From: Leuctra nigra
Lineage: Eukaryota > Arthropoda > Insecta > Plecoptera > Leuctridae
NCBI GenBank assembly: GCA_934045905.1
Contig: OW203770.1
Location: 30,694,409-30,758,408 of the forward strand
Length of the DNA stretch: 64,000 nt
Direction: 5' to 3'
The position numbers and the translations under genes are program-made. Below, in pieces: positions 1 to 64,000 of the stretch; position 1 is the stretch's first letter; every line of letters begins with the position of its first letter. Under the pieces are notes generated by a model that saw nothing but the letters and a program-made list of their open reading frames with translations, ran no database searches and was not told the DNA's origin.

Positions 1-211
1 AAAAAAAAAACGACGTCAATTGAACTAAAATTGTAATTTTAATACAAAATATCAAAATTTAGAAGTTTGGATATTGGGCATGAATGGCCTTAAACATTGA
101 AAACTGTTAATTAGTGGATAAGTTAATGATTGGGCTGAAACTTATAAAATAATCGAAAATGGTATACGACTTTCTCATGACATTTCTTATTTGATGAACT
201 TTTTGTTTTAG
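1..211. other. Intronic/intergenic AT-rich sequence
   Basis: No repeat or gene is visible. It ends in a pyrimidine-rich tract and AG that form the splice acceptor of the exon at 212. Confidence 0.5.
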
Positions 212-281
212 GACGAGGTGATCGAACGCATGGATCGAATACTGCAACGATTAGAGCATACCATGAAGAGCGAACAATTGT
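212..281 (+). CDS. Exon, candidate exon upstream of CHD N-terminal domain exon
   Basis: A 70-nt exon bounded by acceptor TTTTGTTTTAG and donor GTAAGT. It is open in phase 0 and reads as a charged, helix-forming segment (DEVIERMDRILQRLEHTMKS...), probably a short coiled coil. It ends one nucleotide into a codon, and the exon at 974 starts with exactly the two nucleotides needed. The pairing of splice sites and phase is seen directly. Membership in the same gene as the exon at 9483 is inferred because phases stay compatible through all three. I do not recognise this segment itself. The real first exon lies outside the window. Confidence 0.5.
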
Positions 282-409
282 GTAAGTTATCCCGCCAGCA
301 GCGAATTTGGGGGGAGAAGAGATATTTGCCCCCCTCCCCAGTAATGTATACGTTAAAGACTGCGTTTGCTTGCGCCCCCTATTCGCTAAATCAAGCTAAC
401 TGTCGCCGC

Positions 410-913
410 CTGATGATAGAAATTTGGTACTAGGGGAAGTGGGGTCAGCATTCTATTCTCATAAGAAACGAGTAGAGTTTAGATACCTCTACTTCATTAC
501 ACTATTAAACAAAAAAAGTAACCCTGTAAAAAGTAACGGGTATAGAATAGATTTACTTTTCAATCTGTCACCTCACAATTTAATTTATTGTGTTTAAATA
601 ATTAGTAAATGACTTTTCGTATGAAATAAATAACAGATTATAGAGTGGCCTGATTGGTTCGTTGAACAATTCCCAGTCCTCTCATTGGCTGATGATTACA
701 TGTTTGCATGAATATTACGCTGCAATTTAAACTCGGAGAAAAATTCTGAGGAGACAGATCGATAAAGCATAATCTTTTCTATACTCGTTACTTTTTTCAG
801 GGTACAATGTTTAATAGTGTATGAAGTAGAGGTATCCAAACTCTACACGTTTCTTATGAGAGTAGATTGCTGTCACCACTTCCTCTAGTACACATTTCTA
901 TCACCAGAGTGCA
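410..913. mobile_element. Foldback MITE, about 500 bp
   Basis: The sequence from about 410 to 515 is repeated in inverted form at about 785-913, including GATAGAAAT, CTAGGGGAAGTGG and the run around CTCATAAGAAACG. No coding potential is seen between the arms. It lies in the intron between the exons at 212 and 974. Exact ends and target duplication are unclear because the homology fades outward; TA dinucleotides sit at a subterminal position in both arms. Confidence 0.65.
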
Positions 914-973
914 GAGCGGATCTTTTTTGTGCGAATTGATTGGCATTGATGATGACCATTATTTTATTTCTAG

Positions 974-1068
974 ATGTCCGCGCGATTTATGCGTTCAGAC
1001 GCAAATTTTTGAAACTTGAGAGCCGGAAGACGAGTGGCAAGCCCATCCTGTGGGGTACCCCCAGAGAC
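974..1068 (+). CDS. Exon, candidate exon upstream of CHD N-terminal domain exon
   Basis: A 95-nt exon between acceptor TTATTTCTAG and donor GTAAGT. It enters in phase 1 (completing a Tyr codon with the last base of the exon at 281) and leaves in phase 0, matching the exon at 9483. It encodes a basic segment (VRAIYAFRRKFLKLESRK..., then GKPILWGTPRD). The three-exon join is supported by splice consensus and phase only. I do not recognise a domain in these 31 residues. Confidence 0.5.
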
Positions 1069-1631
1069 GTAAGTTCACATAGCATTCGCTTCGTTTTCGA
1101 AAATGAAAACTGTTATGTATAGTATAGAACAGTATAATATATATGATAGTATAATGTATGATATGAAGGGATATGCGTTGTGAAAAATATCCGACCGAAC
1201 CGGGGCTCGAGCCCGGGACCTCTCACTTGCCGGGCGAGAGCTCTACCAACTGAGCTACCCGTTCGGACGGACGGACATTAGACACAACGCACTGATGAGG
1301 GTTAGAGATCTCCGAGGAGAATGGAATGAAGGTATAGAGAATGCTCACTGCGAACTATCATACCACCGGTGACGATACTGTCACCATGTCTCATTGCACT
1401 TGCGTGCGCAACCCTTGATCTTTTACTCGACTTAACGAGTTGCTTTTCAGCTCGAATGATGAGAATGTAGGTTTCTGTGGAAAACTTCTATGGAGTCAGG
1501 ATGATAGGAAGGGATGTGCGTTGTGAAAAATATCCAACCGAACCGGGAATCGAACCCTGGACAAGAAATAGAACTAGCGTTCGTTTATTGTCTTATTAAA
1601 TGACAAAATGTTCTCTCTCGTAATTATCATT
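1069..1631 (-). repeat. tRNA-like repeat unit, two partial copies
   Basis: The block shares long stretches with the block at about 57205-57480 on the other strand: the tRNA-like body, the flank with GGATATTTTTCACA, and a flank with GGTTGCGCACGCAAGTG. A second, truncated copy of the tRNA-like 3' half is at about 1500-1562 (GAATCGAACCC). The arrangement suggests a tRNA-derived SINE or a small dispersed cluster of tRNA genes copied together. Confidence 0.5.
1192..1264 (-). pseudogene. tRNA-like sequence, anticodon GGC (Ala-like)
   Basis: On the minus strand a D arm (AGCTCAGTTGGTAGAGC), an anticodon arm and a T arm with TCGAG can be folded. The loop gives anticodon GGC. Position 33 is C rather than the usual U and one acceptor pair is mismatched, so I call it a tRNA-like repeat rather than a working gene. 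A near-identical body is at 57333-57405. Confidence 0.5.
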
Positions 1632-1852
1632 CCAGAAATAAAACACTCCATGTGAAAAAGGCAGCCAAGTCTCTGTCAAATAAAAGAAAATAAATGACAA
1701 CAAAAAAATCAGCACTGAAAAGGAGTGATATCAGAAATGGAGCCAAGTTATTGAAATTTCCAAATATTTAATCGTACTTTGATATAAAAAAATTAAACCA
1801 CAATAAAAAAAATCTTTAGAAAGGACTTGGCGCATCGTTTTTTTAAAGACAC
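1632..1852. repeat. Solitary arm of composite foldback family D
   Basis: Carries the landmarks of the D arm in order: AAACACTCC, GCAGCCAAGTCTCT, CACTGAAAAGGAGTGATATC, CATCGTTTTTTTAAAGACA. The same arm recurs at 28.8, 29.8, 37.1, 39.6, 41.8 and 46.2-46.6 kb. No partner arm is seen nearby, so this is a remnant. Confidence 0.75.
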
Positions 1853-2428
1853 ATACTACAAGTACACTTTTCTATCTATTAGAGTCAGTATCAATGAATC
1901 ATGCCACTTTACGATTACTGTAAAAAAAACTTCGATTTTTTCCAAAATTTACCCAAGAGCACCATATTCAAGAGCACCATATTCAAAATATTTCTTGACC
2001 CACGTCTTGTGTCTTTACACTATGACCCTGCAAAAGTCCCTTTCCGCGGCCTGTTGATTTTACTCACTCGACCAGGGGGCGGGAACCTCCCACTCTCACC
2101 GGTTTTAACGCATAGACGGCGCGTTGCTATTCCTGGTCCACGAAGATGTGAAATAACGAATATGTGTCGAAAAAAACATCCTTCCTAATCCAAGAAACTT
2201 CGTATACCAGCGTACTCGGAATTCTACTTTAATGAATGCCAAATATTCAGTAACTAATCGTGTATAATATTAAAATTAACACTACTCCCAGCTGGTAAAT
2301 AATCTGGTAAGGGCGGAGAAATATACATTAGGATAAATTAAATTTTCTGGTATGGTCCGAGAAATATACAGTATAAGATCAAACAATAACAAATACAAAA
2401 TACAAATAATTTAATTTTTGATTGTATA
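1853..2428. other. No recognisable feature
   Basis: AT-rich sequence with a direct duplication of the word AAGAGCACCATATTC near 1960-1985. The overlapping small open frames here show no family resemblance. Confidence 0.4.
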
Positions 2429-3385
2429 CTAGGAAAACGCTCTGTGTAACGCGTTGATGAGCGAGTACGGATACGCGCAACATCTCGAAGCGAAATTCTG
2501 TCTATTGAAAATATCATTAGAAGCCAATTCTTGAATTTCGTCAGACTTGCATCAAAATCTCAAAATATCTCTGAAATATTAGTCATAATGCAAAGTTTTA
2601 AGTTGATCGATTGAACCTTTATGATTGAACTGTTCTGTTCCTTGTAAATATTCAAAAATCACAGGATCTCTTTAAAAAAATGTACCTGGGACCACTCATA
2701 TTATGATATTAGTGTGTGTACTTACACAATATTAGATCGATCTGTTGAACGGTCATATCAGTTTCATACGCTTGAAAGTTTCTGCTCTAACTATACCTTG
2801 GAACTATGAAGAGTAGAAGCTGCCGTGATCAACATTTTCGAGAAATTTGACAGCAAGTTTGCTGTCAAATTTCTGTTGTTTACACGCAAAATGTCCGTAA
2901 AATGTCAATAACTTTTGGATTTATCCACAGATTAGTCGTAAAACTGTCAAAAATACAGAAAATGTTGGTCATAATCACCATGCAAAGTTTTACGTTGATC
3001 GGTCATACGGTTCTAGTTTAAATTTCAAAAAACACATAAAATATGTTTTTAAATTTTAAACAAAGGAAGGATTTGGCTGAAACTTTGTAAGATTGGGGAC
3101 AATGTTGGTCGTAATGACTTCTCAAAATTTCAAATTGATCGAACCAACCAATCGAAAGTTTTTTTTTTAAATTTGAACCAATCACAGGATTCCTTTCAAA
3201 AACGATCCCAGAGACCGCATGGATTACGTCAGTATGTGAACAAAATTTCAGATCAATTGGTTGTGCAGTTTTACCTGGGCAGTGCAGGAAAAAAACAAAA
3301 CAAAAAACAAAAAACAAAAACAAAAAACGAACACACAGAGAAAGTGCCATAAGTTTCGTGGTGACGCTCGCTGCGCTCGCTCAAT
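2429..3385 (-). mobile_element. Dispersed repeat family B, copy 1
   Basis: Read on the minus strand it starts TTGAGCGAGCG and ends ...TGAGCGTTTTCCTAG, the same ends as copies at 16937-17751, 57593-59125 and 60070-61391. The inner part has recurring words such as TTGTCCCCAATCTTACAAAG and a T-rich tract. The 3' end has a stem CGCTCA/TGAGCG about 9 nt before CTAG, followed by T outside the element. This suggests a Helitron- or Helentron-like end, but the 5' end lacks TC. Confidence 0.6.
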
Positions 3386-3947
3386 TATTCAGTAACTATA
3401 ATTAATTAAAACATTGACAAAATTAAAATTTCATAAAACTCAAAATAATATTTTATAAAGTCATCTTCACTATTTGTACTCAAAAAGTGATCCAGAAAAA
3501 CAACGCAAATAACAATGAAAAATTATGAAACCAATAAAGTTATGAATTCGTCATAGAACACTGAAACCAAATTCCAATCAAAAAAAATCACATACAACGC
3601 AAGAAATTGTCATAAGTTCTCGTAGCCTTTGACCTCCTTGGTCGTAACACTACACTTTGTCACTTTGGCCTGTGATCACCAGTCACTCAACACAGCTGAA
3701 GACTTCGTTGTCACCGGGTCCGACAGTGTCGCCACAATTGCAGGAATGTCAGATGCGTCATCGTCACTTGCTGCGGCGTCGCTTCAGCGTCGTAATCTTG
3801 GTCCAACCTCGTATCGATCTTTAAGTGGGCAGGAGATGAGACTGCATAGTCGATGACTTCCATTACAGGAAGGCGAATTTGCATGTTATTACCCTTACAA
3901 AATGCAGCATCGTCAGAGTCGAAGGCATGTCAGGGCGTTGTGATAGG
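3386..3947. other. Spacer with GTC-rich low-complexity words
   Basis: About 3640-3950 is rich in GCGTC/GTCGTC words that resemble the block at 5990-6280. The two blocks may be one old sequence split by the insertions between them. No gene is recognised. Confidence 0.3.
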
Positions 3948-4316
3948 GTTGCCATTCGTCCGGTTTTACCCGGGCGGTGTTTCAGGAATTTGACGAAATA
4001 TCCAGGTGTTTCGAGATTTTGTTAATTAGTATAAATGTTATTACAAATCATTCAAAACTAGAGTTTAACATAATGAGTGCTCAATAGTCTACAATGTCAA
4101 TAATATTTTGTTCAGTAACCCTGGATTTTAAGAAAATTGATTTATTGATACTAAAAAGTCCTACATTTGCTTCACCCCCCCCCCCCCCCAACCCCCTCCA
4201 CCAGAGCAGCAGGGGCAAGCACAAATCCAATTTCCTTCATGAGACCAGATCAGGTCTCATCAATAGGACAGATTGGGGGGGGGGGAAACCCTCCCAATTT
4301 TTTTTTACACATTTTG

Positions 4317-5564
4317 GTGGCGCAAAAATAACGAACAATGACGAGACATCACTGTGACGAAAATACTGCACACATCGGGCTGAACATTGCACATAATATA
4401 AACAACATACTAAGGTTTAATGTGCGAAAGTTTCAAAAGCATAACTTTTGTTGGAAAAATGTTACAGCTGTTCAAATTTGGTTGTCGAAAAATCGATTAT
4501 ACCTACGGACCTCAATTAGGGTGCGTCCAGAAAACGTGCATTGGTTGGGACGCTATTTATTCAAAACTACGCATGAAAACAAGCTGAAAGTTTCAAATGT
4601 TATGCAAAATATATTGCCATCTTTGGTGTAATAATTTAAATAAATTTAAATCAATGGAACGAAAGTTATGATACCTTGAAGTTGAGCTTAAAAGCAGAAT
4701 TTTCTTGAGGCAATTTCACTTTCTGAAATTAGCATTGTGTAAGAAACTTTAGAAATGATTCTGTTTTTAGTTTCAACTTCAAGACACCATAAGCCGGTTT
4801 TACATAAAGCGCGTTTCGCGTTTTGCGTTTTCGCGGTTTTTCTTTTTTTATAACGCCTAGAAGAGGTCGTCGAAAACAGAATGTCCATATATTTATTATT
4901 CTTGTTAGTAACAATTTGGGTGTTAATAGATATGATTAGATGGAATAATATGCACAGGTAAGCAATTATTAACATTATAGTCGTATTTTAAAGTTATTTT
5001 ATAGTTTATTTTATAGTTTACGTATAGTGACGTCATTTTCGCCACGCGCGGTACTGAAAAAACCTCCCTACAATCGAGATGGGGCGGCTTTTAAAAATAA
5101 AACGCGTGCGGCAAATTTTTGGTGGTTTTGATGGGTCATAATAAAAAAAAACGCGAAACGCGAAACGCGCCTTATGTGAAACCGGCTTTAATGTCGTTCC
5201 CATGATGCAACAATATACTAGCTAGTGTCGTTCCATTGATCCAAATGTATTGCAATTTTTGCATAATTAATCGCAATATATTTTGTATACAATTTAATAT
5301 ATTCAGATCGATATATACGCAGATCAAACAGCGTCCCGGCCAATGGACGTTTTCTGTTCACAGGCTATTTGAGTCCGTATAATCGATTTTTCGACGACCA
5401 AATTCGAACAGCTGTAATTGTTTTTCTACGTAAATAATGTTTTTCAAACTTTCACACATTAAACCTTAGTATGTTGTTTATATTATGTGCAATTTTCAGC
5501 CCGATGTATGCAGTATTTTCGTCACAGCGATGTCTCGTCCATTATGCGTTTTTTTGCGCCACCT
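4317..5564. mobile_element. Foldback element, family C
   Basis: Outer arms of about 255 bp (4317-4575 and about 5315-5564) are inverted copies, beginning GGTGGCGCAAAAA and ending TTTTTGCGCCACC. Both arms carry the words ATAATATAAACAACATACTAAGG and CGAAAAATCGATT in opposite orientation. Single arms of the same family occur at 47761-47856 and 59589-59840. No transposase is present. Confidence 0.75.
4791..5190. mobile_element. Nested foldback MITE with GCGTTTCGCG ends
   Basis: AAGCCGGTTTTACATAAAG at 4791 and its inverted counterpart ending GTGAAACCGGCTTTA at 5190 flank short CG-rich inverted words (GCGCGTTTCGCGTTTTGCG and the reverse). It sits between the arms of the family C element, so it is a later insertion or the core of that element. 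Confidence 0.6.
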
Positions 5565-5985
5565 GGTATTTGTCAAAAAAAAAATCTTTATAGAAACGCA
5601 CCAAATACATTGCTGTCATTCCAAATATTTCCGGAGCTATGCGCCCCGAAGAAGCGCTTGAGTGATGGAGGGAAAATGGGGGGGGGGGGGGGAGAATCCC
5701 TTTCTCTGATTCAATTTCCCTCCTTATGAATACAATGTCAAGATAAAAATATGCTTAAAAGTGTTAAAATCGCATAGCAAGGCACCAAATTCATGTCTGA
5801 AATTCAAAATTTTCCCGCGGCTATGCGCCCCGGACCCGCATGAGACTGGGAAGCGCAGACCCCCCATTGTTGCTGAAGTCAATCGTTTTTCTCGACATTG
5901 TTGTTTACGATATTATCCCCTTCCCCATGCCCGTCCCTCACAATGTTCGTCTTGATACGCGCTTCGACCTGATGTTTATGGCAAC

Positions 5986-6349
5986 CCTAGTTGCGACGTC
6001 GATCCAGAGTGCTGACTGCGATTGCGCCTCCAGGCATGATGCTCAAGGCGAGGAGACACAGAACGGTGATGCTGAGTCTTTGTAGCATCGACACCGTGCG
6101 TCATTAACGCGGCCTCCCAGGACGTTGTTTTCAAATGGCATTTTCATTAATGCGACGTCATCGAAGGGCGTTAATGCTGTGTCTTCACTCGTACCAAAGC
6201 GTCATCAACGTCGTGGCGTCATCCTGGCGTCATCCCGGCGTCATCGGCATCAACGATCTTCCGCGTAACGTGCATTGAGGCTTCGACATACTCACAGCAA
6301 TATCAAAATTGTATATGTTCCCGACAATGTAGTTCACTTTAACAAAACC
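5986..6349. repeat. GGCGTCATC short tandem words
   Basis: About 6140-6260 has repeated GGCGTCATC/GCGTCATC words. No gene is recognised. Confidence 0.4.
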
Positions 6350-6790
6350 CCGATGTAGAAAAAGGGACACCATCTTTAAAATATAAGGTGGAAACTCTTC
6401 GCTGAATCACCATTGGAAACTTTGAATACGAATTATGGGTAGAAGTTGATGCATAAACCACGCCGCTCGCGTATAAATCACTAGCGCTTTATTGAGGAAC
6501 TAAAGTAATCAAGGTATATCGATTGACTAGTTTTAATGTTTTTGTTTTAAGAATGTTTTAAGAATGTTTTAATGTTTTAAGAATGTTTTGAATGTTTTAA
6601 GAGTGTTTTAATGTGCATTAGAATGTTTTAGAATGCATCGCTAGTTCGCAACTTAAGCCCTAGCGCTAGTGAGTGTTACGCAAGGGGCATCTACAGACCT
6701 TGATAATCGTGCTATTGGAACTGATATCGCGGAAAGACTCGAAGAGTTTCCACCTTATATTTTAAAGATGGCGTCCCTTTTCCTACATCG
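6350..6790. mobile_element. Foldback MITE, 441 bp
   Basis: GATGTAGAAAAAGGGAC followed by CATCTTTAAAATATAAGG at the left is repeated in inverted form at 6740-6790, giving about 50-bp terminal inverted repeats. Inside (6535-6645) is a short tandem repeat of AATGTTTTAAG. Confidence 0.7.
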
Positions 6791-7429
6791 TGCAAAACTA
6801 TTGCAATGTAACGTACGCGACATATTATCATTGAGGTAAGATCTTACCTCTATGATATTATTATTGTTCGCATTTGTCCACTGATAATACTTTAGTCGTT
6901 TATCACACACGTATGTCGATTCAGATTCGTTTTAGAACGTCAATTTACGGAATCTATCTACCCAAGTGAAGATAAAAGCCTAATTAATTAATGAACGAAA
7001 TTATTTTAATAATTTTTGCCCCTGTGGCCTTCGACACAAGTCAACCGCTCTGGGTTTTAAGATCACTGTCTTGTTGTTACTTCCTGTCCCTGTTAGTCCC
7101 TGACTCTCACTCAAACCGAGGGGGAGGCTGGACTGGAGCCACCCCACAGTAATTAGTGGGTGGTATTTGGCCTACATGGTCAAAGTTTGCTCACATGCAA
7201 GGGGGGTGACTGCGTTAAAAAAAAAGAATGCACAAAGTCGAATACTGTAATCATAATGACCTTCAGAATCAGAAGTGCAAGTATAAAATATTGTGTTTGA
7301 CCTGATCAATATTACATCATTCGTCACAATTGAAAAGTTACCTATCTGCTGGCTATGAAAGCAAATCAGCATGTTACTAATCAAACTAATAAATTCGGAA
7401 ATATAATTTGTCGGATTACATTAATAATT
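6791..7429. other. No recognisable feature
   Basis: AT-rich sequence with a small hairpin AAGATCTTACCTC near 6838. Small open frames show no family features. Confidence 0.35.
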
Positions 7430-8340
7430 CAATTCAATTTATAAGCATTTTATTCTCCGATTCATTACAAAAATTACATTACATTACAATTACAAAAAAA
7501 AAATTAAATTATATAAAAAGAAGAATAGCCCTCATGGGGTCAAAGAGACCCCAGAGGTCATAGAAAGGTAAAGTAAACTTTTTTAAACATAATTCAGATG
7601 ACAACTAAGGAAAAACAGACTGTGAGAAACAGATAAATACAACAATTATAATACATCCACTAAAAAAATAATTGCATATCAACATAAATTCACATGTGCA
7701 GAACACTCCTGCAAAATAATAACATATCAACAAATAATAATAACAATTTACATGTGCAAAACACTCTTGCAAAATAATAACAATATATCAACACATTCAC
7801 ATGTACACAATACTACTACAAAATTCCCTACCAGAGTCGAACAGCCACAAGGATATCTCGTATTTAAATGTTTCAAAGTTACGTACATTTCTAATTTTGG
7901 TCGGAAGTAAATTAAACATTTTGGGTCCTAAATAGTCTAAATGTTGTTGGCTATTTTTCTTATATTATTTTTTGACGAGATTAGGGTTACACATGTAGAT
8001 TGCCTCGTGTCATGAAAATTATCGACTTTGCTCCTATGAAATAAGTTAAGATTTTTGAAAATTAAATTAAGTGTCGCCCTAATAATATGTTATGATAACA
8101 TGTAAAAATTTAGTACTTTCTTAAATATTTGTAACCTTTTTATTATAATATTATAATCAAAATCATAATATTATAATATTTAATAATCCGTAAAAAATTG
8201 GCAAGTGAAATCGTAGACGTCTTTCTGTAATTTATAATTCGTTTTCGGTAATTAATACAGCCAGATACTAATATTTTTACACTTCATTTGTAATATTTGA
8301 AAACCAGACCTACAAATATTAGTGACAATGGTCAAATGAT
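7430..8340 (-). pseudogene. LINE 3' end fragment (Jockey/CR1-like)
   Basis: Read on the minus strand, about 7930-7800 encodes a typical reverse-transcriptase C-terminus (GPKMFNLLPTKIRNVRNFE, then KYEISLWLFDS). It is followed by a 3' UTR ending in an AT-rich and A-rich tail near 7430-7505. The upstream domains are absent, so it is a 5'-truncated dead copy. Confidence 0.6.
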
Positions 8341-8494
8341 ATATCAGGGGCATTTCTATAATTTTACGTAATATTTGTAAAATTTACTGAAGAGGTCAGA
8401 TAGTAAAACAGCAGCGGGAGGGATATCCCGAAAAAGTACATCTCGATGTATATATTCCAAAGTCTCTGTTCCTAGGGTAATAAGCAAGTGACTC

Positions 8495-8995
8495 CTTTGT
8501 GTCATTTGGCACGGACCTCTGCGTTTTTTTCTATTACTCAGGCTATACAGGTCACCGTTTTTCTTCGATCGAGCTGAAAGTTTGTACACATGTTTAGACC
8601 ATTTCTGGGCGTTGCAGACCCTATATATTTTTTGAAATCCGCTGATTGGTTCAAATTTAAAAAAAATTATAATACGATTTGTTGGTCCGATCAATTTGAA
8701 ATTTTGACAGGTCATTATGACCAATATTGTCCCCAATCTTACAAAGTTTCAGCCAAATCATCTAATTGGTTAAAATTTAAAACAATCTTTCATGTGATTT
8801 TTGAAATTAAAAAAAAAATTAAAAACTTTGCATAGTCATTGGGACTTACATTATCTGTATTTTTGCCAATTTTCAGACCAATCTGTGATTAAATCAAAAA
8901 GTTATTGACATTTTACGGACATTTTGCGTGTTGGCTGTCAAATTTCTCGAAAATGTTGATCACGGCAACTTCGAGGCCTCAGTTCCAAGTTGCAT
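8495..8995 (+). mobile_element. Dispersed repeat family B, partial copy 2
   Basis: Shares GGCACGGACCTCTG, TTCTTCGATCGAGCTGAAA, CATTTCTGGGCGTTGCA and CAAATTTCTCGAAAATGTTG with other family B copies. Both terminal words are missing. Confidence 0.6.
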
Positions 8996-9215
8996 ATATT
9001 CCCTTTGGTCCATCCAAGGATATGTAACAGTAAAATCTTCTTTAAAACCATGTTTCTCATATTATGTAGAGCAAAGCAACTCTTTCATCATTTAAAACGT
9101 TCCTTATCGAAGTCAACCAAAAATACATCATATCAAAATTGGATCATTTTTAATTAAAATGGAAACAAAGTCGTAAGAAATATGTTTTTTACTGAATCCC
9201 TCAGTTAGGTGAATG

Positions 9216-9401
9216 TTAATAAATACCAACTGCAATGTGAAATCGGTAAGTTGCTAACGCAGCTTATATTGGAACACAGCCGCTGCACTGTGAACTGCCT
9301 CGATAGCTCAGCTGGTAGAGCATCTGACTGGATATCGGAAGGTCGTGGATTCGAGTCCCACTCGAGGAAAATCTTTTCACATTGCAGTTGGTATTTATTA
9401 A
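9216..9401. repeat. Perfect 27-bp inverted repeat enclosing a tRNA-like sequence
   Basis: 9216-9242 and 9375-9401 are exact inverted copies (left arm begins TTAATAAATACCAACTGC). Between them is the tRNA-like body at 9297-9369 plus about 54 bp of other sequence. The unit is 186 bp. It could be a MITE that captured a tRNA, or a structured RNA unit. Confidence 0.8.
9297..9369 (+). pseudogene. tRNA-like sequence, anticodon triplet GGA
   Basis: Acceptor GCCTCGA pairs with TCGAGGA except at the first pair. The D arm is TAGCTCAGCTGGTAGAGC, the anticodon stem TCTGA/TCGGA encloses loop CTGGATA, and the T loop is TTCGAGT. The triplet GGA would read Ser codons, but true tRNA-Ser has a long variable arm and this does not. 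It more closely resembles an Asn/Ile-type body with a changed loop, so probably a pseudogene or repeat. Confidence 0.55.
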
Positions 9402-9482
9402 AGTCGTAAGAGTTGAACTGGAGTATAATATTTCGGCAATATTTGCATCGGTACCAACTAACCGAACGGTTTACTTCCGCAG

Positions 9483-9641
9483 TGGTCTGAAATCGGCTCG
9501 CCGACGGTGGACGAAGTTTGTACGCAGTACCACCTAACAGGCGTAAATGTACAGTTTACGGATGCAGACTACGAGTACATTTCAACGTACGAGCTCTTCC
9601 AGGGCCTTGTGAGGCCTCTTCTTGTTCAAGCGAACCCAACG
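9483..9641 (+). CDS. Exon with CHD N-terminal domain (Mi-2/CHD3-5 type)
   Basis: A 159-nt exon (53 codons, phase 0 at both ends) between acceptor TTACTTCCGCAG and donor GTGAGT. The translation has PTVDEVCTQYHL, then FTDADYEYISTYELFQ and VRPLLVQANP. This order (valine-cysteine start, acidic F/Y-T-x-x-D-Y, T-Y-x-L-F, R-P-L-L, N-P) is the CHDNT domain of the Mi-2/CHD3/4/5 nucleosome-remodeling ATPases of the NuRD complex. The domain is a short DNA- and histone-contacting module upstream of the PHD fingers. The helicase and PHD exons are not in the window. Assignment to the family is from recalled motif order, not a search. Confidence 0.6.
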
Positions 9642-9999
9642 GTGAGTAACGTGCAGTACAGTCCAGACCAAGGTCCCCTCGATTGTCCGCCACCATCTGG
9701 CGGCCAGACGGAGCTACGCGGCCACCATCAAGGGGACCTTGGTCCAGCCTAGCTCGCCAAATTTTCATCGGTATAAAAATGTAAATTTGTAAGCTACATA
9801 CTCAAATATTTTAATAATTTTGCTCCTTTCCAATAGGGTTACCTCTCGACTTCTTGCGTAATAGCCTCGTCTAGGTATTTTTTTTTAAATTTTGAATAAG
9901 CTCTTACAGATTTTTGTTGGTGCGAACAACATCTCGTTTGTGTAGTACCGAATTTCGGTAACAATACTTTACGATTTCAGTCAACTGAATGATAATTGA
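9642..9999. other. Intron start with 79-bp hairpin
   Basis: GACCAAGGTCCCCTCGA at 9666-9682 and its inverted counterpart at 9728-9744 (one mismatch) form a stem with a 45-nt loop, starting 25 nt after the donor at 9642. The rest is AT-rich intron. Confidence 0.5.
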
Positions 10000-10830
10000 T
10001 CGAGCGAAGCGTCGACTCCTTTTGGCACGGACCTCTGTTTTTTTTTGTTTTTTTTTCTGTTACTGAGGCTATACAAGTTTCAGTTTTTCTTCGATGGAGC
10101 TGAAATTTTGCACACATCTACGGACCATTTCTGAGCGTGCAAACCCTAAGTTTTTGAAATCAAACTGATAGCTTCAAAATGTAAAAAAAAAATCGATTGG
10201 TTAGTCCGATCAATATGAAATTTTGACAAGTCATAAAGATCAACATTTTCCCCAATCTTACAAAGTTTCAGCCTAATCTTCCCATTGGTTAAAATTTAAA
10301 ACCATATTTCCTGTGATTTTTGATATTTAAACTAGAAAAGATTTACCGATCAACTTAAAACTTCGCATGGTGGTCGGGACCAACATTTTAGGTATTTTTG
10401 TTAATTGTCAGTATAATCTATCGTTATTTTCAAAGTTTTTGATATTTTAAGGACATTTTATTCCATTTTGAAATATTTGAAAATGTATTATAAATTTTCA
10501 TTTTAGTAATTACCTAAGGTCGGTGACAGGCAAAGATGAACCCGCGCTAGCATGGGCCGCCCTATACCTGGCAATGCTAAACAGGGTTCATCTTTGCCTG
10601 TCACCGACCATAGTTCTTCTTTTTTGAGTTCGAAAATGTTCATCCCTGCCTTCTTTAAGCTTCTGCTCCAAGGTCTGTAGAGCAGCCAAGCAGTCCACAA
10701 TTTACAGTAAAATGAAAGCATTTTTGAGCTAGTGCATATCAAATCGGATGCAGTACGAAGGTAAATTCCTCCAATTGGTAATTAAGTTTAAATAATATGT
10801 TCTGATTGGTCGACAATCAAAAGCGCTCGG
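10000..10830 (+). mobile_element. Dispersed repeat family B, partial copy 3
   Basis: Begins TTGATCGAGCGAAGCG and carries GGCACGGACCTCTG and ATCTTACAAAGTTTCAGCC. After the hairpin at 10518-10609 it continues with the stretch CTGCCTTCTTTAAGCTTCTG shared with the copy at 58640-58810. The CTAG terminus is missing. Confidence 0.6.
10518..10609. repeat. Perfect 26-bp inverted repeat hairpin
   Basis: 10518-10543 and 10584-10609 are exact inverted copies. The 40-nt loop holds a further short inverted pair TAGCAT/ATGCTA. It lies inside a family B copy that other copies lack at this place, so it is probably a MITE insertion. Confidence 0.7.
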
Positions 10831-11093
10831 CCGTTTTAGAAGATTGAGAGAGAAAAATTGTTTCGCCTGTTATTCAACAAAACCGCGCTTAACCAATTGA
10901 TCTAAAATTTTATTCATGATTAGATTGATGTTAAGATTAACATGATTAAGACAAACTTAGGATTATCACCTGGCACATTTCTTAAATTTAATTTTATACG
11001 GCACCCAGCGAGACAAAAAATAGCTAATAGCGAAAAAAGCAAAAAAAAACTAAGCTAACTAAGCTTCACCAAAAATCCACATATTATTACTAA
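10831..11093. other. No recognisable feature
   Basis: Short AT-rich spacer between a family B copy and a Helitron. Confidence 0.35.
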
Positions 11094-11950
11094 CTAGAGG
11101 GACCCGTCATGTAAAACATGACCAATGCGCACCAGTAGGGTATGTGTAAAGAAGATATGATATAGTTGAGATAGGTATTTGGCAGCAGAGTGTGCGTCGT
11201 TAATAACTTGAGTTAATACACACGTAACATAGTTAGCATGACTAAAATGCCCAACAGAATACGAAAATGAGTAACAAAGGAAAGCAATTTAATCATAACT
11301 ATTATGGAAAAGCTATTTCAAATGAGTTTCCAAATGCTCATCAGAGTATAAGTTAAAACAATTAAGAAAACATTTCACCAGACTTGTTGCATTGTGACGA
11401 CCTATTCTTAATTTGTGATACCAATTCATAATCCATAGCTATTTATGCTATACCCCAGTAAGAAGGATAACTTATTGTGAGGGGGTTTGGTTTCATTATA
11501 TCTGTCTCTCTGAGGTAGAAGGGAGGAAGTCAATTTTCTCAATTTGCGTTGAACACCATTGTAATGATGTAATCACGCTCTTCCAATTACAATTTGACTG
11601 ATGTCAACAAATACAGCTATATTAGAGTATTCTCTTACACAATGACTCATGTCATACTAAATTATGTTTTAAGAAGTCAGAAATACTGGTTTATGAGCTC
11701 ACCCAAGCTCACCTCAAGAATAACTGAAAGGGACTTCCGACCTTCTACTTCTAAAACACGGACAAACTATCATTACCCCATCTGCTTTTTCGATCATGAC
11801 CGAATAGCAGAGAGGCATGTACGGTCACGTAACAGGCTGTCAACTAATGAGAGAACATTCTTCACGTAAACTTGCTTTCTGCTTATATTCACTTGATATG
11901 TATATTGTAAGTATACAATATTGTAAGTATTGTATATTGTATATTGTATT

Positions 11951-14210
11951 GTAGGTCTTGGGAAAATCGAAATGTGGGCAAGTTGTAGAGAGAGATACTT
12001 GGTGGTGGAATGACAGCATTCTGGATGCGTTGAAGGAAAAGAAGAGGGCATTTAAACAGAAATGTAAAGATCCGACGGAGGAAAGCAGAGAAAGATTTCG
12101 TGAGGCGAAGAGGAACGCGAAAAAGGAGGTGGCAATTGGGAAGACACAAGCGGTGGAGCAGCCCTACGCGGATTTGAACACGAGGGAAGGGGAGCAGGCA
12201 ATATTCAAGTTAGCGAAAGGAAGGGCAGCAAAGAGGCAGGACATTGGGTCGGTCACATGCATGAAGGATAGTGCAGGCAATGTGTCATGGGTGCTTCAGA
12301 CATAAGTCGAAGGTGGAAAGAGTATTTTGAGGGGCTGATGAATGAGGAGAATCCAAGGGAAGAACTTGACATCACAGAGGAAAACGACGATGAAGTAGAT
12401 CCGTTGTCTGAAAGAGAAGTGAGTGAGGCCATACGTAAAATGAAACGGGGTAAAGCAACAGGTTCTGATGGGATTTCGATTGATGCCTTTAAATCGTTTG
12501 GCCGAGCTGGCATTAAGTACATGACTTGGTTCTTCAATCGAGTCATGGGAGAGGTGCATATACCGGACGCTTGGAGGACGAGTTGCATAGTTCCTATTTA
12601 TAAGCGGAAGGGAGACGTACAAGACTGCAGTAATTACCGGCCAATTAAGCTTATGAGTCACTGTATGAAATGGTTGGAGAGGGTGATTGACGGGCGCCTA
12701 CGTCGTTGTTTGGAGGGGGACATAAGCGACAACCAAAGAGGTTTCATGAAGGGAAGAGGCACATTGGATGCTATTTTTGCTGCAAGGATAATGCTGGAAA
12801 GATGTAGGGAACACCAAAGACCGCTCCACTGTACTTTCATAGACTTTGAGAAAGCATACGACCGGGTACCACGGGATTTGGTTTGGTACAGCCTGTGGAA
12901 GAAACATGCAGCAAAGCCATATGTGAGTCTGAACCAGAACATGAATACGGGAAGCGAGTCGTATGTACGCAGCGCAGCTGGAGTTAGTGCCAAGTTCCCT
13001 GTCAGAGTGGGGCATCATCAAGGGTAGGCCCTAAGCCCATTTCTTTTCATTCTGGTTATGGACACGGTATCTAGGAACATCCAAAGAGATACTCCGCAAA
13101 ACATCCTATTTGCGGATGATATCCTTCTTTGTGACCACAATAGAGCTCAAGTTCAGGAAGACTTCAATAACTGGACCATAGCACTTGAGCGGCATGGTTT
13201 AAAGATCAACAGAACCAAAACTGAGTACATGCCCTGTTTTGATGATCCTGGAGAAAGTTTGAATATCGGAGACTTTGAGCTTTATCAGGTCGACAAGTTT
13301 AGGGACCTAGGGTCGACCCTCCAGGCGGACGGTGGAATTGGAGCGGATGTGAGGGCCAGAGTTCAAGCCGGATGGGCCAAGTGGAGGGACATGACAGGCG
13401 TGCTATGCGACAAAAGAATGCCTTTGAAGTTAAAGTCAAGGATCTATAATCAGGTTGAGCGTCCCTGCATGATGTACGGTTCGGAGTGCTGGGCCCTTAA
13501 GAAGAAGAAAGAAACATTGTTACATGTGACGGAAATGAGGATGCTGCGGTTGTCCCTTGGAGTTACCCCTAAAGACAGGATTAGGAATGAGCTGATCAGA
13601 GGAAGAATGAAGACTGCACCAATTGTTTCAAAGCTACGTGAAAATAGACTACGCTGGTGGGCAGTGGCGGCTATTTGGCTTCACAACAGGTGTTCAATTA
13701 CATAGAAGGACGTAGAAGAAAGTACTCTAAGAGGAGAGCCCCCAGCAGATGCGGGACCGGGGCGCATAAACCCGGATTTTTTTGTATCTTTAGTTTGAAA
13801 TTGATGCATTTTTACGTCTTTTGGAGAGCAAAATGATTAGACAAAATATTTAACTTCCTACATTCTGGATTAGGGAGCACTTTTAAATAATTTTCTTGGG
13901 TGATCAGGTGTGCAATTGTCACACCTTGCACACTGTAATAGCCGCCACTGCTGGTGGGGACATGTACAACAGCGGGAGGAGGAGCACATGTGTCGTAGAA
14001 TTTTGAAACAGGAGGTGCAAGGCAAGAGAAGGAGAGGAAGACCATCGAAGACTCTGGAGAAGAAAGTTGAGGAGGATATGCGGGAACTAGATCTGTCAGT
14101 TGGAGACTGCCAGGATCGAGCCCGCTGGAAGAGATTGTGCCATGTCGCCGACCCCACCTAGTGGGAAAAGGCTGAAGGAAAAGAAAAAGAAGAAGAAGAT
14201 GTATATTGTA
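11951..14210 (+). pseudogene. RTE-type LINE, 5'-truncated and broken
   Basis: Encodes a non-LTR reverse transcriptase: a charged pre-RT segment (RDTWWWNDSILDALKEKKR), then YRPIKL, GRGTLDAIFAARIMLER, FIDFEKAYDRVPR, the catalytic FADDILL and the C-terminal GKRRRGRPSKTL. The endonuclease is absent. Breaks: a one-base frameshift near 12285-12295, an in-frame TAG at 13025-13027 directly before ALSPFLF, and the hAT MITE at 13662-13950. A word TGTATATTGTA occurs next to both ends (about 11941 and 14200) and may be the target duplication, but the left flank is low complexity so its exact start is uncertain. Confidence 0.8.
13662..13950. mobile_element. hAT MITE, 289 bp, 8-bp target duplication
   Basis: Terminal inverted repeats CAGTGGCGGCTATT and AATAGCCGCCACTG, flanked by exact CTGGTGGG at 13654-13661 and 13951-13958. 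Removing the element and one duplicate brings RLRWW and GHVQQREEE of the LINE into one frame. This is textbook hAT behaviour. The element is non-coding. Confidence 0.92.
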
Positions 14211-15100
14211 AAAATTAAACATTGATGCTAAAAACAGGATCAATAAACACTCTCCGTCTTTATCATGAGACCACTAATAAGATACGATGGAAAAGTAAAT
14301 ATTTACCAAAAAAAAATATATAACAATTGAATCGGCTATGGTTTTCAATTTCACGGCCGAAGAAAATTTGAATATGTCAGCTTGAACGTATTTGGGGGCA
14401 TGATGTTTTCTATGTAAAGTACTTAATTTGACAGTTATTATATATTAGAGTAGATTTGTTACAAATACAAAAGGATGCAATATAATAAAATACAAAAGGA
14501 AGGCTTGAGTCTTCGTCGTCGCTCATAGTAATCTGAGTCACATCGAAGAGGAAAAGTTAATATCTACCGATGTTATAGGATTAAATAGGAAAATAATAAA
14601 GTAAATACCGATATCTGACATCTATCTGACGATCGATATCTTAACAATTAATCAACACAATTATATACTACTACTTTAAACGTATAACCTATCACGGCTT
14701 CTTAGTATCATCTCTTTACTAAATGATAAATGCATAAAATGTGAAAAACTATATCGACATTGGTTTGTTGACGGTTTCACAGCCAGCTTGAAATAAGTTT
14801 ACATGAACAAAATACGACTTTGACAGCTATAAGTTTCTTACCATGAGGACGTTTTCTATGTAAATGTATAACTAATTGGCCAGTTATAACGTGTTAAAGT
14901 AGATTTGTTACAAATACGAAGGGATAGGGTGTACGTCTTAGGTGAGTTTCGGTTATTTCTTTGTTCACAAAAAGAAGAAGACGTAATTTTAGACATGATT
15001 GAATGTAACGCCGGCCATTGAAAATAAATAATAGTAGGCTGCGCGCGCAAGAGTTCCGCACGGAAGGAAGGACGGACAGAACTGGGTAACTATAAGTAAC

Positions 15101-15555
15101 GAAACAAAAAATTAAAAATGTACCAAGGGACAAATCTAAGTTTTTTTTTTTATCTATTCATGGTTAAAATTTCAAATCATTTGGTCAACCCATTTCGTCT
15201 CAAATCGAATCCAAAAAAGTGTCTACAAAAAGCAGCAAAATCGCTCGCGCTTGCAGCACCTTAAGCTCAAATTTAGCATGATAATCAAGACCAACATTAT
15301 ATAAAATATTACACATTGTAAGCCCAATCAGTCTAGTATTAATTGTCATTTTACGAGTTTGGTATGGGTTGTTAAAAGAGCTTTCTGGGAAAAGTATGTA
15401 GGTAAGTCTCGAACAATGGATCTGTTATTCATCCAGAGTATTTGGAGATTGAAAAGTTGCAGAGAAAATCGTCTTGTGCCGTGTCGTGTATCGTGACTGG
15501 GGATGTTGCATGTTCTGTACTCGCTAATCAACGCGTTACACTGAGCGTTTTCCTA
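15101..15555 (+). mobile_element. Dispersed repeat family B, 3' partial copy
   Basis: Shares TGTAAGCCCAATCAGTC, GGTAAGTCTC and AGAAAATCGTCTTGTGCC with the copy ending at 59125, and ends ...AACGCGTTACACTGAGCG TTTTCCTAG followed by T. The 5' half is missing. Confidence 0.65.
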
Positions 15556-15827
15556 GTATTGTAAAGTAGGGTTCCCATTAATATATTTTGTCTGGATTTG
15601 TTGTACAATAAAAAAAAAATCCACATCCTACGAATAGACAGTGCAAAACATCAGTGTTGGTTGACTGAACTTCAATACCAACGGCTGCATTATGCCTACC
15701 TGGTAGTATTAGAGGCGGATTAAATGCAACTAGACTGCCTAGAGTGGGAACATGACATTATGCCGCTGTTTCGGCGTACAGAATGCGTTCTATCTATGTG
15801 AATCTAGCATCACTGTGTCGTGTGCAG

Positions 15828-15932
15828 AACCCGATCGAGTTAATGCTTCTCGAGGCGGCCATGTACCGCGACTTCGATTACCAAAGAAGATTGCAGGAGC
15901 AGGGAAGGCTGGAGGAGCCGTAGCCGATGTAG
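15828..15932 (+). CDS. Candidate exon continuing the CHD N-terminal domain, degenerate
   Basis: A 105-nt stretch between acceptor GTGTCGTGTGCAG and donor GTAAGT. In the phase required by the exon at 9483 it reads NPIELMLLEAAMYRDFDYQ, which lines up with the usual continuation of CHDNT (L-M-M-L-x-A-A-K-W-R-E-F). It then reaches TAG at residue 32 and again at residue 35. A second frame is open to the donor but reads as low-complexity basic sequence. Either the gene copy is broken or a base is wrong, or the resemblance is chance. Confidence 0.35.
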
Positions 15933-16936
15933 GTAAGTTCAGTCCGCAACATCCTTTCCATAAACATGCTTGCATCGACATGCAGCTCTTCAAATGTTTC
16001 TGCAGAGCATTTTGCCAGTATGGCTCAATATACGATATTTTAAACTTTTGAACATGGTGTTCATAATCGGAACCTTTCACCTAAATTTGATATCTTTCAA
16101 AATTATAGGTCACGATTGTAGGTACCCATGTTTAACAGAAGGAAATATCATAATTTATATTATAAACTGGGACTATCGGTCATCTTTTGCCGCTGGAATC
16201 ATTTTATTATCTGCATCCATACACATACAATTACTATTTTCATTTCGTCAAACCTAAATCTTTGCACCCCACCACCCCAAAACGTGGGATGATATTTAGG
16301 CTTCCTTGGGCCATATAGAATAATTTATAATTTTGTAGTGTGCGAAGTTTGGTGCTTTAATCACTAAATACGCGAGTTTTAGTACAAAATCAATGTTACA
16401 TTATTACACCATCGTAATTAACCAAGAGGAGTGAATATCTTATATTTCTATGTGACTATTTAATTGTATTGCTTCGCTATATTAAAACGATTTTTTAAAG
16501 ATTTTATTATTCATCTATACTCTTGTGCCGATAAAATATAAAATATTGAAAAGTTACATCTCCTCTGCTCAGAGGGCGTAGGTACTCATAATTTCTTAGG
16601 ATTAATTTAAACGTGAAACAAATATCATATTATGAATATAATAATTTTTTCTATCGAGTGACTGCTCAGTACTTGAAATGAGACGTTCTCCGATGGCCAG
16701 GTACCGGATAGCCGGCTATCCGGGGAGATAGGTGTAATTTTGTAAAGGGAGAGGGGAGGGGGTTGTCATTGACGCGGGTTAATTTGAACTTGTTATTACG
16801 CCTTGTTAGTACATTCAGCTTGTGTGGTTTGTGTGTAAGTGTTGCCATTTGAGAGTTACTTAGTAGGTTCCAAAAGTGAATTGTATGAAACTGGTTAACA
16901 TATAAACTATCTTATGTTCTGGATATAATTGCATTG
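15933..16936. other. No recognisable feature
   Basis: AT-rich intron-like sequence. A small inverted word GGTACCGGATAGCCGGCTATCCGG is near 16700. No gene or known repeat is recognised. Confidence 0.4.
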
Positions 16937-17751
16937 TTGAGCGAGCGTAGCGAGCGTCACCACGGAACTCTTCTCTGTGTGTTTAATTGTTGTTTTTTTT
17001 TGCCTGCACTGCCCAGGTCAAACCGGACAACCAATCGATCAGAAATTTTTTACACATACTAACGTAATCTATGCGGTCTCTGGGATCGTTTTTAAAAGGG
17101 ATCCTGTGATTGGTTAAATTTTTCAAAAAATTGTATTTCGATTGGTTGGTTTGACAATTTCAAATTTTGGGAAGTCATTACGACCAACATTGTCCCCAAT
17201 CTTACAAAGTTTCAGCCAAATCCTCCCATTGGTTAAAATTTAAAACCACGTTTCCTGTGTTTTTTGAAATTTAAACTAGAACCGTTTGACCGATCAACTT
17301 AAAACTTCGCATGGTCATTGGGACCAACATTATCTGTATTTTTTGACAATTTTCAGACTAATCTGTGTTTAAATACAAAAGTTATTGACATTTTTACGGA
17401 CATTTTGCGGGTTGGCTGTCAAATTTCTCGAAAATGTTGATCACGGCAACTTCGACTCTTCAGTCCAAGGTGTTTAGAGCAGAAACTTTCAAACGCATAT
17501 GAAACTAATAATTACCTTTCAACAGGTCGATCTTAAAGGAACAATTCAATCATAAAGGTTCAATCGATCAACTTTAAACTTTGCATGGTTATTGGGACTA
17601 ATTTTTGAATATTTGGAGATTTTTAAACATGTTTGACGAAATTCAAGAATTATGGCTTTTAATGATATTTTCAATATACAGAATTTTGGTTGGAGACGTT
17701 GCGCGTTATCCGTGCTCGCTCATCAACGCGTTACACAGAGCGTTTACCTAG
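16937..17751 (+). mobile_element. Dispersed repeat family B, full-length copy, 815 bp
   Basis: Runs from TTGAGCGAGCGTAGCGAGCG to ...CGTTTACCTAG, with T next. It includes the T-rich tract and TGCCTGCACTGCCCAGG. A stem CGCTCA/CAGAGCG precedes the end. No coding frame is seen, so it is non-autonomous. Confidence 0.7.
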
Positions 17752-18091
17752 TATTATTCATGCAATAGTCATAAAGTCGCATCTGACTGGGATGCATCTT
17801 TATGATGGAGCATGAAGCAGTTGAAATAATACCTCATTGTCATTGACAGAAACACATGGTGTTTATTAGGTACAATTTTACTCATTGCAAGAATAATACA
17901 ATCATTCAATAATACATATAAATATAATTACATTCGTAATCAGAAAGTGTCACAGATTGACAAGTTTTTATTTACCTCTTTCCATCTCCATTATACCTTG
18001 TACCTACTATGACTTTCAACTGCAGTTGAAATCTCAATTTAGTTCTGGAGCTGGCAGTTGAGATCTCAACTGCAGACTTGATAATGTCCGC
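17752..18091. other. No recognisable feature
   Basis: Contains TCTCAACTGCAG words at 18015-18075 as a short duplication. No gene. Confidence 0.35.
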
Positions 18092-18310
18092 GGTCGTCCT
18101 TCCTGACTGGGGTTTTTTCGTGGTTTTCCCTTAGTCGACAGGCAAATGCTGGGAAGGTACCCTACTAATAGGCCACGACGGCCTCCTTCCCACCTTCCAT
18201 ACTTACCTACTCTTCACCATCATCTCCCAATCATCATCATAATCATTCATCCGTCGCCATTAGCCTCGCTGCAGAACAGTGCGACGTTAAGCCCCAGAAA
18301 AAATACAACG
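18092..18310 (+). repeat. SINE-like repeat
   Basis: The order GTGGTTTTCCC, AGGCAAATGCTGGGAAGGTACC, GGCCACGACGGCC, CCTTCCCACC, TCGCCATTAGCC, GTGCGACGTTAAGCCCC followed by an A-run matches, from memory, a SINE-like 3' body widespread in arthropods. A shorter copy of its last part is at 53890-53940. Confidence 0.55.
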
Positions 18311-18380
18311 ATATTTCTACGACTGTACATTCCAATGGCTGGTTTATTGAATACATAGGTTCTTGTCAGATCACCGAGGT

Positions 18381-19981
18381 TAAGACGGCTGGGTAGTGAG
18401 TTTGACCTTGAAGAGTTTTTTAATCGATTTTTATCAATATCTTTTTCCAGTGTAATTCTTAACAAAACTAGAGGGACCTGTCATGTAAAACATGACCAAT
18501 GCGTACCAGTGGGGTATGCGTTAAGAAGCACCGATTGAGTTGAGATATTTGGCATCAGAGTGAGCGTCGTTAATAACTTTAGTTAACACGTAACGTCGTT
18601 AGCATGACTAAAATGCCCAACAGAATACGAAAATGAGTAACGAAGGAAAGCAATGTAATCATAACTACTATGGAAAAGCTATTTCAAATGAGTTTACAAA
18701 TGCTCACCACAGTATGTAAAAAAAATAAGAAAAAAATTGCAGCCTTGTTGCATTGTGACGACATATTCTTCATTTGTGATACTAATTCATGATCCATAGA
18801 GGTATATAGTATGCTATCCCAGTGAGAAAGATAACTTATTGTGTGGGGGTTGGGTTTCATTATATCTGTCTCTCTGAGGTAGAAAGGTGGAAGTCCATTT
18901 TCTCAATTTTGCGTTGCACACTTTTAAAATGATATAATCAAGCTCTTCCAATTACCATTTGACTGATGTCAACAAATACAGCATGGAGTCCTGTCGCCTT
19001 CACAAAATTATGGTTTGATGAAGTCAGAAATACCTACTGGTTTATGAGCTCACCTCAAGAATAATTGAAATGGACTTCCGACCTTCTACTTCTAAAACAC
19101 GGACAAACTATCACGTTCACCTCATCTGTTTTTTCGCTTATGATCGAAGAACATAGAGGCATGTACGGTCACGTGACAGCTGTCAACCAATGAGAGAACA
19201 TTCTTCACGTTGCTCTGCTTTCACTCGAGTCCTTTAAATTTTGATACTAAAATCAGGAACAATAGACACATAGGTACATTACTAATAGGAAACGATAGAA
19301 AAGCACATTATTTAACAAAATAAAATAACAGTTCGATCGGCTTTGGTTTAATGGTTTTCAGTTTCACGGCCTGATTGATGTAACTCGGAGGAAGAAAATT
19401 TGAATATGTCAGTTTGAACGAAGTTGGCGGCATGACGTTTTCTATGTAATGTAATTTATTTGACAGTTATTCTATTTTAGAGTAGATTTGTTACAAATAC
19501 AAAAGGATAAGATGTGCATCTAAGGTGAGTTTCGGTTATTTCTTTATTCACTGAAAGCAAAAGACATAATTTTAGACATGTTTGGCAATGTAACGCCACC
19601 ATTTTGAGAGTGCGCGATTCGACGTTCCTGACAGACAGACAGACACACAGACAGAACTGGGTAACTATAAGTAAGATAGGGCTATGGACGTGAATTCAGA
19701 ACAGTTCAATGAAAATAATGTCATAGTTTGGAATAAGTTATTAGTTTTATTTTGTCCAGCAGGCGTTTAGAACCCGAAAATTACTAAATTTTCGGGTTCT
19801 AAACGCCTGCTGGACGAAATAAAACTAATAACTTTTTTTAAGCTATGAAATTATTTTCATTGAACTGTTCTGAATTCACGTCCATAGCCCTATTTTGTTA
19901 ACAATTACACTGGAAAAAGATATTGATAAAAATCGATTTAAAAACTCTTTAAGGTCAAACTCACTACCCAGCCGTCTTAAG
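18381..19981. mobile_element. Long palindromic foldback, split by a Helitron
   Basis: The left arm is 18381-18467 plus 19677 to about 19777, and the right arm about 19785-19981 is its near-perfect inverted copy (GGGCTATGGACGTG, GTCCAGCAGGCGTTTAG, AATCGATTTTTATC). The arms are about 195 bp around a tiny centre (AAATTACTAAATTT). The right arm is uninterrupted and therefore records the sequence of the left arm before the Helitron inserted. Confidence 0.85.
18468..19676 (-). mobile_element. Non-autonomous Helitron, copy 2, 1209 bp
   Basis: On the minus strand it runs from TCTTACTTATAGTTACCC to ...GGTCCCTCTAG, with the hairpin GTCATGT/ACATGAC near the 3' end. It lies between A (18467) and T (19677) with no target duplication. 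The other arm of the host palindrome shows the uninterrupted AAAATAGGG, proving the boundaries. There is no Rep/helicase gene. Confidence 0.88.
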
Positions 19982-20688
19982 TAACCTTGACATTGTTGGT
20001 TTTTCTAAACAAACAAACCGTGTCCGTGTCCGGTGTGAAATCAAGCTCGATCAATGCCATTTGACTGACGTCAAATATAAAATGTACAATATAAATGTAT
20101 GTCTGATACAATTATACTGAAGTCTCTTAAGACTATGTATGGATGTACTGAGAAATACTGGTTTTTGAGCTCAACTCAAGAATCATTGCAATGGACTTGC
20201 CCTTGTACATCTGAGGTACACAGTTGATGTCTTTTAACTCGATGATTTTGTTTCTCCTCTGCAGATGAACAAGTACAACACCTTCCGCAATCCAGCATCA
20301 CGTTAAGGTCCCTGACCTGTTTTTAATGTCCCTGACATGAAGCTCTGCAACTCATTTAAGGACCCTGTCCTGAAACAGCTAAATGCAATTTTAATGTCCC
20401 TGACATGAAACAAAGAAGCACATTTAAGGACCCTGTCCTGAAACAAAGAAGCTGCAAGCAATATGAATCCGTGATGCTGGAAGACATACAACCCTGCAAA
20501 CATCACACCAATAAATTCCGAAGTCTTTTCCTAACACCTGACTCTATCTCCATTTTATACTTAGCAGAATACAAATTAATTGAATTTTAACACTTTCCCG
20601 GGCACGACATTTGCAGCAATAGTTTAAACCATTTTTTTATGGAAACCTTGTTTGTCGCACATTGTAAGACTATTGCACTGTTAACATA
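19982..20688. repeat. Spacer with tandem CCCTGAC words
   Basis: At 20305-20445 the units TTAATGTCCCTGACATGAA and ATTTAAGGACCCTGTCCTGAA alternate about twice each. The rest shows no gene. Confidence 0.45.
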
Positions 20689-20822
20689 ATTCTCTAAGGT
20701 CCTGGAGAAGATAATGGCGATCAAACTAACCGAACACCTAGAACGTATGTATGGTTTCCAACACGGCTTCAGGAAGGGACATTCCACGAACCCGGCAACT
20801 TTTCAGATGAATCTCAAAGTAA
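20689..20822 (+). pseudogene. LINE reverse transcriptase, piece 1 of 4
   Basis: Encodes VLEKIMAIKLTEHLERMYG and GFRKGHSTNPATFQMNLKV, the region before the first catalytic motif of a Jockey/CR1-type reverse transcriptase. The frame runs up to the Helitron boundary and resumes at 21903. Confidence 0.8.
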
Positions 20823-21902
20823 CTAGAGGGTCCCTTCATGTAAAACATGACCAATGCGCACCAGTGAGGTATGCGTAAATATAAAACGACAGCAATATTT
20901 GTCAGCAGAGTGCGTCGTTAATACACACGTTACGTAGTTAGCAGACCAAATGCCCAACAAAATACGTAAATGAGAAACGAAGGAAGGCAATTTAATCATA
21001 CCTATTATGGTTAATCAATTTCATAAGTCTCCAAATTTTGGAGATCCAAATGTAAACCTTGTATTAGTAAGTAAAAAATCTTAGTAAGTATTAGTAAGTC
21101 TTCATTTGTGATACCAATACATGGTGGGCTTCATTATCCGTTCCTCAGAGGTAGATATAAGAGCTGAAGGCCATTGGTTCTGAATTTCTCGGTGCACACT
21201 TTTGGATTGATGTAATCAAGCTCTATCAAGTACCTACCATTTGACTGATGTTAACAAATGCAGTTATATTGAAGTTCTCTTACACAATGGTCCATGTCAC
21301 CATTACAAATAAGATTGGATGAAGTCAGCTCAGAATTACTGGTTTTTTAGCTCACTTTAAGAAACATTGAAATTGACTTCCGCCCATCTACCTCTAAGGT
21401 ACCTATCAGTATACAATGTAAAAATTAAAAAATTGATGTTTAAAACTTATCAATAGTAACTTGACGTCGTTAACATGACTAAATACACACCACTGTAAGT
21501 AGGTAAATAAGAAACGAAGGAAAATTATTTCCCACGAAAATATATATCAACTATAACGGCTTTGGTTTGATGGTTTGATGGTTCACGGCCTCTATGTATT
21601 CAGACCAAGAGATTAATACAAAAAATAACGTTTAAAGGTTCTTTCCGTGATGACGTTTTCAATGTAATGTACAGGTTTGGACAGTTATTGTGTGTAAAAA
21701 TAAATTTGTTTCAAACTCAAAAGGATAAGGTATGCGTCTGAGATGAGTTTCGGCAATTTATGTATTTACAAAAAGCAGAAGACGTAATTTTAGACGTGAT
21801 CGGCAATAAAAGTCGGCCATATTATATAAATTGATCGTGAGGCGCGCGCATAGCGTTCCAACAGAATCACAGACAGACAGAACTGGGTAACTATAAGTAA
21901 GA
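20823..21902 (-). mobile_element. Non-autonomous Helitron, copy 3, 1080 bp
   Basis: Same ends as copy 2 (CTAG at 20823-20826; TCTTACTTATAG on the minus strand at 21902). It separates A (20822) from T (21903) with no duplication. Joining the flanks gives an in-frame GTA ATG ACC through the reverse-transcriptase gene. Confidence 0.88.
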
Positions 21903-22168
21903 TGACCGCGCTGGAGAGGAAGAACAAACCAGGGGCCATACAATGTGACTTATCAAAAGCCTTTGACTATCTGGATCACAAGCTGCTTCTGAGGAAAATA
22001 GAATGGTACGGGGTCTCAGGCGCCACGGGGCTTTGGATGTCTTCGTATCTGACAAACAGGAAGCAACGAGTGCAACTCGACCAGGACGCTTGCTCGGAAT
22101 TTGGGGTCGTTAGATGTGGTGTTCCCCAGGGGTCGATCCTAGGTCCCATTCTGTTTTCAATCTTTGTA
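21903..22168 (+). pseudogene. LINE reverse transcriptase, piece 2 of 4
   Basis: Encodes CDLSKAFDYLDH (first catalytic Asp region), YLTNRKQRVQLD and GVPQGSILGPILFSIFV, standard reverse-transcriptase motifs A and B. It stops at the TGTA that flanks the 10.5-kb element. The frame resumes at 32692. Confidence 0.88.
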
Positions 22169-22445
22169 CACAGAAAAAACTGGCTTAGTCAATATAACAA
22201 AATCCTCTTTGTCATTTCTTTCTTTGTCATTATGAAAAATTAATTTGTTGATTTCACAAGGTTTTTGCCAATATGACAAAGACATCTTTGTTAAATCTAA
22301 TCTAATTTCTTTGTTATTATACGTTTGTCAAATGTGTGGATGTTAGTGTTGATTTAACAAAGAAAATTGTACAATTCTCATTTAACAAAGAGTGTGGTTG
22401 AATTGACAAAACACAAAAGCTGATTTAACCAATAAACATGAGACA

Positions 22446-23868
22446 CAAGACAGTTGAACAACTTATCAGATAAGATGACGTCACGACGCACTAAAATATT
22501 ATTGTTACCAATTTTGAGAACCTATTTTTACCTAATTTGTACGTTCTCAAATGTTCTGGTATTAGTTGATATCGTGCTTTGAACAACTAAAATCGAGTTT
22601 GATAAAATTTGTGTATATAAAAACAATTTGACACGAAAATAAATAAATAAAAAAAGCACGTACAGACCTCCAAGTGGTCTTGTTTTATTCCTTTTTATCC
22701 CGTTGAAATAACTAGTGGCTCTAAAGACTCGGTTTATTATTTTAAATGCACCAAAAACCTTGATTCCTCTTTTGCATTGGTCAAAATTTTGACCCAACAA
22801 TAAAATAAAATCAGGCTTAAAATGACGATAATTTAATTTTTTTGTTTTTAAAAATCGGACTCCATTTGACGTTTTTATTCAATAGAGACCGCCAAATTAG
22901 AATAGGAGCTTAACGACAAGTAATTTGGCGCGAAAACGATTTCTCGGAGGTACCGACACCAATGTGCTTATAACGCGACGTGTAAACGAGATTTTGAAAA
23001 TCGGTTTCGTATGAACCTTCCTTAAGGTCCATTGAAGGTGATGAGATCCTCTGGAGGTTCCTAAAGTGAGTAGTTTGGGCCATATTTTTGAATAGACAAC
23101 TTTTTATGTACCGCTTGAATGTGATAAGGAACGTTATTCTCGTATTTTTTTTTATTTTTCTGGGGTAATTATACATCTAAATGTACACTTTTCTATGTAA
23201 ATTTCTTACAATTTAGCTCCGAAAACGCGGTTTAAAGATTTGTCATTTTGTTCATAAGCAATTTAAAAATTCCCTGTAAGAGATAGTCGAAAACAGACTT
23301 GTTTTTTGGAATATACAGCTCAAAAGCTTTGAAAATGACCAAAATCCAAGTCTCTACACCCAAAATTGAGTGAGTGTGCCCAAACTCGATTTCATGTTAG
23401 AAATCCGTATCTACCCCTGTCTGGCGCACCTTCGCCTTGTTCTCTGATCTTTGTAACGTTTGAAAAGTCGTTGAAACCTCTAAATTTGGTTGAATTTGAT
23501 CACAAACGGAAGATTTAGATCCTTGATCACCTTGCCAACAATTTTTTTATCATATTATCTATGAAAATATGATTTTTTCCCAGCATAATCTCCGTTTTTC
23601 AAATATATTGACTTTTCGAAGTGGGAAACTTGTCTATTTTCTATCCTTTACCATAATTGGAGGCACCTATCGTGATCAGCGCATATTTCTGCGTATTTTA
23701 AAGTTCTAGTGGAAATTTTAGAAAATGTTCATGTGTCAAAAACTTTAAAAAATGTGTAAATTATGTAACATTGAGGAGTTGTCATTTTAAATTTTCCCGC
23801 ATCAAAGTTCGCAAAAGTTACACTGCAGCGTTACCGTCGCCTCATGAAGGTCAGAGAAAAATTGAAAA
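22446..23868. other. Left interior of the 10.5-kb element
   Basis: No clear exon. It precedes the candidate first exon and may hold the promoter and 5' UTR. The open frames on the minus strand here show no family features. Confidence 0.35.
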
Positions 23869-24041
23869 ATGACAGTTGAGTGGGAAATCATGGTATTGTC
23901 CGTAAAAGTACAGTGTAATTTTATTGATAATTGTTTCACAAATAGAATATGTGTCTCTGAAATAATACATGAACGGGATCTTATGAATTCATTGAAAAAC
24001 AGCGTTCTCGAAATAAACGTTCTGAATCTCTTCAGGCAGAG
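23869..24041 (+). CDS. Candidate 5' exon of the element-borne gene
   Basis: ATG at 23869 opens a frame for 57 codons (MTVEWEIMVLSVKVQ..., ...LNLFRQR) up to a strong donor GTAAGT at 24042. A second frame is open over the last 60 nt (YEFIEKQRSRNKRSESLQAE) and leaves in phase 0, which would suit the exon at 24254. The correct frame is therefore not settled. Confidence 0.3.
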
Positions 24042-24253
24042 GTAAGTTGTACCTACTAACCTATCACATCTACACATTAGTCGGTACTAGGTACCTACCT
24101 ACCACTTTACATTAATTAACATAGGTGCTACCTAGTATAATACTTGAAATACTATGAATAACTTCCACCTACAATGTATTTATGATACCTACTACCTACT
24201 AGTAAATAGGTATAGTACCCTAGGCTACTTAGTACCTACTAAAACTTTTACAG

Positions 24254-24336
24254 GAGGCTGTGTTGCTGCTTTCTGCAAATGAAACTGCGTTGTGTCTGAC
24301 ATTCAAAGAGAAGCAGATGACCATTCTCCTTGTATT
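24254..24336 (+). CDS. Candidate exon of the element-borne gene
   Basis: An 83-nt stretch between acceptor TTTTACAG and donor GTAAGT. One frame is open: EAVLLLSANETALCLTFKEK... It leaves in phase 2, which does not match the phase-1 entry of the exon at 25214, so at least one exon between them is missing or the model is wrong. Confidence 0.3.
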
Positions 24337-25213
24337 GTAAGTTTTCTTTTACTACACTTCGATTTTAAGTGTGCCAATGATTAATTAGGTACATACATTA
24401 GGTAGGTATTAGGTATATGTTTGTTGGCTGTTCAGAACTGATCCAAACACACGTAGGTAGGTAATAAGTAAGTAAGTAAGTATGGTTAGTAAAATACCTA
24501 GTCGTCTGAGTATCTGAGTAGTCGCGCATTGAATAGTCAAGCCGACTGTGGCGGCCCCGACTGTCTTCACAGCCGTCTGCACAATCGTCATTCGTTCCTT
24601 CTCCTCCTTTGAGTTGCCTGTCGTCTGAGTAAAAGTTATAGTTCCTCACTTGCCGTCCCGGGACTATTCAAATAATATTCAAACAAACTAAAGCTTGGGT
24701 TCAAATTATATTCAAAATAATAGGTAGTCAGTCACCTTGACTATTCAAATGCGCGACTACTCAGATGACTAGGTATTTTACTAACCATACTTATTTGTGT
24801 GAATCCAGTCCCAGCGTTTTGACCAGTTTGAACACAGTGATCATAGAATTTTCTTGGTGTGGGTTACACATTCTAGATGCATGACTTCTGCCAGTTGCCA
24901 CATGATTTATTTTAGACATTTATATTGGTTGTCTCGCATCTTCTACGACCCAAGCTTTAGTTTGTTTATTCCGGAGGGCCATTCCACATTGACTTACCTA
25001 CTTGACTTGACTTCAGGAGGGTCAGCTGTATGGGACTCAAACCCTAGGTTTAAAATACTTAGCTTCTACTATCTTCTCATGATGCGAGTGTCAATTCAAA
25101 AAGCAATTACAAACACCTTTGTTCCGTAACCATAAACAACTCAATACCTACCTAACCTGAATTATTGTTTTGGCTAGAATTGATCAATAAAGTAGGTTTT
25201 ATCTTATTTACAG

Positions 25214-25392
25214 GTGAGGATGTAAAAGACAGCATCGAGTGGTTAAAGAACTGCACCGAACCTTGGTCCGAGGTTGAGCGCAATTGGGCAAACACTTCCG
25301 AAGTTCGGCTCCATGAGAAGAAGAGCTCGCGTTCAATTGCAGAGTACCTTGAAGACTGGCCGGTCCTCAAGCTAACACTTGGTTACACTTTG
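25214..25392 (+). CDS. Exon of element-borne gene, first of a four-exon in-phase chain
   Basis: Acceptor TTATTTACAG, donor GTAAGA. It enters in phase 1 and leaves in phase 0. It encodes DVKDSIEWLKNCTEPWSEV, then SIAEYLEDWPVLKLTLGYTL. I recall proteins with this order (a W-P-x-L-K...G-Y-x-L stretch, then D-F-x-x-x-Y-P) as an unnamed, multi-copy family in several animal genomes. The function is unknown to me. Presence inside a transposon suggests a transposon-encoded accessory protein or a transposase-linked protein. Confidence 0.65.
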
Positions 25393-25682
25393 GTAAGACT
25401 AAATTTATTATTGTATAAGTTTTCTTCTAGTTGTCTCTCAACTTGCGAACTCAATATTACTACCTACTGTTGTAATTCTTCAATTATAACAAATCAGAAA
25501 TAACTTAGATATAAGATTTAAACACGCATTTGCCCATTTAGAGTTATTTTTTATGTGTAATAAGTGCAGTACCTACCTATAATTTCTTAAATTTTATTCA
25601 CAAGTGTTTGAAGCTTTCACTTCACTTACTTTAATTTCTTTCATTGAGACCTTTATTTCATACTCTTATAATTTCCCTCTAG

Positions 25683-25849
25683 ATTAATTTTGACTTCGCT
25701 CATGCCTACCCGGGCCGAGAGATGCGCCTGTTCCGAAATTGGACTGAATTCACAGCAAAGGCGCTTCTGATCCTTCAAACACGCAGGAAAGATGACTTCG
25801 CAGAACTCCTAGCCGATCTCGAATCTGATGAACTCTCTGAAAGTATTAA
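25683..25849 (+). CDS. Exon of element-borne gene, second in chain
   Basis: Acceptor TTTCCCTCTAG, donor GTAAGT; phase 0 in, phase 2 out. It encodes INFDFAHAYPGREMRLFRNW, then an acidic helix FAELLADLESDELSES. The phase matches both neighbours. Together with the previous exon it gives a mostly helical region. Confidence 0.65.
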
Positions 25850-26349
25850 GTAAGTGTGGTATATGCCCCGTATGTTCATCCCCCAGCTCCACAAATGATT
25901 ATTTTGATCAGATTCAGTGAATTGTGTACACTTTTTTATTATTTGGTCACGAATTAACCTTTGATTAACTTTTGTACATTTAAAGAAGTGATGCGTAATA
26001 TGCGTAGCGACATAACGTGTAGGTAACTCCAGAACCTTTAACGCCTTGCCAAAGGTAAGCTTCATTCCCAAAGCCCAGGCGGCTCTGCTGTCTATACTTT
26101 CGCAGCGTCCCCAGTAATCTAAACTCGCTGCCTATAACTGAATGCAGTTGTTGTTTTGAGACATTTTATTGTGAACTTACAGGTGGAATATGCTGCAATA
26201 AATACATCACTGTTGAAATTTTCCCAGATTCTGCCTGTGTTTTTGACTTCTTTGAAAAACTGGCATAAATAAAAAATTTGAGACAAATTTCCAACGGATT
26301 TACAGCCATTTGTATTACACAATAATATTTAATAATAATAACATAATAT

Positions 26350-26765
26350 TTTGATTAAATTATTGAAAGAGTGACGAAGTTTGAAAGAATTAGAAGTTCA
26401 ACGATTAGGAATGAATTGGGTGTGGAGAGCTTGGGATTCAAGTAGGGAAGACAGATATTGAGGTGGTTTGGTAACAACATGAAGAGAATGGATATTGGAA
26501 GGATGGCTAGAACAGAGTTGGAATCAATAAATGTTGTAAGAAAGATAAGTGTTGGAAGGCCAAGTGCACAGTATAAGAGTTTGATTGAGGAAGATGTGAA
26601 GGCAAGAGGGCCTGGAAGATGGTTGAGGAGGAACGGCTGTGGGAGGATAACGACATATGGAATAGATAATTTAATTGTGAAGCTGGAGGTGGAAGAAATT
26701 GAAGAGGAAGAAGATTCTGAAGAAATTTCAATTGGTCCGGGTAGCCGGTTGAGACAATTGTAGCC
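26350..26765 (+). pseudogene. LINE 3' fragment in intron
   Basis: Encodes the reverse-transcriptase C-terminal pattern ...ERIRSSTIRNELGV (before an in-frame stop) and RWFGNNMKRMD...ISVGRPS, as in RTE/CR1-type elements (RWFGHVxRM...GRP). The frame is broken and it is confined to the intron between the exons at 25849 and 27143. Confidence 0.6.
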
Positions 26766-27142
26766 TTAATGTCTGGTTCGACAATGATTGTATGTAAATG
26801 TAATGCATATAAAATATAAATTGTCTACCCCCCTGACCCAAATGTTTTTGGAAAAAATATGATTATTCAATTCAGATCTTAGGTTTGGTATAAAAAGAAG
26901 CAATACTGTGGACTACCACAAACCGTAATGTTTCACAATGTTTTCAATTTGTTTTGTTATAATAGAAATTACATTTTGACAGCCTGATGAACTTTGTTGA
27001 AAAATTAATGAATTGTTGCTGTGTTTTTTTTAACATAATTAAGGGTTGTGAAAGTCCAAAGTACCTATTGTTTCTCTTAAGAAAAAATATGGTTGCAGGT
27101 CTCCATGCCCCTTTAGGTACAATGCTCATTAATTTTTTCTAG

Positions 27143-27272
27143 GTGCCCGAACTGTTGCATTCTTGTTACTACTTCCTACTTGTGCCGGCCTTGCATGACC
27201 ATACGTCAGAAGAAACTTTTTTGGGAGCCATCCAGTGCAGAGTCTTTGGAGTCATTCGTACATCATGTAAAG
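27143..27272 (+). CDS. Exon of element-borne gene, with CxxC segment
   Basis: Acceptor AATTTTTTCTAG, donor GTATGT; phase 2 in, phase 0 out. With the previous exon it begins KCPNCCILVTTSYLCRPC, a cysteine-rich stretch that could bind zinc, followed by FWEPSSAESLESFVHHVK. A W-x-P-S-x-x-E-S-x-x-x-F-V-x-H-V pattern is the part I most associate with the unnamed animal family mentioned for the exon at 25214. Confidence 0.65.
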
Positions 27273-28031
27273 GTATGTTTTTCTTGTTTTAAGAGTCGGC
27301 CGCACTCTAAGGTTAACGTTGGAAATGAAATTTCCTAAATATTGTCATGTAATTTTGAGCCTTTCAAATTGTGCAAAATAACTAACATGTATAGCTAATT
27401 TTTTAGTCAACCTAGGCAATATAAAGACCAACTTATAAATACAATATTTGAGCCCAAACAGACCCCAAAGCTGATAAATAATTACATTAGAGTCGACGTA
27501 AGATACCTGGTGGAAAGTTTTTAAGCTGTTCATAAGTAAAGTAATGACAAAATTTAGGACATAATTTCCAACGTTTACCTTCGAGGGGAGCGCAGTTGAC
27601 TCATAATAGGGTAGTTCCATGATAAAATCCATTCACAAACTATAATAATAATGACAAACTTGAGTTCTTTTGTCAAGCTTTATTTATTTTTCTGAATTTT
27701 GAATACGATTTTATTGATGTAAAATATCAGTGATGATATTTATAATGTTAATAAATTGTTTTCAATAGATTGCTGGATGACTATCTTGACTTTCATGTTT
27801 CAAGGTCAATCATACAATGGACGGATTTTAAAGTGGCCAAAGGCCATTACGGTATGATTTTTTATTTTTAAAATTTGCTGTGTTGTAACTTGATACTAGT
27901 TGAGCTCAAATCTATTTTTCAATTATTTTTGTGATTCACCCATCTCAAGTTACATGACCTTGAATAGTTGCCGGAGTTAAAAATATAGCTCGAGTAAGCT
28001 TCAACAAACTTCCATCCATGTCACTCATTTC
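27273..28031. other. Intron of the element-borne gene
   Basis: AT-rich, with no supported exon. A short AG-bounded stretch near 27770-27855 has stops in the required phase. Confidence 0.4.
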
Positions 28032-28467
28032 TAGCGCTGTGCGAGATTGAAATTTTTCATGTCGAGCGAGATCGAGATTATTTCATAAAAGTCTAGCGAG
28101 ATCGAGCGAGATATTTTACCTTCGAGATCGAGAATATTCGAGCAAGATTATACTTTTTTAAAAAGATTTTTTTTGGTGGAAAAGAAACACAATGCAAATT
28201 GTCCAGCCACACAAGAATAACATTTGATAAGTATGCAGTAACTGTCTGCTTTTTATATAAAACAATACAAATCAAATTTATGGACGATACAAAGAAAGTT
28301 AGCGTGCGTAGTCCTGTAAAAATAAAAAAAAAATTGGAAATCATGATGGGTCTTAGTTGATATGCTCGAGACTTGAAAATTCGAGATGGTAATTTGAACA
28401 AACGATCGAGATCGAGATGGAGTTTCATATTCGAGATTCGAGAACTTTCGAGACTTGCACAGCCCTA
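28032..28467. mobile_element. hAT MITE with CGAGATCGAG words, 436 bp
   Basis: Ends TAGCGCTGTGCGAG and TTGCACAGCCCTA are imperfect inverted repeats. Exact 8-bp duplicates CTCATTTC flank it (28024-28031, 28468-28475). Both ends inside hold repeated CGAGATCGAG/TCGAGAT words. Non-coding. Confidence 0.88.
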
Positions 28468-28475
28468 CTCATTTC

Positions 28476-28825
28476 CAAACACATCGAGATAGCGTCTTCA
28501 AATAAACATCATCTATGATTGTGCTTATCATAATGTTTATTGTACACCCTATGCTTGTCCTTGAAATTAAGGGTTGAATATTGAGTTTATTTTTGCAATT
28601 TGCTTGGTGTTAGATGCTCGATTTACTTCCAAAGGGTTGAGAAGAACAAGTCAATTACAAGGGTTGTACCGAAAGTAATGCAAATAACTTTGCCATTAAT
28701 TAAAATATATTGTTCAAATTGAACATGGTGCTAGAGTAGCTCTTCCTCTAGAGTACCTGCATAATATGATGTCACAGCTCTGACCAAAATCTCACTGGTG
28801 GACAGTTGCTTTCAGTAATATGTAA
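28476..28825. other. Intron sequence
   Basis: No repeat or exon is recognised between the hAT MITE and the family D element. Confidence 0.35.
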
Positions 28826-31228
28826 CCCAGAAAAAACACTCCGTGTAAAAATACCAGCCAAGTCTCTTTAACTATAAAAAAAAAAATAGAAGAAATCTAA
28901 AAATTCAGCACTGAAAAGGAGTGATATCAAAAAAGGAGCCAAGTCAACGAATTTTCCAAATTTTAATCGTACCATTGAAATAAAAATATCAACCCCCGAG
29001 AAATACTTAAAAAAAGGACTTGGCGCATCGTTTTTTTAAAGACACTTTTCTATCCTATTTCTATCCTTTTCTATCTTTTCTATCCTTTTCTTTTCTAAGT
29101 ATAGGAAGAACTCTACAAGTATATTTTCCTGAGTATATCACATTCATTATCGACGAATCATACTACGTTTTAATATAACTAGTACTCTTACCTACTGGCA
29201 GTTTTGGTATTTTGTCAATATTCAGAGGAAATAAACGGATAAACGAATAACGAATAAACGGAAGCGGCCTAGTCTATTCGTTATTGCCACTATTTCTAGG
29301 GTCATATTAATCAATCATACTTCTCAATATCGTGACTGAGGGAAATAGCGAAAGCGCTCATTACAAGAAGGCCGTCAATGAGATTTGTATAAGTGACTAG
29401 TGCACTGAGCCATGCTGCTCAAATAATTACTGACTAGATTTTTATCTAAAGTAATACGTTATGTAATTTATGAATTTTTTTGGTATAAAATGTTAATTAA
29501 TAGCAATTAATTACACGGCGAGAAGGTTCAAAGTATAATGCTGTAGTAGGTATGTTGATGTACCCACAAAACTATAGGTACCTACCAATCACAAACACAA
29601 CTGTTCTGTATTTATTGCTTGTAAGACAATGCTATGTTTCTTTGCGTACTTATACTTAAATTTAAAATATTTTACAGAATGTTCAATATTTAATTTGAAA
29701 GTTTTGTCCCAATTTTTCTAGGCATTTCTGAACTACGTAGTATGTGAGTGGCATAAGCTTAAGAATAGAAAAATGTCTTTAAAAAAACGATGCGCCAAGT
29801 CCTTTTTTTAAGTATTTCTCGGGGGTTGATATTTTTATTTCAATGGTACGATTAAAATTTTGAAAATTCGTTGACTTGGCTCCTTTTTTGATATCACTCC
29901 TTTTCAGTGCTGAATTTTTAGATTTCTTCTATTTTTTTTTTATAGTTAAAGAGACTTGGCTGGTATTTTTACACGGAGTGTTTTTTCTGGGATATCACTT
30001 CTTTTGTTAGTTTATTCATACAGCTTGTAGCACATGTCCGAGCAGGGACTAATTTCTTTAAAAAAATACGCCTCAACCGATTTGGTTACTATGAAAAGTT
30101 GCGTTTGGTATAAGATGAAAATGATTATCCAAGAAGAATAGCTTAAGTTTCGTTATAATCGATCCAGCCGTTTTCGATACATGACGTCACTTCCGGTTTT
30201 GAAATAGCGGCCGAATTCCGGTATAGGTAATAAGAAAACAATCTAGTTTTATCTAGTTGATACCTTCATGAACGACCATCTGAATTCCTAATCCCTATAT
30301 TTCCGTAAAATCGGTCATGCCGTTTGTAATATATGACGTCACTTCCGGTTTCATTTAGTGGTTCCTGCCGCCATTTCCGGTACCATTAATTTATTTATTC
30401 ATTTTTCACAATTGATTTTTCAAATAAATAGCAGAATGAATACGCAGGAGCTAGTTCAGTTGCAATCGTTACAGGCGTTTTAGATATATGACGTCACTTC
30501 CGGTTTCAGGAATGGCGGCCGAGAACACTGCTACCTTGAATATATAAATTGTATTGTCTATGTTACAATGTAAGTTAATTATGTACGTATTTTAAGTATA
30601 ATTTGTTGAAATAAGTTAAATATTGCGTATTTATGACGTCACTTCCGGTTTAGAAAATAAGAAAATAATATTTTTTTTATTGATACTTCATATAGATGAC
30701 CATCTAAATCGAATGGCGCTAATTTCGTTCTAATCGGTCCAGACGTTTTTGAGTTATGACGTCACTTCCGGTTTAAAAATGGCGGCACAAAAAATCACAA
30801 GAGGCAAGGTATCATCAGACGCCAAAAGAGCATATGTGGTAAAAGTTTCAGGTCGATCGGTTCAGCCGTTTAGGCTGTGGCCCTGTCAACAATGTTTCCT
30901 GATATCTGAATCATCATCATCATCATCATCAGATAGCTTTAAGAAGGGGTATAATTTCACTGTTTTCATGGCCCTCTAGCTCGCAAAGGCAAAACCTGTT
31001 GTTCCCAAATTTGGTATATGGGGTGGGGTGGGCCATAGCTCGAAATTAAGACATTTCACAACAATGTGAGATTTTCCAATTTTAAGATCCAGTAGGCCGA
31101 AAATGCCATGTTGTTGCTTACAGTAAAAGTGTTTGGTCTGCTCCTCAGTTTATTAGGCATTTACGGTATGTTGAGTGACTGTGAGTGTATAGTACGACTT
31201 GGCTGGGTGGAGCGACCGCTCCACTAGA
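28826..31228 (-). mobile_element. Composite foldback family D, inverted copy
   Basis: Two inverted arms of about 225 bp (28826-29054 and 29758-29995), then five ETS/CRE words, a TCATCA run (30911-30930) and the palindromic head GTGGAGCGACCGCTCCAC at 31207-31224. Relative to the cluster at 32853-46612 it is in the opposite orientation. It sits in the intron before the exon at 31483. No transposase. Confidence 0.75.
30175..30785 (-). repeat. ETS/CRE word array, inverted copy
   Basis: Five copies of TGACGTCACTTCCGG at about 30184, 30336, 30490, 30636 and 30758, spaced roughly 120-155 bp, several next to GGCGGC words. The word is the reverse of CCGGAAGTGACGTCA. Confidence 0.85.
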
Positions 31229-31482
31229 TCATTATCATTCTTGATATTATTTTCTTATTTTATTTGATAACATTTCTGTACTTTTTAAAATATTTTTCAT
31301 TCACATCTATATTTAAAATACGGGTTAACTATTGAAAATTTTTCTGTGAACCAATGAAACAAACAAAACAGAGTCTGTTACCTAGTGACCAGATCTATTG
31401 CAATTACTCTAAACAACGGTATTATTAAAAAATGTATTAAATAATAGAGTCTTATTTGAGCTATTCTAATTTTATTTTTCAG

Positions 31483-31761
31483 AATCTTGGTGAAATAGCA
31501 AGCTGCGTGGAACGGAAGCGAGAGAAACTGAGGGAATTCAATTTGACTCTTCAACCATTCGTGTTCATCGTCGGTCAAGAAGGATCGTCGGTCGGTCCGA
31601 CATACAAGAACATTGAGACAACCTTTGTCTTTGTAGATACTTCGACTGTGCAATACAAAGTCGAGAATTATGTGCGTATTATTTCCTTGGTCACACTAAT
31701 GGCTATACCAATGATGTTAATGACATTCCAATGTACACCAATTTTTCATATTGTCATTTAG
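31483..31761 (+). CDS. 3' exon of element-borne gene
   Basis: Acceptor TTTATTTTTCAG; enters in phase 0 as the exon at 27143-27272 leaves. It encodes NLGEIASCVERKREKLREFN, then LTLQPFVFIVGQ and ETTFVFVDTS...YKVENY. The frame runs to TAG at 31759-31761 and AATAAA follows at 31845-31850, so this can be the last exon. A donor-like GTGCGT at 31672 could instead end it 90 nt earlier. I recall related proteins having more sequence after this point, so the copy may be shortened. Confidence 0.6.
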   Translation, partial: NLGEIASCVERKREKLREFNLTLQPFVFIVGQEGSSVGPTYKNIETTFVFVDTSTVQYKVENYVRIISLVTLMAIPMMLMTFQCTPIFHIVI

Positions 31762-32691
31762 ATGTTGACTAAGGAGAATAATAATAATAATATGTGTAAG
31801 GAAGTCCCCGGGCATTTGTAACTAATTGCATCTCTTTGTAAATCAATAAATTATTGTGATTTTCATGAATTATCTTTGTTCAGATTTTTACTAATAACAT
31901 CATTATCTTCACTGTTTCCCTTTCATTGGTATAACATATATTAGGCAGGTACATGCAAAATAAACAATTGTCTTTTTAAAAAACTCACTCAGGGTCAAGA
32001 TAACCGAGGGGATGTAACCGTTTCCAGATTACGAGACTATTTCTTTGATTCGCGAGTCGGGTTTCTCGTTTAGGCTGACTGAATTCTAAATTGTTTTCAC
32101 TTTGCGTCTTAGCTGTTTGACCAATAACCTTGTTTTAGGAGATTTATTCTTTGGTTGTTACTCTGAGTGTGTGTTTTGTTAATCACGACTCTTGTGTCTC
32201 GATCAAGTCATGATAAACAAAACGCATATTCAGAGCACCAACTGAATAATCAATTTCCTGAGGCAAGGTTCTTGGTCAAAACAACAAATATCCTAAGTGG
32301 ATTCTTCAAAGGTAATTTGTTAAATGCACCAAATTCAAATCAAATTTTGGTAAAATTGACAATGTCTTGTTCAGAACAACAAAGTAAATTCTTTGTCAAA
32401 TTATACAAATAATTGTCAGATTGACCGAGAGTATTTGTCAGTTGAACAATGAATATTAGTGAAATTAACAAATTGTTTTTTTGCATTGACAAAGCTAACT
32501 ATTTTCTTGCCTAAATTTCATGAAGAATTCTTTGTACATTTGACAAAATACATAGTTCTATCCACAAAGTAGGGATGACAAAGACTTCTTGGTTTGATAT
32601 ACAAAGCTCTTGGTTGACCCTAAACGACAAACATTTTTTGTTTAATTGACAAAATTAGGCGTTAATTTGACAAAATAATTTTTAGTGTGTA

Positions 32692-32852
32692 AACGGTTTA
32701 GCACCAAACATAATTAGGAAAAACCCTATGAGGAAAGTGGTTCAATTTGCGGACGACTCGAGCGTAATTGTGGAGGCGGAGAGCATCGACGATCTGGATA
32801 CGGAACTAAAATCTACCGTGGAGGACCTTTGCAATAATTGGTTTGGCCATAA
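32692..32852 (+). pseudogene. LINE reverse transcriptase, piece 3 of 4
   Basis: Encodes NGLAPNIIRKNP, then VVQFADDSSVIVEAESIDD with the catalytic FADD box, and LCNNWFGH. The frame is the continuation of piece 2. It stops at the ATAA that flanks the family D cluster; piece 4 starts at 46617. Confidence 0.88.
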
Positions 32853-33269
32853 TCTAGTGGAGCGGTCGCTCCACACAGCCAAGTCGTACCGTACACTCAG
32901 TCACTCTACATACCGTCAATGCCTATATAAACTGAGGAGCAGACCAACTACTTTTACTGTAAGCAACAACATAGCATTTTCGGCCTACTGGATCTCAACA
33001 ATGGAAAATCTCACATTGTTGTAAAATGTCTTAATTTTGAGCTATGGCCCACATGACAACATAAACATCAAGCGACCACAACCAGTCATTCCGTTTACGA
33101 CCTAGAGGGCAGTGAAAATCGTGAAATTACACCGCTTTCATCTGCATCTTCTTCTTCATATGATTCCCGAAAAAGTTGCTGTCACCGCCACAGCCTACAC
33201 GGCTGAACCGATCAACCTGAAATTTTTACCATATATGCACTTTTGGCGTCTGATGATACCTTGTCTGTT

Positions 33270-34238
33270 ATAAATTATTTGTGCCGCCATTTTTAAACTG
33301 GAAGTTGCGTCATATATAAAAAACGGCTGGACCGATTAGAACATAATTAGCGCCATTAGATTAAGATGGTCATCTATATGTAGTATGTAACTAAAAAATA
33401 TTATTTTATTGTATTCTAAACCGGAAGTGACGTCATAAATTTGCAATATTTAGCTTATTTCATCAAATTATACTTTGAATACACATATAATTAACTTACA
33501 TTGTAACATAGACAACACAAAATTATAATTTCAATACACACTGTTCTCGGCCGCCATTCCTGAAACCGGAAGTGACGTCATATATCGAAATCGCCTGTAC
33601 CGATTATCACTGAACTAGCTTCTGTCTATTCATTCTGCAATCTATTTGAAACATCAATTGGGATAAATGAATATACAAATTAACGGTACCGGAAATGGCT
33701 GCAGGAACCGCAGGTTACATTGAAACCGGAAGTGACGTCATATATTGAAAACGGCATGACCGATTTGACGGAAATTAGCGCTAATGAATTCAGGTCATTC
33801 ATGAAGTATCAACTAGATAAAACTAGATTTTTTTCTTATTAACTATACCGGAAATGACGTCATAAATATGCTAAATGACACTAAATTCACCACGTTATAC
33901 TTTTAAATAGATATTTAGTAAACATACATTGTAAATAATTATAAATTCAAGGTTGCAGTGTTCTCGGCCGCCATTTCCTAAAACCGGAAGTGACGTCATG
34001 TATCGAAAACGGCTGTACCGATTGCAACTAAATTATGTAATTATGTTGGACTTATAATTATGAATTCAAGACAACATTATTTCTGGCCGCCATTTTTAAA
34101 ACCGGAAGTGACGTCATTTATCGAAAACAGATGTACCGATTGCAACTTAATTATGTAATTATGTTGGAATTATAAATTTAAGACAACATTATTTCTGGTC
34201 GCCATTTTTAAAACCGGGAGTGATGTCATTTATCGAAA
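33270..34238 (+). repeat. ETS/CRE-YY1 word array, unit 1
   Basis: About seven copies of CCGGAAGTGACGTCA or close variants (33421, 33567, 33726, 33848, 33984, 34101, 34217) at 110-160 bp spacing. Most follow GGCCGCCATTT by 5-10 nt, and each is followed by a GAAAACGGCTGTACCGATT-like segment. Confidence 0.85.
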
Positions 34239-35306
34239 CCCAGTGAACACTAGGACGTACCTGGGACGTCCCCAGGACAGACTACTTACTTAGGTAGGAC
34301 ATCCCCAGTCCGTCCTAAACTCGGCCTAAAATGATCCCCAGAGTGTCCCCAGAGTGTCCTAATTACACAAGTTTTTCGATCCCAGGTACGTCCTAAATTA
34401 GGCGGACCTTCCTAAAAAAGGACGACACTGCCTAATTTAGGATATCCATTGTCCTAGTTTAGGACGTCATTTCCTAATTTAGGTCGATACTTTTCCTAAA
34501 TTAAGATGAAACTGCCTAATTTAAGATATACATTGTCCTACTTTAGGACGTCATTTTCTTATTTAGGTAGATGCTTTTCCTAAATTAGGATGAAAATGAC
34601 AAATTTAATATATAATTTTTCATTATTATTATAATAGAATGGTATTTGGAAGATAATTTTCCCCTAATGGGATGCAATTGCCATATTTAATAGACAGGTT
34701 CTATTTGCACAGACACCAATTCGCACGAATCGCATTATTCATATTCATTAATTCAGTTATCAATGTTTGCATCCAAAAAATATGGCTCCGACTCCAAGGG
34801 GACAACTAAGGTTCCAGTACAAAATAAAAGAAATACACATTTTTCCTATCATCCAATAGGACATGTCTCTTTTTGTTATAATATCTTATAATACTTGGCA
34901 GATTTTGGAAATAATATAACTTACTTAAAAACAAACGATAAAGAGATATGCTGAAATTAAAAATCAATATTGTGAAGTCGAAGGGCAGAGTACTCTGTTG
35001 ACTGTTGTAGAAACTTTTAAAAATATTTCAATAGCAGCCATTTTTAGGACAATTCTTCCTAAAAAAGGCAATTGCCTAATTTAGGAAGAATTGTCCTAAA
35101 ATAGGATTTCAGTAGCAGCCATTTTTAGGACAATTCTTCCTAAAAAAGGCAATTGCCTAATTTAGGAAGAATGTTCCTAAAAAAGGATCTTCTTCCTTTA
35201 TTAGGATATCCCAGGGAGGTACCCAGGACATCCTAGTAGGATGTCCTACTTTAGGCTAGGATATCCTAAAAATAGTCTGTCCCTGGGACGACCTGTGTTC
35301 ACTGGG
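34239..35306. mobile_element. MITE made of CCTAAATTAGGAC words, 1068 bp
   Basis: Ends CCCAGTGAACACTAGGACG and, inverted, CCCAGTGAACACAGGTCG. Neighbouring array units give the empty site (ATCGAAAACAGATG), so excision restores the array with a 2-bp (AA) duplication. The interior has dozens of variants of TCCTAAATTTAGGAC in both orientations, with AT-rich unique sequence in the middle. Confidence 0.85.
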
Positions 35307-35379
35307 AAACAGATGTACCGATTGCAACTTAATTATGTTATTATATAGCCCTTATATTTATGAATTCAAGTTGACATTA

Positions 35380-35533
35380 TTTTCGGCCGCCATTTCAAAA
35401 CCGAAAGTGACGTCATAATATATCGAAAAAGGCTGTACCAATTGTAACCAAATTATGCAATAATGTAGGACTTACAATTATGAATTCAAGAGACATTATT
35501 TTTGGGCGCTATTTCAAAACCGGAAGTGACGTG
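35380..35533 (+). repeat. ETS/CRE words, unit 1 continued
   Basis: Two further degenerate words at about 35400 (CCGAAAGTGACGTCAT) and 35520 (CCGGAAGTGACGTG); the latter is cut by the LTR insertion. Confidence 0.75.
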
Positions 35534-35537
35534 ACAT

Positions 35538-36725
35538 TGTAACAGTTTAAAAAACTATTACCTACCTAACATCTATTCCACCTATTGGGTTTTGTATTTT
35601 CCCACTCTTTTACTGTTAGTTATCTGTTCGGCCGTGGGACAGCGCCACTGCTCGGTCAAGTAGCATGGTCCGACCTTGTAGGTTTTGATGCGAGCTGTCA
35701 TTCTGACGTTGTACAGGTAATTTTCCATTACCGGATGTAATGTAAGGGATGATATTTTGTCTTGCTCGTAAATCATGTAACTTCCCTCGATGTCTTTTCG
35801 TGTCGTCTACCGAGGGTTTCGGACGTGAACTCCGCGAGCCAGGGTAAACCGGGAAGCATGGTAAAGTAGATTCACATACGGCTCACGCCTTTCAGTTTTA
35901 GTCTATGAATGTTTTCTTAGACTTTCATTTGTGTTTTTGCTAAGAAGTCTTGCCCTTAGTCTATTTGTAGAGCCAAGCTGGTTTCGTTCATTCGATTCAG
36001 TTTGAGAGTTTGAGGCGTTTGACTGTCTTGCTTGCTACCGACGTTTTGCCAACCTCGTGGTTTTCTTGAGGGGCGTTCTCTGATCAAGACGTCCTGTTCG
36101 TTCTCTTCGGTTTTCGTCTCGGATAGACCATTATTCTGTTTAGATCTGTATTTCGAAATTCCATTATTATACAGCTATTTTATGCTTTCCACAATTTGAG
36201 TACGTATGAGAAAGGTATAGAAGGTACCAGAATAAATGTGCACGGAGGTTCTCGAACCAAAGTGCTAGCCTATTTTGACTCCAGTGTTTAGTAATCTGTC
36301 GAGGAGGCTCTCGAGGTAAGTGTTGGCATTGCCACACTGTATTATTTAATTATTTACTTTTCTTTCTTGTTCAATCTAGTAACTTCATGGGCCGGAGGCC
36401 ATTTGCATTTTTCTACTCAAACCATGTGCTATTTATTTTATGCCTGTCCAGTTCAGTAACTCTTTTGAGTTGATGGTTTTGTATAATAAAACCACCTGTG
36501 TGGATTATTTCTTTTGTAATTCTGAGTATTGAGTTGTACTGAGTAACCACTGCCGAACATCTTTGTAGTCTCCTAGTTCCTACTCTGTTTAATTAATTGT
36601 TTTCCTATGCTCAAACCCATCGACCTATCTATGTCTGAGCTAGCCACTAGGAAAAGACACACCACGACCTGCTCGTGGTGTTAAGGTGGACGCTGTCAGC
36701 GGCCGAGGTTACTGACGCGGCTACA
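35538..36725. mobile_element. Solo LTR, 1188 bp
   Basis: Runs TGTAACAG...GCTACA with exact ACAT at 35534-35537 and 36726-36729. Removing it joins CCGGAAGTGACGTGACAT to AAATCGAAATCGGCTG, as in neighbouring array units. It has LTR-like GT-rich tracts and an AATAAA at about 36225. No internal coding region remains, so it is a solo LTR of an LTR retrotransposon of unresolved family. Confidence 0.75.
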
Positions 36726-37860
36726 ACATAAATCGAAATCGGCTGCACAGATTAAAGCTTTTTTATGCAATTATGTTGCACTTATAATTATGAATTCAAG
36801 TCAGCAGTATTATCGGGCGCCATTTTTTAAACCAGGAGTAACGTCAGATCTAGGACTCTCAGATCTTCCTAGTGATCTTCCTAGGTCAGATATCGAAAAC
36901 GGTTGGACCGATTGCAACGAAACTTAGGCTATTTTTCTTGGATAATCATTTTTGGCTTATACCAAAGACAACTTTTCTTAGTAACCAAATCGGTTGAGGC
37001 GTATTTTTTTAAAGTAATAAGTCCTTCCTCCGACATAAGTTACAAGCTTTATGAATAAACTAACAAAAGAAGTGATATCCCAGAAAAAAACACTCCGTGT
37101 AAAAAAGGCAGCCAAGTCTCTTTACTTTAAAAAAAATCAACACCGAAAAGGAGTGAAATCAAAAAAGGAGCCAAGTCAATGACATTTCCAAATATTTAAT
37201 CGTATCTTTGAAATAAAAGTATAAACACCGAGAAATACTTTACAAAAGGATTGGCGCATCGTTTTTTTAAAGACAAATTTCTATTCATAAGCATGCCATT
37301 TATATACAACCGTCATTTTTAGAATAATAGGGACACAATATCTTTCAATTACATAATATTATACATATAAAATATTTTCTATTTGAATATGTTTGCGATG
37401 GAACTTGTTGCCTATGTTTGAATAAATACACAATAGTTATCTTCGTAATATTGTTTCGTGGTCAACATATTAATTAAGTCTCATGCGTTATACCTTCTCA
37501 TCATGAAATACATTTCTAATAATCCGCATTTTATAACAAGACATTTCACAAAGTATACAGTCACATTGTATTTCTATTAAAAAATTAAACTTTATATACA
37601 CTTGACACTTCAAAAATATATAATAGTGTTCCATAGATAGTTAGTAATTATTTGAACGTCTCATGATTTCCCACAGTCAAGATCAAATTATGAAAGATAC
37701 CCTTCTAATATCACCATTATTAACAGTGCTTTAAGAATATGAGCCCACTTCCTTGATATTTAATTCTTCCACCATATTACTAATATCTATTACAACATGA
37801 AATCGTTCTTCTATCGCCATTGACAAAACTATAAAATAGCCATTACTAAAAGTAGCTTGA
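36726..37860 (+). repeat. Family D unit 1, distal part
   Basis: Holds a degenerate ETS/CRE word (36833), the segment with CAAATCGGTTGAGGCG, one D arm (37082-37275) and D internal sequence (37276-37860). The internal part is intact at 37438-37439, where the second unit carries a 1352-bp MITE. Confidence 0.8.
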
Positions 37861-38299
37861 TCTAGTGGAGCGGTCGCTCCACTCAGCCAAGTCGTACCGT
37901 ACACTCACAGTCACTCAACATACCGTAAAAGCCTATATAAACTGAGGAGCAGACCAACTACTTTTACTGTAAGCAACAACATAGCATTTTCGGCCTACTG
38001 GATCTCAACAATGGAAAATCCTCATTGTTGTGAAATGTCTAAATTTGAGCTATGGCCCACCTGACAACATATACATCACGCGACAACAACCAGTCAATCC
38101 GTTTACGACCTAGAGGGCCGTGAAAATCGTGAAATTACACCGCTTTCATCTGCTTCTTCAGATGATGATGATGATGATGATATCAGAAAAGGTCGCTGTC
38201 ACCGCCACAGCCTAAACGGCTTAACCGATCAACCTGAAATTTTTACCACATATGCACTTTTGGCGTCTGATGATACCTTGCCTCTTGTGATTTTTTTGT
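37861..38299 (+). repeat. Family D unit 2, head
   Basis: Palindromic GTGGAGCGGTCGCTCCAC (37866-37883), then a segment with TTTCGGCCTACTGGATCTCA and a GAT trinucleotide run (38162-38182). The same order is seen from 32857 and from 42008. Confidence 0.8.
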
Positions 38300-39400
38300 G
38301 CCGCCATTTATAAACCGGAAGTGACGTCATACCTAAAAAACGTCTGGGTCGATTAGAACGAAATAAGCGCCATTCGATTTAGATGGTCATCTATATGAAA
38401 TATCAATAATAAAATAATTATTTTCTTATTTTCTAAACCGGAAGTGACGTCATAAATACGCAATATTTAACTTATTTCAACAAATTATACTTAAAATACA
38501 TACATAATTAACTTACATTGTAACATAGACAATACAATTTATAAATTCAAGGTTGCAGTGTTCTCGGCCGCCATTCCTGAAACCGGAAGTGACGTCATAT
38601 ATCTAAAACGCCTGTACCGATTGCAACTGAACTAGCTCCTGCGTATTCATTCTGCTACTTATTTGAAAAATCAATTATGAAAAATGAATAAATAAATTAA
38701 CGGTACCGGAAATGGCGGCAGGAACCACTAAAAGAAACCGGAAGTGACGTCATATATTACAAACGGCATGACCGATTTTACGGAAATATAGGGATTATGA
38801 ATTCAAATGGTCGTTCATGAAGTATCAACTAGATAAAACTAGATTGTTTTCTTATTACCTGTACCGGGAATGACGTCATAAATATGCTTAATTACGTCAT
38901 AAATATGCTAAATGAAACTAAATTCACCACTTTATACTTTTAAATAGATATAAGTAAACGTACATTGTAAATAATTATGAATTCAAGGTTGCAGTGTTCT
39001 CGGCCGCCATTTTAAAACCGAAAGTGACGTCATATATCGAAAACGGCTGTACTGATTGCAACCAAATTTTGGAAATGTGTAGGTCTAATAATTAATGAAG
39101 TAAAGACGTCATTATTTTCGGCCGCCATTGTTAAAACCGGAATTGACGTCATGTATCGAAAACGGCTGTACCGATTGCAACCAAATTTTGGAAATATGTA
39201 GGACTAATAATTATGAATTCAAGACGACATTATTTTCGGCCGCCATTTCAAAACCGGAATTAACGTTATATATCGAAAACGGCTGTACCGATTGCAATCA
39301 AATTATGTAATTTTGTAGGACTTATAATTATGAATTCAAGACGACATTATTTTCGGCCGCTATTTCAAAACCGAAAGTGGCGTCATATATCGAAAACGGC
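38300..39400 (+). repeat. ETS/CRE-YY1 word array, unit 2
   Basis: Nine copies of CCGGAAGTGACGTCA or variants (about 38315, 38435, 38582, 38738, 38864, 39018, 39136, 39255, 39370) at 115-155 bp spacing, usually 5-10 nt after GGCCGCCATT. Unit sequences are 75-95% alike by eye. Confidence 0.85.
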
Positions 39401-39951
39401 TGGACCGATTGTAACGAAACTTAAGCTTTTCTTCTTGGATAATCATTTTAATCTTTTACCAAACGCAACTTTTCTTAGTACCTATCCAAATCGGTTGAGG
39501 CGTTTTTTTTCTAAGAAATTAGTCCTTGCTCGGACATGTGCTACAAGCTGTATGAATAAACTAACAAAAGAAGTGATATCCCAGAAAAAAACACTCCGTG
39601 TAAAAAAGGCAGCCAAGTCTCTTTACTTTAAAAAAATTCAACACCGAAAAGTAGTGATATCAAAAAGGAGCCAAGTCAATGACATTTCCAAATATTTAAT
39701 CGTATTTTTGAAATAAAAGAATAAACACCGAGAAATACTTTACAAAAGGACTTGGCGCATCGTTTTTTTAAAGACATTTTTCTATTCATAAGCATATGCC
39801 ATTTATATACAACCGTCATTAAGAATTTTTAGAATAATAGGGAAACATCTTTCAATTACATATTATACATACCTACTGTAAAATATTTTCTATTTGAATA
39901 TATACGCGATGAAACTTTTTGCCTATGTTTTCTATAAATACACAATAGTTA

Positions 39952-41303
39952 CCCTTAGAAAAATGTCCTATAGTATATTTTGAAGTATTTCAAAGTATTC
40001 TGTTATAACGTGTAGTAAACTATAGTTTGTGCTATAGTACTTGAAGTACAGGAAAAAAGTACTATAGATTACTGAAGTAAATTCTACAGTATCGGTAGTA
40101 AACTAAAGTATAAACTACAGTATTTTTACTACAGCTGAAAATACTATTTTTTACTCTGGAGTAAATATACTTTACTGTAGTAATTCAAAGTATGTACTAT
40201 AGTATTTTTACTACAGACGATTTATACTGCAGTTTACTATAGTAAAGTTATAGGGAACGTACTTCACTGTAGTAATTCGAAGTATCAAGCTAGAGTACTT
40301 TGACTACAGACAAAATATGTTTACTATAGTAAGTTCTATAGTATATATACTTCATTGAAAATCTATAGTACCTGTAGTTAAGAAAAGTGTAATCTACAGC
40401 ATGTTTACTACAGCCCATTTATATTGTAGTTTACAGTTGTATACTCCTTAGTATATGTACTTCATTGACTTTTTACTACAGTATTTGTAGTAAAGTATGG
40501 TATATAAACTACAGAATTTTTACTTCATTGACTTAGAGAATTTGCACCACATCCACCCTGTATTATATTTAGCCCATACCCTAATTACTATAGTATTTGT
40601 AGTAAAGTAAAGTATAAACTACAGAATTTATACTTATTGACTTAGAAAATTTGCACCACACCACCTAGTAAAATAAACTATAGTAATTATACTACAGAGC
40701 GTGAGCTGATATATTTTATGGGGGAAATATCACAGATAACATTACTTTATAAATAAATCTTAATATTTATCGTTTCTCCTATTCTATTATGTTAATTACA
40801 ATTTTATGATCCACCAAATAATATAAATATGTTCCCTTAAATATGAAAACTCAATATGATGACTATTAGCGCAACGAAGTCTTGTCTGCACCGCTGGCCT
40901 ACTCGGTAAGACGCTCGACTACGGACCACGAGATCGCAAGTTCAAGGCACGGCGCCTCCGCGGGATTTTATAATTGAAATGTGTAATCAAACCTTGTCCA
41001 TTACTTCAGAGGAGGTTTCCCGAATGCAAATGAGTACTCATATCTAAGGAAAATTTTATTTTTCTATAGATTTTAACGTTTTATTTGACGAAATGTACTG
41101 TAGTAATAATACTAAAGTAAACTATAGTAAAGTAACTGAAGTAAATGTACAGCAGTATACTGCGATAAGCTGTAGGACAATTCCTGCAGTAGTTCTACTG
41201 TAGTAGGTAAGTGTCAATAATCCTAAAGTCTACTATAGAAATTTCACTATAGTATTTGTACTTCGATTTTGCTGAAGTAAACTATAGGATATTTTTGTAA
41301 GGG
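39952..41303. mobile_element. MITE made of ACTATAGTA words, 1352 bp, TA duplication
   Basis: Ends CCCTTAGAAAAATGTCCTAT and, inverted, CCCTTACAAAAATATCCTAT. TA flanks both sides, and the empty site (CAATAGTTATCTTCG) is preserved in unit 1 at 37431-37445. The interior is filled with variants of TACTATAGTAAACTAC in both orientations. A tRNA-Arg-like sequence lies near the centre. The TA target suggests Tc1/mariner-type mobilisation. Confidence 0.9.
40889..40962 (+). pseudogene. tRNA-Arg-like sequence inside a MITE
   Basis: TGGCCTACTCGGTAAGACGC resembles the D arm of tRNA-Arg, and the loop CTACGGA would give anticodon ACG. The T loop GTTCAAG is present but the T and anticodon stems pair poorly. 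A decayed tRNA or tRNA-derived SINE piece. Confidence 0.45.
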
Positions 41304-42003
41304 TATCTTCGTAATATTGTTTCGTGGTCAACATAATTAAGTCTCATGCGTTATACCTTCTCATCATGAAATACATTTCAATTAATCCACATTTTATAAC
41401 AATACATTTCACAAAGTACACAGTCACATCGTATTTCTATTAAAAAATTGAACTTTATACACTTGACACTTCAAAAATATATAATAGTGTTCCATAGATA
41501 GTTAGTAATTATTTGACAACGTTTCATGATTTCCTTCAGTCAAGATCAAATTATGAAAAGATTCCCTTCTAATATCACCATTAACAGTACTGCAAGAATA
41601 TGTATGAGCCCACTTCCAATTGATATTTAATTCTTCCATCCTCATATTACTTATCTATTACAGCATGAAATCTTTCTTCTATCGCCATTGACAAAACTCT
41701 AAAATAGCCATTACTAAAAGTAGCTTGATTCATAGATTCTGGCTCTAATAGAAAGAGGAAAATGTACCTACTTGTACATTTCTTTCCACTTTTAGGCTAG
41801 AATTATGTCTTTAAAATAACGATGCGCCAAGTCCTTTTGTAAAGTATTTCTCGGTGTTTATACTTTTATTTCAAAGATACGATCAAATATTTGGAAATGT
41901 CATTGACTTGGCTCCTTTTTTGATTTCACTCCTTTTCGGTGTTGAATTTTTTTAAAGTAAAGAGACTTGGCTGCCTTTTTTACACGGAGTGTTTTTTTCT
42001 GGG

Positions 42004-42419
42004 ATCTAGTGGAGCGGTCGCCCCACGCCAGCCAAGTCATACGGCGCGCGCACTCTCATTTAAAAAGGCTGGAGCAAACCCACTTTTACTGTAAGCATCA
42101 AAGTGGCATTTTCGGCCTACTGGATCTTAAAAATGGAAAATCTCACATTGTTGCGAAATATCCTAATTTCGAGCTATGGCCAACCCTACATTATGTACCA
42201 AATTTGGGAACAATAGGTTATGCCATTTGCTTGCTAGAGGGCTTTGAAACCAGTGTTTTAGGGCGGTTTTCATAATCATGGTAGTTGTAGTAGTAGTAGT
42301 AGTCGCCTGGAATTCAAATCCGGTAAACAGGCCACAGCCTAAACGGCTGAACCGATTGATCTCACATTTTTACCACGTGTGCACTTTTGGCGTCTGATTT
42401 AACCTTCTCCCCATGAATT
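42004..42419 (+). repeat. Family D unit 3, head
   Basis: GTGGAGCGGTCGCCCCAC (palindrome with one change) and the downstream head segment with TTTCGGCCTACTGGATCTTA. A GTAGTAGTAGTAGTAGT run is at 42285-42303. Confidence 0.75.
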
Positions 42420-42825
42420 TTTTGTGCCGCCATTTTGAAACCGGAAGTGACGTCATATCTCGTCAACGGCTGGACCGATTGGAACGAAATTTGCGCCAAA
42501 CGATTCAGACGGTCATCTATATGCAGTATCAGTAGCAAAAGACTAAACATTATGTTAAAGAAACCGGAAATGACGTCATGAAATTTGAAATACATCGATT
42601 GTCATTTCGGCAACAAAGGTTGATCCGATTATTTTGATATTTATGTAACGTATATACAGAGATTGCAGCCGCCATTTTGAAACCGGAAGTAATGTTATGT
42701 CTCGAAAACTGGTAGACATATCGGTCCGAAACTATCTCCAAACTATTCGGAAGGCCATCTCTATGGAATAGGAACAGTTAAAATTGAATTTTCCTATTTA
42801 TGAGACCGGAAATGACGTCATTCAA
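42420..42825 (+). repeat. ETS/CRE-YY1 word array, unit 3
   Basis: Four words (about 42440, 42563, 42680, 42808), two intact as CCGGAA(G/A)TGACGTCAT, two next to GCCGCCATTTTGAAA. The array resumes after the LINE at 46008 with one degenerate word. Confidence 0.8.
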
Positions 42826-42954
42826 ATTTATAAATCAGTATAATTCCCTCTCTATACAATGAAAACATATTCAGAAAGCTTAAAATTACACACATCATTT
42901 ATGTCACACATCATTTAGTTATATTTGTAAGGGATGTTTATAAGTTTTCTATTG

Positions 42955-43382
42955 TTGATACTAACTTTGAATTTTTTGAAGGTATTTGTGGTGAGTTAAT
43001 GTTTCAAAATGGTTCCGTTATTTCAGTTTTGGCAGTTTATAGACCACCTAACTTGAGTAAGATCAGTTTTGTCGGTGAATTAGAAACATTAATTGTTAAT
43101 AATAAGTTAAAAAATAATGTTATCTTTGGTGATATTAATTTGGATTTATGTGATCAGAATGATAACTGTATTCAGGCGTATGAGAGTGTGTTGGCTGCAA
43201 ATGGTTTCTATATTTGTATTCGAGATTATACAAGAGAGGAGATGCGAGCCGATATCTTAACTAAATCTTGCATAGATCACATCCTTGTTAGATGCCATCC
43301 TATCTGTTTGATTAAATCAGCTATCTTTACTACTAAAATTACAGATCACTACATGGTACTTGCTGATATAATTTTTTTTTGA
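42955..43382 (+). pseudogene. LINE endonuclease C-terminal half
   Basis: Reads SVISVLAVYRPPN, FGDINLDL, SCIDHILVR and KITDHYMVLADI, the strand, Asp/Asn and Ser-Asp-His motifs of apurinic-type endonucleases. The frame ends at TGA (43380-43382) immediately after a run of nine T. One base fewer or more would place it in the frame of the reverse transcriptase. Confidence 0.8.
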
Positions 43383-45636
43383 TAACAGACTAATTTCGGG
43401 CAACACAGGCAAATTAGCTGGTAATGTTTCCATTGATTCAAAAACTAAATTAGATGAAATAATTCTAAGTAGAGAACTTAAATTATGTAATTGGAAATCT
43501 CTTCTCTCAATTAATAATTGCAATAATTTATATGAAGCTATCATTCTTAAGTTTAAGGAATGTTATGATTTTGCATCGTTTCAAGCGCCTTTAGTTGTTA
43601 AGAAGGCTAGAAATCAAAAGCCTTGGATTACACGGGATATTCTATTTAAATTGAAATCTAGAGATGCTTTGTTCAGGAAGTGGAAGAATTGTAATAATTG
43701 CTGTATAAAGGAACTGTATAGGAAGGACTACGTTGGCTATAGAAATGTTGTTAATAAGGAAATCTTGAAAGCTAAGCAGACCTTTTTTAAGAGCTCTATA
43801 ACACAATCCAAAGGGTGCATGAAAAAAACATGGCAGGTTATAAATAATTTCATTGGAAAGCGAGGAAGGAATTCTGTGGACGAGGTGATCGACAGGTATT
43901 TGGCCAGGGGCAAGTCTTATCAGCAGGTGGCCGATAATTTTGTTAATATTTTTATCAATGAAGTGGCGCAATTAAAACATGTTTGTAATACAGTAACTTA
44001 CGATCACAACACAATATTTAATTCAGAAGCACAGTCAATGCGAATGCCTTTCATCTGCGCAGGTCTAATAGAATATATAATTGGTAAATTTGATGTCAAT
44101 AAACAACCTGGATTGGATGGCGTCCGTGTGCGGGATCTTGTCCTTGTAGCAGATGCTATAAGTCCTGTCATTGCAAAGTTATGTAATTTATCCTTTAAAA
44201 GCGGGATAGTGCCTTCTAAATTAAAAACAGCTATTGTCCGCCCTATTTATAAGAAGGGTGACCATAATAGTTTTTCTAATTATCGTCCAATAGCGATTCT
44301 GTCAATCATAGATAAAATAATGGAGCGTTGCATATCACACTATCTAACCGAATATATAGAGAAATTTAATATCATTAGTAATTTACAGTTTGGTTTTCAA
44401 AGGAATAAAGGTACAAATGACCTCCTGCTGCAATTTGCAAATTTTGTGAATACTAAACTGAATAATAATGAGATTGTTTTGGCTCTGTTTATTGACTACT
44501 CAAAGGCGTTTGATACTATTAACCATGACAAGCTCATTATTTTACTTGAAAAAATTGGCGTTAGAGGTCCTATGTTAACTTGGTTTATAGATTATTTGCA
44601 TGAACGATTAATTACTGTTAAATTGAAGGATGTCTTTAGTGTTTTAAAGCCTGTAAATTCGGGTGTTCCGCAAGGTTCAATATTAGGACCCCTTCTGTAT
44701 CTCATTTATGTTAATGATATGCTCCTTTGTCTAGAGAAGTGCCATATATTTATGTATGCTGATGACATACTAATTTTATCATCCGACTTTAATTTCGATG
44801 TTGCAGAATCTTCTTTACAGTCTGATTTCAACCAACTTTTAAAGCTGTCACATGATCGGGACTTAATTATTAATGCTGACAAGACCAAGATCTTGCACAT
44901 TTGTACACCTCAAAATCAGTTTAGAGACAGTTCAGTCAATATAATTTGTCATTCGGCGACTTGTTTGCACACTCTGAAGTATGGCAATCCTTTCCAAATT
45001 TGTGATTGTGTTATTAAAATTAGTGTTGTTGAGCAGATTGTTTATCTTGGGTTAACTGTGGATAGATTTTTTACCTGGAGACCCCATATCGAAAAGGTTT
45101 GTAGTAAAATTAGATCTTGCGCGTTCTCCATTTATCGCCTGCAATTTGTTTTGCCTTTTAAATTATTACGTTTAGTGTATTCCGCACTTGTTGAATCACA
45201 CTTGTTATATGGGTTGTTAGCTTGGGGAAATGCTTCCGATTATTTCGTCCACAGGATTGTCGCTTTGCAAGATAAAATTATTAGTACGATTGTTCCTCAT
45301 CACCTAAAATTCAATTTAGATTATAATATTTCCAGATATTATTTAGAATGTAATTTTTTACCTGTGCAATTACTTTATAAGTATCGTTTAATTTTAAAGT
45401 ATTATTTCAGTGATGAACACAAAAAATTACAAAATCATCCAGTTAATACTCGCTTAGCATTGCTTCAAAAGTATTATATTCCTCCTTGGTGCAACAAGAA
45501 TGGCAAACGTAGACTTGATTATATTGTTCCAATTACTTTCAACTTACTTCCTGATAATCAAAGATCTCATGAATCCTTTTCTAAACTTAAAGTGTCTCTG
45601 AAATCATGGCTTTTCTCGACTATGTCTACTGATTAG
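43383..45636 (+). CDS. LINE reverse transcriptase (ORF2)
   Basis: The frame is open from 43372 to TAG at 45636; the first ATG-free part is a continuation of the endonuclease frame. Motifs in order: KTAIVRPIYKKGD, NYRPIAILSIIDKIMERCIS, FGFQRNKGT, LFIDYSKAFDTINHDKL (catalytic Asp), GVPQGSILGPLLYLIYVND, FMYADDILIL (catalytic Asp pair), then the thumb/connection with VYLGLTVD and a C-terminal LLPDNQRSHE. Length is normal for the family. It copies its own RNA at the target nick. AT-rich codon use fits the surroundings. Confidence 0.92.
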
Positions 45637-46243
45637 TTTTAATTTTGTATGATTTAATTATGATTGTGTAATTTGGTAAAATTGTTACATGTAAAGAATT
45701 CACCCACTTCTAATATTGAAACCCGATTTAATTATTGTTATTTGCTATTTTTTTTTAATATGAATTGCCTTTTTTTGATTACTATAATGTGTGTATTTTC
45801 CTTTTTCTTTGTACATTTGTTTGAAACTCCGTAAATGCGTTCTATTGTTACTGTTTTTATTTGTGTGAATCATCTCCACAGATGAGCTACATGTAGCTTT
45901 GTGGAATTATGTACTTGTATTATTTTCTTGTTATTAATAAAGGAGTTAAAAAAAAAAAAAAAAAAAAATAGATATACATTCTATTTGGCAGTGCAGTAAG
46001 TTCAGCAGCCATTTTGAAAACCGAGGTGTTGCCATATCTCGGAACTAGGTTGACTGATAGGAATGAAACCTTTGCTATTCTTCATGAAAGATCATTTAAA
46101 GCAAATATATATAATACCATACGCAGATTTTTATTAGTTAACCAAATTGTCAATGGCGACTTTTTTTAAAGGATTTAGTAATTGTTCATTCGATGACGTC
46201 ACAAGTTCTAAGAATAAACTAAAAAAGGGAGTGATATCCCCAT

Positions 46244-46612
46244 AAAAACACTCGGTGTAAAAAATCAACCAAGTCTCTTAAACTAAAAAAAATTATGAAA
46301 TCTAAAAAATCTGCACTGAAAAGTAGTGATATCAAAAAATACGCCAAGTCAAAACTTTATTTGAAAATCAAAAAATACTTGGCGCATTGTTTTTTAGGGC
46401 ATTTGTATATTTAATGTATATTTTATATCTGGCCTATACTTCTAAGCTATTTATATACACGATGCGCCAAGTATTTTTCGATTTTCAAATAAAGTTTTGA
46501 CTTGGCGTATTTTTTGATATCACTACTTTTCAGTGCAGATTTTTTAGATTTCATAATTTTTTTTAGTTTAAGAGACTTGGTTGTTTTTTTTACACGTAGT
46601 GTTTTTATGGGG
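46244..46612. repeat. Near-perfect hairpin of family D arms, unit 3
   Basis: Arms 46244-46420 and 46456-46612 are inverted copies of about 160 bp with only about 35 bp between, giving a strong foldback. Outer ends CCCCATAAAAACACT and AGTGTTTTTATGGGG differ slightly from the CAGAAAAAAACAC ends in the other units. Confidence 0.85.
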
Positions 46613-46616
46613 ATAA

Positions 46617-46712
46617 GCTTTACCTCAATCAAGACAAGACACAAATTATGCTCTTCGCCTCGCGAGGAAAAACCTGGAGATGCCATCACAACCGGACACT
46701 GCGACTAGAACC
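46617..46712 (+). pseudogene. LINE reverse transcriptase, piece 4 of 4
   Basis: Continues piece 3 in frame with KLYLNQDKTQIMLFASRGK, the thumb region after the FADD box, then loses similarity. Confidence 0.8.
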
Positions 46713-47760
46713 AAGTTCCTGGCTATTCATGCACAATTTTCAGACTTATAAATTTATATAAAATATATTAAAATGTCAATTTTAATGTCATTGACACCTA
46801 TCAATTATTTTGAAAAAGTTTTACATAATTTTAGGGAGAATTAACTTCTTGTTACAACGCCGGTTCCCACAACCTACTCCTTGGACATAGAGATTTGAAA
46901 CTCATACAGTGTGTATAAATCAGTTTCCTTTACAACTTGACGCTTTGATTTAATTTTTGTCGGATATCACTTTTTTAACTTCTGTTATTTAAATTCGCTT
47001 TAAAATTATTGGAATTCAATGAACGTCCAGCTATACAGCAAATTTTATAGTGTTTTTTTAAGATGTATTGCTATGTTGTGGTGATCCGGAGACCGAAGTG
47101 GGGACCGGCAAAGACTTTTTTGCATAAGACCCCTTGCCAAAATTATTTTCATGGTTGACCGGTAGATGTCAGTGAGGTCACAAATCTGATGCTAAATTAT
47201 CTCTACGGTTGCTTTTGCCCTGATTGGCTCTTCGATGTTATCAACATATATGACACAGGAAGGCTCTAATAAAGTCGAATCTGGTTGGAGGATCATATTC
47301 TGTGGAATGAGGTATGGCAATGTACCTTGGCTGCATACCCTATTAGGATCGGGTCGCCCAGTTTCCCTATCCTTTTAACATTGTCACGTGATAACCTGGG
47401 CGTGACCTTGAGTCGAATCGTCGTCGAATGAATGAAAATAGAGTAATCACAACGCCCGACCTCTTGAGCTTGAGCGTTATGGGCACTGGTTTCAGCTCGT
47501 TTGTTGACGCGGCAAGTTTGATTTAACCCGTAAATCCTATGGTGACGTCATCGCCCAACTCGCCAAATATTGGAATGCACCCCTTGTCTGTATAATGTTG
47601 CCTATCTAAAGCCAGCTTCTTCCAAACTGTCAATGAATCATCACAATAAAGCGTTATCTAGATTATATCTACACGTCAGCGAAACAATTGCTCATCATAA
47701 CAGAGGTTGATACTCATTCAATAAACAATTGTCAACAATGTTGCGACACCTATACCTAGG
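46713..47760. other. No recognisable feature
   Basis: Mixed-composition sequence with no supported exon or repeat. It may be LINE-flanking host DNA. Confidence 0.35.
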
Positions 47761-47856
47761 TGGCGCAAAAGCATCGAAAGGGCAAAACATCACTGATCTC
47801 AAACTACTGCACACTTGACCTGAAAATTTCACATTAGAAAATAATAGATCGTTGAC
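47761..47856. repeat. Fragment of family C arm
   Basis: GGTGGCGCAAAA followed by ACATCACTG and CTACTGCACAC matches the outer end of the foldback at 4317. It is cut by the transposon at 47857. Confidence 0.6.
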
Positions 47857-50800
47857 GTGTAACATTTCGCCTCAGAACCACCAACGAATTTTCATGACCC
47901 CTTCCGATTTTGATCAAACTTGGTGAAGTTGTTGTTAAAAGCAAAAAATGAGACACGTATTTTTTTGTTTGGTCAATTTTGTCCCCCTTCTGGTACTTTC
48001 ACCCCTTCGAAAATCTCACTTTTTAATAAACCCTTATTTACATAACTGCTTGTAACTTTGGACTTGTTTGAGATATTTTAGTGATCTTTTTTAATATTTG
48101 TACACAAATGTAAGTAGTTTCATAATACGCAATGATAATTATAATTATTTTTTAAATCAGGGGTGACCAAACCAAATTTTGACTTTAAATGGGCCCCCCC
48201 AAAAAACAGCATTTTTAAAAATTCTGAAAAAAATATATCTTGTTTATCATTATTATGTTATCATTCCCTGAAAATTTCAGAGTGGAAAAATGTTTTGTTA
48301 TTTTTTTATGAATAAAAGTTCACCGTCGTATTTTGGAAGATCATAAAATATCACTCACCGTGTGGTATTTTGATATTAGGTGTGCTAAAATTATTGATTA
48401 AAATGAATCAGTGATAGAATAATGACACAATTCTATATTGATTTTGTCAGTAACGCGATATTTTTAAATAGGGGTGACCAAATCGGGAATGGTATTACAG
48501 CATTTAATGTCCACTGATGCATTCTTAATTTTTAGATTATGTGCTATTTCTCAGTACATTTTGGTGTTCGCAAACGCCAACGATTGTATAGATCTTCTTT
48601 TCAGTTTTAATTGAGAGTTCAATAAAATATATGCAATGAGATGATTATATATTTTTCTATACACATAATTTTTCTGTTTTGGTTGACGCTAGTAAAAGCC
48701 CCATAACCTCGCTAAGGTCTCAACCATTGTATGGGGTCTTTTTTATATTGTGGAAAGGTTAAAACCACAGACTGGCATGTGAGAGAAAAGGGATTATTTC
48801 GGCACTTTAACGATTTCATCTTTAGATTGAGCGGCATATGAATAGATTTTGGTGGAGACAATGGAAACTGAGACAGGAATGATGCAATGAAGTTTCTGAG
48901 TTCCAGTGATGGTGCGTGAACTCAGAAACCTTTCATTCAGGAGTCTTCCCTCGGCTGCGTAGTCTTCTTCCGTGCAGAAAGTGAAGTCGACGGCTTCAAT
49001 GTTCGACCTCGCCCACTCAAACAGTTGCAGTGGAGTCATGATCTGCGACTCGTAGGGGCGCTGCAGACTGGCGCGAGCAGCGAGCCTCTTCACCGTCCCT
49101 CCGACGCCGTCGCACGCTCCTTTGCCATGTGATGTGGCAAAGAAGTGCCACTCGGCGGCGACGCCGAAGTCCTCCAGGTGATGACACAGATTACTGAAGT
49201 TTTTCCGGTTCTTGTACTGGGAGGCGGCCCCGACGGAGAAGTGGATGATCTTCTTCGGAGCTGCGCCCTGGACACTCGTCAGATACTCCATCAGCTTCCT
49301 CTGGAATAAGTGGACTGCCACTGTATTATGAGTGAGACAGTCCGATATCACGACGAAGCTGACGTGTCGCTCCTCTCCACATACGCGATAGTAGGCGACG
49401 AACGGATGGATTGTTGCCGAGGAGTTATTCCAATGGAAGCCCTGCGCTTCATCTTGTAGAACAAAGGAATAGTTCTCGGCAAAATCGCAAACAACAAGAA
49501 ATTCTCCGGGATTCAAGTTGTCTTTCACTTCGTTCTGGAAGGCGGCTTGCTGTGTGGCGATGAACGAGTGTCGCTTCAGGGTGACGAGACCATCACAGAA
49601 GCTCTCCAGGAAGTCGTCCATGGGCTTGGTGACTATCTCCAGAGAGCAACGATCGACGGACGCCCATCTCTTGAAGGTGATGTTTTCTATCATCTTCTCG
49701 TCCATCAGCTCTCGAAGATGCTCCTTCATCCCTGAAGTTCCCGGACATGAAGAGCAGTCTTCCAGGAAGCAAGACGGAAGTGGCGGATTGCAGGTAATTG
49801 CCGCCACACATTCTTTATGTGTCTTGAGCGGCACGTCATCCTTTGAAGTGAGGTCCGCGATCTTGGCGCCGAGCATCATCAACTTCGAATTCTGATGAAT
49901 TGTGCACACACACACACTGTGCGTGCCTCTGGCTCCAGCTAGAACACACTCTTTGGGGCGCAACTCCGCAAACTTGGAGAACCCCACTTTATACTGAGAG
50001 AACTCACTCTTGAATAGGCGACAACGGACAACAACAATAGGATGGGGTGCGCCGTGTACCTGCGAGCACGTGCTAGTCTCTTCGAAGCATCCCTTAGCTC
50101 GAGCAGGCATGATGAATAAAGTCGTGGTCAAAAACATTGTTCCCCTATCAACTAACGGCATATCCCTCTATTTGTATGAAAGGTGAAATACAGAATAAAT
50201 AAGTTTAGTACATGTTTTATTTGTTTTAACATGTACTAGATATGTAAAAATTAAGAATGCATAAGTGGACATTAAATGCTGTAATACCATTCCCGATTTG
50301 GTCACCCCTATTTAAAAATATCGCGTTACTGACAAAATCAATAAAGAATTGTGTCATTATTCTATCACTGATTCATTTTAATCAATAATTGTAGCACACC
50401 TAATATCAAAATACCACACGGAGAGTGTTATTTTATGATCTTCCAAAATACGACGGTGAACTTTTATTCATAAAAAAATAACAAAACATTTTTCCACTCT
50501 GAAATTTTCAGGGAATGATAACATAATAATGATAAACAAGATATATTTTTTTCAGAATTTTAAAAAATGCCGTTTTTTTTGGGGGGCCCATTTAAAGTCA
50601 AAATTTGGTTTGGTCACCCCTGATTTAAAAAATAATTATAATTATCATTGCGTATTATAAAACTACTTACATTTGTGTACAAATATTAAAAAAGATCACT
50701 AAAATATCTCAAACAGGTCCAAAGTTACAAGCAGTTATGTAAATAAGGGTTTCTTAAAAAGTGAGATTTTCGAAGGGGTGAAAGTACCAGAAGGGGAACA

Positions 50801-50930
50801 AAATTGACCAAACCAAAAAATACGTGTCTCATTTTTTGCTTTTAACAACAACTTCACAAAGTTTGATCAAAATCGGAAGGGGTCATGAAAATTTTCGCGA
50901 TTTTTTGGTGGTTCTGAGGTGGAATTACCC
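47857..50930 (-). mobile_element. DNA transposon with about 680-bp terminal inverted repeats
   Basis: 47857-48537 and 50244-50930 are inverted copies at about 95% by eye, ending GGGTAATTCCACCTCAG on the right and a slightly decayed version on the left. Between them is one long ORF on the minus strand. No clear target duplication is seen. Superfamily is not assigned; the ORF has the look of a DDE-type transposase. Confidence 0.85.
48794..50161 (-). CDS. Transposase-like protein, 455 aa
   Basis: An uninterrupted frame that fills the space between the long inverted repeats. Candidate RNase H-like motifs: FLVVCDFAENYSF (residues about 220-232), IIHFSVGAASQYKNRKNF (about 308-325) and ATSHGKGACDGVGGTVKRLA (about 348-367). 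The N-terminal part has paired cysteines (CFLEDCSSCPG). I recall unnamed, multi-copy arthropod proteins with the HGKG-CDG-GG-KR motif and with Asp where this one has Val in FSVGA. If that Asp is catalytic, this copy is inactive although its frame is intact. The start at 50161 is the furthest upstream ATG. No host gene is implied. Confidence 0.7.
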   Translation of the reverse strand: MPLVDRGTMFLTTTLFIMPARAKGCFEETSTCSQVHGAPHPIVVVRCRLFKSEFSQYKVGFSKFAELRPKECVLAGARGTHSVCVCTIHQNSKLMMLGAKIADLTSKDDVPLKTHKECVAAITCNPPLPSCFLEDCSSCPGTSGMKEHLRELMDEKMIENITFKRWASVDRCSLEIVTKPMDDFLESFCDGLVTLKRHSFIATQQAAFQNEVKDNLNPGEFLVVCDFAENYSFVLQDEAQGFHWNNSSATIHPFVAYYRVCGEERHVSFVVISDCLTHNTVAVHLFQRKLMEYLTSVQGAAPKKIIHFSVGAASQYKNRKNFSNLCHHLEDFGVAAEWHFFATSHGKGACDGVGGTVKRLAARASLQRPYESQIMTPLQLFEWARSNIEAVDFTFCTEEDYAAEGRLLNERFLSSRTITGTQKLHCIIPVSVSIVSTKIYSYAAQSKDEIVKVPK

Positions 50931-51631
50931 TATACGAAACTCCTTGCGTACAGAAAATATTAAATAAGTTACACCACTATTTCAACGCATTTAAAAAGTC
51001 ACATTGCAATATTTGCAATATCTCATTAGTGATATTTGTCAAAATCACTAATGAGATAACAGTTTTGATTTTATAAAGTTGCAAGTTATTAAAGAAGACA
51101 CTTTTGACTCATTACTGTACCTGAATTTGCAGCAGCGAAAAAACTAATTTCTGCTTGGAATTCCTATTTTACACGCCAATTTTGGATATTTTTCTGGCAC
51201 TATACCTCCACCTTACCCTATAACAATAGAGGAGCAAAGAAATACCACATTTCTGAGGTGTATACAGCATTTTATTGGCGAATGTATTTAGACATTTGCC
51301 CTCAGGCGCTGAAAGGTCCTGTCCGAATGCACTTGTAGGTTTGGGGGCGTCCTTCTAATAGATATATTTTTTATACTTTTGTGACACAAGGTCTAGCTTA
51401 GAGAAAGTCCGGAATTTCCAGCAGTAGTTCCAGTAATCATATCGTATTATTTTGAGGCCGTAATGTACCAAGAATGTAATGCAATGACTTCACCAATATT
51501 TGTCGTAATCCCTATTTATTTTTTTATTTTTTGAATTTTGATCCCAATTCAATAGAGGAAATTTCATTGCAACTATGTGAATAAATCTTTGAATGAAAAT
51601 GCTTCACAGATATTATTTTGTCCTTATCTTT
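50931..51631. other. Spacer with small hairpin
   Basis: ATCTCATTAGTGA at about 51018 and its exact inverted copy TCACTAATGAGAT near 51045 form a 13-bp stem. Otherwise no feature. Confidence 0.4.
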
Positions 51632-52290
51632 GAGCGAGCGAAGCGAACGACCCCTTTTTTGGCTCTTTTGGCACGAACTTCTGTTTTTTTAGTTGTGTTT
51701 TTCTGTTACTGAGGTATACAGGTTACAATTTTTCTTCGATCGAGCTAAAATTTTGCACACATATGGACCATTTCTGGGCGTTGCAAACCCTAATTTGTTT
51801 GAAATCCGCTGATTCGTGCAGAATTAAAAAAATAATTTTTTGATTGGTTCGTTTGATCAATTTGAAATTTTGACTAGTCATTAAGACTATCATTGTCCCC
51901 AATTTTACAAAGTTTCAGCCAATTGGTTAAAATGTAAAACTATATTTCCTGTGATTTTTGAAATTTTAACTAGAACCGTTTAAACGATCAACTTAAAACT
52001 TCGCATGGTCATTGGAACCAACAGTATTTGCCAATTTTCAGACTATAATCTGTCGTTAGGTATCTTCACAAGTTTTTGTAATTTTAAGGACATGTTTGTT
52101 CTATAATCTATAAATTTTTCAAATTTATGCCAGGAATTTTAATTATTCTTTCAGTGCCATCTTGATGCTTCATGCCCAAGGCCTGTGAAGCAGAGACTTA
52201 CAAACGCATTTATCAAATCGCATGCAGAACGAAGGCCCGCTCCCCAACGCGTTACACTGAGAGCGTTTTCCTCGTTATTCATAACTTATT
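51632..52290 (+). mobile_element. Dispersed repeat family B copy
   Basis: Starts TTTGAGCGAGCGAAGCG and ends CAACGCGTTACACTGAGAGCG TTTTCCTCG, with GGCACGAACTTCTG inside. The terminal CTAG has become CTCG. Confidence 0.65.
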
Positions 52291-53889
52291 GATCTGTACT
52301 GTAAATTGTACAATTTAAAATTGATTTGAAACAATTGAGTGAAGCAAAACTTGCCTTAGGGTTGTTGCCACTGCAATATAGGTAGTCCTAATCAACTGTT
52401 TATTATTTAGCAGATTATTATTTAGGATTGAAAAACTGGCTCTTATACATATTTTCTAATTTTTAGAAAGGGATAAAAACGCTTACTCATGGTATCGGTT
52501 TGGAGGAAAGTATAATATACCTCTACAGTTTTAACTCAATATACCTGCGTTTTGATTTCTAATGAACTTTAAAGAAATATCGTTGCCACCCACAACCCTT
52601 TTTTGTGGCCAAACGTATTTCCCAGATCACAAATTTTAATTTCTGTTAATCTTGGTGGCTGGGTCGATCGACCATTTTTTCAGATAGTGTTCAATTTTGC
52701 GGTACTCACTCATTGGTATCCCCTAAACAACACTTCTTCAAAAAATAAAATACTTCCCGTGTCTAGTTTTCGAGATAGGCGAATAAGAAATAAGTATTTT
52801 TCCCAAGTTATTTTATGGCAGGTTTGAAAAATTTGTTACAAATGAAGATTTTATTTAATTGGCCCGATAGATTTAAAAAACCTATAAGAAAGAATCATTG
52901 ATCTATTTACTTTCATTAAAAAAATATAAACCAATATCATCGTGTGCTAAATAAAAAGTTGTAGGCGATTCAATAGGGAAGTCTCTTAGAATGTAGAATG
53001 AAATAAATACGTGGATTTTTAAAAATATACGTGTTTCTGATCTCGATGATCAAAAAATGTATTCTGTGGGTTAAAGTGGTTCCACTGCTCCAGCCATGGT
53101 GCTTAGAATTCGCCGTAAAATCATACAAATCTCTGATGAAATAATACCTCAAACAACAACATAAAACCATTATATCTTACCGTGTGCTCCAATTAGATGT
53201 TTTTTTTATTGAAGTTCCAATTAAACTATCCCAAAATAATTTATATTTGTAGTGCAATGTTGCCAGATTTATGGTAAATTTCACACATTGTATACATTTT
53301 CTTTCTTATTTGGCCCGTGACCCCATATTTTCAAACGGCAGTCATATTCTAAAAATTATTATCTTTAATTTTAGACTATTTTTTAATAATTTGTCGTTCC
53401 TCTTGCGGTTTTAGAGCAATTTAAGGCCAATTTTCCGGGACGATTTCATGTCTCCCTGTGTTATCTTATGGGGGAAAAGATGATCTTCAATCAAGAATAT
53501 CTAATTATATGATACAGTAAGGGGCAAATATTTTTTGCTAGTTGTATGTAATATGGTTTCATTAATCTTTGGTGTGAATTACAGCAAATTCTCATTCCTA
53601 TGCCCTGGAACCCCCTTAAATACTAGAAGTAGCAAAGTTGCAATCGAATCTGAATTAAATGAGTCACTTATCGAGAACGCAAGAACGACAATTGACGTCA
53701 AAAACGTGTATTGAATCACATAAACCAAGTACCGTTTATTATTTGGGGGAGTGTACATTCATGTTTAAAATTAACTTTTACTTGTTGGAACATTTGTTAA
53801 CATCATGACACAAAGTATAGGGAAATTCCGATTACAAAACGAATATCTCACCCTAATAGGTACAAGCTTATACCTACTATGCTTGAAGT
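52291..53889. other. No recognisable feature
   Basis: 1.6 kb of AT-rich sequence without supported exons, repeats or long open frames. Confidence 0.4.
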
Positions 53890-53940
53890 CGCCATTAGCC
53901 TCGCTGAAGAACATTGCGACGTTAAGCCCCAGAAAAAAAA
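53890..53940 (+). repeat. SINE-like 3' tail fragment
   Basis: TCGCCATTAGCCTCGCTG...GCGACGTTAAGCCCCAG and an A-run, the same as the end of the repeat at 18092-18310. Confidence 0.55.
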
Positions 53941-54049
53941 TCATCTTACCCTAGAAGGCCGTGAATAACATTAATGGCGTTTTCCTCTGGCATGCACTGA
54001 ATGAGAACAAATAATTGCTCTGTGACGTCATGCTCTCTGCACTAGTGCA

Positions 54050-54500
54050 GCAAAATGTGCAACCCCAGTGGAAAACAAGGATATTTCCAGTGCTAACATA
54101 ACCTAAAATAGCAATGAATTTCATAGAATTCGTTTTAGATCATGCTTTGTTGATCAATTAATATATCACTGTTATTTGAAGATTCAAATAGGTTTTATAC
54201 AGCAACTATTTTTCAACCTTCCATCTTGGAATATTCGAGTGCAATGGCTTGCACTGAGAATTTTCTCAGTGCTAAAAATGTGCCCTCAGTGCGTGCAACT
54301 ATGCCAGTGGAAAACGAAGAAACCAACCAGTGCGCACTGGATCTCCCAGTGGAAAACGATACCCACTATCAGTGCACACCCAGTGCAGCCAATGCAGCCA
54401 GTGGAAAACGCTATCAGTTTGAAATTTGAATTAGGTTTTGTATGGTGACGTCATTTCAGTGCAGCCCCAGTGCGGTCAGTGGAAAACGCCATGAGATAAT
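54050..54500. repeat. Region of CAGTGGAAAACG words
   Basis: At least five copies of CAGTGGAAAAC(G) (about 54067, 54306, 54348, 54401, 54477) with intervening CAGTGCAxCC words. It directly precedes the exon at 54509. A degenerate short repeat of unknown origin. Confidence 0.5.
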
Positions 54501-54508
54501 AATATCAG

Positions 54509-54645
54509 TGCGGTCGCACAAGTCAATCTAATGGCTTTGAAGATAAATTTGCAATTTTAGAGGACCGTGAAAATACAAATGAATTTTTAAAGTCCAATAA
54601 CAATTTCGATTGTGAAATAAAAATGTCTGGACAAGGGAATGCAAA
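54509..54645 (+). CDS. Exon of unidentified gene with minisatellite exon
   Basis: A 137-nt exon between acceptor AATAATATCAG and donor GTGAGT, open in phase 0 and ending two bases into a codon. It encodes SQSNGFEDKFAILEDRENTN, then an acidic stretch and KMSGQGNAK. The next exon at 55805 begins with the one base needed. Its function is not evident. An acceptor a little downstream (CACAAG) is also possible. Confidence 0.5.
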
Positions 54646-54839
54646 GTGAGTACCTATTTTAAAATTATTGATAATAGAATACGTTTCATTAACATAGGTA
54701 TTCTCGACAGTTTTTCGCTGGAGCATATTGGGTTTCATTATCTAAGATACAATAGACATTCATTCATTGTACCTATCATCACTTTCTTGCCAAGTAAAAA
54801 CTTGACACCTCCCTGTTTTTTGCACTTGCTTAGCTGGCG

Positions 54840-55114
54840 CTATCAACCAGCGTATATTGTTTATTAGGCCCGGTTTCACCAAGATTATATACTCAGGAGT
54901 CGGGTTAGAGGCGCTAAACCTGGTTTATTTGTTTCGGTCAAATATTTAAAGATCGGTTCGAGGTTCGGTTTGGTTAAAAAATACGAAGTTCGCCCAACCA
55001 ACCCTACAAGATATGTCTAGAAAACAAGAATATTACGTGGTCTAGAACACTTTAGAGACTCTCTCATTATAATATCAGAACACTTCAGAAATGATTAGAA
55101 AACTCTAGTACACT
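54840..55114. other. Intron sequence with AGAAATGA/TCTAGAA words
   Basis: Part of a stretch (about 55010-55115 and 55310-55560) built of variants of TCTAGAAATGAC. No coding potential. Confidence 0.45.
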
Positions 55115-55307
55115 CTACAGTCCGTGTCACACGGAGTTGTCTGCCAGACGTGGCGCCTAATGTTGCAAATAACCGGTTTTTGTCCATCCCTCAGTCGCTG
55201 TGAGCGATCGCGCGACCTTCCGAGACCATCCCTCTCTCTCGGACAAGCGATATATTCGAAATATCTTACCCACTGTACCGGACAATTCCGTGCGACACAG
55301 ACTGTAG
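55115..55307. mobile_element. MITE, 193 bp
   Basis: CTACAGTCCGTGTCACACGG at the left and, inverted, CTACAGTCTGTGTCGCACGG at the right, continuing to 27 bp with four mismatches. It lies inside the TCTAGAAATGAC-word region. Confidence 0.65.
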
Positions 55308-55804
55308 TGAAGTGAACTCTTAAATGACTAGGTAGGTATAGAGAAATGACAAGAATTGAATAATAAATAGATTTAACTAGAAATGTCAAGTAAATGTAGA
55401 CTCTAGAAATGACTATTATTATTAGAAATTACTAGAATTATTAGAAATCACAAGATAAATTAATTAGTCTACTAGTTACTTTTAACCATTCTATTATAAT
55501 TTCCAGAGTCTACGATTTCTCGACATTTCTAGTCGAATCGACTCATTTATCAATGACAATAAGAAATTGCATGAATTAATAGATTCTCGCAGTTGTTAAC
55601 AGATAACGCCACCATCGCGAACTCAACACATATTATCAATTAACTTTATCTCGTTACCTACCTTTATGTTCGTTTTAAGTAAGTAAGTAATATTACCTAG
55701 GTACTTCCAAAATCTGGCAAATAAGTTTAAGCAATTTAAACAATAAGAGAGCTTATTTTTACACGATAGGAAAATTTGTATAAGGTACCTACCTCCATTT
55801 GCAG

Positions 55805-57172
55805 ATGCAGTTTTATCTCCAGAATTAAACAAACTTGCTGTAAGAAAAAAAAGACGGTGGCTGACGGCGCCCCCCAGACGTCCGAGTTGCCATGTAAATC
55901 TGCAAAGCCTGAGGGAACGGATATGCCGCAGAAAAGGATGGCTGACGGTGCCCCCCAGGCGTCCGAGTTGCCATGTAAATCTGCAAAGCCTGAGGGAACG
56001 GATATGCCGCAGAAAAGGATGGCTGACGGCGCCCCCCAGACGTCCGAGTTGCCATGTAAATCTGCAAAGCCTGAGGGAACGGATATGCCGCAGAAAAGGA
56101 TGGCTGACGGCGCCCCCCAGACGTCCGAGTTGCCATGTAAATCTGCAAAGCCTGAGGGAACGGATATGCCGCAGAAAAGGATGGCTGACGGCGCCCCCCA
56201 GACGTCCGAGTTGCCATGTAAATCTGCAAAGCCTGAGGGAACGGATATGCCGCAGAAAAGGATGGCTGACGGCGCCCCCCAGACGTCCGAGTTGCCATGT
56301 AAATCTGCAAAGCCTGAGGGAACGGATATGCCGCAGAAAAGGATGGCTGACGGCGCCCCCCAGACGTCCGAGTTGCCATGTAAATCTGCAAAGCCTGAGG
56401 GAACGGATATGCCGCAGAAAAGGATGGCTGACGGCGCCCCCCAGACGTCCGAGTTGCCATGTAAATCTGCAAAGCCTGAGGGAACGGATATGCCGCAGAA
56501 AAGGATGGCTGACGGTGCCCCCCAGACGTCCGAGTTGCCATGTAAATCTGCAAAGCCTGAGGGAACGGATATGCCGCAGAAAAGGATGGCTGACGGCGCC
56601 CCCCAGACGTCCGAGTTGCCATGTAAATCTGCAAAGCCTGAGGGAACGGATATGCCGCAGAAAAGGATGGCTGACGGTGCCCCCCAGACGTCCGAGTTGC
56701 CATGTAAATCTGCAAAGCCTGAGGGAACGGATATGCCGCAGAAAAGGATGGCTGACGGCGCCCCCCAGACGTCTGAGTTGCCATGTAAATCTGCAAAGCC
56801 TGAGGGAACGGATATGCCGCAGAAAAGGATGGCTGACGGTGCCCCCCAGACGTCCGAGTTGCCATGTAAATCTGCAAAGCCTGAGGGAACGGATATGCCG
56901 CAGAAAAGGATGGCTGACGGTGCCCCCCAGACGTCCGAGTTGCCATGTAAATCTGCAAAGCCTCAGGGAACGGCCGACAACGTCAGAAAGTGCACGCTCG
57001 AGAGCGCTCGACGCAAAGAAGCGAACTGCTACGAGCAGCGCACTGACTTGTCCCGCTTGAACCTCGAGCAACTCATAATGGCTACGATCAACAAGTCCTA
57101 CAAGGACCGCCAGCTACTTATGCAAACAGAGGCACAGCTGCTCAGTTTCATGCGCCAGGACCCGACCACTTG
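55805..57172 (+). CDS. Exon with 14-copy coding minisatellite
   Basis: Acceptor CCTCCATTTGCAG at 55792-55804 and donor GTGAGC at 57173. It enters and leaves in phase 2 and matches the exon at 54509. After a short cysteine- and lysine-rich lead (TCCKKKKT) come 13 full 27-residue units (ADGAPQTSELPCKSAKPEGT then DMPQKRM) and one partial. The C-terminal unique part has SRLNLEQLIMATINKSYKD and LLMQTEAQLLSFM, which resembles the helix before the R3H domain in R3HDM/ARPP21-type RNA-binding proteins. A downstream R3H exon would be expected but is not found in the window. The repeats suggest a disordered region. Confidence 0.6.
55853..56970 (+). repeat. 81-bp minisatellite, 14 copies
   Basis: Units differ only by a few single changes (GGCGCC versus GGTGCC; CAGGCG versus CAGACG; one GTCTGAG). 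The period is a multiple of three, and two plus-strand and two minus-strand frames stay open throughout. Only one is supported by the splice phase. Confidence 0.95.
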
Positions 57173-57332
57173 GTGAGCCACCTTCTGGTCTCGATTGTAG
57201 TGTTGAACAAGTTGCAAAATTAGTGTTGAACAAGAGCTGAAAAGCAGCTCGTTCAGTCGTGTAAAAGAGGGTTGCGCACGCAAGTGCAATGAGACAGGGT
57301 GACAGCAGTGTGTTGTTTTGGAGGGTCCATCC
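57173..57332 (+). repeat. Flank of tRNA-like repeat
   Basis: Contains GAGCTGAAAAGCAGCTCG and GGGTTGCGCACGCAAGTGC, matching the inverted block at 1390-1460. It also overlaps the start of the intron after the donor at 57173. Confidence 0.55.
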
Positions 57333-57405
57333 GACCCGGTAGCTCAGTTGGTAGAGCTCTCGCCCGGCAAGTGAGAGGTCTCGGGTTCGAGCCCCGGTTC
57401 GGTCG
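57333..57405 (+). pseudogene. tRNA-like sequence, anticodon GGC (Ala-like)
   Basis: Acceptor GACCCGG pairs with TTCGGTC with one mismatch and two wobbles. The D arm is TAGCTCAGTTGGTAGAGC, the anticodon loop CCGGCAA and the T loop TTCGAGC. Position 33 is C, unusual for a working tRNA. The nearly identical body at 1192-1264 has the same change, so the change precedes the duplication. Confidence 0.5.
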
Positions 57406-57592
57406 GATATTTTTCACAGCACACATCCCTTCATATCATCCTGACTCCATAGAAGTTTTCCACAGTAACCTACATTCTCAAGTTGATCTTTATCGATACC
57501 AGTTCTGCAAAACCTCGTTCAATCTACAAAAATCAAAATGTTTAGAAGGAAAAAACACACTGCAAATAACATTTATGGGTTTAACAATCTGA

Positions 57593-59125
57593 TTGAGCGA
57601 GCGTAGCGAGCGTCACCACGGTACTCTTATCACGGCAGAGAGATATATATAGATATACACTTACACTATAGCAGAGGTATTCTCACTCCACCAATGAACG
57701 TGAAGCCTTTTCGACATGAGAAATAATTGGGGTACCCGGCATCGTTAGCGCATATATCAGCACTAGTGGTAAAAATATGAACTAACTGCTAAATTTACCC
57801 ATTGAGCTGTCGTTGCATTTATATGCTATGCACGATCTTCTTTTGTTTTATATCAGCAATTAACAATTAAACTATTAAACTATTAAATATCGTCAAATAA
57901 CAGCTATTCTGCGTGCCAGCAGGCACATCAAGTGTAAACTATGAATTAGCGGTTGATCCATCGTCAGAGATTGGTCATCAAGTAGTTCACTCTTCACGCT
58001 ATAGACGTCGCTTAAATCACCGGGGCCACCCAGATTTCCCCAATCACAGGGTCTGAAAAGGCTTTACTGCGGTCAATGTTATCGGTATAGGAGTGAGACA
58101 ACCGTCTCTACTAGTATGAATGTAGTAATGATGTCCATGAATCTTGCTCTTATGGCACTTTCTCTGTGTGTTTGTTTGATTTTTTTTTTTTTTTTTTGTG
58201 GTCAAAGCCCAGGTCTAACCGCTCAAGCAATCGATCTGAAATATTGTACACATACTAACGTACTCTATGCGGTCCCTGGGATCGTTTTTGAACGGGCTCC
58301 CGTGATTGGTTCAAATTTAAAAAAAATTATCTTTCGTTTGGTTGCTTCGATCAATTTGAAATTTAGCAAAAACATTGCAACCAACATTGTACCCAATCAT
58401 AAAAAGTTTCAACCAAATCCTCCTATTGGTTCAAATTTAAAACCATTTTTCATGTGATTTTTGACATTTAAACTAGAACAGATTGACCGATCAACTTTAA
58501 ACTTCGCGTGGTCATTGGTACCAACATTGTAGATATTTTTGCCAATTTTCAGTCTAATATGTCGTTATTTTCAAAAAATGTGTCATTTTAAGTTAATTTT
58601 ATTCCATAATCTTGAAAAATGATACTAAATTGTCATCCCTGCCTTCTTTAAGCTTCTGTTCCAAGGCAAGGCCTGTAGAGCAGCCAAGCTATCCACAATG
58701 TACAGTAAAATGAAAGCATATTTGAGCTAGCGCATAAATCGGATGCAGTACGAAGGCCAAATCCTCTAATTGGTTTAAGTTTAAATAATGTCTTCTGATT
58801 GGTTGACAATAAAAATGTTCACATTAAGTTCAAATTTTGCATGGTGATCAAGACCAATTTAATATTAAATTTTACATATTGTAAGCCCAATCAGTCAAGT
58901 ATTAATTGTAATTTTACGAGTTTAGTATGGGATGTCACAAGAGATTTCTGGAGAAAGTATGTAGGTAAGACTTCACGACACAAGGATCTGTTATTCATCC
59001 AGAGTATTATGGAGATTGAAAAATTGCAGAGAAAATCGTCTTGTGCCGTGTCGTGCATCGTTACTATGGGGATGTTGCATGTTCTGTGCTCGCTCATCAA
59101 CGCGTTACACTGAGCGTTTTCCTAG
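57593..59125 (+). mobile_element. Dispersed repeat family B, long copy, 1.53 kb
   Basis: Runs from TTGAGCGAGCGTAGCGAGCG to ...ACACTGAGCGTTTTCCTAG, then T. About 500 bp near the start (57640-58110) are absent from shorter copies. No protein-coding frame of note. Confidence 0.7.
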
Positions 59126-59336
59126 TTTATTTTAAATGCATCTCAAATTAATCACTTATTGAAGAAAGGGTGTCAGTCCATTTGCTGTGATTCAGAGAAA
59201 ACAGTGATACACCGTCCTTGGACTGATGCCATCATGCCGTTTCCTACAAATTTTCGTAATTTAAGAGCGGATTTTAGCCAATTATAGGAGTACTGGGACT
59301 GACGCACTTTCTTGCTAAAATGTGTGTCTACCATGC
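59126..59336. other. No recognisable feature
   Basis: Spacer between a family B copy and a MITE. Confidence 0.35.
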
Positions 59337-59339
59337 TAA

Positions 59340-59498
59340 AGCCCCATTTACACGGTGCAATTTCTTGAACAACTTCTGTGCCACAAAAGTTCTGCACATG
59401 TGCAGAGTCACTTTTTCATCTCAAAAGTGACACTGCGCACGAGCAGAACCACTGTGGCACAGAAGATGTCCAAGAAATTGCACCGTGTAAATGGGGCT
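59340..59498. mobile_element. Harbinger-like MITE, 159 bp, TAA duplication
   Basis: AGCCCCATTTACACGGTGC and its inverted copy flank the element, with stems continuing inward (CTTCTGTGCCAC and the reverse). TAA is at 59337-59339 and 59499-59501. The 3-bp TAA/TTA target fits PIF/Harbinger. Confidence 0.8.
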
Positions 59499-59588
59499 TA
59501 AGAGCAGATTTTTATTATAAAGTAAATTTCACTGCTTTTGGACTGCCCTCTCTTTAATGCTCAAGTGGTTCAAATAGTACAATATCGG

Positions 59589-59840
59589 GTGGCGCATAAA
59601 AAAACGCACAATGGGCAAGACATTGATGTGACGAAACTACTGCATACATCGGGCTGAGAATTTCACATAATATAAACAACATACTAAGGTTTTTAATGTG
59701 TGAAAGTTTCAAAACATTCCTTTGTTGGAAAAAAGTTACAGCTGCTCGAATTTGGGTGCCGAAAAATCGATTAAACGGAGCTCAAATAGCCCGCGTAAAG
59801 AAAACGTCAATCGGCCGGGACGCTGTGTCTTCAAAACTGC
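59589..59840 (+). repeat. Solitary arm of foldback family C
   Basis: GGTGGCGCATAAAAAAACGC, ATAATATAAACAACATACTA and CCGAAAAATCGATTAAAC match the left arm at 4317-4575. The partner arm is missing. Confidence 0.75.
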
Positions 59841-60069
59841 TAACGATATCAATCTATCGTATCTATCGGTAGTATCGTCTCGTAATTTATAACATAATTG
59901 CATAATTTTTTAATATTATATTATATGAGTTTTTCCCAGTCATAATTAATCTCATATTGCATTATGAGCTCATAGATACGAGGCTGTAGAATACAGTGAA
60001 ATGACCGCAATTCATTGGCTGCACAGATACCAGGGACCCGAACCTTTCACGGACCTCGTTTTTTTATTA

Positions 60070-61391
60070 CTAGGAAAACGCTCAGTGTAACGCGTTGATA
60101 AGCGAGCACGGGTACGTGCAAATTCTCGAACCGGAAATGCGTACACAACGCACAGAAAACATATACATCCATATGGAATTGATTATGATATCAACTTAAA
60201 AGTGTATGCTTTTCATCGAAACTTTAAAATAGCATCTAAGCACCTGGTTCATAAAGCAAATCAGAATCAATTTTCAATTGGCACTGGAAAACATTCATTT
60301 CGATACTTCATTACTGACAGATATTAAAAATGTAAATAACTTCATACGTTCTTAACTGATTGGGATGAAATTTTGTAAAATAAGAGACAATATTGGTCTT
60401 AATGATCATGCAAAATATGAGTTTGATCAGAATTATCGAAGACCGTTTTCATTTTTCAGCCTATCAGGAGATATTTATTTAAATTTTAACCAATGAATCT
60501 GAGTAACGCGTTGATGAGCGAGCACGGATACGCGCAACACCTCGAACCGAAATTCTGTCTATCGAAAATGTCATTAAAAGCCAATAATTCTAAAATTTCG
60601 CCACAGATTTGTATAGAAATCTCAAAACATTCCTAAAATATTGGTCCAAATAACCATGCAAAGCTTTAAGTTGATCAATTGAACCTTTATGATTGAACTG
60701 TTCCGTGTTAATTTTCAAAAATCACAGGATCTCCTTCAAAAAATATACCTGAGACCACTCATATGATATAAGTGTGTCTACACAATATCAGATCGACTGT
60801 TGAACGGTCATTATCAGTTTCATTTGCGTTTGAAAGTTTCTGCTCTAACTACCTTGCCTTGAACTGAAGAGTCGAAGTCGCCGTGAATTTGACAGCCAAC
60901 ACGCTAATAGTCCGTAAAATGTCAATAACGTTTGGATTTAAACACAGATTAGTATGAAAATTGTCAAAAATGCAGATAATGTTGGACCCAACCATCATGC
61001 GAAGTTATAAGTTGATCGTTCAATCGGTTATAGTTTAAATTTCTAAAAACACAGGAAAGATGGTTTTAAATTTTAACCAATGGGAGGATTTGGCTGAAAC
61101 TTTGTTTGATTGGGTACAATGTTGGGGGTAATGACTTGTCAAAATTTCAATTTGATCAAAACAACCAATCGAAAGTTAATTTTTTTTAAATTTGAACCAA
61201 TCAATGGATTTCAAAAAAATTAGGGTCTGCAACAATCAGAAATGTTACGTACATGTGTGCAAAATTTCAGCTCGATCGAAGAAAAACTCTGACCTGTATA
61301 TCGTCAGTAACAGAAAAAAAAAAAACAGACAAAAAAAAACAGAGGTCCGTGCCAAAAGAGCCAAATGGAGACGCTCGCTTCGCTCGCTCAA
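60070..61391 (-). mobile_element. Dispersed repeat family B, two nested or adjacent copies
   Basis: CTAGGAAAACGCTCAGTGTA at the plus-strand left end and CGCTCGCTTCGCTCGCTCAA at the right end. A second internal start-like stretch (GAGTAACGCGTTGATGAGCG) at about 60500 shows that one copy is inserted in, or recombined with, another. Confidence 0.7.
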
Positions 61392-61760
61392 TTATTTTTT
61401 TCTGTCCCTGAGGGTATACAGGTCAGAGTTTTTCTTCGATCGAGCTGAAATTTTGCACACATGTACGTAACATTTCTGATTGTTGCCCGCCCAAATTTTT
61501 TTGAAATCCATTGATTGGTTAAAATTTAAATAAACATCTCCTGATGGTAGGTTGAAAAATGACAATGGTCTTCGATAAATCTGATCAAGCTCATATTTTG
61601 GCTATACACGTCAGAGTTTTTCTTTGATCGAGCTGGAATTTTGCACACATGTAGAGACATCCTTTTCTGTTTGCAGACCCTAATTTTTTTAAATTCATTC
61701 ATTTTTTTCATCGAACTTATGAACTTATTGAAATTTTTAATATCTGTCAGATATGAAGTA
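61392..61760 (+). repeat. Family B internal fragment and inverted duplicate
   Basis: Contains TACAGGTCAGAGTTTTTCTTCG and GAGCTGAAATTTTGCACACATG, twice (about 61430 and 61612), in the opposite orientation to the copy ending at 61391. Confidence 0.55.
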
Positions 61761-61852
61761 TCGGAATGAATGTTTTCCAGTGCCAGTTGAATTAAATCTG
61801 ATTTGCTTCATGTACCAGGTGCTTAGATGCCATTTTCAAGTTTCGATGAAAA

Positions 61853-61854
<2 letters not shown>

Positions 61855-61900
<46 letters not shown>
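61855..61900. repeat. AAT trinucleotide microsatellite
   Basis: About 15 uninterrupted AAT/TAA units next to the Harbinger-like MITE. Confidence 0.95.
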
Positions 61901-61911
61901 TAATTTATTAA

Positions 61912-62057
61912 GGCCGGGTAGGACCAACTCTGGATTAAGTTAACTCTCGAGGGGTAACCAATGAAACAAGTTGGCGCGAATTCCATAGCCAATAAGATTC
62001 ACTAATTTCCACTAATCATCGAGAGTTAACTTAATCCAGAGTTGGTCCTACCCGGCC
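61912..62057. mobile_element. Harbinger-like MITE, 146 bp, perfect 39-bp TIR
   Basis: 61912-61950 and 62019-62057 are exact inverted copies beginning GGCCGGGTAGGACC. TAA is at 61909-61911 and 62058-62060. The loop is 68 bp. The perfect arms suggest a recent insertion. Confidence 0.9.
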
Positions 62058-62395
62058 TAAGCACATAAAATAGGTACATAATTGGTCTGTATTCAACAAT
62101 CGAGTCGTTGATCTTCCATACATCCATCCCTTCTCGTCAGCTGCTTCACCTCTTCACCGTTTGGCGATTACCTACTTCTTCTTAATTCATAATAGTCATT
62201 AAAATTGTGCTTCAATATCAGTGGTAATATTGGAAGAACCCAAGCATTTGCTTTTTAGCTGAGGGAAAACCACTGAAAAAACTTATTCTATTATATACTT
62301 TTATTTTGATTGAGCGGCTCATATTATTTCAATTCAATATAGATGTATATGTTTTATGTGCGTTGTGTACGCATTTCCTGTTAGAGAATTTGAAC
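62058..62395. other. No recognisable feature
   Basis: Unique-looking spacer. Confidence 0.35.
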
Positions 62396-62446
62396 GTACC
62401 CGTACTCGCTCATCAACGCGTTAATCTGAGCGTTTTCCTAGTTTTA
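62396..62446 (+). repeat. 3' end fragment of family B
   Basis: CCGTACTCGCTCATCAACGC through GAGCGTTTTCCTAG then T. Only the terminal 50 bp are present. Confidence 0.65.
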
Positions 62447-62454
62447 TTTTATAA

Positions 62455-63060
62455 AGGTTCGGGTTCCGGTTCCGGTTCTAAAACAAATTTTCTTTACTTC
62501 CGGTTCCGGTTTTCAAATTTTAAATCAAACTAGATTATAAAATTTCAGATCATGTCTAATTCAATGGAATTATTGGATTTTAATTTTGTCCTATAATGAA
62601 ACCACTGGTGCAAGTGTCTGCCATAATACGTACAGAATTCACAGGATGGGGCTCAGACTAAATCTCAGAAGAGACAGTATAGTGGCGGCAATGTTTTCCA
62701 TAAGACGACGTAAAGATTCATTTTGCTGAGATATAATTTATATTGTCAGCAATGCAGTTCTCTTCGCACTTGTCAGATTAAAAAATCGAAAACTCTAGCA
62801 GCTTTTGAAAATGAAGGATTATCAAGAATATAAAATGTCTACAAAAATACTAATTGGAAATGTTATAAAAAAATAATACTTTTTACAACCCAAGTTTAAA
62901 AAATTAAAATGTTAATACATGTTTTTTTGTTAAATGAGTTCGGGTTCCGGTTCCGGTTCTTGGGGAAAAAAGTATAAAGGTTCGGGTTCCGGTTCTGGTT
63001 CCAAAATTATAAAGTTTCATACCGGTTCTAGGTTCCGGTTTCGGTTCGGGTCTCTGACAG
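62455..63060. repeat. GGTTCC hexamer-rich sequence
   Basis: Clusters of GGTTCCGGTTCCGGTTCT at 62456-62512 and 62938-63050 flank a unique stretch. Both read in the same direction. Possibly the ends of an unrecognised element. Confidence 0.55.
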
Positions 63061-63160
63061 ATAGGTACAAAGTTTTGCAGGAAGGAAGATTGATATTTTT
63101 GATATTTTTGATGTAATAAAACCACTTAAAAAATGTAGACGAGTATTGCAAACTTGGTAT

Positions 63161-64000
63161 TTGAGCGGGCGAAGCGAGCGACTCCTTTTGACTCTTTTGA
63201 CACGGACCTCTGTTTTTTTGCTGCTAATTGGAGCAATAGAAATTGCACCGTTTCCCCCACTCCCCTTAGCGCGTGGTAATTTTTTTCCTTCACGTGCCTC
63301 CCTCCCGGGGGGCCAATTCTTGAGATTCACGTTTTGAAACCGTATCACGGTTTAATTGTTTAAAACGTACAAAAGTTGAAGCCAACCCGATAGTACAATT
63401 CAAGTACTTGATTTGTTTATATTGATCTGTGTTCTATCTTTACCTTGTTGCTGTCGCTAGCCCTCGAACGATGATGCCGACTCTGGTGTCATCATTTAGT
63501 GTGGTAGGGCCGCCTGCCTTGCGTGCCACCTCTCATGGCTCCTAAGGCCACCAAGAGAGTGTTTCATTTCGTGTTCTGGACAAGAGGTGTGAGGTTAGCA
63601 CTGCTAACTGAGTACCGCCCACTGTTTATTCATGGCTACCAACCCTACAGACATGGACTTCCAGCAGGTGTGTGCCAAGCGCAACCACAGTAATGTGTCC
63701 TTTATTAGGAATGGTTTACGCATAAAAAAAACAAAATGGCGGAATGGTTTACACTTCCCCTCAATTCCTTTTAAAAAGGGGCGTAACAACAGCTGTCAGT
63801 GAAAACATTGTTTACGTATCAAAAAGATAGTTGACACATTAAGTGAAGTGAAGTGAATTAGTACCTATATTTATTGTAACCTAGTCGGTGAGAAGTTTAT
63901 GAAATAAATATTACCTCTTCTTACCGTTTTTTAAGAGTACAAAATGAATTATGAAACGCAAATAATGACTATAGTTGTTGTAAATATACTACCTACCAAT
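63161..64000. other. Family B 5' fragment then unannotated sequence
   Basis: 63161-63230 (TTGAGCGGGCGAAGCGAGCG, ACACGGACCTCTG) is a family B start. The remainder to the window end has no supported exon or repeat. Confidence 0.4.

Follow-up and report, generated by a model that had tools for sequence, protein, structure and literature searches.

A DNA transposon with CMC-like ends that probably carries a decayed, intron-containing gene fragment as passive cargo in Leuctra nigra

In plants, DNA transposons that carry gene sequences are a well-described phenomenon; in animals they are sparse. The plant Pack-CACTA and Pack-TYPE elements are non-autonomous and contain coding fragments, in which introns may be kept. 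Across 100 animals, Tan et al. (2021, PMC8277862) assign 323 of 370 Pack-TIRs to hAT and Tc/mariner; only four (1.4%) are multicopy, and none was found in insects. As for transposon classes, CAC/GTG termini and duplications of 3-4 bp are given as hallmarks of Chapaev (PMC4079192), and duplications of 2-5 bp are given for the wider clade (PMC4079192; PMC12730594).

Here we describe an element from a 64-kb window of Leuctra nigra (the whole stretch of DNA that was analysed; C9:30694409-30758408, forward strand, from a 536-Mb genome of 144 contigs). By its behaviour it is closest to the animal Pack-TIRs as Tan et al. present them (PMC8277862), which have DNA transposon ends around non-transposon sequence and among which are multicopy cases inserted at separate sites. 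However, in comparison with the Pack-TIRs of that account, its ends are CMC-like, the unit measures 8.1 kb, and it holds four exons with their introns, of which the parent was not found. The ends of a TIR transposon together with a target-site duplication around the unit, which mark a Pack-TIR, are present at the LINE site only. The features of the locus are listed in Table 1. Elsewhere in the window, a tandem array at 55623-57176 is open in several frames on both strands (385-496 codons), and an open frame of 457 codons at 48794-50167 on the minus strand has no Pfam match.

Table 1. Positions of the element, its cargo and the interrupted LINE within the window
Feature	Positions	Strand	Remarks
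LINE reverse-transcriptase gene, left part, interrupted by the transposon	21854..22168	+	RVT_1 E=5e-10; uninterrupted relatives
Target-site duplication TGTA, left copy	22165..22168	unstranded	
Inserted transposon CACAG...TAGTG	22169..32687	unstranded	10,519 bp; 8,117 bp minus nested insertion
Left end with subterminal TTTGT[CT]A repeats	22169..22405	unstranded	
Exon 1	25214..25392	+	relatives at several genomic places
Exon 2	25683..25842	+	3' end inferred from phase of C11 relative; end in initial annotation 25849
Exon 3	27143..27272	+	one-base shift versus relatives and C6 element copy
Nested insertion in intron 3	28826..31227	unstranded	2,402 bp; absent from C13 copy
Exon 4	31483..31665	+	cut off at GTCGAG; relatives continue
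Right end with subterminal repeats	32316..32687	unstranded	
Target-site duplication TGTA, right copy	32688..32691	unstranded	
LINE reverse-transcriptase gene, right part (FADD)	32692..32855	+	

The transposon is real, and its boundaries at the LINE site are exact to the base. Excision of 22169-32687 with one TGTA restores the reverse-transcriptase frame of the LINE, which then reads GSILGPILFSIFV followed directly by NGLAPNI. A genome search with the LINE flank (21880-22168) returned 14 matches: six at 100%, which are the present insertion and its duplicates, seven at 81-82% and one at 73%. The junction comparison took the seven relatives at 81-82% and left out the one at 73%; all seven are uninterrupted and pass from 22168 to 32692 (for example as SILVNDLAPNI). 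Because every one of them is gap-free over the junction, the boundaries and the 4-bp duplication are proved, and because several are nearly identical to each other, they do not amount to seven independent witnesses. Both ends, the TGTA duplication and the restored reading had been proposed in the initial annotation, and the junction and the empty sites confirm them. The far end of the right LINE part is truncated by another repeat, which starts near 32849.

A complete copy in unrelated flanks, with all four exons, lies at C13:35979455-35987583 (8,129 bp), so that the check proposed beforehand, a recurrence of the exon chain within the same boundaries elsewhere, succeeded. Its homology with the window starts at base 22169 and runs to 32690, that is, to the end at 32687 plus three bases (TGT), which match by chance or by target preference. 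The two copies differ by 32 mismatches in 8,108 compared bases (99.6% identity) and by 9 indel events. In the exons 2 of 658 bases differ, which matches the overall rate, and we therefore see no sign of constraint on the exons. The flanks at C13 are ATATTG and TGTGTA; the end-adjacent ATTG and TGTG have TG alone in common and form no 4-bp duplication. TGTA, which had been expected beside further copies, is specific to the LINE site.

A third insertion place is on C6, where an older, damaged copy shares the right end with the others and keeps a portion of exon 3. Its stretch C6:37637046-37637717 matches the right 492 bp at 97-98%; the copy lies on the reverse strand, its left end is absent, and its flank differs from those of the other sites. 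Parts of this copy are equivalent to window positions 26707-27218 (91%), 31699-31759, 31762-32333 and 32337-32689, and it is interrupted by a piece in which a long frame was judged by eye to be reverse-transcriptase-like. Copies placed by transposition at separate sites are thus those in the LINE, at C13 (complete) and at C6 (damaged).

The termini are CAC...GTG (CACAG...TAGTG) in both the window and the C13 copy. As an inverted repeat they are short and inexact, with matches at 8 of the first 13 bases. The whole 64-kb window has three clusters of TTTGT[CT]A (at least four motifs within 250 bp), all at the ends of the element, the first of them beginning with one motif inside the LINE. No transposase was found among the 10 open frames of at least 100 aa in the element: none has a Pfam match, and none fits a Chapaev/CMC DDE transposase with its C2C and H(3-4)H motifs, an absence that would be expected if the element is non-autonomous. 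Set against Chapaev/CMC as outlined in the sources above, the 4-bp TGTA at the LINE is within both duplication ranges (3-4 bp and 2-5 bp), whereas the absence of a detected transposase, the short imperfect inverted repeats and the unmatched duplication at C13 are unlike it. By superfamily the element is probably CMC-like, and we do not call it a member of Chapaev/CMC because it has no transposase inside and the C13 copy has no duplication.

Searching the genome for the pattern CACAGAAAAAACT gave 35 matches, against 15 for the reversed control pattern; seven are left ends of the element, and the 28 others fall in L001 and L003-L008 (7) and in L070-L089 (21). The left 396 bp have seven genome matches, of which six include the TGTA LINE flank and one, at C13, starts exactly at 22169, and the right end (492 bp) is present at four places (window, one C5 duplicate, C13 and C6), in a census made with the end sequences and the exon chain, which copies without both ends could escape.

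The cargo consists of four exons of one multi-exon family, but an intact spliced protein is not confirmed: the chain is a shifted, 3'-cut fragment for which no start exon was found. Relatives of its exons occur elsewhere in the genome; among them are one on C11, with exons 1-3, and one on C6, with exons 2-4. All four exon starts are preceded by AG, as annotated, but the exon-2 donor is not confirmed. Exon 2 of the C11 relative leaves one spare base at its end, a phase that would place the donor after 25842, before GTATTA, 7 bases ahead of the GTAAGT chosen initially. Exon 3 of the C11 and C6 relatives starts with two spare bases and reads DARxxxFLLLLPYLCRP; the same stretch is present in the window with a one-base shift inside it. 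This shift is found in all six exon-3 copies of the duplicated block and C13 (window, three on C5, C9 and C13) and is absent from the C6 element copy. Through this shift, seen against both relatives and the C6 element copy, the initially annotated chain crosses the stretch partly out of frame. The CPNCC segment, which had been taken as a CxxC motif, is out of frame; relatives read the stretch in another frame, and we reject a zinc knuckle there. The CRPC that follows is in frame, although both relatives compared have S in place of its second C.

At the 3' side, family-like sequence ends with GTCGAG at 31665, where a relative on C10 continues with SPLDAVDL. The AATAAA annotated inside the element is there, at 31845, but the TAG lies beyond the family similarity. 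An approximate C-terminal consensus is matched by two further genomic relatives and by nothing significant in the window. Copies of the exons outside the element, named beforehand as an argument against the proposed unit, do exist for exon 4 (94% over 121 bp on C10) and as distant relatives, but the whole chain has no second copy outside the element or the duplicated block. Neither the exon chain nor a chimeric family query has a Pfam match near the cut-off, the protein database gave 0 of 386 and 0 of 568 candidates at E<=1, and viral contigs gave no match. Upstream, candidate exons at about 24000-24053 and 24254-24338 have consensus splice sites and join exon 1 out of phase; their peptide, which may resemble RecQ helicases, has no Pfam match and no relative in 16 loci or elsewhere in the window, and the two were not taken into the gene model.

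From the above, the element is probably a non-autonomous cut-and-paste transposon with CMC-like ends, which carries a decayed, intron-containing fragment of an uncharacterized animal family as passive cargo; the fragment seems to be cargo and not a working new gene because the gene copy is broken. A transposase made elsewhere and acting in trans would recognise the ends with their TTTGT[CT]A repeats, cut at CAC/GTG and insert the element with a 4-bp duplication. The fragment would have been picked up as DNA from a host gene, with introns kept, and would then have decayed. Segmental duplication afterwards multiplied the copy at the LINE site. Of the two origins first suggested for the gene, a transposase partner loses its footing, with no Pfam match for the chain or the 10 frames, and a captured host gene fits better. 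In contrast with the plant Pack elements, the genome is that of an animal and the capture step is one that we infer, because the search with the spliced chain found no close parent of exons 1-3.

A different origin is unlikely in our view, though it accounts for several observations: the gene would be the transposon's own, would encode an accessory or regulatory protein in an autonomous CMC-like element, and would have decayed in the present copies. Exons are present at all three places found, many genomic relatives are fragmentary, and the older C6 copy has no shift, so that the gene was in a better state at the time older copies transposed. Against it, none of the 13 stretches around the gene's distant relatives (3-5 kb each) has a subterminal repeat cluster, there is no Pfam match, and no autonomous copy was found.

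That the chain codes for a functional new protein, with the shift and the new C-terminus as genuine novelty, is highly improbable. The initial splice choice does leave 250 codons without a stop, but this frame is open because the displaced donor and the exon-3 shift of one base cancel out; read in the conserved family frame, the chain meets a stop. Its C-terminus differs from that of the family, and no start exon was found for it.

Searching the genome with the initially annotated spliced chain produced 31 matches. Of these, 21 belong to near-identical copies, six for each of exons 1, 2 and 3 and three for exon 4; the remaining 10, at seven places, are distant. The six near-identical exon sets do not prove mobility, since five of them (window, C9 and three on C5) are one insertion and its duplicates. 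The LINE flank is common to the copies on C5 (8.27 Mb) and C9 at about 99.7%, the C5 copy at 8.40 Mb shares the right flank (about 99.1%), and a C1 copy shares the left flank (99.5%). Window positions 19k, 12k and 5k are matched at 99.7-100% by four of the six other copies (two on C5, C9 and C1) and have no match in the C5 copy at 7.51 Mb or at C13. The 7.51 Mb copy has no left end, its homology starting only at window 23837, and it was assigned to the duplicated block by its 99.8-99.9% identity alone. A single old locus multiplied by segmental duplication, with the unit never moving whole, would explain the LINE flank in six of the seven left-end matches and the matches at 19k, 12k and 5k, but is barely credible, being contradicted, unless the C13 locus is misassembled, by the C13 copy, which matches from 22169 to the right end in unrelated flanks without the nested insertion, and by the C6 copy in yet another flank.

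The order of events follows from the nested piece, and it is an order, not a date. The initial annotation treated the 10.5 kb as a single element; the C13 copy has nothing of 28826-31227 and reads GTAATCATT at that point, so the LINE-site copy gained the 2,402-bp piece only once the two lineages had split. The segmental duplication postdates this nested insertion, because the piece is present in the C9 duplicate and in those at 8.27 and 8.40 Mb on C5.

The piece itself, presumably Helitron-like, has 231-bp inverted arms (28823-29053 and 29762-29991) and TATGACGTCACTTCCGG repeats, and its right end shows a hairpin and then CTAG, at a site between A and T with no duplication. Related repeats lie at 32849-33853 and 37858-38871. 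Around it, window positions of about 5k-50k belong to a large and recent segmental duplication with identity of about 99.7% (C5:8.25-8.52 Mb, C9:30.55-30.76 Mb, C1:64.1 Mb), with left ends of the element spaced 134 and 106 kb on C5 and 146 kb on C9. The C1 copy ends at 23848 and the 7.51 Mb copy on C5 begins at 23837, so two parts of the duplicated block share a breakpoint, with an overlap of about 12 bp. The duplicates on C5 (8.27 Mb) and C9 skip from 31229 to 37358 between related repeats, with exon 4 and the right end lost, and the former also has no 42903-45967, most of a LINE in the window.

With two complete insertion sites and a damaged third, the locus exemplifies cleanly how a large fragment that contains introns moves as DNA. 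It also illustrates that segmental duplication may make one insertion look like many, and that two offsetting errors can leave a spliced frame open and produce what looks like a zinc motif. It is quite doubtful that the gene family itself is transposon-borne, its product being an accessory protein, encoded with introns, of a CMC-like animal transposon that is undescribed. If it is, exon 3 of the C6 copy, being unshifted, would be left over from an element still coding for the protein, and the scattered genomic relatives would be the remains of other such element lineages.
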